Below the pieces are notes generated by a model. The model saw nothing but the letters and a program-made list of their open reading frames with translations, was not told the DNA's origin and searched no databases. Positions 1 to 64,000 of a stretch of 64,000 bases of DNA are shown piece by piece. Source of the stretch: Isoetes taiwanensis (lineage: Eukaryota > Streptophyta > Lycopodiopsida > Isoetales > Isoetaceae); NCBI GenBank assembly GCA_021234155.1, contig JAJEKV010000003.1:28999166-29063165 (forward strand), written 5' to 3'. The first letter of the stretch is position 1. Every line of letters starts with the position of its first letter. A program made the translations under genes and the position numbers.

Positions 1-293
1 GGGGTTACGTAGGGCAACGAGAGCTGTCGGATGGGCATATTTGCCCTTTATTCCAAGATCTGGACCATACATAGCGATCCTCGTTTGTGGGGTATGCATG
101 TACAAGTTTTTGTATACTGTATATTAAGGTTTGCAAAATACTATAAAGTTTGAGAGAATGTACTTAATGGTGTTAATTTTGTACATATATTGTAAATATA
201 TTTTTGGTGCTAGATAAAAGCTCCAATTGGAATCAGACAACAAATCAGAAAATTAATGCAGGGCTTAAAGCTTTACATGCAATGCGGTGCAAC
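1..293 (+). mobile_element. Chimeric repeat: MITE half joined to LINE reverse transcriptase fragment (copy A)
   Basis: This stretch is nearly identical to 15937-16212. Roughly the first 210 bases match, in inverted orientation, the interior of the hairpin repeat at 47909-48393. The last 80 bases encode a piece of a LINE reverse transcriptase C-terminal region (NWNQTTNQKINAGLKALHAM). Homology with the 15.9-kb copy stops abruptly near 293, which suggests that the LINE is interrupted there by the material that follows. The left end runs off the window. Confidence 0.7.
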
Positions 294-510
294 CATCATT
301 CAATTAAATTGGGATTATGTCTTGATTTTGGGACAAATTTCATATTGCAAGTTTTTTAGTAACTTGATAAAAGTCACAATATGTTAACATATAATCACAC
401 ACACCTTAATATAAATTCACACCTTAACTTCAAATTACAAAATCATATATCATGAAACTCAAGTAGTACACAACTTTTATTAACTGTGATTGATACATAG
501 TAACTGTTTT

Positions 511-3435
511 TCATTTTTCCACCAGCATCCCCAAGGATATGAGAACCTTATTCCTTACATCCTGAGGTATTGTAACTCTCGCTGTTTTACTAGGAATAGT
601 TTTTGGAGTCCACGAGTACAATACGGTTTCAATGTCTAGCCAAAGATCAGGATCACTAGGATTTCTCCTCCACCTCTTTGTCCAACAATCTGAATATCTT
701 TCTTTATCGGTGACATTACTCAACTGATGTACTGGACACCACCATTCCACGCGCACCTTATTGAAGTTAACATCACCTTCTTCTTTGCAAATATCCGAGA
801 TAGTGTATCCCAACCACACTGGATAGGTCTCTAGATCTGCTGGTTTTACTACTACAAATTGGTGGCAACATAGTGTTTATCAGATTGAGGAGGAGCATAT
901 GCCTTCACAATGCTACTAATGGTACCATCATCTTCGTCAGCACCAGCTAATGTTTTCCACTTACTTTTAGGGAACCACCCTTCTTTTAGCTCTTCTGAAG
1001 ATGTGTCTACCTCATCCAACAAGTTGATCACCTTCTTCCAATAATCTATCAATGCACGATTAGTCTCATCTGAATTAGTTTGCCAATGCTTGATGTAGTC
1101 ATTGATGCCATCCTTAGTCAATCCCAATTGCTTGACTTCTTCAGTTGGTTTTAGAGCTTTTGGTTGACCAGGAGGTATCATAGGCTTGCCATTTGCATCC
1201 CTGTGCCAAATTTCTGCCCCACCTCTCCACTTCTCCTCTGAAGGTCTCATTCTCCATTGCATGATTGGAATCCCTTCTCTCACCCAAAAAGTGAATTGAA
1301 GAGGTCTAGAATGACCTTCCATGTCGAGAGCATAACCATACATAAAACTCTTCTAATCAGGCACTTCTTCTATGATAGATCCTATAGGAGATGGATTTGT
1401 ACATCCATGAAATATTTCCAATAGCCTGGGAAAGTTGGTAACTGTCTGCTGTCTCAATACATGACTATATTTTCCAAACAATTCATCCACATCCTCATGA
1501 GTATGTCCGGGCATTAGGAACCCCAAATTGACTCTTTCAAAAATACCCATAGCTGTTAAGTAGGATAGGAAAGAAAACATCCACCTGTTCTTATTTTGAC
1601 CAGCACAATTATCTAGTTGCAAGAGGAGCTTTCTGGGCAGATCTCGAGGTTTAGCACGAGATGTTGAAGCTCCAACATGTTCATTAGGTCCATTCCTCCT
1701 AAACCTTGCCTTGCCAAACTTTTCAATACTATTAGGGGTTCCATCCAACAATGCACTATGTAGTGCCTGGCTAGCTGTAGGATCCTGTAGGTGACCATTG
1801 TAACCCTTCTCATAGTTTCTTAAACACCTCATGATACTCCCAATGTGAAAATCTGGACCATCACTCCACAACTCTAAACTGAAATGGCCATAATAGGTCT
1901 GAGACTGCCCATGCAATATTGCCCCAGTCATTGAAATCTGCAAAGGGTATGATCTTCCACATGACTTAGGAATGTACTTGAATTGTGGAAGACAAGTCTT
2001 CTGTTGGTCCATTTTATCATGTATAATACATAGATAGTTATTAGGTCCTATTGCAGATAAGGTCCTCCACATCCAATAAGTTGATCTACATGATAGTTGA
2101 TCTGTCATATGGTCCTTTCATATGTTCCCTTATCTTTGCCCTTAGACTTGGTTGCACAGTCTTATCTAGTGTCTCCTTCAGCTTAGCACATAAATTGCAC
2201 TTGGCAAAGTTGTTTGAAGTTGCTATGGTCACATGCTTGAAATGCTTATTCCATAGCCTACTAAAACTGGGCTGGGATATAGAGGCCACTCCAAGTTCCC
2301 GAAGCAATGCATTTATTTCCTCTAATATGCTCTTTCTCGGGTACAATGGGATGGCAATCTCTTTTCAACAATAACTCTACCCCTGCTCATCCTTCTTACT
2401 CTTATGTGGCATGTTTTCTACATTGAAATCCACATATCTTTCAAATATTTCCTTTGCGCTTATAGTTCTTGAGGTAGGCCTTATCGGGCCGTTTCCCATG
2501 CAATGCAATTTTACTACCATTTTCATGTCTCTTTTGCCGGTTGTTGCCAAGAAGAGGTTGGAATTCCATGTATAGCCATCCACGCTTTTTGAACATATAC
2601 ACTTTCCATTCAATGGGAATCTTTTCTTCTTTGATCTTTCGTCCTGAATTGCATAGCCAAATATGGTGTACATGAAATTCCTCCTGCTATCACACTTATG
2701 TTCCTGATATGTAACTCTTGCTACCACCATCTCCTCTATTGTGAACATTCTAATACAGAGGCCCAACAACATTCACTTCCTCTAACCTTCATCGTGGCTT
2801 CGGGAGAACAATCATAATCGACTTGCATCTTTTGGTGGGATAATGTTTGAAAGTTGGAAGTGGCCTCTTGCTACACTGTGTGAACATTATTGACAATGGT
2901 TCTACATCTATAGGAAACATGTAGTTCCCCTCCGTTTAATCATCGTCCCTAGGCCATGCAACAATAGTTGGAACCTCTAGTTGCTTCACACAAGCAAGAC
3001 ATTCTTGTTTGCCTGAACCCTTTTCCTTCCAATTGTCATATAATTTTGAGATTGCCACACCTAACCTGTCCTCCCCTAATCTTTCATCATTCACTGCATT
3101 GATAGGATCTGCTAGAACAATAATCCCTTCTCCTACTGCCTCTCTGTTACATGCATGCAGGATCTTGACCTTTTTGTTTTTCCAATCGACCCGAGTGTAA
3201 AGTACAATTTCCTTTCCTTTGGCATCATCCTTTTCATTTGAGGTCTTTTCCTTTCCTTTGCCATCATCAACATCATTTGGAGTCTTTTCCTTTCCTTTGC
3301 CATCATCAACATCATTTGAGGTATTTTCCTTTCCTTGGCCATCATGTTCATTAGTTGGGGATTTTTCCTTACCTTGATCAGCATCATTGGGGGCTTTTTT
3401 TTTAGCATTTTGCATGCCATTGACCTAGAATGCAT
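511..3435 (-). pseudogene. DUF7869-type transposase-like gene, frame-shifted but collinear
   Basis: Six collinear open blocks (2936-3415, 2377-2772, 2086-2346, 1353-2108, 852-1343, 511-819) form one long coding region with frame changes between blocks. The first block is charged and holds four imperfect repeats of GKGKEKTxNDVDD. The block at 1353-2108 carries the signature of plant and metazoan DUF7869 proteins: IIHDKMDQQKT, then LLLQLDNCAGQNKNR, then PGHTHEDVDELFGKYS. Three spaced acidic residues in such motifs look like the DDD/E triad of an RNase-H-fold transposase; that assignment is inference. The C-terminal blocks contain EGWFPKSKW and VEWWCPVHQ. It probably belongs to a DNA transposon whose ends I could not define. 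A second, more decayed member lies at 26756-29487 on the plus strand. Confidence 0.7.
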
Positions 3436-3559
3436 AAAAACATATAGTAAGTTAGCATATCCAAATAACCTCTCACTAACATGTTCATAAATGAAAGCCT
3501 CATATGTCTTATTCTATTTGATCATTCTATTTATATAATGGGATTCCCCAAGTTATTTT

Positions 3560-3975
3560 ACTCAACATTATATATAAATAAAACCCTCTACTTATAACCT
3601 TCTAACTTGTATCCTATAATAACCTTAGAAACAACTTTTAAGGTTATTATAGGTTAGCAGTTTTAAGGTTAAGAAGTTTATTATAGGTTAGAAATTTTAA
3701 GGTTGGAAAGTTATTATAGGTTAAAAGTTTTAAGGTTAGAAGTTCTAATTCATGAACTTTTAAACTTATAACTTAACTATTAACTTAAAACTAGAATATA
3801 AACTTATAACTCATAACTTTTAAACTTAATAACCCTTAAAACAAGCATATAAACTTATAACTCATAACTTTTAAACTTAATAACCCTTAAAACAATTAAC
3901 CCTTAAAACAATTGTCCTTAAAAAAATTAACCCTTAAAACAATTGTCCTTAAAACAATTAACCCTTGTAATAAAT
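3560..3975. repeat. AT-rich tandem-like minisatellite
   Basis: Imperfect repeats of TTATAGGTTAGAAGTTTTAAGG (3600-3750) pass into repeats of AACTTATAACTCATAACTTTT and AACCCTTAAAACAATT. There is no coding potential. It lies upstream of the DUF7869 gene and may be part of the same element. Confidence 0.7.
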
Positions 3976-4078
3976 TTTCGCGGAAGTTATAATGGCGCGG
4001 TACGAATTTTTAAAAGCAGTTATTATTTCAAGTTAGCATTCCTTTTCAAACTTTTCTCTCACACTTTCGAACTTTTCT

Positions 4079-4400
4079 AATTCCAGGCGCTTTTGCTTCC
4101 AATTCCAGGCGCTTCTGCTTCCAATTCCAGGCTTCCAATTTCGGCTTCCAATTTCTCGGCTTTCTCGGCTTCTATGTGCTTCTCGGCTTCAATCTATCTT
4201 TCTCGGCATCTATCTTTCTATCTTCAATCTATCTGCTGCATGATCTAAGGAGGAGATAATATTATCTTATCTTCTATCTTTCTCGGCTTCAATCTGCTTC
4301 AATCTGTTTTTATCTGCGCTTTCGAGCTTTTCGAGCTTTCTGCTTTTGGGTTTTCGGCTCGAAGTTTTCTACAAAGCAGTCGGCTAAAGGTTTCGGCTCT
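4079..4400. repeat. Pyrimidine-rich minisatellite, left part
   Basis: Repeats of CCAATTCCAGGCGCTTCTG and TTCTCGGCTTC dominate this stretch. The same TTCTCGGCTT motif resumes after the LINE insertion at 4421-5052, so the two parts were one continuous repeat before that insertion. Confidence 0.7.
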
Positions 4401-4420
4401 CTAGAATCTTCTGGTTTTTT

Positions 4421-5052
4421 TTTTTTTTTTGAAGAACTGTGTCAGCAATATATTAAAAGAATGGTAATGTTACAAAGCAAGTGAGGAGGAAGGAGAACTG
4501 CCCCAAAGAGACAGTGATACCTCGACACTCCACAACAACTGCAACTCTACTGCTGTACAAACTGACCATCACCATCTACCACACCCAAGAAGTCCCGCCA
4601 AATGGAAAACTTCCGCTCTACTAATCCCGTGAACACCAAAAAGCTTTGAAATAGCTTGTACCGAAGTCGAGGAATCGAGAGGCCGCAGTCGCCAATCCCC
4701 TCGAAAGATCCACAACCGCCGCCGCTTCCAAATCAACCACACCAACCAAGCCACGCCTGGATGCAAGGCTTGTTGTCGACGAGCCACCAAGCACCAGGAT
4801 ACACATGAAGCAGCAATTGTTGGCTATTCAATCTCACCTGAAACAGAGCCCTGACCCAATCCCAGGCAACCTGCAAATGAGGGCATAAAACCAGACAATG
4901 CTCCACAGTCTCACGATGAAGGCCACAACAAGGGCAAAGAGGGCTCACACCCGGCCTAAACTGACTCACAAGGACATTCACCCTAATACAGCGGTGCACC
5001 ACCTGCCACATAAGCACCTGAACCTTCGGTGGGGGCTTGGAATAACAAAGTT
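4421..5052 (-). mobile_element. 5'-truncated LINE 3' end with 12-bp target-site duplication
   Basis: Read on the minus strand, the insert ends in a poly(A) tract (poly(T) at 4415-4430 on plus). It encodes the zinc-binding C-terminus of a LINE reverse transcriptase: CPCCGLHRETVEHCLVLCPH preceded by HRCIRVNVL. The duplication TTCTGGTTTTTT flanks it at 4409-4420 and 5053-5064. Removing the insert rejoins the surrounding pyrimidine-rich repeat. It is a dead-on-arrival copy. Confidence 0.8.
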
Positions 5053-5064
5053 TTCTGGTTTTTT

Positions 5065-5760
5065 GGTTTTGTGTTAAAGGTTCTCGGCTTCTCGGTTTCC
5101 AAATTATTTGCTATTGCTTCTTCTCGTTTGCTTAAGGCTCAAATCATCTGCTATTGGCTTCTTCTCGGCTTCTTAAGGCTCAAATCATCTGCTATTGGCT
5201 TCTTCTCGGCTCAAATCAACTAGGTTAGTATTTCCTGTTCTTTACTTAAAGTCTGTTATCTTATTCTTGTTTTTATTCTAGTATTTGAATGTTCTGTTCT
5301 ATTTGCTTTATCTGTTCTTTATCTATTATATGAGCTTCAGGCTTAATGAAGGGGAGTGCTTACTGGCTTAGACTTTTAGATGCATCAGTCCTATACTGCC
5401 CTAGCACATTCATATATAGATCTATTGCTAATAAACATGTTCTATTGCTTATATGATCTTGCTCTCTGCTCTTGCTCTATGATCTTGCCTATATGCTCTA
5501 TGATCTATGATCTATCTGCTCTATGATCTTGCATATATGATCTTGCTCTATGATCTATCTGCTCTATGATCTTATTTATATGATTTTGTTGTATCTGCTC
5601 TTATTCTATTTCACTAGCTCTTCTTCTATCTGCTCTAAATAATGAACTAAATAAGGAGTTCTAAACACTGAACTAAATAATGAACTAAACAAGGAGTTCT
5701 AAACAATGAACTAAAACAATGAAGTAAATAATGAACTAAATAATGAACTAAACTAAGTAA
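5065..5760. repeat. Pyrimidine-rich and CTATGATCTTG low-complexity repeats
   Basis: 5080-5220 repeats CTGCTATTGGCTTCTTCTCGGC. 5450-5640 repeats CTCTATGATCTTG and CTATCTG. 5640-5760 repeats AATGAACTAAATAA. No protein is encoded. The block leads into the small ORF at 6042 and could be its promoter or leader region. Confidence 0.6.
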
Positions 5761-5854
5761 CGCTCTATGAGTTCTTATTCTGCTCTATTTGCTTTTAGAT
5801 TTGCTCTATCTATTCCCATGGCTCTATAGAATGATATGTTAGAATTGGCGAAAT

Positions 5855-6529
5855 CGCGCTTGGCGCATTTCTAGTTCGGCTTTATATAAATCGCGCTTGG
5901 CGCGTGTGCAGTAGATCTGTAAAAAAATACTATAGTAAACGCGCCTGGCGCGTTTTGAATTTTGCATACGTAGAATCGTTTTCTGGGGATAGGAATATCA
6001 TTTGCTAATTAGTTAATTTCTCTCGTTCTAGTGCATTACACATGGCTGCTTCTAGTTCAAATATACTTCCTCTGGACGACCATCAACGCTGGACCCTGTA
6101 CAAGATACTACTTAATTGTGCTGTTCAAAACATTCACAGAGAGTTGGACAAGCCAGTTGACAGTCTGTATCAGGGGCCATGGGAATGCTACCATCGCATC
6201 ACTGGACATATTCGGCTCCTCATGCTCTTAGTAAGGCTCATGCCCACAAATAAATACGAGGATTTGATTAGGAGTATCAAGGATCGATACAACGTTCTGA
6301 TTTGGAGACTCGACATTCGCAGGGAAGAAGAGGATGATGTCATATCACAGTGGTCCAGGTGGCACTTTACTCGGTATTGGGCCGATGAAGTGGGCCTATG
6401 CGACATTTTGTAGAGATATGTAGAGCAAGCTATGTTAGTTCAGAAAGAACTCGCGCCTGGCGCATTTTTGCAAACGAAAAAATGTACACATATTTCTTAT
6501 GAATATAAATACAATCTCGCGCCTGGCGC
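5855..6529. repeat. Five dispersed copies of CGCGCYTGGCGC around a small ORF
   Basis: Copies lie at 5855-5866, 5892-5903, 5940-5951, 6452-6463 and 6518-6529, all in the same orientation. They often sit after AAAT or ACT and before RTTTTGC. Three lie upstream and two downstream of the ORF at 6042-6413. The motif is nearly palindromic and stands out against AT-rich surroundings. Confidence 0.7.
6042..6413 (+). CDS. Small hypothetical protein, 123 aa
   Basis: The ORF starts MAASSSNILPLDDHQRWTLY and ends WADEVGLCDIL. I do not recognise a family. It looks like a compact helical protein with a charged stretch, DIRREEEDDVISQW, near residues 88-105. The start is the second ATG after the cluster of CGCGCYTGGCGC motifs; an overlapping frame starting at 6031 is a shadow. 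It may be an accessory ORF of the transposon carrying the DUF7869 gene, or a non-autonomous element's ORF. No introns or relatives are visible in the window. Confidence 0.35.
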   Translation: MAASSSNILPLDDHQRWTLYKILLNCAVQNIHRELDKPVDSLYQGPWECYHRITGHIRLLMLLVRLMPTNKYEDLIRSIKDRYNVLIWRLDIRREEEDDVISQWSRWHFTRYWADEVGLCDIL

Positions 6530-6599
6530 AATTTTGCAGCTTAAACTTTTATGTCACGCTTATTTTATTATGCTTTTTTTATATGCAATGTCGAAAACA

Positions 6600-6715
6600 T
6601 TGAATCCTTTGATGCCCTCCAGCCAGTATGACCAACCCCAAGAAACTACATATTTTCATTAATGTGTAGTTTCATGGGGTTGATAAGACTGGCTAAAGAC
6701 CATCAAAGAATTCAA
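6600..6715. repeat. Long ungapped foldback, 55-nt arms, miRNA-precursor-like
   Basis: The left arm (from TTGAATCCTTTGATG) and the reverse complement of the right arm (TTGAATTCTTTGATG) align over 55 positions without gaps, with about 10 mismatches and a loop of only a few bases. The best-paired part is AACCCCAWGAAACTACA. Size and pairing fit either a young MIRNA precursor or a tiny foldback element. Confidence 0.55.
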
Positions 6716-6719
6716 AATT

Positions 6720-8940
6720 CACGACATCACGCAGATGTTATGATATATTCTTTTTTTTTAATATCTAAATAAACATACCTTTTTCAGACGTTCTTTTGGC
6801 CATGCTACAAATGTGCCCACGCTTTCACCAACTGTATCGCCACCGGGGTGTCTTCGTGGAAGAGCCACCTAAAAGTTAAATTTTACAAGAAAATAAAACC
6901 CAAAATAAATTGGCGGTCGTGGATATGGCGGAAGATAGTGACGTCTGAGTTTCTTCTTCAAGAAACAGGTCGAAATCAACAGTTTTAACAAGGAAACAAG
7001 TCAAAATCATAAATTTACATGTCTAGAGGTCGAAATCATTTAGTTTCTCTGATTCTTTATTGAATTTTTGTGCAGAAGGCGGAGCTTGCAAACCAAGCCC
7101 TCCAGGTACCACATTTTTTTTCTTTCTGATACTTGTCTTTGTCTTTGAATAGATACTTGTTCTTCTGATTCTTGTCTGATACTTGTCTTTCTTCTAATAC
7201 TTGTCTTTGTCTTCTGAATAAAGAATGATACTTCTGATACTTGTCTTTGTCTGACTGAATAAAGAATGAATATAATATAAAATAAACATTCTTGTGCATT
7301 CTATTTCTATTCTAATTATTTATTGTGCTACTCTCTCTCTTAGGATGGAATTTGAGACAGAGGAAGAGCAACCTTCTCAAACAGAACGTCCTCTTCCAAA
7401 AAGAGCACGAACTAAGCATGTGTTGCTATTTAAGGTTTATAATTTCCATGTAAAATAAATTTGATAAACAAAGTAAAGCAAGTAAAAAAGTACAAGTATA
7501 ATAGTTGGGAACTCCATTTTTAAGATGAAAAGGTTCAAATTCACGTTCCAGCAATTCCCGTTCCCGCCCGTTCCAGTTCCGGTTACGGGGAGAAGGTCCA
7601 CGTGATGAAAACGTTCCCGATCCGGGTATCTATGATTTTTATACTAGAAAATTGAAGAATGCAGTTCTAGAGTGCTGTAAAAACTGCTAAATTCTCCAAA
7701 GTTTGAACAATCATACTAATATAAAGACGAATCCAATGGTCATGAAATTCTTATAATTCGTTAAGAATCAAGTGAAGACTCAAATAGTGGTGGTATATTT
7801 TAAAATTAAAATTTCTCTTGTGAGATATATCGGTTTAAGTGGCAGGGGGTATAGTGGACCATTTTTGGTCCATGGAGCAGAAATGTCCCTGGGACAACTC
7901 TAGTGTTAATGGCTCTACCTGCTTCTAATATATGGCTAGGATTGTAAATGGGGGCTGGACGAGCTAACATCCCGTATTTCTGGCAGATCCTTATCTTTTG
8001 TACTTCTAGTAGTTAGGATGTGAACATAAAGACATGTATCTAGCAGATTTTGTGTACAACGTATATGGTTGAGGAACTAGAATGACACTTGCAGATGGTT
8101 GATGTAGTAGAGTTCTGATGCTTACAGAGACATATTCTGAAGGTGCTTCAGATTTGCTGGTAGATGAATATCTATGGTAGTTACTGATGCCTAGGGCCTT
8201 TCGCTATGGTATTCAGATGTCGAGGGTGTGCTTTCTACATAGCTGGTTGGTTTGCTTTCTATGGTTTTGCTGCCCCCATCTTGGCTGGGGGAGCTTAGAA
8301 TCCAAATCTGATATCATAACTAAAAGCTTAGCCATGAAGTTTGGGATTTTGACAGATTTCTTGGGGTGGAACACCTAGAATATCTGATTGCTGGAAGAGC
8401 TTAATAGAATCAAGCTTAGTAGCGGGCTAGAGGAGTAAGTTGACCACCTTTTGGGCAGACATGTCTGAGCGCCCACTTTGAGAGAAGATGGAGTGTTCAA
8501 ACCCTGTAGTACCTCAAATTTAGTGGATTTCAAGTTGAGTTAAAGCGTGACATGAAGCTTTTGCTTCTGGTCCTGCTGTGTGTTTTCATTTATGGGAATG
8601 GCCATTGGGTATGTCTTGATTCTAAATGAAGTGTTTAGATCTCTCTTGGTGCTAGCTTGAGAAAATGACATCATCTTTGGACTCTAAAGCTTGAGCTTAA
8701 ATGCTGAAATTATGCCTATCTGATCCAGTTGGGGCCTTTCAATAAGGTTTTGTACAATATTTATATTATTAATCAAATACCCACAAAAGGGAGGGGGGAG
8801 GGGGGAGGGGGGAGCCAATTTTGACCCCTTCTGAATAACATTTAGCTAGACTAATGCCCAAACCTCTAATTTTAGGACTCCTTATCAAACACAAATGTAC
8901 TTAAATGGGTAAAAAAAACACCCTCCTCGTGCATGTAGAT
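6720..8940. other. Mostly non-coding; possible zinc-finger exon remnant
   Basis: Following a TTTTTCAG acceptor at about 6788, one frame reads WPCYKCAHAF...SWKSHLKVK, which resembles a BED-type zinc finger (C-x2-C ... H). At 7344 a frame opens MEFETEEEQPSQTERPLPKR before closing at about 7450. These could be exons of a decayed hAT-like gene, but no transposase core follows. 7100-7260 repeats TACTTGTCTTTGTCTTCTGA. 7520-7610 repeats CGTTCC. From 7650 to 8780 I see nothing. Confidence 0.25.
8788..8815 (+). repeat. GGGGGGAG tandem repeat
   Basis: Four G-runs of 3-6 bases separated by single A residues. The spacing would allow a G-quadruplex on the plus strand. Confidence 0.7.
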
Positions 8941-9027
8941 AGAATAAGAATAAGAATAAGAATAAGAATGATTTTTTATCGTCCACTGAGACCAATCGGC
9001 CTATGGGACCCAGAAGGAGCGCAACAA

Positions 9028-9098
9028 ACTTATTACTGCCCGGGTTAAAAAAACCCCGCCTCGAAGGGTTTTCGAGGGAAAAACCGTGGCAGTAATAA
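9028..9098. repeat. Small hairpin element (family member 1)
   Basis: TTATTACTGCC at 9028 is matched by GGCAGTAATAA at the right end, with an inner hairpin CCTCGAA/TTCGAGG. It resembles, in reverse complement, the hairpin at 34432-34508, sharing CGGGxTTAAAAA..CCCC and GAGGxAAAAACC. It lies in the 3' region of the LINE. Confidence 0.5.
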
Positions 9099-10006
9099 GA
9101 ACGCTGTCAAACTATACAAGTATACATCATCATGAAATAAATGTATATATACATGTCAATTGTGTGCCCGAGGACATAGCTGATCTTGCATGTCCATAAC
9201 CTCCTGAAGGTATGATCCTAGCACCCGTACGGATGCTGTGCTCAATGTCACATGTAACGGCTGGTCAGGCCTGACCAACTCTGCATACCGCGTCCGGATT
9301 TGATCATATGCTGGGCAACTTTGAAGGGTATGAGATTCATCCTCAATGACTCCCATTTGGTAGAGCATTGACAGAGCCTGTCCTGGCGTGGCTCACCAAT
9401 CCATCTGCCCGTCTCAATTCGAAGATGATGTGCCCCTGTGCGAATGGAGGCACTGAGTCTGCGCCTTTTCATGGGCAAGTGGGTACGCATGTAGCATTGC
9501 GGGCCTTGTTCCAATGTGAGATTTATGTGGCGCTGGTAGTATGTTATCTTGACATGCTCAAGGGCATTGGCATCCCAAAGCTTGCTGAGGAAGCAAGCGT
9601 CAAGATATTGCCTCAAGCTATGGCGATCTGCCTCTGTTTGCACATGTACGCACCTGTGCTCCTGCACATTCCATCTAGCCAACCATTGAGCTCTCTTTCC
9701 CCTCCAGCAGGCCTTGAGGCACTGCGGCCCCATTGCCATGCTATAGGCTAGTTTAGGGAGACGAGCATCGTCCATATTGACCACTTTTTGAAAATAGACA
9801 ATGTGGCGATCAAGGGTCACCCTCTAAAGAGGCAAGAATCCTGTCTCCTACAGTAGAATTTGATATGGGACTGTGAACTTCACCCTAGTGCTCGTACTAA
9901 GAAGGCTTTCTGCACCTGCTCCAAGTCATTCCAAGTAGCGAGGGATACTACTGAGCCCCATACTTCAACCCCGTATAAAAGGACAGGCTCTACTAAGACC
10001 TTGAAC

Positions 10007-10702
10007 CAGGGTTGCCCTTAAGGCCAAATTTGTCTAAGCATAATTTAGAAGGTCGGGCGAATAATAGAGTTGCAAGATTAGTTATGCTGGCGAATGTTTT
10101 CTAGACATGAATGTTTTTTATAGAAATCTAGGCGAATCACGGCCAATATTATTTTGCCAAGATTTAAGTGTCTTAATTTTCCAAATGCAATTTCTGTGGT
10201 GAAATTTTATTCACTGGCATCCATATTTAACCAAGGACACAAACACATTATAACTATAGTTGCATGATGCAATACCACAACTTAACCTTTGCAAATGAGA
10301 ACGTGGCTTATCCTTGTAGATGTGACAAATCTATTTGAAGGGAGGTCTGTAAAAAAATGCTCTCCAGTGCATCCTTAGAAGTATTTGAAACACAATAGCT
10401 ACAAAAATTATCATATGTATCTGGATGGATATGGAGAATAGATTAGGTTATAAAAAGCCTAAAATATTAGGCGATTCCTTAAGAAATCTTTGAGAAGGAG
10501 GGTAGAGGATAAGGCGAATCCATAGTTATGATGCTTAGTGGATGTGGCGAATTTCCGAGTGGAGTGAGATCTATTTGTAGAAATGTTGGCTAATTTTATT
10601 TTTTTCATCTATAATGGGCCCTACTAAATCATAGCGTCAAAATTTATCGATACCCTTAAAAAATAGCCTTTTGGCGAACTTTCGTCCTTAAGGGCTACCC
10701 TG
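10007..10702. mobile_element. Non-autonomous hAT-type element, 696 bp, 8-bp TSD
   Basis: The ends are CAGGGTTGCCCTTAAGG and, inverted, CAGGGTAGCCCTTAAGG. The 8-bp duplication CCTTGAAC flanks it at 9999-10006 and 10703-10710. CAGGG ends with 8-bp duplications are the hallmark of the hAT superfamily. No transposase is encoded; the interior is AT-rich with recurring GGCGAAT words. Its removal rejoins the LINE reading frame exactly, so it inserted after the LINE. Confidence 0.85.
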
Positions 10703-11262
10703 CCTTGAACAAGTGTGACTGATGGGCCCAATCATACAACTCCGCTCTATGACTATTGTTTTGCATTGCATATAGTGCCTTCCAGCCCGCCGTCACTCGT
10801 AGCCGTAGGGATGTGTCCCAGTGCATAGTAGAAGGAAACTTCACTGCCAAATATTTGTATGTGGATGCTACTTCCACATTCTGCCCTGGGTAACTGAAGG
10901 GGGGGATCCTCGGCTGACGTGAAGATGATATGAAAACCACCTTAGTCTTGGCCAGGTTGACGCGTATATCAGTCACTTGACAGAATGTGTCTAGGGCATC
11001 GAGATGTCGTTGCATATCTGCTGGTGTGCAAGCTAGGAGGTCCACATCATCAGCATATATTAACTGTCTGATGATCTGGTAGAGAAGGTGAGCTCCATCG
11101 CCCCCATTATCAGCAAGCCAACTCTCCAATTGATTAATGTAAAGCCCAAACAATGTTGGGGAGAGTTGTCGGCTGCAACCGACCCGAGCATCTTTCATAT
11201 AGCCTGTACACTGCATTCTGCAAATCTACAGGAACCCCCAGCTGTCGCAATGTTTCTACAAA

Positions 11263-12700
11263 AGAAACAAAAGATAGAGTATGTTTTGGATCCCCATCTT
11301 TGGCTTCTGAGAGATGATGAGCAGTTATCTCTCATGCACTAATTGGCCCAGCTTGGCCTGAATTTTTGTTGTTGCCTTTAGTAGTCCCATGTTCTTATTC
11401 TTAGCTACGACAACACATCTAAACAAGATGTCACTCGATCTGAAGAGTTCTACTCCTGGAATGTCGTCGTTCAAGCAAAAGCTGAGCAAATCAGCTTAGA
11501 GTTCGTCATATTTTACTCCAAGTGCATGAATCAGAGAAAAAATGGTAGAGAGAGAGAGATGTATTTTTAGAAAAGCCGCAATCTAACGTAAAAACAACAG
11601 ATCTGCAGAGTTTAGAGCGAGGAAGGGTGTTCCTCTTGCAAGTCTTCCTGGATTCATCCAGTGGAATAACCAATGGTTCAACTTCGATCTGAATTCCTCT
11701 TGCAATAGTCAGAAACAGGTCATCTTCTAAACGAATTCCTCTGCAACTTCAGTTGTTTGGCAAGGATGAATAGGAAGCAAAGAGGTTTTTTTCTTGCATA
11801 AACTGGCAAATAGGACAAAATGCCATGACCGAAACTCCATAATCATACCAACTTTCTTGCTGTTGCATTCTTATGCAATCTGTTGTTTTTAGAATAGGGC
11901 TACAATTTTTGTTCCACCATTTTGGGCCTTTGGATTTTTCCGCACATTTTTTAATTAGAGACTTGGATTAAACAATTGTTATATTCGTCAAAAACCCTGT
12001 TTTGCAAAAAGCCCTATTCTTATGTTCTACAGAAAGCCCTTTTGATATGTTCGCCAGATTCAGCAAATGCGGCTGAATTAACATAAGTTTTATACTATTC
12101 TCAATCCGTGATTTGGAAGATGGTGTTGAGACGAAGCCTATTGTCATGTTGTGTGCGAATCATCCATGCCAGAAGCTTTAGAAATGACTGGACGCCATAT
12201 TTGTTGGGGACCAAATGCCACAGTGACTAGCTAGAAAATACTTTAGGGGGGGAAGAAAACTTCCAGAGGATACTCTTTTTAACATCTAAAAATCAATGAG
12301 AATGCTCCTCTCTAGCTTTAGGGAGAAATTGTCTCTCCACGTGTGAGTCAAGAAGACCCACTCCCCTTATCCCATCTCTCGTATTGTCTCTCATAATCTC
12401 TAAGTCAGCATGCGGCCAAGACCCCCACCCCTTCTCCCACCTTTCCTCACTCTCTCTCAAGTAACAGGCAAAGGCCTTGATCTTTGGCGTATTTAGACGA
12501 CAGAAGTTGCATTCATAGAAGGGAGTTTTTATTTGTTTCTATTTATCTAAGTATCATTTTAATTTACTCTAAAGAGATATTTTGCGATCGGATTTGAACA
12601 CTACTCTACAATAGTTTAGTTAAGATGTGATTTCACTGGATTTAGCTTTTGCTAAGCTGTTTTACACTCTCTCTTCTCGCCCCTCCCCCCTCCACCGATG
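11263..12700. other. Non-coding stretch
   Basis: I find no long ORF, RNA gene or transposon end here. The DNA is AT-rich with short pyrimidine-rich patches at 12340-12470 and 12670-12695. Confidence 0.5.
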
Positions 12701-12707
12701 CCAAAAG

Positions 12708-12830
12708 CATGCGTGTTAATCAGGCCAAAACAAAAATTCTAGTATTTGGGGCATCTAAAGCTGACCATGTTAAGTTATATTATAAGGGTGAGCTGGTGGA
12801 CATTACGGATCATTAATATGTAGCATAATA
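12708..12830 (+). mobile_element. LINE reverse transcriptase fragment
   Basis: One frame reads RVNQAKTKILVFGASKADHV and then LYYKGELVDITDH before a stop. This is the region just downstream of the YADD box of LINE reverse transcriptases (V-N-x-x-K-T-K-x-L-V-F). Both ends are truncated. Confidence 0.65.
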
Positions 12831-12831
12831 A

Positions 12832-12945
12832 CAGGGGGGTTTTTTTTAATGTTTTTGTACGATTTTTACTAAGGTTTTTCTATGATTTCGGTGCTGTATT
12901 TGATGAGGTGTACTAAATAGTATTTCTAGAGTGCTTACCTTGTTT
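12832..12945 (+). repeat. Dispersed repeat, copy 1 (copy 2 at 46513-46616)
   Basis: Both copies start with GGGGGTTTTT and share GTACTATTT/GTACGATTTTT, CTAAGG, TATGATTT and, at the end, TATTTCTAGAGTGC. The abrupt starts suggest an unrecognised element boundary. Confidence 0.55.
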
Positions 12946-13049
12946 TTGAGTGGTTAAATTTCACATTCTAATGGTTTTAACCCTAGTTTTTTTTTTTCAT
13001 TTAATAGCTTAAACTTTATTCCATGTTTTTGTTTTCCTCTCGACATGCA

Positions 13050-13140
13050 GCGGTCGAGCAAACCCCAAATAGGGTTTCTGTTATAAACTGGGAGTGGTCG
13101 AGCAAACCCCAAATAGGATTTCTGTCATAAATCGGGAGGA
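13050..13140 (+). repeat. Two-copy tandem repeat, about 45 bp unit
   Basis: GGTCGAGCAAACCCCAAATA is followed by GGxTTTCTGTxATAAA, repeated twice in direct orientation at 13051 and 13095. Confidence 0.75.
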
Positions 13141-13740
13141 GTCTTGGGCCTTTGGGCCGTTAGAGCATTAGATCAAATCAGGTATGCACCAACAAATCTT
13201 ACCTGCCGAACTAGTTGAAGTTGGTGATATCCAGTAAATCTAGCTGGAAGTTTGCAGATGGTCCCCATCTGAAGCTGAAATTGCAAGCAGGGAAAAAAGA
13301 ACAGGCTAAAAGCGCCGAAGTTGCAGAAAAGAGAGAGATGTGCAGATATTTGGTTTTGGCCGATTCTTGTGGCGTGCAGCGAACCCTATTATTTCTTATC
13401 CAGTGCAGCAGGTTTGTAGTTGGGCTCCAGCTTCCTTACTTTTGCATTGCACCTGCGGTGGAAAGTTCATTTTGCAACAAACATTTCCATTTTCTGGTTC
13501 CCTTACGTTTCGATGAATTTCCAGTTTCAAGTTACACAAATCATGGTTTCCGAAGTTCTGCTCTATGTTTCTCCTTCCCAAGCTTTCAAGGGCCATTTTT
13601 AACCATGTTTTTCTTCAACGATTCCTTGCTGGAGGCTCTTAAATGCAAGTAGGCAACGGGGATAGTGGGTTTTTTGGATTTGTAGAATGAGTTGACTTTC
13701 AGTTTCCTTTCAGGCATTTACAGGAATTTGTCTTGAAGAA

Positions 13741-14248
13741 AGACTGCATTTGGTTTGGTTCTGATGTTAATCATCAGGCCAGGAAGTAGTGCACCATTTA
13801 AAGCTGAGAACGCCTTTGGCTCCACATGTCAAACACAAAATTCCACGGTATTAAATTTGTGAGCAAAAACACTATCTTATATGAAGTTAATTCCAGTTTG
13901 TTCCCTGATTTGTTTTGTTAGTTGTGTTTCACAGGCCCACAAGTTCTGAAGCAACATCAGTTGTGAAGTCTTTCCTGGATGTTGGGCGGAAGCTCATTCC
14001 AACAAACATAGTTGCTGCAGCCTCAGAGCCTAATTATCTTGGAGTCAATTCATTCTCTATCCTATTTGCTTTCGCTGTTAATACGCTTGGTATATAGTGT
14101 GTTTTGTTTCTCTTTTTAAACAATTACATTGTAACTTTGAGGTCTGTGTTCATAATTTCTTACATGTTTCCTTTTTATCAATGTAGGAGAGCAAGCACAT
14201 CCATTTGTTCATTTGATAGAACTGTGCAATGCAGCTTTGCTTAAAATT
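13741..14248 (+). CDS. SLC1/DAACS-like dicarboxylate (glutamate-type) transporter, three consecutive exons, partial
   Basis: Three exons with consistent phases and GT-AG borders: about 13741-13858, 13935-14089 and 14187-14248. The translation runs GLVLMLIIRPGSSAPF, then KSFLDVGRKLIPTNIVAAAS, NYLGVNSFSILFAFAV, NTLGGEQAHPFV and ALLKIV. This follows the order seen in Na+/H+:dicarboxylate symporters of the SLC1 (EAAT/DctA) family: IxPG loop, L(F/I)PxNIVxA, NxLGxxxFSIxFG, GExxxP, MKIV. In that family it lies in the middle of the transmembrane scaffold. I find neither the upstream helices nor the downstream substrate-binding core (hairpins and NMDGT-like motif). An hAT-type element starts 300 bp downstream, so this is probably a decaying or broken gene. 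Flowering plants are, to my knowledge, not known for this family. Confidence 0.6.
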
Positions 14249-14555
14249 GTAAGAAATTAATTTTTTTGTTGCTTTCATCACTTTGTAAATGCTGGATTTT
14301 GTCTTCTTAGCTTTGCTTCATGTTGCTGGGTGCCACTGAAACACGAATCTGGCATAATATATCACAAGAAGTGCATTGTTTTCTGTGGTGCATTGTTTTG
14401 CTGTTGTTTTTGGATATCTTAAAGGTCTTTCTGTTTTGGATGATGATCATAAATCAATTGCTGAAATGCCACTTCAACCGCTGCAGATTTTTTGTGGACG
14501 GGCACCGATTTAGTATTTTGTAGTAGCAACCTGTAAAACTGGTGGTTGTATATCT
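14249..14555. other. Unassigned sequence after transporter exon 3
   Basis: An ORF at 14320-14523 (LLGATETRIWHNISQ...) follows a possible acceptor but does not match the expected next part of the transporter. It holds nothing I recognise. Confidence 0.3.
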
Positions 14556-14823
14556 CAGGGATAGGTTCTGTACGTAAAAAATTCAAAACCCGACATATAA
14601 AGTAAAAAAATACGTATTTTTTAATAAAATACGTATTTAACGTATTAAAACCTCGCCGGCCAGAAAAAAAAAATTTCGCATATGCGAAACAGTGAAAACC
14701 GCAGACGCTGAACGCAAAAAAATACAGACGCTGAAAACCTTCAGATCACTTACGTCGCGAAAGTATTTTCGCCAGACGCTTATATCTGAAAGGTTTCACA
14801 GACGCCGAAAATCAAAAATAAAA

Positions 14824-14915
<92 letters not shown>

Positions 14916-15009
14916 ATATATATATATATATATATTTTTCACAGACGCTTTTTTTTCGATCGCTGACGCCGAAATACTTCGCACGCTAAGATGTAAGGTT
15001 TCACGACGC

Positions 15010-15044
<35 letters not shown>

Positions 15045-15215
15045 CTGGATTTTGCATATTCACAGACGCTTTTGTTTTCACAAGACGCCGAAAATCTTCC
15101 GATGCCGGAATTTTTTTTTGCCGTATTTTTTACGTTTTATACGGCAAATATGTGCCGTATCATACAATTCATATGTATTCCGTATAAAACGTACAGCGTA
15201 TTGAACCTATCCCTG
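14556..15215. mobile_element. Non-autonomous hAT-type element, 660 bp, 8-bp TSD
   Basis: The ends are CAGGGATAGGTTC, perfectly inverted at the right end, flanked by the 8-bp duplication GTATATCT at 14548-14555 and 15216-15223. The interior holds a (TA)n run, a 36-base T run (15007-15044) and dispersed CAGACGCYGAAAAT words. An about 95-bp end fragment of the same family lies at 34955-35048. Confidence 0.85.
14830..14935. repeat. (TA)n microsatellite
   Basis: About 50 TA units with one TTTTATA interruption, inside the hAT-type element. Confidence 0.95.
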
Positions 15216-15223
15216 GTATATCT

Positions 15224-15790
15224 CTAGCCTTAAAACACATGTCCAGTTGGTTGTCCTTCTTTTGCTGGTTCATGCCTAAGTTCGATTTCCTATGAAAATG
15301 AGTAGATAATGATAGGGACCTGTTTTTCACATATATATTTGTTAACAAAATATAATGCTGCAATCACCATGTGGCTCTTTTGTGAAATATTTCAAGTCTA
15401 AGTATATAGTATTTCCTTTTAGTGGGCACTAATATCTTACTGACATTACCATAGCAAGATTGCATAACACCAATTGGAGAAAGCCTCATATGTCTGTAAT
15501 AATAAGCATAATGCTTTTAGCACATAGGACAATCAAGACATTCTTCTTGTGGACACTAGCATCATATTGGTAGCTGACTAGTTTGTTGCCAAGAGAAGTT
15601 TGCATCATACCAATTTCAAACGTTCTTGTATGTACGTCATGTAAGAGTATCACCATATTCTTACAGTTGGTTATTTTTTGGCACTTATGTACTTACATAA
15701 ACAACCTCTATAGTGTATATTTCTTGGCATTTACATACTTATATAAACAGGCTAACTGGCCCATAAAGTTTACCTATGTTTGCTTTAATT
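15224..15790. other. Non-coding stretch
   Basis: AT-rich DNA between the hAT-type element and the GGGCCCGAAGGGCCC repeat. No feature is supported. Confidence 0.5.
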
Positions 15791-15791
15791 A

Positions 15792-16140
15792 GGGCCCGAA
15801 GGGCCCAAATTTTTTTTTTAATATAACAATCAACACACAACTACCATTAACATTATTAACACAACCATTGCATTTAACACATTTAAATTAAAAACCCCCT
15901 TAAACCCCCTTTGGTTTGGGTGCATATTCACACGGGGGGTTACGTAGGGCAACGAGAGCTGCCGGATGGGCATATTTGCCCTTTATTCCAAGATCTGGAC
16001 CATACATAGCGATCCTCGTTTGTGGGGTATGCATGTACAAGTATTTGTATACTGTATATTAAGGTTTGCAAAATACTATAAAGTTTGAGGTAATGTACTT
16101 AATGGTGTTAATTTTGTACATATATTGTAAATATATTTTT
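15792..16140 (+). repeat. GGGCCCGAAGGGCCC repeat with terminal MITE half (copy B)
   Basis: It begins GGGCCCGAAGGGCCCAAATT, as does the copy at 47909. It then carries TGGGTGCATATTCACACGGG and about 200 bp shared with window positions 1-210. The right part is fused to LINE coding sequence at about 16140 in both copies A and B, so the fusion predates their duplication. Confidence 0.7.
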
Positions 16141-17292
16141 GGTGCTAGATAAAAGCTCCAATTGGAATCAGGCAACAAATCAGAAAATTAATGCAGGGCT
16201 TAAAGCTTTACATGCAATCCGGTGCCATTGTGTGAGGGCCAGAATTAAAAGTTTCAGCATGAAAAAGATGCTATACATTACATTAGTAAGATCTATCATA
16301 TTACATGGTTGTGAGTTTTGAGGACCCACCTTAGCTTTTAATACATGGAAAAAGTAGAAAAAGTGCAAAAAAGATTTCTTAGAATAGAGCTAGAAGTCAA
16401 GGTACATATGCCATATGATATGATGCTAGTTGAGTCTGGAATGTTAACACTTGAAGCGGAAGCCTTATGTAAAACACTTAAATATGTCTATAAAATTTTG
16501 TATACCACGCCAAGCAACAGTTTGCCCTTCAATGGGCTTTGGAGGAAACTTGTGCTAAAGGGCAGATGTCAAATTATGGATGGCAAAATGGGAATGCACA
16601 TAAAAATCTTATCAATTCCACTTTTCAGACAGGTAAGTATCACAAGGAACACATAAACACTAGACATAAACATGCTATTTGTAGAATCAAGTTGAGCTCA
16701 CACAGACTTGAGATCGAGGTTGGCAGGTGGAATAAGATCCTACTTGAGTTACGCCTTTGTCAGCTCTATGGAAGTTCTGAGCTTGAAGATGAATGACATG
16801 TTTTGTTGCATTGCCCTGCGTCAATAAGTATCCGAAAGAAGCATCAGATTTGTGCGCACATAGTTACAGAACTTTTTTTGCTTTTCATGCACAACTATGG
16901 ACCGATATATAATTGATATAATGGATTGTAGAGAGAATAAAATTAAGGTATTGAATATAGTTGAGTTGAATGAGTTAGATGAGGGAGGGACTAATGCATT
17001 CCCATTTGAGGAGATGAATGGTTGTATAGTTGATGTACTTACATGGTGTTTTATAGACTTAGCAATCTCATAGGCATAATAAGTATAATCTCTCTCTCTC
17101 TCTCCCCCTCCGTCCCTCCCTCCTTATTAATCCAACATTTCAACATACTTTGTTACTTTAACAACTCATTTGTGGAGTTGTTTTTATCTATATATTTGTA
17201 ATAATCTATTTAGTTATTGGATAGCTGACGATGTGCGGCTACCCACTCTCAACCAATGTAAAACACCCGCTGAGATGAACGAATGAAAGGGC
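16140..17292 (+). mobile_element. LINE C-terminal fragment with 3' tail
   Basis: Frames at 16139-16321, 16345-16656 and 16539-16796 encode NWNQATNQKINAGLKALHAI, then WKKVEKVQKRFLRIE and SSHRLEIEVGRWNKI, the thumb and C-terminal region of the same LINE family as at 19.4-21.3 kb. Stops and frame shifts break it. The 3' untranslated end contains GCTACCCACTCTCAACCA and GAGATGAACGAATGAAA; a relic of the same tail sits at 34590-34662. Confidence 0.75.
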
Positions 17293-17522
17293 CTGTCTGT
17301 CGGGAGTTTTGATGCATGCTGCAAGTCCAATCATGAGAATAATTTGGTGTTACTGACCCAAGGCATACTAGTTATTACTTGATATATTAATTGCACCATG
17401 AGTTATACATAACGCACATTTTATCTTTTTAATCAATGGCATGTTCCAGTAGTCAAACTCACTTCTAGAGCCTTTACAAGCATCTATAATAAGATATTTA
17501 TGTAGTATTTATTTATATAGAT
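17293..17522. other. Spacer between LINE tail and the Hog gene
   Basis: There is no coding signal; it holds the 3' flank of the minus-strand Hog gene. Confidence 0.4.
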
Positions 17523-17523
17523 C

Positions 17524-17529
17524 TTTATT
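17524..17529 (-). promoter_or_regulatory. Candidate polyadenylation signal AATAAA of the Hog gene
   Basis: AATAAA on the minus strand, about 46 bp beyond the stop codon, within TTCTAATAAAGAT. Confidence 0.45.
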
Positions 17530-17574
17530 AGAATTAGCTGTAGACAAATAGCTATTTATGTACAGCCCATTTTC

Positions 17575-18681
17575 TCATTTGAGCTTTACTTGTCGCTTCA
17601 TGGCTAAGGTTGCTAGAGCAGCGGCAGTTGCAAACATCGTGACACCTCCATATGCTTTGCCAATCTTGGCAATATCAAGCTTTGAATCAACACACGTATA
17701 GGCAGTAGCATAAGCATCCCTTCCTATAATCCTATATAACAGTCTTGCAGGAAAAAGAATTGCCTCATAAGCTGTTGGGAGCCAGGCAGTCATACCCATT
17801 GCATCAAACACTTGATCTAAAAACCATTCACTATGAACTGATGCCAAAACATTATTCACAATTATTTTTCCAGAAAACGTATATGGATTGAATAGGCCTT
17901 GCTTCCAAGTCTTTGATATTTCTGCAATCCAATGCAGATTAATCAACGTTTTGAAGTTAAATAAAATGCAATAGAAAATTACCTATGACAGTAAACTGAG
18001 ATAATGCAGTTGTGTTGGAGTCTGATAGTGACAACAAGACATCGCCAACTTTAATATCCTTTGCTCGTCGATGAACTTGACCTTCTTCTACACTAGAATA
18101 AGTTAGCATTCATAATTGTCTTTTGGACGTAATTTCAGTTTCAATTCAAAGGTAAGTTAATCTAGCACCACCTGACATGATTGGGGCAAAATGAGAATAA
18201 GTCATATGCAGAGTCCTTGTTTCTCCGGCAGGACTTTGGATTATGAGTTGTATATATTCAGAAAGAACGTTAGCATCCTTGTGGCCAAGAGCATAGACAT
18301 CCCCATAAATGATCTCCCCGTATGATGAGATAGAAGTAGCAACCTACGTCAGGCAAAAAATAATGTTATCAACTTATCATTTTAATGTGAAAATCTCATT
18401 ATTCAAAGCAAAAACTAAATTTTGAAGAAGCACCTTGTCACCAATGGCAATATCCTTCATACTTTTGGTGAATCCAAATGGGGTCAACACAAGAGCATCG
18501 CCTACCATTGGCAAAAGCAAAATGTTTAGCTCCAAACCATCACAAGTTAGAGATGGTTATTATTACCTGGGAAACAGCCACTAGTACTTCCATGATCACT
18601 ATCATTTTTGTTACCATTTGATTCCACATAAAAAGGAAGAGCCAATAAAAAAACAAGTAGTGTTGCCCCCACCATTGCCAT
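17575..18681 (-). CDS. Secreted hedgehog-type Hint (Hog) domain protein, five exons, 268 aa
   Basis: Exons on the minus strand: 18567-18681, 18434-18501, 18172-18343, 17983-18087, 17575-17921. All introns are GT-AG and phases agree (807 nt, no stop). Residues 1-21 form a signal peptide (MVGATLLVFLLALPFYVES). A 14-residue polar segment, NGNKNDSDHGSTSG, then precedes C36 in GCFPGDALVL, the exact Gly-Cys-Phe autoprocessing site of hedgehog. Further Hint blocks follow: MKDIAIGDKV; the HKD aspartate in ALGHKDANVLSEYIQL; T-x-x-H in HMTYSHFAPI; AKDIKVGDVLL; and NPYTFSGKIIVNNVLAS. These match the hedgehog catalytic Cys, Asp, Thr and His. The ASC cysteine of hedgehog is V here, and the intein C-terminal HN is absent. 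A hydrophobic VTMFATAAALATLAM lies near the end. The family cleaves at the Cys through a thioester that a sterol can attack; sterol use here is inference. The first ATG is chosen because it gives the complete signal peptide. Confidence 0.88.
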
Positions 18682-18715
18682 TTCTCGTGCTTCTAGTACT
18701 TCCTTTAGTTCTTCT

Positions 18716-18722
18716 TATATAG
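18716..18722 (-). promoter_or_regulatory. TATA box of the Hog gene
   Basis: TATATAA on the minus strand (CCTATATAAGAAG), only about 35 bp upstream of the ATG. Transcription starting at the usual 25-30 bp would leave a 5' untranslated region of ten bases or fewer, so the true start or TATA element may lie elsewhere. Confidence 0.45.
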
Positions 18723-18724
18723 GC

Positions 18725-19115
18725 TAAGATGATCAATTTGCATGAAAAATGGATCACTTGCATTGAATTGGAAGCACAAGTGATGTGACTCGAGTTGAAG
18801 ATATTTATAACATTTTTTGAAATGTTGCCACTTTCTTGCTGGTGTCAACAATTCTTTAGGAATCGGCCATAGGTTTGTACTCCCAAAGTCTTTTATCAGC
18901 ATCTCACCAAATAAAGGAGGAAAAGGAATCCTAGAGTTTTACTTTCAATCAAGATGTGGATGTGTAACTAGAATCAAATTATAGGCACCTACTAAGTGTA
19001 GCAGAATGGGAGAAGGAAGATGTCATTTTTTTGTATCAATGGTGAGTAAAAATGGTTATTCTGTGCAAACAATAATCAAACTACTAAATAGGAAATAAGC
19101 AATGAAGTTCCTTGG
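18725..19115. other. Upstream flank of the Hog gene
   Basis: No ORF of interest; probable promoter region. No motif beyond the TATA box is supported. Confidence 0.4.
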
Positions 19116-19117
19116 CA

Positions 19118-21311
19118 CCAGCATATATAATAATAATAAGAATTATTAACGTCCAACAAAGACCCGTAGGCCATGGGACTACTCTTACAATTTTTTACAT
19201 CTACTCTCTACTGAGAAGAGTATCTTTTTCACTATTGTCAATGTTCTCAAGGAGCTCTCTAATGAATTTTGCCACTTGGCACATTGTAGAGTATTTTTGG
19301 AAAAGAGTTGCCAAGTTCTCATGGTCCCAATCCACTTGGGAGTACTTTTCCCGAAGTGAATGGAACCGAGGGCAATGAAATATTACATGTGCTTCTGTTT
19401 CAATATCCTGCTTGCATCTGCATGTCCTTTCTTCCCTATCTCCCTGTTTCAATCATAAGATGATGTGAACCCATGCGTATTCGGGCTATTGCTTGTACAA
19501 TTCCCGGGTACATGTTCTTATGACTAAGATATAACTGAATGTCATGTTTTGCTTCTGGATTAAAGTCTTCCAAATAGTATCTGACCTTTTTCTTATCACA
19601 GAATCCAATGTACCGCTCAAATGCTTTTTGTTTAAAATTTTCCCCAAAATCTGCCATCGTAAGATGTAATCGGTTCAACCATCGTGTTACATCTTTATGC
19701 CAGCTTGCTTTTCCCCTCCCTCCCAAGGCCGTGGAGGCCTGGATTTCCACACATGCCAAAGATGTTCCCTCTACTCTTTTATTCAAGTATCGGGCAGTTT
19801 GCCAAGCTGCTTGGATCTCCAATGGGTATGATCCACTTTCCATTAACAGAATCTCATACGGCACTGATCTTTTCACTTTAAAAACCATATGTAATAATGT
19901 TTTTTGTATTTGCTCCAACGCATTCCACTTCCCTTTTGGCAAGGACGGACCCCATAATTCACAAGCATACAAAGCAACTGGCATGACTAATGTGTCAAAT
20001 AAGCGTTTCCATATTGGCCAAGACCACACATTTGCTTGCCTGCCCTGATTAAGCATCGCATAGAATGCTTTCAATGCAGCTGAAATCCTGCTATCAACTC
20101 CTTGGGTCCAGCTTCTCCTGCCTGCATACACTTCATGCCCAAGGTATTTGTAAAAATTAACCTGTTCTACTCTCTCTCTTTGATATATAACATTAGCCTC
20201 AATTTTACCAAAGCATACAAGCTTAGTCTTATCCAAATTTACAGTAAGGTCAAACCTGTTGCAAAAATCAGCAAGCGCATCCAACTGTCCTTGCATATCC
20301 TCCTGAGAATATGCTGAGAGCAGCAGATCATCGGCAAAAAGCAGTAGCACCACTAGCTCCTTCTGTATCCGTGGGAATTTGCAACCTTTTGTTTGGAGAA
20401 AGCTTTCAAGCTGATCCACATATAGACCAAATAGAGTAGGTGACATTGGGCAGCCTTGCTTCACCCCTATATCACTAGGTATTGCCCCTGTCATACCCAT
20501 TGGAGTGGCCACTTTTCCTTGCACATTTTGGTAGAGTCTTCCCACTACAATGATCCATTCTTTGGGCACCCCCAACTGTGTTAATCTGTCTATTAATTTT
20601 TGCCGCGGAACCGTATCGAAGGCCTTTGCAAAATCAATAAAGCAACAAATCAAAACTTTGTTCCTAGACTTAGCTTCCTCCACTATCGTACGAAGTGTGA
20701 TCAAATGATCAAGAGTTCCATACCCGGCCCGGAAACCTGCTTGCCCCTTTGCTCTAATACCATTTTCATTTGCCCATTTTGTCAGCTTAAGATCAAAAAC
20801 TTTACCAAATAGTTTAACCAGAATTAGACTTATCATGATTGTGCGATAATTTCCAGGATCCGCTACGTCTGGCTGGATAATGCTCATGCTCCACTCTGTT
20901 GGGAACCCTTCCCAAATTACTTGGTTAAAAAGTAATGCTATTACTTCTGTCAAAATTGGCCCCCCTGCCTTCAGGTGTTCTGCTCTCAAGCCTGTAATAT
21001 CGCATGCTTTGCCACATGCTAACAATCGAATTCCTTCCTCAACATCACTAGCATCTACACAAAAGTGTGCGGATGTGCATTCTGGTATCTGCAGTTTATC
21101 AATGCCTTTAAAATAGAGATGAAGCGCATATGCATACCATGTATCTAAATCTGTGAGAGAGATCTCTTGTACAATGGGTGACAGCTTCTTCCAAAATCTC
21201 TTTGTATCCAATTCCATTAGCATCTTATCTTGCTGTGCATGTTCCCAGCTTTTTTTCTTGTCTCGGACCATTTTGCGATACTTTTTCAAACCTAACACGA
21301 TTGCAAATTAA
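19118..21311 (-). mobile_element. LINE, 3' half: reverse transcriptase and C-terminal domain (family of 29835-31230)
   Basis: The 620-residue frame (19436-21298) holds a full reverse transcriptase: GFRAGYGTLDHLITL, CFIDFAKAFDTVPR, GVKQGCPMSPTLFGLY, LLFADDLLLSAYS and NLDKTKLVCFG. It ends in IRMGSHHLMIETGR. The next frame (19201-19452) adds a Cys/His finger, CRCKQDIETEAHVIFHC. The 3' end is a (TTATTA)n tail at 19125-19145. The 5' side stops exactly at the inverted-repeat element at 21312. Its missing N-terminal half, ending in DTVAGNKVAY, resumes at 29835 on the same strand. The two halves together make an endonuclease-type LINE of about 3.6 kb. Confidence 0.9.
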
Positions 21312-23284
21312 ACGGGAGTGTTGCATCACTCCCGTTTCAAAGATTCCCTTTAAAAAAACACCAAGTTTCTAAAATAAGCCTTTTTTGATAGTTGTTAAGA
21401 ATTTCTAGAGGTTTGCATTTTTTTTCATGCCATTTTGGCCCATTATTAGACGAAAACTTTGTACTTATGAAACACAAATCATAAAAATAGCAAAATTTAG
21501 GCATATACTTGAAGAGACTGAAAGCATTACAAAAAACAAGCACCAGAATAGAAAGGAAAAAAAAGTACTATGTTTTTAATAAATTGTTGTACATCAATAT
21601 TGAAGATTCATTGTAATAAATAATGATAATTTTAATATGCAGTAGTCAAAGATCTACATCATAGTCCTCCTCATTCTTTTTGCTGCTCTCTGCCATCTCG
21701 TCCTTCTGTTCTATCTGCTCCTTTGCTGGAGACTTGAGTTTTGTATCCTCCTTGTTCTCTGGAATGGTAGCTAAAGCTACTTCTTTAAGCTCTGCAAAGG
21801 TTGCCTCATCGTCTAGTGAGCTGGAGAATGGAGGCTGTATCTCTGAGGACGTTAGTTTAGCATAATCAGATGAAGACTTGGCCCCTAACTCCTGATTTTC
21901 ATCTGGTAAAGTAGGTAAGGCAGCCAGTCTCATCTTCACAAAATGCACAGCCTCCTTATCAATATCCACGGCTACACAGTTGCGGCCCTTCTTAAGTGCA
22001 CATGCGATAGTAGTACCAGAACCAGAGAAAGCATCAAGTACCCAATCTCCTGGACGCGAGAACATGTCCAGGAGATGGTTGATGAGCTTTTGTGGTTTCT
22101 GGTAGTGATTCACAATCCTGCCTTGTGCACTTGGGTCCCGCAATTTCGAAGACCGCTGGAAACTCTAGGACGTTTGAAAAGTTTTGACAAAGCAAGCAAA
22201 GTGTTAAAGTGATCCATGGTCCTCTTCCCATCAAAACTCCAATAAGCTACATGAAGGTACTCTACCTTGCTGAGCAACCTTGGTCCTCCACCATGGTAGT
22301 TGATGTTCGTTTTGTACCTAGTGAAGCATTTAAAGTGATGTTAGCAAAAACAAGAAAACACTTCAAAACCGTAAACAGAAATACTATTCCTAATACACAC
22401 TCACGTAATTAAAGAGAAAAGTAATTGTATTCGGAATAAGACTTACCGCATAAAGGTTTTCATATCCCCGCCTGAACCGAGAACCAAAGTGATTTTGAAA
22501 GCTGATTCCACCAAGCCGCATCGCATGCTCGAAAGTGGAACGTAACTAAACGCCAATGTTTGGCCGTTGAGATCTGCTTGATTCCTTCAATGAAAGCATT
22601 AAACTCTGAAAATTTGAAGGGCTGGTCGTCAGATTCTGCCGCCTTTAAGCTTAAACCCATAGGGAAGATCAGCAATAACCAAAGTAAAGTCCTCGTGGGC
22701 TTAACCGTTCGAAAGGTTCGTGCAATCACCATGAATGATTGAATATAAATTGTTTTGATCAAACATGCAATCTCTCAGAGTCGGATGGTTCGCTCAACAG
22801 CTTCTTCTTTCAAATTAACGACCTCTCTTCCCGTGCTGTTCTAACCAAATTCATAAAGCCCTCGGGTAGGTCTTTATTTTTCTTTTTGCTCTAAAGAAAA
22901 ACAAAACAACAACTGTCAAGAGATCATTTGTGCAGAGAGAAGGAATTCTAAGTGTAATTACCCAGCCCCTCAAAATTTGGTGAATATTGGACAATGCGCC
23001 GTCCGGATGTGGCAATTGGGTAGAGTTCCTTGCACCTTTCCCATGTGTCGACGCTTAGTCGCTCCATCAAACATGTTTGACATGTTATGACGTTTTTTTG
23101 GCTGCAAGACGTTAAGGAAACAATGAGTTTAAACGAAAGAATGAAGGCAACGTAAAAGAAAAACAAATACAAGTCAAGCTATTTGTATTCTGGAATACAA
23201 ACCGGTTAACTTGTGATGCTACCTCGAAACAATATGCAGAAAATAGTTCTACTACAGAATGTTAGCTTCTCTAAAGGAACGCAT

Positions 23285-23458
23285 GCGTATTCCATAATAC
23301 ACAGCCAACATTCGGGAGGAGCAATGTGTATTCGAATACACATGCCTTCCTTCACGGGCAATGTGTATTCCGAATACACAATGCCTTTCTAGAGACAAAG
23401 CAATGTGTATTCCTAATACACATTGCCCGTAAAGGAAGGCATGTGTATTCGAATACAC
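23285..23458. repeat. Palindrome array 1: five GTGTATTC-n-GAATACAC sites
   Basis: Sites at 23285-23302 (variant), 23326-23341, 23363-23379, 23405-23421 and 23443-23458. The unit is GTGTATTC, 0-2 bases, GAATACAC. The sites sit within a larger inverted repeat (ATGCCTTCC..GGAAGGCAT). They lie in an intron of the ParB/methyltransferase gene. Single related sites occur near 22427, 23183, 23775, 25546 and 26117. Confidence 0.85.
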
Positions 23459-24754
23459 TAGCTACCGATGTTTTTGGGAATCTAACATGCAATAACTAAT
23501 GTTTGTGTCGAGAACTTACTTGTGTAATTCCTTTGACATTTCTTCTAGGCTAAACTCCTTATCAACAACTTTTTGGAGAAGTCGCCGAGAAGCTCCGCGT
23601 CGAGAAGCCCCGCATTTCCGGCCGACGGTAATGGTCATTTCTTTTTGGTACGCCCGAGCTTTTTTCTTAGCTGTCTCCTTTCCCTTGCTCTTTAACTCCC
23701 CTCGCCAACATTGTAAATATCCGGTCCCGAGTTCCCAAATCTGTTCAAGAAGATTCACGTTAAATAGTTGATTTGCTATTCTGGAATACATTTTGTGCTT
23801 ACCTTGCCATCTCTAAAAGCTAACTGGAACCAGTTGTCGTGGCCAATGAGAGACTGCCTTTTGTTGGCCTCGCATATATTTCAGCAAAGATTCAATGGCA
23901 CACGCCTCCTTAAGCTCCAAGGAAAATGCTGGCTTCTTCAGGTCCTCACCGTACTTTTCCTTGAATATTACGTACTCCCTGTGCATGAACCGGATCTTGT
24001 CGACGAAGCTCATCTTTAGTTTATATTCGTTGTCAGCATTGTGGGTGTTGGCAACGATTTTCGCTTCTTCATCGGTAAGACCACAGTAGACAGCGCAGAG
24101 GACGGAGAGGTACCTCGGGTTCTTCTTCTCTTTATAAAGTTGCCTTCTTGCCTTAAAGCTGTGATTGCCTCCCAAGACGTAGTGAGTGTAGGTCTCTGCG
24201 TTTTCTCTGTCATAGTCTTGGGGGGTTTTGCACTCTTCCCTGTCAACAAGGACAACTATTGGGGCCACATGAGCATTTGGATTGCTCCTTATTCTGTCTT
24301 TCAGGTTCCTTAAGTGATCGGCATAAATTTTGCGAACCTGAAGTGGCCTTTCACCAGCTTCATTTTTCGGTGGAAGCTTCATTGAAGTGACTGGCAAGTA
24401 AATTACACCTTGCACAAACTTGTGCAGGTTAATCTCTTCCATCTTTTCAGCTGTCTTGTCAACTTTTTTTTCCTTAATTGCAACACCAGGTGCTTTACCC
24501 TTCCCCTTCTTCTTCTTAGGTTCCTCGGAAATATCCTCTGCTGCAATTAAGGCTGTCTGCTTTTTTTTAGGCTCTTTAGCAGCAACTGTTTGCCTTGGCC
24601 GCTTCTTTGGTGGTGGTGACGGTGGCCTTTCGCCGGACTGTGATGGACTCCCAGATTGTGATGAGGAACTGCTCGGGCTCGGTTGCTCATCCTCTTCCCC
24701 TTGTGATGACTCGCTGTAGGGGAAGTCTTCGCTCGTTGTGCTTCGAACATAGTT

Positions 24755-25076
24755 GGGTAAAAGCATGTTAGGGTGTCCCTTAAAAAGTATTATTTAGTGA
24801 CTAAAAAGGTACCTAAAAAGGTAGCCAGGACTGGGTACTGGGTACCTGTATAATATCTCAATATAAGGTATGTTTTAGAACTTTTTATATATATATTGGT
24901 CTCCGATCGCATTATCTTTATCTTAACTTTGAATATTACCACGTCCTTGACTTTTATTTTGGATTTTTGTATTAGTTTTAATGAAAAGAAAAATGAGAAA
25001 GTACCCAGTTCTGAAGTACCTAGTGTATGTACTTTTGCAGGTTCCAAAAGTGGTACACCCTAACATGCTTTTACCC
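24755..25076. mobile_element. MITE, 322 bp, 4-bp TSD, inside the ParB gene
   Basis: The ends are GGGTAAAAGCATGTTAGGG, inverted at the right side. The duplication AGTT flanks it at 24751-24754 and 25077-25080. On the minus strand, excision restores ATC ATC AAC TAT GTT CGA, joining LCAII to NYVRSTTSEDF in frame. A second family member is at 43474-43734. Confidence 0.85.
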
Positions 25077-25732
25077 AGTTGATGATGGCACAGAGCGACC
25101 TCTTGCTGAGGTAGTGAGAAACATACTTGTATAGAGGATGAGGATTTACTTTCACCACTCTAAAATAGGATTCATCAACATGTATAAAGCCTTGGGATGT
25201 CTGAAAAGACAGTCTCCCTCGCTGGCCGGACTCCCCAGCTACTTCACTCACGGACTGGATGGTGCCCATGCAAACAAATTCCCTCTCATCGTACCTTTTT
25301 GCTCCAGCACTCCGACAGACATGTAGGAAAGTAAGTGTGCTGTACATTCCAGAAGTACCCCTTGTAAAAAACCATTGCGTTTGAAAGTTTTCGTAGATGG
25401 CAGGCGCAGATGTCTCCTCAACCCTTCTCTGTGGGTGCGGTTTCGTTGGGATTTTAACGGTCCTCTTCTGTTGTTTCTTGCTGCCTTCTTGTCTGTGCAA
25501 ATTGTGTGTAAACACGATCTTGTTAGAGAAAGCAGTGGCAAAAAACTATTCCAGAATACAAAATGTCTTGCGAAAAGGAAAAAACAAGGGCAAAAAGAGG
25601 ACAAAAATGCCAAAACAACACTGCAATCTTGACAAAAAAATAGGTCTAAACAAGTTTTAAAAGCAGAAAAAACACCTAAAGTCACTACAAAAATCACGGA
25701 AAAACAACCTTACAAAACATAAGAACACGAAT

Positions 25733-25873
25733 GTGTATTCCGGAATACACTTTCGCCTTTGAGGGAAGGCGAAAGTGTATTCCGGAATACACTTTCGCTC
25801 CGGCTCCAAGGCATTAAAGTGTATTCCGAATACACTTAACCCTTTTCTCGAAGGCTAAAAGTGTATTCCTAAT
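25733..25873. repeat. Palindrome array 2: perfect 27-bp inverted arms and further GTGTATTCCGGAATACAC sites
   Basis: Sites at 25733-25750, 25775-25792, 25819-25835 and a half site at 25861. The first two, with the DNA between them, form a perfect inverted repeat with 27-bp arms and a 6-bp loop. The array lies just upstream of the first recognised ParB exon, between the two divergent genes of the transposon. Confidence 0.88.
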
Positions 25874-26755
25874 AAGAAAACGTATTACACAAAAATGATT
25901 GTACCTTTGTACTTTCTTACTCACCTCTCCATGTTTTCTATGAGTATCGAATACAAACTCTGAATATTATATTCGGTATACCGGGCGTCATGGCGACTTC
26001 AAAATCGAGACCGAAATACGAACCGGCGCCAAAATTTCCTTTTAAAGGTGTCCATTCCGCCTTGCTCGCTTTCTATGTGAAGTGGAATACGCTTTGGCCT
26101 TACTGCTCTACTCTCTAGTGTATTCGGGAATAGCTTTTAGTTTGCCTTTTCGCTTAATTGTTGCGGGAAGTTCTACTTGTAGTAGGCGGGCTTGTATTCG
26201 AATAAGAAAAGCTCTGCAAAGAGAGAAACATTATCTAAACTCTACAATCGCTTTTGCGCTCGTAAGATGACAAACCGCCAACAAACTTCCACCACCTTTC
26301 GTTGTCTCAAGCTCGCCTGTTCTGGAGGACACGCTTTGGGACCAACGCCGCTTTTCTTCAAGACCGGCATTTCTCCAACTCCTACCTCGCTTCATCGTTC
26401 TTGCTTCTCGAAGACACACCGAAGTCCAAAGACGCAATGTACTTCCACCACCCTTCCAACCGCCACCAAGTCCTCGTGAGACAAAGACACCGCATCTCCT
26501 TCCAAAGAATCACCACTTGTTCGAGCGGGCTGCCACCACCCCTTGTTCCATCCCCCCGGACCTCGCAAGCTCCACAACAAAGGGTGCTCAAGAACAAGCT
26601 ACCCCCCCTTTTGTAGTTTCGCCTCCCTTCGGCAAACATACAAGGAACACGTAAAACACGTAAGACCGTGAGATTCACTACAATTTCTCTCACCAGGACT
26701 TCACTACAAATGAGGACGAAGCTCCAAAGATGCACTCCTCTTCACACAACAACGG

Positions 26756-29487
26756 TTGACACATGGATTTGCGAATCCCACCGCTCTAAAGGAGATGTTT
26801 GCAAGAACTCCTTTTCAAGATGGTACAAGAACAGCTGATGCCACAACCTCTTATGGGCCATCACCACCCTTTAACATTGTACCCCCGCCTATTCCGGGAA
26901 CAACTTCACGTGGTCTGTTTTCCTCTACAAGCACACCACTCGGACAGGAAAGTCACCCCAGAGTAGAAGTTTCATCGGAAGATGAAGACACCAACGAGGA
27001 ACAAAGAGATTACATGTTCTCAAGCCAATCTTCAAAGAAATTCAAGGTGGATTTTGGTTTGAGGGCTTGCTCCTCTGCAAGAAGAAGAAATCTTATGGAT
27101 GAACAGAAAATGAGGAGACTTTTGAGAACTAAATGCTGCTCATTGGGTTGCATCAACAGATTTAACATGGCTAAATTACGAAAGCGCTAGAGACAACTAC
27201 AATTCCATGATATTGGCAGCACCGAATGCCTACTTAGCTTATCATGTAAGACCAGACCGCAACACCTTCTTGCACTACATTAACCGGCCAAGAAGTTTGC
27301 CGAAATGTTTTATGGTTGTCCACCGCTTTAGGGTCCACAAGAATGTCTAGAATACACAAAAGATCGGACAAAAATCCAAAGAATCGATGATCATTGTGGA
27401 CCAAGAAGAGTTGTAACCATGCATGCCCTTGCTTCCGTGTCATGGATGGATGAAATATTTTAGAGAAACATGTGAGAAGCTACCTAACAAAGAACATGTA
27501 TCATTTAACCGATAACATCACCAAAAAGATGTTTTAATGAGTACAAAGAGACTTGCACTCAGCTTCAAAGACATCTCTTACTCACACTTCACCGTGACCG
27601 TGGAAAAGTGAATTCGGTCTTGTGAAAATTCCTAGAAAACATAGAATGTCCTGCTTGCTCGAGGTGTGCGTAATTAAAGAGTCAACGAAAACCGCAAAAG
27701 ACAGAGGTCGAAAAGAAGTAAGTTCATGTTCTCCAATCTCTCACTTGTTTCGAGAAAATGCTTTGACCTGATTTCTTCTACGATATTGTGCAACGTAACC
27801 TTGCCGACATCGCGTGAACAACAAGCAAAGCAGAGAGAAGAAAAGCTTGCCAAGCATAGAAAAAAGCTCTTGAACGCCCACCGCAATACATGTCTCATTG
27901 TGATTGATGGAATGGACAAAAACAACTCTACCACATTTCTTGAACATTCCTAAAGATGTGCCGTGAGGAATGTTTTGTTAAGGTCCACCTTGTAGGAGCT
28001 ATGGTCTTCAAAGGAAGTCTAAGGTGCAAAGTTTTTTGACGATCCAAACTTGCATGGTGACCCGAACCTCACAATTACAATTCTTAACAAGGTCCCGTGG
28101 CGAGCAAGAGCAATTACCACCCGTTGCTTTATCCGAACTTGACAATACTACAAGGGAGAACAAGAATCAAACACTCTTTATGCGTCGTCGTGCCATGTTA
28201 GTGGAGCTAGGGATCTTTAGAAAAGTGAAGCTCTGTTTTCTTACTTGTAGGCCACACTCATGATCGATTGACCAAATGTTCAAAGAGATTTTCTCAGGCG
28301 CTTTAGAAGGAAGAAGGCTTTTCTGCCTTCCTTCTTTAGTTCAATTATTGAAGATTCTTACACTCCTACTCCAAAGGGTCGATCTTCTTAAAGAGACCGC
28401 TGATTTCGTGAGAGTTTGTTTTCTCTCAACGCTCAAACAGAGAACAAGCCGCGGAACAAGTTGAATGATCTCACCTTTCAACATCATATCAAGTTCTACT
28501 TGAAGGATGGCCAAAGCTTCTTCTGTGGGAAGAAGTATACCACAACTAAGGACTGGAGTCCGCCAGAGGGATTACGCTTCCTTAAATATATTCCGACACT
28601 TCCTTCATAGAACGTCTTGAGCAACTTCCTCTCAAAAATCCTAAGGAGTCCAAGCGTAAGAAAAGTACCCCAGAAATCATCCTTAAAAGCCATTGAAAAT
28701 GGAATTTCCTCAGGCTTTAAGTACTTCTTAGAAGAAGATCGGATGTGGTGGAGTAATTTCTTTCTAACGTAAAATTGTTGTACAAAATATAGCTCTAAGA
28801 CAGGTTGCAAGAACCATTTCAATGGCCTAACACCTTCCATCAACCCCAAAGACTAAGCAGTCCAAGCAAAGGCTACATTTGCACCTGCAGAAGAAGACGA
28901 GGAGGAGGACCGAGTCATGTACCTCGGACCAAGACGCAGAATGAGCCCCAAGGTAATATCACGTAAATTACCAAAGGTATGCTAATTGCTCTTCCGACCG
29001 AGGAGGATGACAAAGGTCGACCGCTCTGATAGCAAAAGTGCTTGACACACCAAAGGAGGAAGGCTTAGTCACTAAACTCAAGATTCATTGGCTTGCAACA
29101 CGCCGTAAAAATGCTTTTGAAGGTAGATATGAGTTAGAAATGAGAAGCCAAGGAAAAGGGAGAAAGTCCAAGAAGGTGGGTTGTAGGGACGAAGCTGAAC
29201 CTTAATGACGGACTATATTGTGCTATGATTTTAAATTGAAATCGACAATCGCCTCACGCCGAAGACTATCAATTTGCTTAAAAAAAGCTTGTAATTATGA
29301 AGAAGATGATGAAGAAGGTGGTGACAATGCTTCACCGTCTGTTGATAGTGATGAGGAAGATAACTCAAGCACTTCCTCGAAAGACAATGAAAGAAGTGAA
29401 GGTGATGACGATGGCATAAATGAACATGAGGACGCCCCGATCCCTCTCTCATCACTCCTCACACTTTTGCACATAACCGAGTCTTAG
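26756..29487 (+). pseudogene. Decayed DUF7869-type transposase-like gene of the 8.5-kb element
   Basis: Fragments in shifting frames follow the DUF7869 order. 26756-27190 is an acidic and Ser-rich N-terminus ending KCCSLGCINRFN. 27780-27950 reads KHRKKLLNAHRNTCLIVIDGMDKNN, followed by EECFVKVHLVGAMV. 28130-28300 reads ELDNTTRENKNQTLF and VKLCFLTCRPHSHDRL, the counterparts of LQLDN..ENKN and FLxxGHTHEDID. 29218-29487 encodes an acidic tail (EEDDEEGG.., SDEEDNSSTSS). Frame breaks are numerous, so this copy cannot be active. The gene at 511-3435 is a better-preserved relative. The divergent arrangement with the ParB/methyltransferase gene leaves about 1.2 kb between them, with palindrome array 2 next to the ParB start. 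Confidence 0.65.
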
Positions 29488-29834
29488 AAAAAGATCAGAA
29501 TTTTGATGTGAATATGAAGATTCTATCTTCAAATTTTGAGAATACTACAGCTTCAATTACGGACTTACTTCAATTTTTGTTAAATATTTTATCCTCTGAA
29601 ATTAGAGTTTCTCTCTTAAAACATACTTTAAGAACATTCTTTTTGCTAAGAAAAGTGACACTTTAAAAAAGTCAATTCCTTCGTTGCAAAAAAAATTTAG
29701 TCATTTCGGGGGGCAAAATAGAATTTCATGCATCTTTTTTTTTTTTAACCTCATTTTACCCCCTTTTTTGTAAAAAAAAAAGGGAATCTTTGCGGAATAT
29801 TCCTTTTGCTCTCGTTTCAATGATTTGCTCCCGT

Positions 29835-31230
29835 TTAATACGCAACTTTGTTACCTGCTACAGTGTCTGCTTGCTTTCTTGCTTCCTTTAGTTCCTGATC
29901 AAACCAGGCATTCCTAGATTGCTTGCCATGGCCACCTACCGATTTCCCATATACTCTGCTTACACTTGTTACTAACAGATTATTTAGCGCTGCCGCCTTC
30001 GTGTGTACATTAGCAAAGAAAATAACAGAATGGATACCAGCTTCAATCTCACTTTGAAATTGTTCCCTTTTATCAGCCTTATACTGAAGTCTCGGAAGGT
30101 GTTTCCTTATAACCATTTTGGGCTTAGTACCCAATTCAAAATGAATGCAAGCATGATCAGTCTCAGGATGAAAAACATCTATATCAAAGTTCTGGAGCTG
30201 TCCAAAGCATGCCGTACTTCCAATCAAGTAATCTACTACAGAATATGTAAACTGACCTGCATTTTCACCCGATAGGTAAAGCCTGAGGAGTTCCAAGGGC
30301 GAATTCCATTGAAAATGATAAAGTCCAATGATTCGCAGAGATGTAATAAGTGGCGTCCTGCTTCATTAACTTCCCCATGTTCGCTTCTCCTAAGAAAATG
30401 TTCTATTGGCTGTACTACTTCCAGATTATCAGGTGAGCCGTCAACATATTCTGATTTGCCTGCAATCCACCTGTCCAGCAGTTAAAATCTCCAACAAGCA
30501 AAACATTTGAATTGTTCTTCCATCTGGATACAAAAGAACCAAGTCTAAATATTGCTGCCAATTGTTGTTCTTGGTCTACTGGAGGGATGTAACATCCTAC
30601 TACTATCAGATCTTTATCACTTGTTATAGTGGAAGAGGCTATACGGATTGCCACAAAGTTCTTATCTTCTACATCCGCCCACTCCAAGCTAGCAAACTTG
30701 AGAAAACTGTCATGCACATAACAAGCTATGCCCCCGTACGGTCTCCCCCGTGACGGTTTCTTGTTCCAGACTGAAAAAGATTGATAACCCTTGACACTTG
30801 GTATCCTGTGTGTTTCATGTTCCCATGTTTCTACTGCAAAGAAAATGTCCATCTGGCGACTATCTAGCATGTTAATGTAATGGTTTAATCCTTTTGGACC
30901 TCTAACATTTAGGCATCCAAAGCTAATTGCGGCAGGCCCTAATTGCCTGCCTGGGAATTCCTATTCCTTTCGATCTCTTATGATAACCTGACCGTTCCTG
31001 TAAACAGCCCACTTTCCTTCTTCTCTTGCTTCTTTAACCTGTCTCAATGCTGCAGGACGGTTTGCAAGTTGCAGCCAAGTTAAATCTTCCCACACCCGGA
31101 AATATGATCCCTTTAAATTTGGCCCTGCTTTGAGCATTTCTACTCGTGCTGATTCATCTCTACATTTTACTAAGATATGTCTATGCTTGCCTTCTATGTG
31201 ACGAGCCTGCCGAGTTGACCCTCCTGGCAA
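29835..31230 (-). mobile_element. LINE, 5' half: ORF1 C-terminus and apurinic endonuclease
   Basis: 30961-31230 encodes a Transposase_22/L1 ORF1p-like segment (HRHILVKCRDESARVEMLKA, YFRVWEDLTWLQLANRPAAL). 30415-30870 and 29835-30296, in two frames, encode the endonuclease: CLNVRG upstream, FFAVETWEH (catalytic Glu), RGRPYGGIACYV, LLVGDFNCW and SVVDYLIG, then ETDHACI. The frame shift lies near 30420. It stops at the 8.5-kb transposon and continues at 21311 with LGLKKYRKMVRDKK. Confidence 0.85.
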
Positions 31231-31239
31231 CTCGGGATC

Positions 31240-34200
31240 TTGTCAAAACTTGCGAAAACTCTTACTAGGTTTGTGTGGCAAACAGTTGAGTATGGTGAAG
31301 AATTGAATCTTCCTTGACAATTGAACTTTCATTCTTCATATTCAATGGACAAATTCTATAAACTCAATATCCATCAAGTACAATGTGAATTCACTACACA
31401 ATACAATAAAATGCAGCAGTTTTGCTCAGAATCTTCTAGCGCGACCATGCTCCCAAGCTCCATATCTATGCTTGCTTGCTACTTCACTGCACATGCATTC
31501 ACTGGGGTTAGTCCTCGTGACTAAGTGGGGATCCCTGGCTGCCACTGCATGCATGGGAATACTCTGGAAATCTTGGATAAGCACAAACACAGACGGAAAA
31601 TCCTACGTGAGTACAACGCTATCACAATGACAACATAATCCAAGGAAATACCAAACAGGAACATTAGAAGCAAACAACATAGTCAAAATACCAAACCATC
31701 ATGACACATAGCTCCGGGACAATGGGAAGCTCAGCCAGCCTACATGCAGGCCCTGTTAGCAGAGAAATGCCCGGCCAGCTCACATTCCGAGCCCCGTTGG
31801 CAGAGTTGGTGGGGTGAACCTCGTATGCGCATACCCTTCCCAGCCCACGTCTGGCGCTGGAGGACCTCTTACCATGGAGTTCACAAGAGTTGACGTGCAT
31901 CCCCTTCCACTGGACGCCACGCCCGGTGTCACAAAGCACAAGAACATATCACAGAGAATCACAGATGACATGAGTAATGCCGGAACAACCTAGGCCACCG
32001 AACCTAGAAGCCCGACCCCGGAGGATCCAACAGACATAATCAAATACCAAGACAACAGTGGAACAATGCAAGACCATAACATGTGCGTTCATTAGAGAAT
32101 TTACTATAAATGTGCCTAGATTATACTCTTGCCGATGTTGCCGTACAACTTGCCATATTGAAGCAGCGAACTTACTGATCCAAATATGTTGAGGAAGTCA
32201 CAAGCCTAACCATCATTGGTGTAGCTCCCATACCTATGTTCTTCACTGAACAAGGAAAGACAACATTCCAAACAATGCAAACTCACCCCAGAACCATTCT
32301 CCCATACGGATAATCCATTAGCTACGATGCTTTTGTTAAAATATTGCAACAACTTAGAAACTTACAGATATAAGATATACACTTAGACTAATAGTGCTCC
32401 ATGCCATAGCCTCATCTGGACACTCCATATACCTCATATTACTCTCTCGGCCCAACTTCTCCGGGTCTCCAAAGTTCCAACATGCTTTCTTTCTTTAAAA
32501 TTATTAGCTAAGGTTTTAATATTCCATATTAAAACCCCCAAGTTCCTTAGCTTTCAATTTAATAGCACATCTAATGTATATTCTCGAAATCACGCACTGC
32601 CAGCTTAAAAACCCACTCCGTCTCATGACCGCAACTGTCGGTAAGCCTTGTCCACTGTTCCCAGGCTATGCCCCATCTCTAGGAGCAAGCCGGTACAACT
32701 TTTATTCATTCTTAACATGTTCTTCTTATGATTATTAAATTACGCATTATTTCCCTACAACGATTATCCCAAGCAATTAAGTTTTACATGCCTCTGTTTA
32801 TTATATTTTCCTTTCCAAATAGCTTGCAGCTCAAACAAGTTTACTCACTGAATAATCTAGACTTCATGCGAGCTCCTTATGCTCCTTTTTCCCCTTGAAC
32901 CACCAATTTATTAAGTACACATAAGACAAAATACAACAAAAGTGACAACAAGGAACAAACAAGACAATAAAATTACCCACAGAACCAGCAAACGCAGACC
33001 CACTTTTGGGTCTGGCCTTCCGACCTGCACAGAAGCATTTTAGGGGAGCAATCGACCTGATTAGGCATGGCTAGAGACTTCTGAGGCCAGATCGGCCCCT
33101 CCAGAAGCCAAATCGGCATTCAAGATTCCCTGCTTGGCTCCCTAGGAGCAGTTTCGGCCCCTTCCAGGCCCAATTTCGGCAGCTCCAAGATGCCTCTCTT
33201 GCCTCTGATTCACTGTGTCTGGGCTAGATCGGCCCTTCTGAGGCCCAAATCGGCCTCTATTATGCAATTTCGGCCTCTGTCCCATGGATTTGGGTCTGAT
33301 CTGAGGCAGTTGGGTCTTCTTCCTGTGCCATGAAATGATCATGCCGACCTCTAAGTCACCAGTTCAGCCCATGATTCCTTCAGTCCAACCTCTTATTCAA
33401 CCGAATCCATCTGTTCTGGGTCCCTTTAAGAAGCTTCCATAAGCTTAGCATCCAACTGTGGCAATTCTGCTGCAGGTTAAGCCGTTGATGTAGCCCATAA
33501 TTTCTCAATTAATTCTACAATTCATGCAGCAAAACTTGCTCTACCAAAGCATCAACAGCTCTTACCATAGCTATTACACAGGGAATCATTACCCAAAGCA
33601 TGCATCTAATGATTCATAGCAGCTTATAACTCACTTGAATTCGTGAAAACCCCACCTGATAAGAGAAGATCTGATGCAGTCTTCAAGCTCCAATGTCCTT
33701 TCTTCAACAATCCTCCCGGTGCAATCCTTCCAAGCTCCTGCCTTCCCATAGCTTCACGTTTGCAAAAAGCCCTCTTTCCCAAAATTGTCTTATTTTGTAA
33801 ACCCTTTGTTTACATGAGACCATGCTGCATGCATGCCACAAGTACATATACAACTCATATACGTACCATACACAAATGCATATACTGAACCATTAGGTAG
33901 CCAGGTCCGTTACATTCTATCTTTTTTCCTGTTCTCCATGCATCTAGCACGCATGATTTTTCCTGTTCTCCATGCATCCATGCATATATTATCGCACAAA
34001 TAATTAGAATTTGAAGCATGTGCATGAAGATCTATGATTTTTGGGTTTCCCCTAGGGGGCAAACCAAGCCTTAAATTTGAAATGTTCGGTACCATTCTTG
34101 GGAGTCCTAGCCATGCAGAGAACTGCAGAGAACGGCTAAATTTTTTTTAGACATTCTTAAGAATGACAACAGAAAATTTTTACCATTCAATAGAAAAACC

Positions 34201-34430
34201 TAGGAAAAAGTGCCCCTTCAATAGAATGGCCATGATTATGGAAAAAAAATTATTGCTTACATTATATATTTTTCTCTTTATACTTTACAGTTTAATTAGC
34301 AAGCTTACTTAACCTCCCTTACAATAGTTCCTGCAATTCTAGCTTGTCCATGTGGCATAATTCTAGCCTATTCACATGACATAACACATCAGCTAAACTT
34401 AACACCAAGCCGAAAATTTCCAAGCCCCTT
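31240..34430. other. Long non-coding stretch
   Basis: I recognise no gene. 33050-33300 repeats imperfect AATCGGCC/TTCGGCCTCT words. 31700-31930 is GC-rich with short shadows of ORFs only. 33940-33975 repeats TTTTTCCTGTTCTCCATGCATC. No element ends could be defined. Confidence 0.4.
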
Positions 34431-34431
34431 G

Positions 34432-34508
34432 CCGAGGGCTTATCACTAGGGTTTTTCCTCAAAAATCCGGAACGGTGGGGTTTTTAATCCCGGCATAAGC
34501 TCTCGGCA
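34432..34508. repeat. Small hairpin element (family member 2)
   Basis: TGCCGAGGGCTTAT at the left is matched by ATAAGCTCTCGGCA at the right. The interior shares CCGGGATTAAAAACCCC (reverse strand) with the hairpin at 9028-9098. Confidence 0.55.
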
Positions 34509-34584
34509 GGTACACTTAATCAACATCTGTAGAATTTTTTTGGGGTCCAGATGACATAATTGGATATTCCCTGTGTTTTTTCAT

Positions 34585-34665
34585 TGTGGGTAGCTTGTAA
34601 ATGTGCAGCTACCCATTCTCAACCATTGTAGAATTCTGCTGAGATGAATGAAAAGCCTAACAGCT
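34585..34665 (+). mobile_element. LINE 3'-tail remnant
   Basis: GCTACCCATTCTCAACCA and GCTGAGATGAATGAAA match the 3' end of the LINE fragment at 17240-17290. No coding part remains. Confidence 0.55.
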
Positions 34666-34954
34666 TTTGTCTGTTTTCATGCGAGCCCTTATTCGAGAAT
34701 TGCTTCTGAGTATTCCCCTGCCTCTATTTGACGAGTCTGCACGAGCATTTGCAAACTTCTCTTTATCTCTTCTTCTTCCAGAAGTCCCTCTAAGACATGG
34801 GCAACTTGCAGCTAAATGAACTTTTCCATCAGAATTATAACACTAAATTACCTTCTCTGAATTTGGTACATTTAGATAGTTCCTCTTCAAGTGTGCAAAT
34901 GCATTACAAGCATAACATGGACCACGTTGCTACCTCTTTTTGATTTATTTTCTC

Positions 34955-35048
34955 CAGGGATAGGTTCAATACTATGTACATTTTATATACAATACGTATT
35001 ATTTGTATGATACGACACAAATTTGCCGTATAAAACGTAAAAAATACA
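34955..35048. mobile_element. End fragment of the 14.5-kb hAT-type family
   Basis: It starts CAGGGATAGGTTCAATAC and follows the inverted right end of the 14556-15215 element for about 95 bp (TTGTATGATACG, TTTGCCGTATAAAACGTAAA). The opposite end is missing. Confidence 0.7.
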
Positions 35049-35372
35049 TACATAACTTATAACAATCAATATCTGATTTTCCATGACACATCACAAAGAA
35101 CATGGATATGAAGTACACAAATAAAACTCTTAGTCCAAGATTTGAAAATGTTACTTCATATGCATATTACTTAGTTGGAGATCTTAAAATAAAGTGTATG
35201 TTAGAAAAAATACATATATAACTTATAACAATCAATATCTGATTTTCCGTGACACATCACAAAGAACATGGGTATGAAGTACACAAATAAAACTCTTAGT
35301 CCAAGATTTGAAAATGTTACTTCATATGCATCCTATTACTTAGTCGGAGATCTTAAAATAAAGTGTGTGTTA
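35041..35372 (+). repeat. Two-copy tandem duplication, 166-bp unit
   Basis: Units 35041-35206 and 35207-35372 share AACTTATAACAATCAATATC through ATCTTAAAATAAAGTGT with few differences. It begins right at the broken end of the hAT fragment. Confidence 0.85.
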
Positions 35373-35520
35373 GATTCCTTGACCTTTCTTGGACAAATGT
35401 ATAAGAAGAATTGTGTTTTTAATATGCTAGCTCATGTTTGGACGTATCTCTACAAAGGATCATCATATGCCACATGTTGCAAAAACAATTTATAGTGAGC
35501 AACATGGTTTATATTTTTTA

Positions 35521-36380
35521 GGAAAAATTTTAAAAATGCCCTTGTATTTTTGCATATTTATCAAAATGCCCCGATATTTTTGTTATTTGTCAAAATGCCC
35601 TTAATTTAAGACAATGGAAATTTTCTGTAATACAATGAAAATCCAAGCTTCTTCAAGAACTCTTTTGATTGAAGCAGAAATTGGCGAAGAGCCGAGGGCA
35701 TCAAATCCCCTCCTCCATGTCAAATACCCTATTCTCGTTTCAAATCCCCTGTTTTCGATAGGCAACAAAGACTATTTTTGGCGACAGTAAAGGGATGGCC
35801 GGATTTGTTTGTGATGTTGCAGACGTCTGAACATGAGAGTTGAAAATGCGAATATCTTTCGCAAGGATGTATTTCGATTTGAAGCTCTGAAGATTTTTGA
35901 AGGACGAAGCAAATTAGGCACAAACTTGGAGCGACTGAGAAGAAAAAGATTTTCTGGTTTCTAAGTTTCCAATTGCTCCAGTCGTGAAACAGCTGGAAAC
36001 ACCGGTTTATGAGGTCAGGCAAATAATTGGAACCAGGTGTATTTCCATCTGCAATTAAAACAAGATTTGGAGATAGCTGGAGGGAATTTGGAGTTGTAGC
36101 AGCAGGAGCAAACTTGAGAAAGGAGAGGATCGGTTTCATCCATTGGGATAGAATCTTAGGCTCTATTTTTATCATGTCAAGAATTGAAAACAAATAAGAA
36201 CAGATTTATACAAAGAAGATCAAATGTAGAGGTCAAGCGAAGGACCGGAGGAACAGAGAGATCGGTGCAGCTACGCTACATGCAGAAGGGCATAAAAATA
36301 AGGGCAATTTGATAAATACACAAAATACAAGGGCATTTTAACAAATATGAAAAAATATAGGGGCATTTTAAAAATTTCCC
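35521..36380. mobile_element. MULE-like element, 860 bp, long TIRs, 9-bp TSD
   Basis: The inverted ends, about 80 bp, read GGGAAATTTTTAAAATGCCC (right, inverted) and GGAAAAATTTTAAAAATGCC (left). The 9-bp duplication TATTTTTTA lies at 35512-35520 and 36381-36389. The 9-bp duplication and GG..CC long ends fit Mutator-like elements. The interior has a 154-codon open frame on the minus strand (35729-36193) without a recognised domain; it could be captured host sequence (Pack-MULE). Confidence 0.8.
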
Positions 36381-36425
36381 TATTTTTTAACCATGTTGTG
36401 CCTGATGACTTACATTTTTATTTCT

Positions 36426-37498
36426 TTATCTTAAAATCTTCTTCTTGTTAGTGTTGGATTCGCCAGGCAAAAATGATTTGGGTGTGATTTGAGGGAACCA
36501 TCCCTTCCTCCAAGCTTTAGCATCATTGTAAAACTACACCTATAGACTTTCTAGTATATTGTATATGGAACATCATAACTTTATCTTAGATATTGCTTGA
36601 CATAGATTCTTCAAAACACATATAGCTTGACATTGACCATTGAAGTCTTCTTGGTATTGACCATTGAGAGTTACATGTGCAGTGTGCATTACGTCAATTC
36701 TTCTACAAATTAGAGCTCATGAATTAGAAGGATTTTGATTACAAATTTTAGAATAATTAACATTCAATGAACCAACCTGTTCTTTTGGTTGGGATGCCAT
36801 GCCGTTCTTGATAAGTTCGAAATCAACAAGAAGCTTAATCAGGAGGACTTTATTAAGAGCTTCATCACAGGCAAGTTGAGCAAGTTCATGGCGCTTAGAC
36901 TGAATTTCTCTGCTCAATTTGTATCTAATAAACAAGGCCAAAGATAGATAGATCCTAAGCAATCTTAGTACTAGGGTAAAATATGATGGGGTTAGTAATG
37001 CAAGGGTAAGAGAATCCAACGGTACCTGGCAAAGCCATGGAGAGCTCCGGGACGATAGGAGGCAATCAGGGCGGTAGATTCCTGCAAGCAAATATGGAGT
37101 CTATGAAGCCAAGGGGAGACAAGGGAGTGAGAATCGCCAAGGCTGGGCTTCAGAAGGAGGAGAATGGAGTTGTGAAGCTGCAAAAAAACGTCGACCTCGT
37201 GTTCGAAAGAGTCGCATTCGTTTTTACAGTAGAAAACATGCTGCAGCCTGGCACACAGAATTCCGAGCACCCAGCTGAGTAAATCGAAGAGGATTTCCAG
37301 ACCCTTTTCGGCCCCCCAGTCCTTTGCGCCCCAGAACGCATCTACCGCACGGCCTGCTGCCAGCCATCTTGCAACCCACCATCCCCACAGACCTACCACC
37401 AGCTCCACAACCGCCCCTCCTGCCCACCCTCCTACCCCCCACATCAGCTCTAACGCTCCCCCTATTAGATCCAGCTCCTTCACTTCTTCCATAGCCAT
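36426..37498 (-). CDS. Unknown plant protein, three exons, 242 aa
   Basis: Exons 37026-37498, 36777-36924 and 36426-36533 have GT-AG borders and compatible phases, giving 242 residues. The N-terminus (1-65) is rich in Gly, Trp, Ala and Val and may contain one or two membrane segments (GALELMWGVGGWAGGAVVEL, LVVGLWGWWVARWL). Residues about 88-150 form a helical region, CKNECDSFEHEVDVFLQLHN then WLHRLHICLQESTALIAS, that loosely recalls the MCAfunc/RPW8-like helical bundles of plants; this is weak. Exon 2 encodes SREIQSKRHELAQLACDEAL. Exon 3 ends KAWRKGWFPQITPKSFLPGE and a Lys-rich tail. The ATG has neighbours GCCATAGCT. The MULE-like element lies 36 bp beyond the stop codon, so it sits in or next to the 3' untranslated region. 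Confidence 0.55.
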
Positions 37499-37820
37499 AG
37501 CTCCCAGCCTCCGTCCATATGACTTGGCCTTCCTTCCTTTTCATCTCCACTCTCCAGAATATTCTTAACCTGTTCCCCATTTTGTCTTCTTGTTTATGTA
37601 ATTTCTTCTAGCTTCTGTTGTTAAGTATCTAGTCTTAAATTTGATTTGAAAATGCCCATTCCCTGTTTGGTGGGGATTTCTCCTATGTGGGATCCATGGC
37701 GAGTCCCATGTTCTTGAGCACCTTAATAGATCCTCCCTTGGTCAAGACGAGAATACTAATCATCCGTAGTTTCCTCGAATTCATAGCCCTAGGTAACAAC
37801 TAATGGTTTAGTTACACCCT

Positions 37821-37867
37821 ACAAGAAATTTATCGCGGCAGCCAAGGCCTCCGCGAGCATTTCTCTT
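37821..37867. repeat. GC-rich mini-foldback, copy 1 (copy 2 at 43396-43442)
   Basis: AAATTTATCGCGGCAGCC..GGCCTCCGCGAGCATTT folds on itself. It is preceded by CCCTACAAGA, which resembles the CACTACAAGAAA end of plant CACTA transposons. Confidence 0.6.
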
Positions 37868-38732
37868 ACCAGCACATTTATGATGCTGAAAATTGTGCAA
37901 AGCTAGAACGGTGTGTGATATACCCTCTCAAACTTAAGGGAGTTGAACGCATTGAGGATTTCTTTTTCAAGCTGGACCTCTGGGTGCTTTGCAATGCTAG
38001 ACAATGCAACCATCTATTCCCATCAATAATGGTGGCAGCCTTTTGCATTTCTAAGTTTCTTAGAAGAATTGTTATTTTATGTCTATCACCTCTTGTCTAT
38101 TTCAAAATAAAGAAGAATGAATCCTTAGGTTGTCTATTACATGTGGTTAGATAAATTTATTTATAGAAAAGATCAAAGACATGGTTTCATGAACTGCAGA
38201 TTGGATGCACGACTTTTAAAAGCCCACGTGAATATGATCTTTATGAATAGAATACAATGTCATTGAAAACTTCTATTTCATGGCAATAGCCTCATGGCAT
38301 GATATTGATAACTCTTTGCTTGAAACTGTTAATTGGGGTCACGTAAATGCAGTGGTTGATATGGCCTTGCATGCTGCAACACATCAACATTTCCCACTGT
38401 CAAGATCCAAAATAGCATAGGTCAAGATCAACATGCTCAATCAATCACATTTTGAATGTAAACTCAATGGTTAAATAATCATTGGTAAATCTAGCAACAA
38501 GAAGCCAAAATATCACCATGCAAGGTAGTGCATCAAAATTGCAACTAGAGACTCAAACATGGAACCTTGTACCACAAATAAAGGAGAATTTTAAAAGGTT
38601 AATTAAGACTTGAACTTGACAATCCTACTTCAAATCAATTAATATGATAAGTTCTAGAGTTATAAGAAAGGCATTATTGACGTTCAATACCGTTGACATG
38701 ATAGAAGGTCAATCCCAACAGCTACTAACCAT

Positions 38733-38806
38733 CTAGCTACCCAAAATCCAATATTTATGTTTCTCCATCTAGCTACCCAAAACCCAATATTCATGTTTCT
38801 CCATTA
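38733..38806 (+). repeat. Two-copy tandem repeat
   Basis: CTAGCTACCCAAAAxCCAAT followed by ATTxATGTTTCTCCAT occurs twice in direct succession. Confidence 0.8.
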
Positions 38807-38989
38807 CCTGTCACGTTTACAGGGATCTATTTTACATTTTGGTTCGATAATTTAAACCACTTACCATTTTGGCACCGCCTTGTCAGACAAAGCCTTTACT
38901 AGCAGAATGACCCTCCTCAAGCCAATTATCTAGTACATAGGCCTAATCTATTACGCCCCCAAAATATCTATTTCCTAAGATTTGGGCGT

Positions 38990-41930
38990 AGGTGGGGCGG
39001 AAAAAGGAGGACTTCAATTTTTTTTTTTCCTATAGTCTGAGGGGCGTTCCTTTTTCTTTTCTCTGCTCTGCATGGTCAGAAATACCAGTTCTTGGCTTCA
39101 CGGGGGCTGCTAAGAACAACCCGCTGCAGGAGGCCGGACAGCTGGAGCTGCGTAGAAATGGTGGTTCTGTGCAAATCGGCCTGCGATGGTATCTTGGGCT
39201 TCTTCTTGCTTCTGATTTTGTTTCTTGTGATTCTGATCGTGGCCTTTTCTTCCCTATTGCTTCCCCTTTTGCTGCCTTTTCTTCCCTATTGCTTCCCTTT
39301 TTGCTGCTTCTGCCGGAATTGACTTCTGCCATGAACATTTTTGTTCTCTCGGAACTTTCTCAATAAAAATTTTTGAATGATTTCTCGGAGTTGCTCTGCC
39401 AGAGTTGATTTCTGCCATGAACATTTTTGTTTTGGTAAGTAGAGAATGAGGATTGCTGTTAGGTAGCCGAGCGGTTTCATTGCTTCCATTTCGGTTGTAG
39501 CAAGCAGAGAATGAGCAATGGTTTGGGCCTCTTATATCGTCTTCGGTGCTTCCTTCCATTGGCCTTTGGATTTGCGAGAACATTTTTCATCCCTGGTGAT
39601 TGTTACCAGGTCTGGTAGATTGTGCACCTTCAGATAGATTGTGCTCTGAGAGATTGTGCAGCTTCTGTCAGCTTCTGGACTGATTGCAAAAACATTTTCT
39701 TGCCTTGCCAATGGTTGATGGCACTGTATTTCAGATTTGCAAACGTATTTTTATACCTGTATATGACGCGTTGTGCTATACGGGTGTGTGAGGTGTAAAA
39801 TCCCTTGCCCTTGACTTAGCATATTCTCACGATTATACCTTCATCCAATGCACAAGAAAAAACATTTACACATGGAGACATTAAGACATGGACGACTCAA
39901 ATAAGAAACATAAAAGCAATCATATATTTTTCCTTTCTATGTCCATCTGTTTTGGCGACTAGAGGCAATAACTTAAAATTTATTATTTTTAGAAGCGGAG
40001 AAGCGGATTATTATATGGTTTGGTTTAAGAGTCATCGTTCTGCTTAACTATGGATAGATCTGGCTTTTCCAGCTATGCAAATTGAAGCAAAGATATTCAA
40101 AGCGAAATTCCCATCAGGGCAGATATTGGTGAAGATGTCTTTTGGCAGAGGCTTCCCTGCTATATGCATATGTAAGACAGTAAATGACATTACAAAAATT
40201 AAACCTCACCGTATTCATTTAGCTGCACCTTACAAACAGGTCTAAGTTGTTTGTTGATGGCACTAGAGAAGCAGGCAACTAGAATCCCCAATTGGTGTGA
40301 TTAAAAATCCTTTGGACATTAACTTCCTCAGAAATATGGGGTAAATGCCTACTCTATACCCTCTGGATATATTCTCCATACGAATCTTGCAGCACTGTTT
40401 TTGGAGAGAGAAACCAATATAAGATTTCCTTGATTCGCTTCCACAAATATATAACCTTTTGACTGTGCTGGTATATTAAGCACACGCTCACCCTAGACAA
40501 GGAATAAGATGTGGAGAATTGCGCAACTAAAAAAAAGCTTGGAAGAGCGGGCAGGTAGTGTGGTTATGGCAAGCCATCCGTCAATGCACTCCTTATAAAA
40601 CCCATATTTGCAGAAAGGCATTCTCCTGCCAATTTTCCCTTTCTGCACCCGCATCTTTCATCCCCAAAATGTGATAACCGGAATCGATCTCTTTACCTCT
40701 TCAATTGCCGCCTCAAAACTTGTGTCTTGGAGGTCGCAATTGGAGCACACCATCTCTGGTTCTGGTATTTTTCTCAGGCCCCAAAATCTGGCAATGCGAT
40801 CCATTAAATCCATGAATGCGGCTAGAATTGTGACGGTTTCTATCAGAATGTTTTGCAAAGTAGATCGAGCAATGAGAATTGGATCCAGATCTGCTTGATC
40901 TGATCCATCTTTTGTGTGAGGATTTATGTGGGTATTTATTTGGCCTTTAACCATAGCCGCTTTCATTTTCCTTCCAGGTGCCTTTTTTTTTGGCAAATAA
41001 AAAAACCCAAGCTATATATATATCCTCAGATCTGCTCCGCCTGATCCAGATGCCTTTTTCAATTGTGTATTGGTCGAGCGGACAGATGTTGCTGCATCCA
41101 AAGGCATCTTTACTTGTGCATTTGAACAATGTCTTAGCTTAAACTGCACAGTGTTTGGGCTTCCTCGATATTGACAAACAGAGCACCAAATGGCACAACC
41201 ATGGCCAGAGCCTTGCATTATTCTGCCAAAAACTCTCTATTATAGCACAGAATTTTCGTTCTCTCTCTAAATTTTCTTTGGTTAGCACAGAATCAAAATG
41301 GGCTGCTCTGTCTATGATGTTGATGGAACAGAACAATAAAAGACTCTCCGTCAGTAGCTCAAGGTAAACAATCATTCGGCTGGGCTTATTGCTAGCTTGG
41401 AGTAAATTGTTGCCAAAGCTGGCTCTGAAAGCGTTGAGGTATTTATCTCCTTTGGTACAGCCCATTCCATAACCCATAGAGGTTCACAGTATAAAACAAA
41501 GGAAAAGTTTAGCAAAAAAAAAAATAGCAGAGTGGAAAAGTCTTGGTAATTCACCGGATTGAAACTAGCTTCGGAGGCCATACAAATCCTCATAGTGCAT
41601 ACACCTTGGCTGCCTCGCTTTTTTGCGCTAGCATTTACCTGCTCCTAAAACCAAGTAAATGAAAGCCAAAGTAAATGTAAGTTCCGAAGTGAACCAAGCT
41701 TTGTCTTTACTTGTCGCTGTTGCTGACTGGCTTGCTGTCAAAGATTCTGTTCTCCAGTTATGCAGGTTAGAACTCAAACCTGGCGCCAGCAAAATTTGCT
41801 TGCCGAGGAAGAAATCTGAAGGATTATTGCAGAGGAAGGATTCCTTGGAGAGGAAGAATGCCGGATCCTTTTCCTGGGCTTTGTGGAAACAGAAGGATGA
41901 GCCATGAATGAGTCCATGCCGCTGGAGCAA
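38990..41930. other. Stretch without a recognised gene
   Basis: Open frames at 40658-40996 (minus; ends VCSNCDLQDTSFEAAIEEVK) and 38992-39366 (plus) have no recognisable domain. A direct repeat, TTCTGCCATGAACATTTTTG, occurs at 39322 and 39408. The first of these frames could be an exon of an unknown gene, but no splice partner is evident. Confidence 0.3.
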
Positions 41931-41970
41931 ATACTTTATTTATTGGCTCTCAAACCGACTTGTCGGACTA

Positions 41971-43200
41971 AGCGGCGAACCCCAAAAAATTCTCCCAGCG
42001 AATACGCCGGATTCGCTTAGGCTTAACCCGCAAAATGACGTGGCGGGGCGCCAGCGGGGATGCCTGCGCGGTGCTAGTTACCGGGTTCGCTTCAACTAAC
42101 CCCAAACCGGGTTAGTGACGCTATCGGGCAGATGGCGAGGGCATAGCAGTATTGATTGCCGCGGGGCATCGCTGGGCGGGATGCCAAGGTGGCGCGTTAC
42201 CGGGTTCGCCAGCGCGAACCCCAAACCGGTTAGTGACGCTGGCTGGCAGATGGCGAGGGCATGGCGTGCATTGATTGTTTACGCCGCCGGGTTCGCCCAG
42301 CGAACCATTTTGACCGGTTTGGGTTTCAAAAGCTTCAAGGCAATTGCGGGATGAGCGGGGACAGAGGAATCGAAGATTGGATCTGTTCAAAGTTGGGCTT
42401 TGCGGATCGTCCAGGATGGGTTGAATACATGGAGCTTGCCGCAGCGGGCGTTCTTCATAAATGCTTCGCTTGTGCTCTAGAATGATGGGTGTAGAAGGTG
42501 GAGCATGATGGCGCAAAAAGATCTGAGCACTATGGACATGGGATAGCGACTTCGATCGGAGGTATAGGCCCAAAAGTTCGTGAAAAACGCCCACAAAAAC
42601 CCCTCGCTGGAAGAAGAAGCTCAAATCGGAAGAGCAAGGAAGAAAAAATGGAGGGCTTAAAGCGGCGGTGAAAACGACACGACAATATCCTCAAGACCAC
42701 GCACAGTGCAGAGGCTTCTAGACCTCCGGCTATGGCGATCCCCCAGCCCGCCAGAGCTTGGAGCTTCCCTTTCGAGCAGTTCACCGAATTCGGCTCCTTG
42801 TTTTCTGAATTGGGCCATCCCCACCAGATTGCCCAGACCCCAGCAAACGAGTTTCCTTGGCATATCCCTGATTTGCTCCCCCAAAATCTCGATTACCCTT
42901 CCAAGCTCCAATTCGATCTCCATGCTGCAGCGGCAGCTCCCAAAAATCCCGATTTGGGCTTCCTCGTTCCCAAATCTGAAGTTCCCGATCCGCCGGTGGG
43001 TTCACCTGGGCGAACCCGGCAGGGCAACAATCAATGCCTGCCATGCTCTCTGCCATCTGCCCGCTAACGTCACTAACCCCGAGGCGAACCCGGTCGCAAC
43101 GCCACGCAGGCATCCCGCCCCCGCGACGCCCCCGCCACGTCATTTGCGGGTTTGCCTGGGCGAATTTTTGGGGTTCGCTTGGGCGAACCCGGTTGGCGAC
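41971..43200. mobile_element. GC-rich foldback element with about 230-bp inverted arms and captured sequence
   Basis: The left arm 41971-42340 and right arm 42985-43200 are inverted copies. Both contain GCGAACCCCAAAAA, AAATGACGTGGCGGGG, GGTTAGTGACG, GGGCAGATGGC and CATTGATTG. The left arm has an internal duplication. The arms are CpG-rich against AT-rich surroundings. The loop (42350-42985) has gene-like composition and an ORF beginning MAIPQPARAWSFPFEQ. This structure fits a Pack-MULE or other foldback transposon; no duplication of the target could be fixed. Confidence 0.65.
42732..43067 (+). pseudogene. Probable captured gene 5' end inside the foldback element
   Basis: The frame starts at GGCTATGGCG, a good plant initiation context, and reads MAIPQPARAWSFPFEQFTEF, then PWHIPDLLPQNLDYPSKLQF and GFLVPKSEVPDP. 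At about 42990 it runs into the element's inverted arm (PVGSPGRTRQG...), so its C-terminus is element-derived. The first 85 residues look like a real protein N-terminus, rich in aromatic and proline residues. I do not recognise the family. Confidence 0.4.
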
Positions 43201-43395
43201 TCGAGTTAGTTTCGGGAGCCGATCGAAGCACCGGTTGAGCAGGGCTGGATTGCTTGCAGACTAAGAAAGGGATGCCGTTTTTTTTCTTTTTCTTTTTTTT
43301 TTATTTATTCTATTTTAAGGACACGTGTCTCTCTCAGGATTCTTCCTAGGGAAAAAATATTAGCATCAAACATATATGGCAACCACCTTATATAT

Positions 43396-43442
43396 ACAAG
43401 AAATTTATCGCGGCGGCCAAGGCCGCCGCGAACATTTCTCTT
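43396..43442. repeat. GC-rich mini-foldback, copy 2
   Basis: AAATTTATCGCGGCGGCC and GGCCGCCGCGAACATTT form a hairpin with a 2-base loop, preceded by ATACAAGA. It is more perfect than copy 1 at 37821-37867. Confidence 0.65.
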
Positions 43443-43473
43443 CTTCCAAATCCATTAGAGGGGATTTATGTCA

Positions 43474-43734
43474 GGGTGAAAGCATGTTAGGGCCTACATA
43501 AAAAATTACCAAAAAGGTACTTTTCTGTGTACTTCTGTGCAAGTACATAATTGTATTTTAAAGTACCTAGACTACAAGATTGACTAAAAGAAATTGTGTT
43601 ATATTCAAGAGTAGTAGTACATACATGTTATGTCAAGAAGATGGTTAAATACTCAAATATATCATCATCTTTGACTACCCAGAGTATTTTCCAGGTAGTT
43701 TCCAAAACATGTAGACCCTAACATGCTCTTACCC
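43474..43734. mobile_element. MITE, 261 bp, 4-bp TSD (same family as 24755-25076)
   Basis: The ends are GGGTGAAAGCATGTTAGGG and, inverted, GGGTAAGAGCATGTTAGGG. The duplication GTCA lies at 43470-43473 and 43735-43738. The interior shares ACCAAAAAGGTACTT with the other copy. The superfamily is not certain; 4-bp duplications occur in several. Confidence 0.85.
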
Positions 43735-44014
43735 GTCAACTTGGAACCAACGTGAAAACACATCTTCAAGCATATCTCAAGCCATGATGCTTTGCCCTTA
43801 TATTGAAGATAATAATGTTATTTCAAGGCTCTCAAAATGAGGTTCAAATTTTGTGATTCACTTTGCTCGCATTAGTGTTTAAAAGCAAACATTTAAATAA
43901 AACCTAATTAACCAAGGGAAAATGCCATTTTAACATTAAGTATTGAACCTAGTAATGCTAACCATACATTAACTTATAGCCTAGTATCTTCGCAAAATAT
44001 TATATTGTTTTGAT

Positions 44015-44718
44015 ATGTGGATCGCCCCTACATTCTTGTTTCCTTACAGAGCAATCCAACTTCAGGGTTCCAGCCCAAGGAATGGGATATTGGCTCGTGC
44101 AGGGTCGATCTAGAGCGGATGGTCCTTGTCTTCAGAAGGATTTGCCTTTAAATTCCAAAAAAAGGCATAGCGAAGATCTGGTAGCAGTGGAACCTCTTCA
44201 AAACAAAGGTGAGTCTACAAAGATTGTGAAGAGGATGTTAGATCCTCCTGGGGATATCTCTGTTAAAATGAAAAGGGAGGACCCCAGCCCACTTGTAGTT
44301 CATACAATTGATAGTGAAAATGAGGTTAGCAACAAAGAGAATAGGGTATGCAAAGTTGACGGCAAGAAAGGCAATGTGGTAGTTGCAACTGCAAAATGTC
44401 GAGAAAACGAAGCCGGAAACAATGAGAATGTAAGACCTAGAGAGGATGTTCATATGGCAGATAAGACGCATACATCCGAACAAAATGTGAGAATGTAAGA
44501 CCTAGAGAGGATGTTCATATGGCAGATAAGGCGCATACATCCGAACAAAATGTCAGTTCCGCTGGTGCAGCAAATGGCAGACCAAAACCATGGTTAACAA
44601 ATCGTAGACCACGCCCTAAACAGGCAACTTTAGTCGATGCATGTCCTTCAGGACCATCGTATGTTCATTTTTCATGGTTGTGCAGAAGGGTGCAACTGAA
44701 TGTACAGCTTTTACCAAA
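44015..44718 (+). pseudogene. Exon of an unknown Lys/Glu-rich protein, frame-shifted by a 65-bp tandem duplication
   Basis: After a TTTCCTTACAG acceptor at about 44050 the frame reads QSNFRVPAQGMGYWLVQGRS and continues through VKRMLDPPGDISVKMKRED and ENEVSNKENRVCKVDGKKGN. At 44424-44553 a 65-bp segment is duplicated in tandem. Because 65 is not a multiple of three, the first frame stops at 44498. The sequence continues in another frame from 44519 (DKAHTSEQNVSSAGAANGRP, RRPRPKQATLVDACPSG). Without the duplication one continuous frame would run to about 44718. The low-complexity, charged, disordered composition suggests a nuclear protein. No domain is recognised. Confidence 0.45.
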
Positions 44719-44856
44719 TGGTTTTTGAGCAGTCAGAAAAACTTCAAAGGAAAATAGAATCCTTAAATCTGTGCTTGCCTCCCTTAACCAACTCGAAGAA
44801 GATGCTCCTCTATGGAACATTCGCCACACAATTCGTAGGGCTTATCTATCAAGCAT

Positions 44857-45250
44857 TTGGCTATGGCGTCAACCTGTTTTGTTCCTTCTTCTCCGACCTC
44901 TGCACCATTTCCATCGCTACCATTTGGACAATGCGCTTACGTAGCGCGATCCATGTTTATTTTTCAAAAACCGAGCCACCCAAATTCAATCCACGCTGCC
45001 GGAATAGGATTGAAGATTCAGCATTTGCCAGCCATTAGGGCAAACAAACAGAGCAGCGCAGAGATTCGTCCACCAGAAAGCAAAGAAGAGGCCATAGCAC
45101 AGGCAAGGCAGGCTCTGGCTGCGGTACTAGAGAAGCCAGTAAAGCGCCAAGGTCCGGCCTTGGTAAAACAGAGGATTCAGAAAAAGCAGCCTAGGTTTAC
45201 AGTTGAGATTCCAGTTTTGGAAGAAACAGGGCAAAATATAGCGAATCTAG
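44857..45250 (+). pseudogene. LPA3-like (DUF1995) chloroplast protein, N-terminal fragment
   Basis: The frame begins MAMASTCFVPSSPTSAPFPS, a Ser/Thr-rich chloroplast-transit-like start. It then reads ESKEEAIAQARQALAAVLEK and KKQPRFTVEIPVLEE, characteristic of the DUF1995 domain in LOW PSII ACCUMULATION 3, which takes part in photosystem II assembly in the chloroplast. The match ends around residue 130 (NIANLASFF). The next bases hold no donor site and no further LPA3 sequence, so this is a truncated copy. It lies 140 bp after the frame-shifted exon at 44015-44718 on the same strand. Confidence 0.6.
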
Positions 45251-45309
45251 CATCCTTTTTTCTTCAGATCGGCCACAAATCACCTCAGGCCCTTACCCAT
45301 CACTAATAC

Positions 45310-46510
45310 CATGCGTACCTGGTTTTTGGGCAGAAACCTCTGGATGGGGGATTTATAGTCGGACTTGTTGGATGATTTGGCCACTGTGTTATAACAGAAA
45401 GGCCCCCGCGCTAGTCTTATCGGCTTCCCGCCAAGGGATTACTCCCACAAGCCCGGATTCTTTAGAGAATCCCCCCATAGTTCAACACCTTTCAGATGCT
45501 TTACCCTGATCGGCCTTTGCATTATCAAACTGCTATAAGATCTTCTGCACAGCCTTTGGCTGCAACCCGACCCTATGGGTCTGGCTTAATTCGGCTATTG
45601 ACAGTATCAGACTGCCCTCAAAGCCCCACTATCAGATTCGGAATCCAATTCTGACCCTATAGCCTGGTCTATGAATCCTACAGCAAATGGTTTTGGCAGA
45701 ATCAGCTTCCAATCTCAAGAACTCGATTCATCGGTGTTGCTCGAATTCCATCTCTGGGCTTTATAGAACTCTTCTTTGAGTTCACAAATAGTTCTGCATA
45801 CTTAACACCGGCCAGATCAGGCCCTTGTTCGACCCAAATCCAAGCTCTGGAGCTCCACTTGAAGATCTGGCAGCCCGGGTTTGTTCCACGATTCTATTTC
45901 GGAGGTATTGTTCTCTAAACTCCTGACCTTCTGCATTTTAATGGTTGAGTCATTTGCATATACTCTTCTTTTTCCTGTAGAAAGCCTTTGCATCTTAATC
46001 CTGTAAAAAAGTATGGTTTTTGCAACCATATAATGCTTTCTACAGATAGTGCAATCGATGGAGGGGAATGGGAGAATTTAACGTCCAGCTGATTTAGATT
46101 GCAATTCTGACCACTGCAATTGCCCTGTACCCCATTAGGATTACCAGAGGAGCACTTGGAAGGATTACGAGTTGCTTTTGCCATCTCCACTAAAAGGAGC
46201 TGAGATTTCAGAGCTGAACAACCCCCCACAAAAGAGTAACTTCTGATAAATTTAAGCACATTGTAGCCAAACCCTAACACCGCCAATAAAAGGCCGGAGC
46301 TATTTCATGCGATTTTTCACTGTCAAAATAGTCTAATCATCATATAACTACATATCAACAGAAAGAGCAAGCGACAAGCTTTCTAATGAGTCCAACATCT
46401 CTCAAATCTGACATGGGAATCAAAAGTTATGTGCAAAAAAACGGGGCTGAAACCCTAGGCGCCATCACCAGCGTCCTTCAGCCAAGGCTCTTTATCCCAA
46501 TCGCCATGGT
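45310..46510. other. Stretch without a recognised gene
   Basis: A 123-codon frame on the minus strand (45915-46286; LVEMAKATRNPSKCSSGNPN...) has no recognisable domain. Sequence similar in style to 33050-33300 (ATTCGGCT, GATTCGG words) occurs at 45480-45700. Confidence 0.3.
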
Positions 46511-46512
46511 CA

Positions 46513-46616
46513 CATGGGGGTTTTTGTATGTTTTGTACTATTTTCTCTAAGGTTTTCATATGATTTGATGGCCGTATTCATCGGGGTGTATTAAATAATA
46601 TTTCTAGAGTGCACCC
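46513..46616 (+). repeat. Dispersed repeat, copy 2 (copy 1 at 12832-12945)
   Basis: GGGGGTTTTTGTATGTTTTG through ATATTTCTAGAGTGC, collinear with the copy at 12832. Confidence 0.55.
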
Positions 46617-46984
46617 TTTTGTTAGCCATTCATTTTAGAAAAGAGGGCAAATCCTGTGGAGGCTTCTTTTGTGTGGAAGTTGGATCTAGACAAAGCATGC
46701 AAATATCCTCCCATTATTTTTAGAGTATCAAAGAATCCGGCAGCACTTCTGTCTTGGGAAAGCCCTACACGATTCTTCTGATATACAACATTTTGGCGGT
46801 TATAGTTGTTGCCATGGGCTTGTCTTCTTGCCATAGCTGGGTTTTCTTCCCGCCATAGTTGGGTGTAAGCAGGCTGGCTTCATTCATCTCCAGAGAAAAT
46901 CAGGTACAACTATTGTTTTGGAATGAGCCATTTTTTATTTAAATGCATCTGTCTATACTTTTATGCAGGATGATGCAATATAAG

Positions 46985-47390
46985 GGTGTTATCAGACTGG
47001 ATTTTTAAAATGAAGAATTGAAATCCTGAGAGGCGAAGTCTTTCCAGGTTGCCAGGATGAGATGCCTTACAGAAGCTTGTCCTGCTAGATTTATCATATA
47101 CATCTGTGATAAATCTGCTACCATTGAAGGCAGGATCTAGAAGTTGAATCCATTTTTTTGTAAAGACAGGATCTTTACCTAGTCTGGAGAGATTAAACCT
47201 GTCATGGTGTCGCATGTTTTGTGATTTTTCAGTTATTGAAGAAGGGACTTTGGTGAAGCTTCAGGAGCTCAATTTAGAGCACTGCCAAATTGAAAGGCTG
47301 CCTGCATCGTTCAGAAGTGCTGGATTCTTATCTGCTTTGAAGAGATTGATCCTGCTGGTTGCCCACTGAAAGAGCTACCAATATCCATGC
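46985..47390 (+). pseudogene. Leucine-rich-repeat (NLR-type) gene fragment
   Basis: One frame, interrupted by two stops, gives repeats with the L-x-x-L-x-L spacing: ALQKLVLLDLSYTSV, SLPSLERLNLSWCRMFCDF, TLVKLQELNLEHCQIERLPA and ALKRLILL. The LERLNLSWC and LQELNLEHCQIERLP units are typical of the C-terminal leucine-rich repeats of plant disease-resistance (NBS-LRR) proteins, intracellular immune receptors. No NB-ARC part is present. Stops show that it is dead. Confidence 0.6.
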
Positions 47391-47908
47391 AATCATAGGA
47401 GCTGGATCTGGTTCGTTGGAGTTGGATCGGAGCTTCAATTGTTGTCCCAAAGTTACTGTAGTTGTTCGTCTGTCTCGATTCCTTAAAATATCTTCAAAGG
47501 CTTTGCCTTTTAGCACGAACCTCTTCCAAAGGCCACAATTATAACTAAACTTTCCTATCACTTGGCTTAGAAATACAAAGGCTATTATCGCTCAAATTTT
47601 TGGCAAACAGACTATCATGACATATAGGTGGCTTGCTCTGTCATCTCCAAATCTATTTGTTCTCTTCTGCATGTCGAGTAGTTGTAAATCACCCCCCTTG
47701 TTTCTTTGTGTGGACACGTTGCAATGCACTTGGAATGGAGGCAAAGTCCATCACGTGGACATGAGAAGAGTTCTTAGTATTTGGATCAAACCATTATCGT
47801 TTGTGTTATCCTAGACAATATTGTTCCCTAAACACTTGTGCTTGTATGGAGTTTTTCATATATTTTCAAGAAGTTGTGTTTCTTTTGAAGTGCCTAGGTA
47901 TTTACTAG

Positions 47909-48393
47909 GGCCCGAAGGGCCCAATTTTATTTTCAATATAACAACCAACACGTCGCATGCGACGTGTCTCCAGCGACATCTGCGTCATGTCTGTGTCACG
48001 TGGTCAGACGTCGCATGGACGTGATCCAGAATCCAGATGCCGCTACAGACGTCGCTAAATGGCCTTTCTCCTGTTGTGACAAACCAACACATTTAAATTA
48101 AAATCCCCCTGAAACCCCCTTGGTTTGAGTGCATATTCACACGGGAGGTTAAGTAGGGCAGCGAGAGCCCCTAAAAACTTGCAATACATGTACAAAATTA
48201 GCACCATTAAGTATATTCCCTCAAACCTTATAGTATTTTGCAAACCTCAATATATAATATACAAAAACTTGTATATGCATACCCCACAAAGGAGGACCGC
48301 TATTTATGGTCCACATCAAGGAATAAAGGGCAAATATGCCCATCCGACAGCTCTCGGTGTTCGGAATAACCCCCCATGTGAATATGCATCCAA
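47909..48393. mobile_element. GGGCCCGAAGGGCCC repeat with a MITE having about 45-bp inverted ends
   Basis: It starts GGGCCCGAAGGGCCCAATTT as at 15792. From 48128 GTGCATATTCACACGGG is mirrored near 48393 by CATGTGAATATGCATCC, and AGGGCAGCGAGAGC by AGCTCTCGGTGTTCGG. The interior is the inverted version of window positions 20-210. A GACGTCGCATG-rich patch lies at 47950-48060. Confidence 0.6.
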
Positions 48394-48399
48394 AAAGCA

Positions 48400-50085
48400 A
48401 AACTATTAAGGGATTGGTTCAATTATGAACCCCCTTGCGTGATCTAAATTGCGGAAGTGGGCTTTTCATCTTTCTTCTAGTTGGATTTTGTGGTCTATCT
48501 GGAGAGGCGACGCTTGTGTATTTTTCAAGGAGCAGATATTTCTGATCAATGACTTCTTCATTGTATACTCAAGCAAATCCACATCGTCGTGAAACAACTC
48601 ACAAGCACATCATCATGAAATCCAACACGAGCATGTTTAACTACCCAACAACGGTAAGACAAGAACAAGATGCAAACATGCATTAGTTCTTGTTTTGAAG
48701 CAACAATGTCCTTGGGAACTTCCTTGGTTGCACATGTATATTGGGTTTAGGTAGTAATCCACTTCGCAATCCTATATAGTTCATCATAGTGAGGGGTGGT
48801 AAATAACCCTTATCACGACTTGATAATCATGCACATGTTATGCTAGCTACATGAATGTTTGCACCATCACCCCACAACTTTGTGTGTAATGAACATAATT
48901 AGGGGCACCATGTCCCTGAGATGTTCCTCATCACTTGTGCTAGATATATTTTTTGTTAATCTATTTTTTCATGAAAGAAGCATAGATACTTGCCTCAATG
49001 GTTGACATACATCTTCACATCCAATACGAGGCCTTGCATAAAGCTCCTTCACCTGTGCCCATTTTATCTCTTAGCTAGACGCATATGTTACGATTGGAGA
49101 AGCTGCTATGACTGTGTCGCAATTTCCTACATACAAGGTTGCCAAATTATCTCCGGAGTAAGATTTCGATAATTTTGGCGAGATAAGGGGGATGTCTTCT
49201 GTGTGTGTGCGTGCGCGAGTGCGTGTGTGTGTGTGTGAGAAAAAACTAATGGTTAGAAGTGTGTGTGAGTGAGAGAAAACTAATGGTTAGAAATAGAGCT
49301 TTTTGCTTCTGGGCAAGGACATCCTAGCATGGCGGGGCAGCCAGATCTAGTTCCATGTGTATTGGAGCTTGCTTTTTTGGTATGTTGCGGCTATGTGGAG
49401 TTTCCAAGAAGGCCGCTGGAGATGCTGGTTGCTAACCGGGCAAACATCGGCGAATTTCAATGGAACGGTTTGGCTATGGAGGGCGGATTTGGATGAGAAG
49501 CTCTGGAAGGGTTCGGTTGTGCAGGGCATGATCTATTTCCATACCATACAGGCTTAGACATGGCTATGGCATCCTTTTTGCTTTGTTTATGTACAGAGCT
49601 TGTATATACACACTCCTTTCTGAGGCTTCTTATTGAGGCTTGTTTGTAGAGCTACTTTATGAATCCAGAAGTTTGAAGTTAGCCCATTTTTGTTTCTTTG
49701 ATGCACTTCAGTTTATCGGCCCTCTGTTATAAATCGCCCACTTTAGTGAGTACTTAAGGGGTTAGGACTATGTTGCAATAGATCCTCTTGTGTATTACGG
49801 GATTGTTTATATGGGCTCTTTGTAGGGCCAAATTTTAGTGGCCAATTCCTTATATGGTTTGCCATAGCCATGCCCGCTTCCAGGAATTCAAGCTCTTACT
49901 CACAGGCACAGAGTGTGATACAAATTAGGAGATGATGTGATTTTGTTCTTGCTTTGGAAGCCCACTTTGGTCTGTGCGATGCGGCAAACTTATTATGCGG
50001 CAAACTTATTTCTGAAACTTGTATTTTTCAAGCATGCATCGTCCACTTTTGTTGTGCAATATGAAGTGTTCACTTCTCTCTTGGT
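48400..50085. other. Non-coding stretch with a GT-rich microsatellite
   Basis: 49199-49240 is an imperfect (GT)n run, followed by a direct repeat of AAAACTAATGGTTAGAA at 49240 and 49277. A 66-codon frame at 49357 (WRADLDEKLWKGSVVQG) is not recognised. Confidence 0.45.
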
Positions 50086-50089
50086 TTCC

Positions 50090-50300
50090 TTATTGTTTTT
50101 TTCGGATCATTGGATCCAAGCATAGTTTCATGAATATGCCAAATGAAGGGCCGTGGAATTTATACATCAGCCCCACGTATGAGTTTGCGCACCCCATATG
50201 CCTAAATATGTATATACATACATGGTATACTTGAATCTATACACATAAGAAATGAATGTACTACCATTGTGCATTTACAAAACATAGATAAGAACAACTG
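50090..50300 (+). repeat. Dispersed repeat, copy 1 (copy 2 at 53635-53850)
   Basis: Both copies share CATTGGATxxAAGCAT, GAATATGCCAAATxAAGGGC, TTGCGCACCCCATA and CACATAAGAAATGAAT over about 210 bp. The plus-strand LINE begins where the similarity of copy 1 ends. Confidence 0.75.
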
Positions 50301-50304
50301 AGAG

Positions 50305-52558
50305 TGAAGAACAGTTTTTGCAATAAAAAGAGGGGTCAAACAAGGTTGTCCTCTTGCACCCTTTCTCTTTTTAAATGTTATGGAAGCTTTGCACAGCAGA
50401 TTGGAAGATACCAAAAATAACAAATCTATCAAAGGCCTTCGGCTTCCAGATGATTCCCGGGTGGACCAAATTCTCAACGGGCATTTTGCTGATGACACCT
50501 TCATTTTGACCTCTATGGATCAGAACTCTATCATCAACACTCAGCAAATCCTTCATGACTTTGGTCAGGCATCCGGGTGCAGAATTAATCCTCTTAAATC
50601 TGCTATTCAGTCCAGGGAGATTGACAAAGGTACCCAAGCAGCTAGCCTTTTTGGCTGTAAGTATTACTCTCCATGTACTAAATCTAAGATTTTGGGGATC
50701 CCCTTTGCCATTAAAAGTAATGCTTCTGATTTGTGGAATGATATTACTGATAAATTCTATAAAAAGGTTGATTCCCTGAACTCTAAATACCTTTCTAAAA
50801 ATGGTAGAGCTATAATTGCCAACTTCGTGATCTCATCCTCGCAGGTTTACCAATCCTCGGTTATTTTGGCTCCCAAAAAAGTTACTAACAAGCTTCAAAG
50901 CATTATTGGCAGGTTTATCTCTTGTTGCCAAAACAGAAGATGCTGGCACCCAGTTTCTATGGAAGAATGCTGCAAACCCAAAATTGAAGGTGGATTAGGC
51001 ACAATGAACATCAGGAAGCAAGGCTTGGCATTGGCAGCGAAATACTTCCATAAAGCTTCCTATGATAAAATTAAGCATCCCATCTCAGTTTTGATCAGGC
51101 ATTATATCAACAAGTGCCACCCTTATGGCTGGAGAAACCTCAAAATGGAATTGCCTCATTTCATCTTTTTCCCCTTCTCGGTCCCTGCTACTACTCCAGG
51201 CCTTATCAAGAAATGGATCAAGGCCTGGCTTGAAGTCAGACAAATGTATACTTGGGAAAATGGTTTATCCATGGAGCAATCCATTTTCTGGAATCCTGCA
51301 TTAATTCTTGATAATCCTAATATGTGCCTTGCTTGCCACTTCCCTGAGCAAGCAAAATTATGGAAGCAAAAAGGGATTACCCTGATCAGTGATCTTTATG
51401 ATGATAATGGGATTATTCTATTCCAGAATTCTGTCCTTGCAGGAGAAGGTCATCAAATGCAATTGCTTTACGAAGCCATTATCAATACTGTGCTGCAAGG
51501 CAGTTAGTCTCACTCCCCTGACTCATGGAATCACAATGGTACAACTGGCTACAAAGTCAAATTTGCTTACAGATTTCTCATGAGACAACAAAAGGTTACC
51601 ATTCACCTAAAATGGGGAGTTTCCTCGGATATGGCCAGAAAGAACCTCAATTTCATGTGGAGCAGTCCAATCAATCCGAAAATTAAAACTTTTATGTGGC
51701 AACTCTGGCATAAGGGCCTGGCAACTAACTGTAAGAGGTTTAAGTTATCTATGTCAAATTCAGATATATGTGACATGTGCCTTGCCAATAAGGAAGATGA
51801 AGACCATCTTTTCAGATCTTGCCAATGGTCAGAATGGGTATTGGAACTTGCCTCCGATATCCTTGGTCAGAACTTGGTTATCCTGAACCAAAAGGACTTC
51901 TTCATGCCCAATAACCCGACGGACTGGAGAATCTATGTCCTTCTTTGGAGGATTTGGAAAGGAAGGAATTCCTTTATTTTTAACTATGAAATTATCCCCC
52001 CGGAAAGAATCATTAAACAGGTATTATATGATATTAATTGGATCTTAAGTATTAATGAGTGATTTGGATATTGTTGCAGATACTCTATTCCTGATGACTA
52101 GGAGGCTCAAATGGAAGAAGAACAGAGCTGAGACAGATAAGGAGTGGATCAAATTCTTCGGTCCTGTTGATAGTTCTGCACATGAAGATACTATCTGTTC
52201 CTGCGGTTGCTGTTGCGACCAGAATCTTAATATCCGAAGGGAGCTGCTTTGCGAAGCCAAAGATGTCAAAGGGAGACTTAATATGGCTAAAGCAGACACT
52301 TGCAGATGCATCTATTGCACATTCCATACCATCATGAAAGGGAGGGCAAGGAAACGCACGAACCTGCATCTTAAAGGAATTCACTAGTTCATGTCCTGCT
52401 ACTTATTAAAAAAACTCTTTGATCTCTGTTAGTTGAAATTTAAAGCAGACTCTAATTTTCTCCAGGGTTACACTTCCCTTGAAAAAAGTTTTTTGTATAT
52501 TTAACTTATACCTAATATAAATAGATGCCTTCAATAAAAAAAAAAAAAAAAAAAAAAA
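50305..52558 (+). mobile_element. 5'-truncated LINE with reverse transcriptase, zinc-binding domain and a downstream Cys-rich ORF
   Basis: It opens inside the palm domain (KRGVKQGCPLAPFLFLNVME) and continues with FADDTFIL, GASGCRINPLKS-like and NGRAIIANFVISSSQ segments (50380-51507). After a frame change, 51580-52062 encodes the zf-RVT domain: KIKTFMWQLWHKGLATNCKR and CDMCLANKEDEDHLF. A third frame (52055-52387) overlaps the second by 8 bases (ATGAGTGA) and is Cys-rich: CSCGCCCDQ and CRCIYC. The insert ends in a 22-base poly(A) at 52537-52558. This LINE belongs to a different lineage from the elements at 9 and 20 kb, with poly(A) rather than a short tandem tail. Confidence 0.85.
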
Positions 52559-52559
52559 G

Positions 52560-53390
52560 AATGAAGAGGTATCATTCATTGAAAAACTGACATAGCTCAG
52601 ACAGAACTGCATTTTCGCCAAAAGTTGGAGTCTTCTTCTGAACCTCTGTGGAACCTCTGCAGCACTCCTCCGAACCTCCCAAGTCCCAGCCACCCAATGC
52701 ACAATCCGAATTAGAGCTTCTAAAGCTTTGACATTGCAAACCTCAAGAAACATTATCCTCAAAATGCAGATTCACGAGTTTTTTTTTATCATTTGAAGCT
52801 TTAAGTAAGATCAAGGCCTCTGACAGTATCTGCTGGTGAGGCAACTTGAATGGGATCCGACTTCATAATTTCGATTTGGAGAATGAATAGACGATATGAG
52901 TTGAAGGATCAAGCTGTCCAATGATTATCTGCTAAAATTATGACAATCGAAAGCGCTTACAGTAAAAGTACATCTCCGATAGCCTAGCGATTACACTGTA
53001 TCTTCTCTCACTGGCTCCAAATTATTGATGGAGGCAATCGCCGCCCGTAAAACTCGATCCGCTCTTCACCGAAGCCGAAAAAAACCTCCCGCGGCACTAC
53101 ATCGCCTTTTGACTCCCTCGTCGAGAGCTATATCTTGAAGGTCGCATCAAGATAAAGTAAAAGCAAATTTGTTTCTATTGCAGTGTCAGTGCAGTTCATA
53201 TGGAGGCCTCAAGAAACAAAGCAGAAAGCAAACAGGAAACAACAGGTGCTTCAAGTATATTTGCATGTTTGCATCTGGCCCTTGGCAGCCCATGGTGGAA
53301 GCCCTTGGCGTACCGGCAAAGATCTCAAATTTTCAAAGTGTGAGCTTCTCCTTTCTCAAAGTTTTCAGCCTTCTCAAAAAAATGAACTTT
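52560..53390. other. Non-coding stretch
   Basis: Nothing recognised apart from a minus-strand frame at 52406-52762 without domain features. Confidence 0.4.
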
Positions 53391-53600
53391 TGCTTCCCCA
53401 CCATGCTCGGACGGCGGCAGCCACGATTTTGCAACTGCCACAATTAGCCAGGGTCCAATTTTTTTTTTTACCAAAACCCTAACCCTTATTTTTCACCAAA
53501 CCATTAACAAAATCATAGCAAGAGATAAAAACCCTCACCCCTGTTTTTCGCCAAACCATTAACAAAATCATAGTAAGAGATATTTTGCCAACCTTATGAC
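53390..53600 (+). repeat. Repeat pair, copy 1 (copy 2 at 54508-54690)
   Basis: Both copies run from CCATGCTCGGAxGGC through ACCAAAACCCTAAC and two tandem units of CGCCAAACCAxTAACAAAAT. The pair brackets about 1 kb of non-coding DNA that also holds copy 2 of the 50.1-kb repeat and several CTTCTCxCCTGCTTC words. Confidence 0.7.
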
Positions 53601-53634
53601 ATATTTTGCTCTATCCTTATTGCTCTATCCTTAT

Positions 53635-53850
53635 TGCTTTTTTTCGATCATTGGATTGAAGCATTATTTTGTGAATATGCCAAATCAAGGGCCGAGGAAT
53701 TTACACATCAGACCCACGTATGCGCTTGCGCACCCCATACGGCTATTATACGTATATACATACACCATATACTTGAATGTATACACATAAGAAATGAATA
53801 TATTACCATTGCGCATTCACAAAACACAGATAAGAACAAATCAGAACAAA
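53635..53850 (+). repeat. Dispersed repeat, copy 2 (copy 1 at 50090-50300)
   Basis: Collinear with copy 1; differences are mostly single bases. It continues past the point where copy 1 is cut by the LINE, into AGAACAAATCAGAACAAAG. Confidence 0.75.
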
Positions 53851-54507
53851 GAAGACTGAAGCACAAATAAGAACTTGAATTGAAGAAATAAGAACAAATA
53901 ACAAGAATCCCTGGAGACCATAGCCATAGCTAGAAACCTAGCCATAGCTGGAGTAACCATTGCTATCCAAACTTCAGGAAGCCAAGCTTTGTGCAGGCCT
54001 CCTGTTTTACACCGCCAAGCCTCCTGTTTTACGCCAGCCAAGCTGACTTCGCTGATCTTCCCTCACCTCATGTGCCCACCACCCACCATGCTCGGACTGT
54101 GGCCACTAACAAAAGCAAAGCCCAATTCAAAGATAACTACCAATCTTCTGTTCCTGAAGCCCCCGAGGTTGATTTCTTTGCAAGCGAGACTAGAAGATAA
54201 TTCAAGTTACCCAAAGGCCAGAAGTGCGAAAATCCATGCAATAAGACCGGAAGCTAGGCAGCAGCAACAGCTAGGCTTTCAGTTCTCCATAAGCCAACAT
54301 GCTTAGAACCCGCGGAGATTGAAGCCACTCCAAGCACACCGGCAGCAACAGCTTCCCCCCTGCTTCTTCCGCTTCTCCCCTGCTTCTTCCCGCTTTTCTG
54401 CTTCTCACCAGAAGCTTCTCACAGGCGCCACAAGCTTCTCACCTGACGTTTTCAGGTGCAGAGCTCCTCAGGTCCGGCCATGCTCCGCTTCCGGCCTTCT
54501 CCGCTTC

Positions 54508-54690
54508 CCGCCATGCTCGGATGGCAGGCGCCACGACAGCTCCCAATTTTCTTCCTACCAAAACCCTAACATTTTTCGCCAAACCACTAACAAAATCATA
54601 CTTAAAAAATAAGACCCTCACCCCCTTTTCCCGCTAAACCACTGCCAAAATCATAGGAAAAGACAATTTGGGAACCTTATTGGTTATGTG
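54508..54690 (+). repeat. Repeat pair, copy 2 (copy 1 at 53390-53600)
   Basis: Contains GCCATGCTCGGATGGC, CCAAAACCCTAACATTTTTC and two CCAAACCACTAACAAAATCA-type units. It ends about 190 bp upstream of the PPR frame. Confidence 0.7.
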
Positions 54691-54879
54691 TGCATATAAA
54701 AATACGTACTTGTATTTGGAAATTCCACATCCCTTGATTTGGCATATTCGTAGGATTGTCTTGGGATCCAAAAAGACTACTTGTTGGTGTGATTTACTCG
54801 AGTCAATATACAAGCAACACTAGATATATTATGTTTGAAGGAAAGAATGAGAACTTGCAAGTAGAGTTCAGGCCTCAGC

Positions 54880-56919
54880 ATGTGCAAGAGGAAGAAAGCA
54901 TTGTCCCTGTGTTGTTTCCCCCCATTCAATTCCAAGCATTTCGGTTCTGCAGCCTGCGTGATTGCAGAAGAACAAGAAGAATATTGCAGCCAAATTGAAC
55001 GTATCAAGCTTAGTGTCCGACAACGAGCACGCATTGAGACCCGTGACAAGGCCAGACGCTTGGCTTCTAGAAGGAAAATAAAAGAAGACTTGGACATAAC
55101 GAAGCAACAAAATCCTGAAGGGAGTATTAATGCATATGGTTCCTTGTTGCGTCACTGTGGCACAGCAACTGCTTTATTAGAAGGCAGAGTTATCCATGCC
55201 CACATCATCAGAGATGGGCATCATCACGACAGATTCTTAGGAAATCTTCTTATTCAGATGTATGGAAGATGTCTAAACCTAGATGATGCAAAGAATGTTT
55301 TTTATAATATGCACAACTGGAATCAATTTTCATGGAACATTATGCTCACAACATATGGTCATCATCGGCATGTTGATGATGCTCTTAGATTGTATGGTAT
55401 CATGCGGAAATCGAACTTGATGTCAAACGCTGTATCATGGAACGTGATAATCTGGGTTCTCTTGGAAAATGGGCAGGGACAGAAGGCGATACAAGTATTC
55501 AGAGAAATGCAGGCAGAACATATCACCCCAGACAAGGTAACCTTTCTCAATATTCTCAATGCATGTTCAGATCCAACATTTTTTGATGAGGGGAAGCTTA
55601 TCCATGCTCAAATTATTGGCAGTGACTTGCACTCAATAGTTTGTGTTGCAAATTGCCTTATCACCATGTATGGAAAATGTGGAAGAGTTGAAGAATCAGC
55701 AAGGATATTTGATTTGATAGTTGAGAAGGATATAGTGTCTTTCAGTGCCATGATTGCAGCATGTGCAAGCAATGGAAGATGCAAGGATGCATTACAATTA
55801 TTCAAGCAAATAAGGGAAGGAGGATTAAATCCAAATCCAGTTACCTTTGTTAGTGCTCTTGATGCATGTGGCAGCCTAACTGACTTAAAGGAAGGCAAGG
55901 CATTGCATAACCTCATCTCTGAAAGTGGGCTTGAGCTAGACACCATTTTAGGGACGGCTCTTGTAAATATGTATGGAAATAGTGGAAGTGTTGAAGATGC
56001 TCGGCTGGCATTTGAAGCAACACCTAGCAAAGATGTGGTAGCCTGGACTTCTATGATTGCAGCATATACCCAGAATGGGTATGGTGAGGAGGCTCTGCTG
56101 TTGTTTCAACAAATGATGAAGAATGGCGTTGTGCCAAACAAGGTTACTTTTATCAGTTGTTTAGAAGCTTGTACTAATCTGGGAGATGTCGAGGAAGGCA
56201 AAGAGATACATCGATACATTGTCGACATGGGTGTTGAATCTGATATTGCAGTTGCAAATGCACTTCTAAACATGTACGGGAGTTGTGGTAGTTTGAATGA
56301 AGCATGGGGCATTTTTGACAAAATACACATGGAAGATTTGATCCCATGGAATACACTTATTTCCGGATATGCTCAACATGGCCAGGGTAGGGATGGCCTT
56401 CTCTTATTTCAAAAAATGCTGGAAAAAGGATTGATGCCTGATCAGTTCACTTTTGTTAGTTTTCTCTCTGCGTGTAGCCATGCTGGTCTATTAGATGAGG
56501 GTAACCATTATTTTATTTCATTATGTCACATGAATTCTCTTACTCCAACTGTGGAACAATATGGTTGCATGGTCGATCTCCTTGGACGTGCGGCATTGCT
56601 TGGTCCAGCAGAAGACATGATTGATAGCATGCCATTTGACTGTTCTGTCATGCCATGGACATCCTTGCTCAGTGCATGCGGAAGGTACTCAAACGTGGAA
56701 CAGGCAAAACGAGCTGCACAGCATCTTATAAATGTGGATCCTGGGAATCCCACACCTTATGTGTTGCTGAAGAATATCTTTGCAGCAGCTGGCAGGTGGA
56801 GTGATGCAGCGAAGCTGAGGAAAGAAATGGAAGAACACTGCCGTGTAAAACAGCCAAGCAAGAAAAGAGAGAAATTCATTGCAGATATGGAAGTGGAAGA
56901 AAGATATGCAGGACTATAG
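54880..56919 (+). CDS. PLS-class pentatricopeptide repeat protein, E-type ending, no DYW
   Basis: A single 679-codon frame. About 14 PPR units (P, L and S types) run from residue 85 (YGSLLRHCGTATALLEGRVI) to about 600. Typical units are VANCLITMYGKCGRVEESAR, VAWTSMIAAYTQNGYGEEAL and FVSFLSACSHAGLLDEG. An E1-like region follows (LLGRAALLGPAEDMIDSMPF, PWTSLLSACGRYSNVEQAKR, YVLLKNIFAAAGRWSDAAKL). It ends 25 residues later (VKQPSKKREKFIADMEVEER) without the E+ and DYW deaminase domains. Proteins of this class bind single-stranded organellar RNA and usually direct C-to-U editing or processing in chloroplasts or mitochondria; without DYW it would need a partner deaminase. The first 84 residues do not look like a clear transit peptide, and an upstream exon or a later start is possible. 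No internal stops are present. Confidence 0.88.
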   Translation: MCKRKKALSLCCFPPFNSKHFGSAACVIAEEQEEYCSQIERIKLSVRQRARIETRDKARRLASRRKIKEDLDITKQQNPEGSINAYGSLLRHCGTATALLEGRVIHAHIIRDGHHHDRFLGNLLIQMYGRCLNLDDAKNVFYNMHNWNQFSWNIMLTTYGHHRHVDDALRLYGIMRKSNLMSNAVSWNVIIWVLLENGQGQKAIQVFREMQAEHITPDKVTFLNILNACSDPTFFDEGKLIHAQIIGSDLHSIVCVANCLITMYGKCGRVEESARIFDLIVEKDIVSFSAMIAACASNGRCKDALQLFKQIREGGLNPNPVTFVSALDACGSLTDLKEGKALHNLISESGLELDTILGTALVNMYGNSGSVEDARLAFEATPSKDVVAWTSMIAAYTQNGYGEEALLLFQQMMKNGVVPNKVTFISCLEACTNLGDVEEGKEIHRYIVDMGVESDIAVANALLNMYGSCGSLNEAWGIFDKIHMEDLIPWNTLISGYAQHGQGRDGLLLFQKMLEKGLMPDQFTFVSFLSACSHAGLLDEGNHYFISLCHMNSLTPTVEQYGCMVDLLGRAALLGPAEDMIDSMPFDCSVMPWTSLLSACGRYSNVEQAKRAAQHLINVDPGNPTPYVLLKNIFAAAGRWSDAAKLRKEMEEHCRVKQPSKKREKFIADMEVEERYAGL

Positions 56920-56924
56920 TTTGA

Positions 56925-59455
56925 AAGAGATAAATGAATTTCTTATTTGACCAAGTATTATATGGATGCAGTGGGATTAGTAAGTGAAAGAGAAAAGATT
57001 TTGGTCTTTCTATTCCATGTCTTTTCTCTGTCAAAAAAGCAGCTGATATTGCAGGTTGATTCTAGCGTCATTGTGTGGAGATTCTGCAAACAAACGTGCA
57101 CAGGTAACTTTGCTCTTTTTTCAAAATTTCACATCCTTCATTTTTAGTATTTTGTTGCTTTACAGGAATAGCTATGGATTCGTTTGGACAAGTATGTAAG
57201 ATACATCCTGCCTTTCCTGCTATCTCCCTGCTATAAGCACCTTAAACTCAACTGGTTCATCAGAAGTAAATTGTGCAGAGTTCCAACTGTTAAGTGGTTT
57301 CTCAATCTTGTATCTAAGAATTGCAACTTTCTACTTTTTCTATTTCGACTATGTGCCTGGTGTGTTTTGGTGCGCCCTTACAAAACTTTCCGTAAGCATG
57401 CCAAGGTCAAAACAATTGTGTTTGTACATATCTTAGTAAAAGCAGACGAGCATGGAGTTGAACATGCATATGCATAAGGTCAAATAGTCATTAAATAATC
57501 AGATCTGCCATATCAGATGTAGCTCAAATGCGGGTGGTTATATGAATAAATTAGAGTTCCTGGACCTGAAGAGCCCAAGACAAGTAAATACTACCATTGT
57601 TGTGAATTTCAGGGATATAACAGAACCAGCATACTGCTGGGATTTGCAGGTCTAACAAAGGATTTGACATTGGGGAAATATATGTTACGGTTTTCCCATT
57701 TCCAGAGGTAGAATGTTTAGAGCATTTGTGGTTTCCATCAAAAATGTTATTTAGTGGCATTAATGATATTAAAGTGTGAAAATGCTTGTTGAATTTATGT
57801 ATATGATATGAAAATTTGCTAGGGAATATTTATTTGCTGTTTTGTGGCTGTGGCAAAGTCTTAGGCGCTTCTCAGAATTTCCGGTTCAAAAAATAATTTT
57901 TTCGATTTGCTTAAAATATAGTAGGATATACGGCCGATTGAAAAAGAGGCGAATAAATATTTATCCCATTCATTTTGATATAGGTAGGAATCAAAATTTT
58001 GATAGTAATAAAATTTTCCGAACCAAATTTTATTACTAGGATAAGTCTCATCCAAATCTGTAGGTGCCTGTTCATCCTAAAGCTAGAAGGAAAATGTCCT
58101 ATTCATCTCAAATACTTTGCCATATTCATGCCAGGAATAGGAACAAAAGGGATAAACTGAGGAGTATTTCTTCATAAGCATGCTAGTGTGGATGTGGGAA
58201 TTGGCCGGCTTCCCTTCTTTTTTTTTTTCTTTTACTTTAAAATTTCTCCTGGTAAAAGATTGACCTCAAATTTATCATCTGTTAATTTAATATTGCCTTG
58301 GTGAACCTCAACGTGATCTAAATATCTTGCCAATGAGTCCCACAATGTTTTCCTTGTACTTATTTATCACAACATTAGTACATACTTGGTTTCTTTCTCT
58401 ACAAGGTTTTTGAACACTCTAAAATGCCTCTCCTTTCCCTTTGAGACTTCTATGAAATCATATATGACCAATAGGAACTAGTTCCTAGTGGTCAGGTGTC
58501 TCAAGAACTTGACGACAAGTTGGCATGGAATGAAGCAATTACTTGCGATTTGTAGATGGAATTGAATTAAATTGCAGTCATCATATGGTTTCTTATTTCC
58601 GATGCGTATTTGATGTATTTTTTCTACTTCGAATATTAAATTGTGTTCCTAGACGTATTTTTCTTTGGATGGTATGTTGTTAAGTTATCTGCAAAATTAA
58701 CTTACTTTCCCTTAGAGGGATATGACCTATTTTTGCATTGGTGCTCTTGCTATTTAAGTTACTTCACCTTAGAACGATATGACCTATTTTGCATTAATGG
58801 ACTTGTAATTTGGTTCATGTCTTTTTCCTTTTTTAGACCTATTGTTCCAACGTTGTTCCTAGATAGCAACATGTTCTAACATGCACACCAAACATTGAGG
58901 ATATTATACTAATTTGCACAATGGTTATTTTCTTCAAACTCCATGCCATTGTTTATGTTGATCATATGATATCATAGACAAATTTATTAGAGGGCCCATA
59001 TTTGATAGTTGACATATGCCTATGTGATCATCCACCCAAAATTTTGGATTTTAATTCTGCGTTTGATACTTTTGCATTTTATATTTAGTTTTATTTGGAT
59101 ATGAAGTATATATCGTTCGTCACTGCATTGAGTTTTTGTTACATGGGTTTATATTGAAAACATTCTCGTTTGGCCTTGCTAGCAGGATACCACAACATTA
59201 GCTTGTTTGTGACGGTTGCATTTCAAGCATTGGTGGAGTTGCTTTACTAATAATATGTTACTGGGTTTTCATGGTTCAATTTGGATTCAGTTGAAGGGGT
59301 ATTTGGCAATTGCTTACTATACCTTATTACTATGACTGAATCCATCATGGCCCTGCAAACAACCAAATGATCAGTAGCAGATCTTATTGGTATGATGTTC
59401 CCCGTATATCCTAGGTCCACATCACTATACAAATCTACATTAGTAGACTTGTATG
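56925..59455. other. Non-coding stretch downstream of the PPR gene
   Basis: No gene recognised. A hairpin AGTAATAAAATTT..AAATTTTATTACT lies at 58004-58037. Two related words ACTTxxCCTTAGAxxGATATGACCTATTTT occur at 58704 and 58763. Confidence 0.4.
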
Positions 59456-59462
59456 CACCAAG

Positions 59463-60936
59463 TGTGGGGGCATGGCCAAGTTATTTACATTTAGGAGGTG
59501 ACCCATTTCCACATGGCTTCACTCTATAGGTGACCCGCCACATGGGCTCGCCCTATTGGGGCCAAGTGCCCCTGTGAACCCTAACACATAAAAGGCCAAA
59601 CCCCAAACGTAGACCACTTTGGCTCCACCAACTTCTGATCCACCAGCATGTGCCCACAACACCGATTTGAGGATCGTCTTCGATAGCCAAGGTTGCAGTA
59701 GCAGTCCGAAAGCGCAAGCATGCTAGAGATGGAGAAACAGGGAGTCAGAGGCAGCTCGTTAGGAGAAGGTACTTCGAGTAGACTCCAGTTGAGTTGCACA
59801 TTGTGTCCTAGTAGAGCCATTCTAGAACCTATAGTTCTGAGCATGAACCCTAATCAATGAAGCCTAACTATAAGTTAGATGTATGTGATTAGGATCAGTT
59901 GTTATTCTTGTTATTTAACATGTTATGTTGATATATGATGATGGTTGATCTTATGTTTGCACCTCTTGTGTATTGGGAAGGGGGGTAGAGACCTAGTAGC
60001 TATTATTTAGATGATGGTCCTAGTTTAGACCCATTAGTTCCCATTATTATGCGACATGTGCATAGAGCCCACCTGGCTACGGAGGTACTGAGCACCACAC
60101 AACGGGGTCAGTGGCAAAGTGGAGGGAGGACCTTGCTGAGCGCGGCTACTGGGGTCCCATAGCGGACTAGGCTCATAGTTGGTCACTTCGTGTGGGCCGG
60201 GTATGGATCCGACACTTCCTGGGTCAATGGTGTCGCCCTGACTCTCAAGAGTTGCAAGTGTCGGCTTGGCTCTTGTTTTGGGGAGTTCAGTCGGGTATGG
60301 ACGTGTGTCGCCACAATCCTCTAGCCGCCCATGGAGCCACTGCACTCCGGGAGGGGGAGATGCAACCCTTCCTACCTCATCGGACCGGGGAGATGCAAAC
60401 CGGAGTAGTCTCGTTGGGTGATACCATGGGATTACGTCTCCGGTAGGTTACAGTCATGTCAGAGCCTGATTTAGCCTATCTACAAAGTATGCACAGGAGG
60501 GGCGGATGGAGCGGTCAACCCTGCCATTGTCTATTGCCATCCCAAGTCATTGCCATAACTCGGTCTGTTCTATATGGAGCCCCCCAGCCATCAGTCGACT
60601 CCCCTTTGAGTCAGAACCCTGGGTAGGAGCCCCTATTTGATGTATTTGATGCATTTGTTGTATTATTGCATTCGATAACATGGATGGATGGATTATCACT
60701 ACCCTTCGAGGTAGTTTCTTGTTATTATTGCTAGTGCTTATGTTGTATATTTTGCTTCTGCTGATATAGGAACCCATAGAGGACAGGACGGAATGACACC
60801 TCTGTGTCTCTACTCGATAGTCTGGCCACCCTAGATGCGAGTTAGACAGAGGGCCCATACGACGGGTAGCCGTTGGATGGGGAAGGTCCTTCGTTGTATA
60901 CCGCGGGCTGCCGTATATAGCGCAAGGAGCATCACA
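59463..60936 (+). mobile_element. Candidate 5' LTR of an LTR retrotransposon
   Basis: The region ends in ATCACA just before a primer-binding site. A start at TGTGGGGGCATGG (about 59463) would give an LTR of about 1.47 kb, with a TATA-like ACATAAAAGG at 59585. The left boundary is a guess because no second LTR is present in the window. Small frames inside are shadows. Confidence 0.45.
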
Positions 60937-60937
60937 A

Positions 60938-60949
60938 TGGTATCAGAGC
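60938..60949 (+). other. Primer-binding site TGGTATCAGAGC (tRNA-iMet type)
   Basis: TGGTATCAGAGC is the canonical start of the primer-binding site of plant Copia/Gypsy elements, complementary to the 3' end of initiator methionine tRNA. One base separates it from the LTR end. No gag or pol frame follows, so the element is truncated or very decayed. Confidence 0.8.
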
Positions 60950-61189
60950 AATGATCTTGGTTGACCAAGATCAAGCACTGGTCATTCTCCTAAGTAGCTA
61001 ACTGGCCTAGTAGAAAATTTGGGGGTAAAACCCCAATATGAACCTCGAAATTTGGGAGAATGTTTTTCTTCCATCGTTAGAATGTCATTAGCAAGTCAAA
61101 TCTAGTTGTTAGGGTAAGCTAATTTTGAATAGAGAGTCAAAACAAACCTGGTGGTGGTGGAACGCATCTAGATTCAGTATCTTCGGATT

Positions 61190-61354
61190 GATTCTTATCA
61201 TTAGTCTCCTATTCTGGAGTAAGTACATTGTGCTCCAGGCTCGTGCTCCTGTGGCATCTCTGTGTGCTTACACAGTTAGATGAGACATGTAAATTTTGTA
61301 CTTTTTCTCTGATTAATAAACTTCTTGGCTTTCGTCCTTCAAAAAAAAAAAAAA
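61190..61354 (+). mobile_element. Retroposed 3' end with poly(A)
   Basis: TTTCTCTGATTAATAAACTT and a 16-base poly(A) at 61340-61355 form a typical plant LINE 3' terminus: a polyadenylation signal, then an A tract. The coding part is absent. Confidence 0.5.
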
Positions 61355-61359
61355 AACAC

Positions 61360-62570
61360 CTTCTAGTAAATTTGAGCTCAAAGTTATTCATGAGCCCCAT
61401 TTGACAAGTGGAAATTGAACGAAGAATCGCTCAATAGGGTGCGATGATTAATATTTGGCCCAAAACAAATGGGAAAATTTTGAAAGATAGTTAAGTAATT
61501 AGAAAAAGTACTTTAATTAATAACCCTTATTTATAATATTCACACTTACAAAAAGGTGACCGATAAAAATCTCTTGAAAAGTACCCCCAATCCTTAGATC
61601 TTTCAAGATTCTATCCTTGAGCCCTTTCCTATTGTAGAATTCTAGGGAAAATTTTCTAGTCATCATGGAGTAGACCGAATATGCAAGTTTCACTCAAAAG
61701 GTGACCCAGATGGAACGCAGACTCTAGTAGCTCAAATTTACCCAACAACCCCCCTGACACCATGGTGGACCAAACCCTCAATGCTTCTAGAAGTTCCTTA
61801 GGGGAATGGGAGTCGGCATCTTCACAAGAAGAAGTGGCCCAATAGGAGCTAACAGGGAGAGCAAACCAAGGAGGTAGATGAACAAGCACACCAAAGGATA
61901 GAAGGTAAGAAAAGGGGAGGAGGACCTGGCGAGGGCGATAATAGTACGAGAGCGAGAGTAAAAAGTATCCCAACATGAGGAGGAGGCCGAAAAACAAGTG
62001 GCAAGGCTACCAATTCTAGTATGGTCAAAGATGTAGGAATCGACAAAGATTTATGTGATAGGGAAGAACCCCTTCAAGTTGAAGCATGATATCGAGCAGG
62101 AGAAGAAGGAAGCAAGGAGCGTCACAATTGGTCTAAAACCTGCTTGGCCCTTAGCTCTGTATTTTTCTCCTCTGCCCAGTACTGATTTTAGAATTTAGTA
62201 CAGTTGCAAAAAGGTTAGAATACAAACTGCTAACCACTATCATTCGATAATTATCTAGATCTGCCTCATCTCCTGATTTGTGCAGGAATAACTCTATTTA
62301 TGCTCTAAGACGAGGGGAACTGTGACGTCTCCTACTCGTATACAATGCTTCCATCATATCCTATATTATAATGTTGTGTAATGGACCACGCCCTAGATCC
62401 GACGGCTGAGGTTTAATCCCTTTATTCTATGGTTACGATTTGCCAATCTTTCGAACTTAGGGTTGAGAGTTAACGCAACACAGTTTTAGCGCTATTCCTA
62501 CTCCGGCAGGATCAAAGACCAAGGCATGATAGAAACCGACAGCATTATGCTATAGGTTTACCAAGAACGG
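61360..62570. other. Non-coding stretch
   Basis: No gene or element end recognised. Short frames on the minus strand at 61656-62046 are low-complexity. Confidence 0.4.
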
Positions 62571-62575
62571 CCAGC

Positions 62576-62935
62576 ATGATTTCCAAGTTCCGGTCTTGCG
62601 TTTATCCTCTGAGCTCCTGCCGTGGAGGTTCTAGCCGTGGAGGTGGTTATGGCTATGGATCGTCAGCTGCTACTTATGGCTCTGAGCGTAGCTATGGCGA
62701 AAGCTTTAGCTTTGGCAGCGGGCATGTAAGAACCGATGATTGGTATTGTTTGACCGATAGCTCCAACGCTCAAATCTACGCAAGCAGATTAGCGCATACA
62801 AAGATGAGCCTTTGGAGGGTTTGTCAGGGAGTTTATGATAGAAGTCCAGAGTCTGGAGGCACGGGTTTTCGAGGTTATGGGTTTGGATAGTAGTGGAGGC
62901 AGTGCAAGATCGGGATGGACCGCATTTGCACTAGG
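62576..62935 (+). pseudogene. Gly-rich RanBP2-type zinc-finger protein relic
   Basis: The frame begins with a Gly/Ser/Tyr-rich region (CRGGSSRGGGYGYGSSAATY) and then VRTDDWYCLTDSSNAQIYAS. This resembles the RanBP2 finger pattern (D-W-x-C-x-x-x-x-C-x-x-x-N-x-A-S-R). The second cysteine is replaced by serine and the last pair is missing, so zinc could not be bound normally. A frame shift at about 62888 leads to GGSARSGWTAFALG before a GTAACT donor-like site. Intact relatives in plants bind RNA. This is a weak family call. Confidence 0.35.
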
Positions 62936-62939
62936 TAAC

Positions 62940-63395
62940 TTATTCTATAAAGTATATGAACGAGTCATTTTTGCTGCTTATTCATGAAATCTGTTTACTT
63001 CATTTTCTACAACTAAAGCAATTGGTGATTGTTGCAACATGTAGAGGTTATCCTCTTTATGACAATGAGATAGCTGGATGCAGGAACACCATCAAAAGCC
63101 CTGGCTGATCAAGGTAACCCTGCTGGCTTTCAGAAATAGCTAAATGGCTTAGCATCATGGGATTTCGTAGGATTTGAGTAAGAGCAACAAATTTGCAGCA
63201 GATCAATCAAAGTTGCGCTATTACTTGGAGCACCTTTTTCAAATACATAGATAATCTTGCCACATAATTCTCCATCTTAATAATAGTCATGCCTCTACAT
63301 TGGTATGTATGTTACCTTTTTGAATATTGAAAGGGCTATTGCTGCTAAATCATGCTTTCCATTCCAACTAGCATAACTAAAGGCCACAATGATGG
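62940..63395. other. Non-coding stretch
   Basis: Nothing recognised. Confidence 0.4.
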
Positions 63396-63780
63396 ACTTT
63401 CCATATTGTTGCGACTGCGAGCTATGCTGCACCAGAATATCTTCAAACTGGACATCTACTGTAGGCTTACCTTAGGCATCACATGTCTTAGATCTTGGCT
63501 GTAGCTATAACAGATGGTGTCCAGGTCTTTTGCTAAGTATAATGTTGAAGTTTTATGCTAGAAGCATACAGGTTTAGCTGCAGTATATAGATTTAGAGGG
63601 GAACTTCGTGGGGCAACGTGCTGGTTTGTCAATAAAGACCCTGTATTTAGTGGCAGATGCTAGGGCTTTTGGATGCAGCTTAATATTGCAATGATAGTCT
63701 AGAAGAGGATGCCTCAAACTTGGAGATAAGGACTTTAAAAGAATAGGTGAACAAAAGATCTCTGGATCCCAAGCTTCGGC
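63396..63780 (+). pseudogene. Receptor-like cytoplasmic kinase relic
   Basis: FHIVATASYAAPEYLQTGHL at 63399-63458 matches the activation-segment end of plant receptor-like cytoplasmic kinases (Y-A-A-P-E-Y-x-x-T-G-H-L, kinase subdomain VIII). Possible later pieces (LEEDASNLEIRTLKE, DPKLRQPQTVQAHH, 63695-63810) recall the C-lobe DPxLxxxxP segment. Stops and frame changes lie between. The upstream kinase lobe was not found. Confidence 0.45.
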
Positions 63781-63799
63781 AACCACAGACTGTGCAAGC

Positions 63800-64000
63800 G
63801 CATCATAATGCTGAGGTAAAGATCCTTATGCCTAATGCTAAAAACCAATAGAGATGTGAACTTTGTCTAATTGTCATTTAGCGGTGATTGCCTTAAGGAC
63901 AAAAGTAAATCAAGATGGGTGATAGCAAACGCACAAGTTACTCGAACATTTTAGTAACAGTCTTATCTTAAGTTACAAGTGCTGAAAATGTTGTTTCTAC
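63800..64000. other. Unassigned window end
   Basis: No feature supported. Confidence 0.4.

Follow-up and report, generated by a model that had tools for sequence, protein, structure and literature searches.

The 64,000-nucleotide stretch of the Isoetes taiwanensis genome analysed here (the window) carries on its minus strand, at 18681-17575, a five-exon gene whose 807-nt coding sequence specifies a protein of 268 amino acids with a predicted signal peptide and a hedgehog-type Hint (Hog) domain. All four introns, of 65, 90, 84 and 61 nt, have GT-AG borders, the exons are richer in GC than the introns (0.405 vs 0.303), and the predicted frame scored best of the three in five of five exons, using a codon score trained on a PPR gene elsewhere in the window. 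On the strength of the intron borders, the length of the coding sequence and the coding signal, the proposal of the first-pass annotation that five exons splice cleanly into 268 residues was borne out computationally. The exon structure is kept in a nearby copy and in more distant paralogues, and the phase-1 intron following exon 1 lies at a position common to the clade-B and clade-C models described below. The gene is real and, judged by its sequence, a Hog of the working type. Its features are as follows, the two regulatory elements being putative and taken from a reading of the sequence.

18715..18721, minus strand: TATA-like TATATAA, about 34 nt 5' of the start codon
18681-18567, minus strand: exon 1, with the start codon, signal peptide, short cargo peptide and Cys36-Phe-Pro, ending in a phase-1 donor
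18619..18681, minus strand: predicted signal peptide, residues 1-21 (MAMVGATLLVFLLALPFYVES), by hydrophobicity and the -3/-1 rule
18577..18618, minus strand: predicted cargo peptide, residues 22-35 (NGNKNDSDHGSTSG), between the signal peptide and the Hint domain
18574..18576, minus strand: Cys36, after Gly35, aligned with the catalytic Cys258 of Drosophila Hh
18501-18434, minus strand: exon 2, DALVLTPFGFTKSMKDIAIGDK
18343-18172, minus strand: exon 3, bearing His82, Thr109 and His112
18281..18283, minus strand: His82, occupying the site that in Drosophila Hh holds the general base Asp303
18191..18202, minus strand: T109-Y-S-H112, the TxxH motif (T326/H329 of Drosophila Hh)
18087-17983, minus strand: exon 4
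17921-17575, minus strand: exon 5, with the end of the Hint domain (IIVNNVLAS block), the tail and the TGA stop codon at 17577-17575
17578..17835, minus strand: post-Hint tail, residues 183-268, a candidate adduct-recognition region
17524..17529, minus strand: AATAAA, resembling a poly(A) signal, some 46 nt 3' of the stop codon

The signal peptide had also been noticed previously, and simple rules agree with it: no other run of 19 residues in the protein is as hydrophobic as residues 1-19 (mean KD 2.23), and the -3/-1 rule is satisfied at V19-x-S21. Only 14 residues lie between the predicted end of the signal peptide and Cys36, and NGNKNDSDHGSTSG would be the cargo of the window gene provided that the signal peptide ends at residue 21.

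Searches were made against Pfam, NCBIfam, the PDB, and prokaryote and viral sequences, using a 269-residue variant of the protein that would result from an alternative intron-3 donor. The assignment to the hedgehog type of Hint domain, for which a Pfam profile search had been suggested, was confirmed by a match to PF01079 (E 1.6e-25; score 90.4 bits, cut-off 29.7); a weak match to PT-HINT (15.7 bits, cut-off 27.7) was the only other one in Pfam at E up to 1, and no NCBIfam family matched at E up to 10. The best PDB match was Drosophila Hedgehog (E 4.4e-8), with the D303H variant 6tyy scoring higher than the wild-type 1at0 (35.6 vs 31.6 bits). Local alignment with the Drosophila Hog gave a score of 125, which 2000 shuffles approached no closer than 57, and 41 of 163 aligned residues were identical. 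The C-terminal block matches as had been supposed, with NPYT...IIVNNVLAS in register with the Drosophila sequence and motif J present at the end of the Hint domain, where GKIIVNNVLAS aligns with GTIVVNSVAAS. The HN of intein C-termini is indeed absent from that end, and no intein family matched the protein in Pfam at E up to 1 or in NCBIfam at E up to 10; the first-pass expectation of cleavage in place of splicing stands.

Two related architectures were considered and rejected. A Vint (VWA-Hint) protein does not fit, since Pfam at E up to 1 gave neither a VWA nor a Vint domain and motif J is present, and nor does Hedgehog proper, as there is no Hedge domain, only 14 residues before Cys36, His82 in place of Asp303 and no HWY motif.

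The Gly-Cys-Phe reported at the start of the Hint domain is where it should be, Cys36 aligning with C258 of Drosophila Hh and Gly35 preceding it. The further statement that the aspartate, threonine and histidine of the active site are all in register holds for Thr109 (T326) and His112 (H329) but not for the aspartate, as the D303 position is occupied by His82 in three alignments (phmmer, local BLOSUM62 and MAFFT). The aspartate of "HKD" lies two residues after the D303 position and is Glu in the clade-C copy; on these alignments its earlier placement is a register error. The position of C400 is taken by Val. Each of the 11 stop-free family copies that were aligned has the equivalents of C258, T326 and H329 together with the His at 303, and the C400 position was Val in 10 and Ala in one. 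His82 is of interest in that D303 serves Hedgehog as its general base, and a Hedgehog carrying D303H has been described as retaining its structure and activity whilst accepting a wider range of sterols (PMC9163320, PMC8529194). Replacement of the motif-J Cys is known from other plant and red algal Hogs, in which the equivalent of C400 is Ser, Thr or Asp (PMC2362128), rather than the Val or Ala of the quillwort. To call this a complete autoprocessing signature was an overstatement, since His at D303 with Val at C400 is not canonical Hedgehog.

The Hog family of the quillwort genome

The window gene belongs to a family of at least 25 loci, fragments included, in three clades which were set by sequence, with no tree underlying them. 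Genome searches gave at least 33 exon matches with the Pfam profile and at least 68 with the protein query, and 24 loci, the window gene among them and many of them clustered, were modelled on contigs C1034, C974, C59, C1026, C1045, C916, C1096 and C1036. Five further places were found, three on C1034 and two on C1036; the total is given as "at least 25" because one of the five, C1036:4453828, is possibly part of a broken copy that had been counted already. The clades are distinguished by their cargo, which is 13-14 residues long in clade A, made of extensin-like SPPPP repeats in clade B and a hevein chitin-binding domain in clade C. From its sequences, a cargo-swapped family of wall-protein Hogs with His at the base position looks new.

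Clade A consists of the window gene (A1, at C1034:29016740-29017846) and relatives on C1034, and includes a near-identical partner of the window gene.

15216..19128, no strand assigned: duplicated segment whose second copy, at locus L025, lies at a distance of about 30 kb on contig C1034, which also carries the window

The matching blocks comprise 3327 columns at 97.1% identity and 583 at 95.7%, and it is because these long, near-identical blocks include the non-coding flanks that the window gene and L025 are regarded as a recent duplication. An extra block of 330 bases (98.5% identity) is shared between the L025 locus and window positions 14177-14506. Within the Hog part the window gene and its twin are separated by 4.0 synonymous and 2.0 non-synonymous changes, too few to weigh much. 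Pieces of the L025 locus also match window positions 1-290, 33974-34381 and 48179-48394 (87-98% identity) and have the look of dispersed repeats. Three more C1034 loci (A3, A4 and A5) match parts of the gene and were compared over exon 1, 131 bases each; A3 has a local frame change and reads CFLC where the others have CFPG, and A4 and A5 are the same in sequence, MAMVVATILVFLLALPFYVELGDSRNDTGGSTGG-CFPG.

C1034:28411133-28411564 (plus strand) and 28422314-28422742 (minus strand): A4/A5 (L040, L041), divergent clade-A copies, inverted, about 11 kb apart, with identical exon 1

The 3' parts of A4 and A5 were not among the genome matches listed. A short segment with a terminal Gly before the catalytic Cys is found also in A2, A4 and A5, and a short, Gly-ending cargo thus recurs in clade A.

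Of the 18 clade-B loci examined, six are open from ATG to stop (L010, L011a, L016, L017, L021 and L022b), six have in-frame stops (L011b, L012, L015, L020, L022a and L024b) and six are incomplete or have no in-frame start (L009, L013, L014, L018, L019 and L024a). The open copies are ordered as signal peptide (MARAIAL...), SPPPP repeats, KQV or KEV, CFPG, Hog domain and stop, and encode proteins of 310-615 residues with 77-383 residues ahead of the Hog domain, lengths of cargo which may include slips because stretches of the repeats are out of frame. This is seen in L011a, L016 and L017, where the repeats lie partly in a shifted frame (His-Leu and Ser-Thr runs), and suggests frequent slips or assembly errors in the clade-B N-termini. 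All six open copies have N-terminal parts with 36-53% Pro and 5-10 motifs of Ser followed by a Pro run (SP(2+)). Ser followed by Pro runs in secreted repeats is the extensin pattern, and by its repeats the clade-B cargo would be extensin-like (HRGP-type); Pfam returned no extensin match in the two clade-B proteins scanned. The residue at -1 to the scissile bond is Val, not Gly, in all six, which could slow thioester formation in this clade.

Four clade-C loci were modelled, all on C1036, and three of them are broken.

C1036:4413556-4412127 plus stop: open clade-C gene, with signal peptide, hevein domain, Pro/Ser/Gly linker and Hog domain

The protein of the open copy matches Chitin_bind_1 (PF00187, E 4.3e-8) and Hint (E 1e-27) in Pfam, and lectin-C in the PDB (E 2.7e-22); by these matches the clade-C cargo is a hevein-type lectin domain.

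Conservation was assessed over 11 Hog domains free of stops, namely A1, A2, one from clade C and eight from clade B, 13 modelled copies being dropped (six clade-B copies with stops, four starting late or ending early, and the three broken clade-C copies). Between the window gene and the clade-C hevein copy dN/dS was 0.26 (232 codons, dS 0.93), and against the eight clade-B copies it was 0.26-0.36 at a dS of 1.4-2.0, which is near saturation. Constraint within clade B was weaker, with dN/dS values of 0.21-0.63; these values and the many broken copies indicate that some members of the family are in decay or under weak constraint.

The tail and the sterol-recognition question

In the region that follows the Hint domain, taking residue 181 as its start, 29 of 88 columns do not vary among the 11 family members; in the Hint domain the figure is 48 of 145. 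Between A1 and the clade-C copy, tail dN was 0.256 and dS 0.757, and the tail, like the Hint domain, is constrained by purifying selection. All 11 of the plant copies aligned, and Drosophila too, have a P-x-R that resembles the HPR helix, the first helix of the animal sterol-recognition region (SRR), and the alignment shows a neighbouring Leu shared with that helix as well. The HWY motif (motif L, the second SRR helix) is absent from the tail.

No comparison of the tail with the animal SRR reached significance. Using hhalign the probability was 1.4%, with 11 of 300 shuffles as high, and a PDB search with the tail returned nothing at E up to 10. In local alignments 579, 1687 and 1137 of 5000 shuffles were as good as the real sequence; end-free alignment under four gap settings was equalled by 93-761 of 5000 shuffles of the tail and by 79-559 of 5000 shuffles of the Drosophila tail, and global alignment of the first 48 residues of the tail by 181 of 5000. 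As the alignments disagreed with one another, no SRR is claimed, and the tail is put forward as a candidate adduct-recognition region. Exon 5 modelled alone in AlphaFold2, without an alignment, had a pLDDT of 40.6, and this model was discarded.

Proposed release of the cargo and competing explanations

Cleavage, the nucleophile, localisation and the biological role of the protein are matters that we infer from the features above. The reading we favour, with a probability of roughly 0.6, is that the window gene encodes a lycophyte Hog-domain autoprocessing protein in which a thioester would form at Gly35-Cys36 and a secreted cargo would be released. The signal peptide would bring the precursor into the secretory pathway, where the Hint fold would activate the Gly35-Cys36 bond and Cys36, with Thr109 and His112, would give the internal thioester; His82, standing in place of Asp303, would then activate an alcohol or water, whose attack on the thioester would detach the N-terminal cargo and give it a new C-terminus, whilst the tail may pick the nucleophile and/or keep the precursor at the membrane. 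This applies to the quillwort protein the mechanism of the Hedgehog Hint domain, a Cys thioester followed by a nucleophile (PMC9163320, PMC13060885), in which the cargo is a bystander to the cleavage (PMC13060885). Because the cargo of the sister genes consists of extensin-like repeats or a hevein lectin domain, the Hog module may serve, at the C-terminus of secreted cargo that is mostly of the cell wall, as a device for its release and perhaps for its capping with lipid. The loss of C400, the missing HWY motif, a tail that is not significantly SRR-like and the many broken copies all count against autoprocessing.

In animal Hedgehog the nucleophile is cholesterol. A plant sterol is, by analogy, an attractive guess for the quillwort, and the released cargo would perhaps bear a sterol-like alcohol cap. 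An extended form of this idea, which we offer tentatively and consider rather unlikely, is that the quillwort Hog would be an exchangeable C-terminal cassette whose extensin-like, hevein and micro-peptide cargoes are each self-cut and capped by a sterol or other alcohol. Were this true, a lipid anchor would be made without the GPI machinery, using a natural His base and a recognition tail of plant type, the product of the window gene would be a sterol-capped 14-residue peptide, and extensins and lectins might be anchored in membranes by a route other than GPI. Covalent modification of proteins by sterol has been called singular to animal Hedgehog (PMC7242414). The family makes testable both the role of a non-animal Hog and the question of what Hog domains attach, and it supplies natural variants of a reaction so far examined mainly in Hedgehog.

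There is the possibility, which we hold to be doubtful, that the Hog domain cleaves by hydrolysis only (or to a small thiol), so acting as a self-removing pro-domain and leaving a cargo without a lipid cap. Wall cargo such as extensins and hevein requires no lipid anchor, and the tail is without significant animal SRR motifs; moreover, Hh mutants which lack the SRR are reported to be proteolysed without sterol (PMC7242414). However, the purifying selection on the tail, with its 29 of 88 invariant columns, is beyond what a mere protease would seem to need, and a His at 303 fits an activated alcohol (PMC9163320). It is improbable that the window gene is an inactive or decaying copy, the relic of a duplicating family, despite its being a recent duplicate of L025 (blocks at 97.1% and 95.7%) with many broken siblings and a reverse-transcriptase ORF (19436-21307) on one side, as its reading frame is complete with coding signal in five of five exons, its catalytic residues are invariant and its dN/dS to the clade-C copy is 0.26; the 4.0 synonymous vs 2.0 non-synonymous changes from its twin point the same way and weigh little.

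The functional product might instead be the Hog fragment, in which case the 14-residue cargo would be a leader that does nothing. In favour of this, clade A has a very short cargo that is only loosely conserved between A1 and A4/A5; clades B and C, however, hold sizeable and recognisable cargo at the same site, and we give this alternative little chance. It is scarcely credible that the gene is an intein or encodes a BIL or Vint domain, or that it comes from a contaminating bacterium. The Hint fold is common to all of these domains and there is the weak PT-HINT match (15.7 bits, cut-off 27.7), but nothing in NCBIfam at E up to 10 matched and Pfam at E up to 1 gave only Hint and PT-HINT, and further counter-evidence comes from the spliceosomal introns, from the number of copies, carried on contigs as long as 34.7 Mb, and from scans of prokaryote genomes, viral contigs and phages, of limited reach, which produced no relative.

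Known Hog systems and the surroundings of the gene

A Hog gene in a vascular plant had been thought notable in the first-pass annotation; this has to be withdrawn, as Selaginella moellendorffii and S. lepidophylla are already in Bürglin 2008 (PMC2362128), and a Hog in a vascular plant is not new per se. The Hogs of Physcomitrella patens and Selaginella resemble those of the quillwort in having a Hog domain with the motif-J Cys replaced and in belonging to non-seed land plants, a vascular genus among them (PMC2362128). The P. patens protein has, like the window gene, a signal peptide, described as a good one, and an ancestral secreted Hog has been postulated (PMC2362128). However, the moss and Selaginella proteins have in common an upstream region that, by that account, was found in no other organism, whereas the quillwort cargo is a 14-mer, extensin-like or hevein, a distinction made by description only (PMC2362128).

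With Drosophila Hh (1at0; 6tyy) the window gene shares the Hint fold by profile, the Gly-Cys start, the TxxH motif and the order of conserved blocks; it differs in lacking a Hedge domain and the HWY motif, in having His and Val where Drosophila has Asp303 and Cys400, and in a tail that is not detectably an SRR. The choanoflagellate Hoglet, in which a cellulose-binding domain is joined to a Hog, has like clade C a polysaccharide-binding cargo, but the binding domain and the lineage are different and the two are likened by description (PMC2362128). The short Hog of a nematode, Xiphinema Shog1, is similar to the window gene in its signal peptide and very short cargo, predicted at 15 residues (PMC2362128), though it is of animal lineage and the likeness is one of architecture only. 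The Hog and kelch-Hog proteins of the Cyanidiophyceae form, as in the quillwort, an archaeplastid multigene family with varied cargo; these, however, are red algae with kelch or trefoil domains and largely subtelomeric genes, in contrast to the clusters and the extensin-like or hevein cargo of the quillwort (PMC13353863).

Algal Hog and Hint reports exist (PMC13353863, PMC3879662), and beyond these the relevant work recognised in the plant literature was Bürglin 2008 (PMC2362128) only. "Hedgehog" is nowhere mentioned in the Isoetes genome paper (PMC8566536, main text). A literature search found no report of an extensin-Hog or hevein-Hog, weak evidence of absence as subscription papers were mostly outside its scope, and suggests that the cutting, and perhaps lipid-tagging, of wall proteins by a Hog is undescribed in the accessible literature.

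Other features observed in the window are listed here, the three minus- and plus-strand reverse-transcriptase entries being ORFs or remnants with RVT_1 or zf-RVT.

852-2117, minus strand: a pair of neighbouring ORFs, DUF7869 (E 1.6e-34) being found in the longer one; possibly derived from a mobile element
10695-11225, minus strand: reverse transcriptase
14807-14940: long palindrome of AT dinucleotides, some 2.6 kb from the Hog gene
16342-16656: ORF on the other side of the Hog gene from 19436-21307, reverse-transcriptase-like by eye, with no Pfam match
19436-21307, minus strand: reverse transcriptase, 0.8 kb from the Hog gene
21646-22164, minus strand: ORF with the DNA methylase domain N6_N4_Mtase (E 1.1e-16)
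23813-24793, minus strand: 326-residue ORF upstream of the methylase ORF, with no Pfam match
44839-45306, plus strand: ORF with DUF1995 below threshold (19.3 bits vs 26)
50308-52062, plus strand: reverse transcriptase
54865-56919, plus strand: PPR protein with an E motif, 684 residues in one ORF

The 326-residue ORF is reminiscent of ParB-like proteins, and our guess is that it and the methylase ORF are one intron-containing gene (21646-24793, minus strand). PPR proteins with an E motif are typically land-plant organelle RNA editing factors, and the presence of one at 54865-56919 fits a land-plant host.
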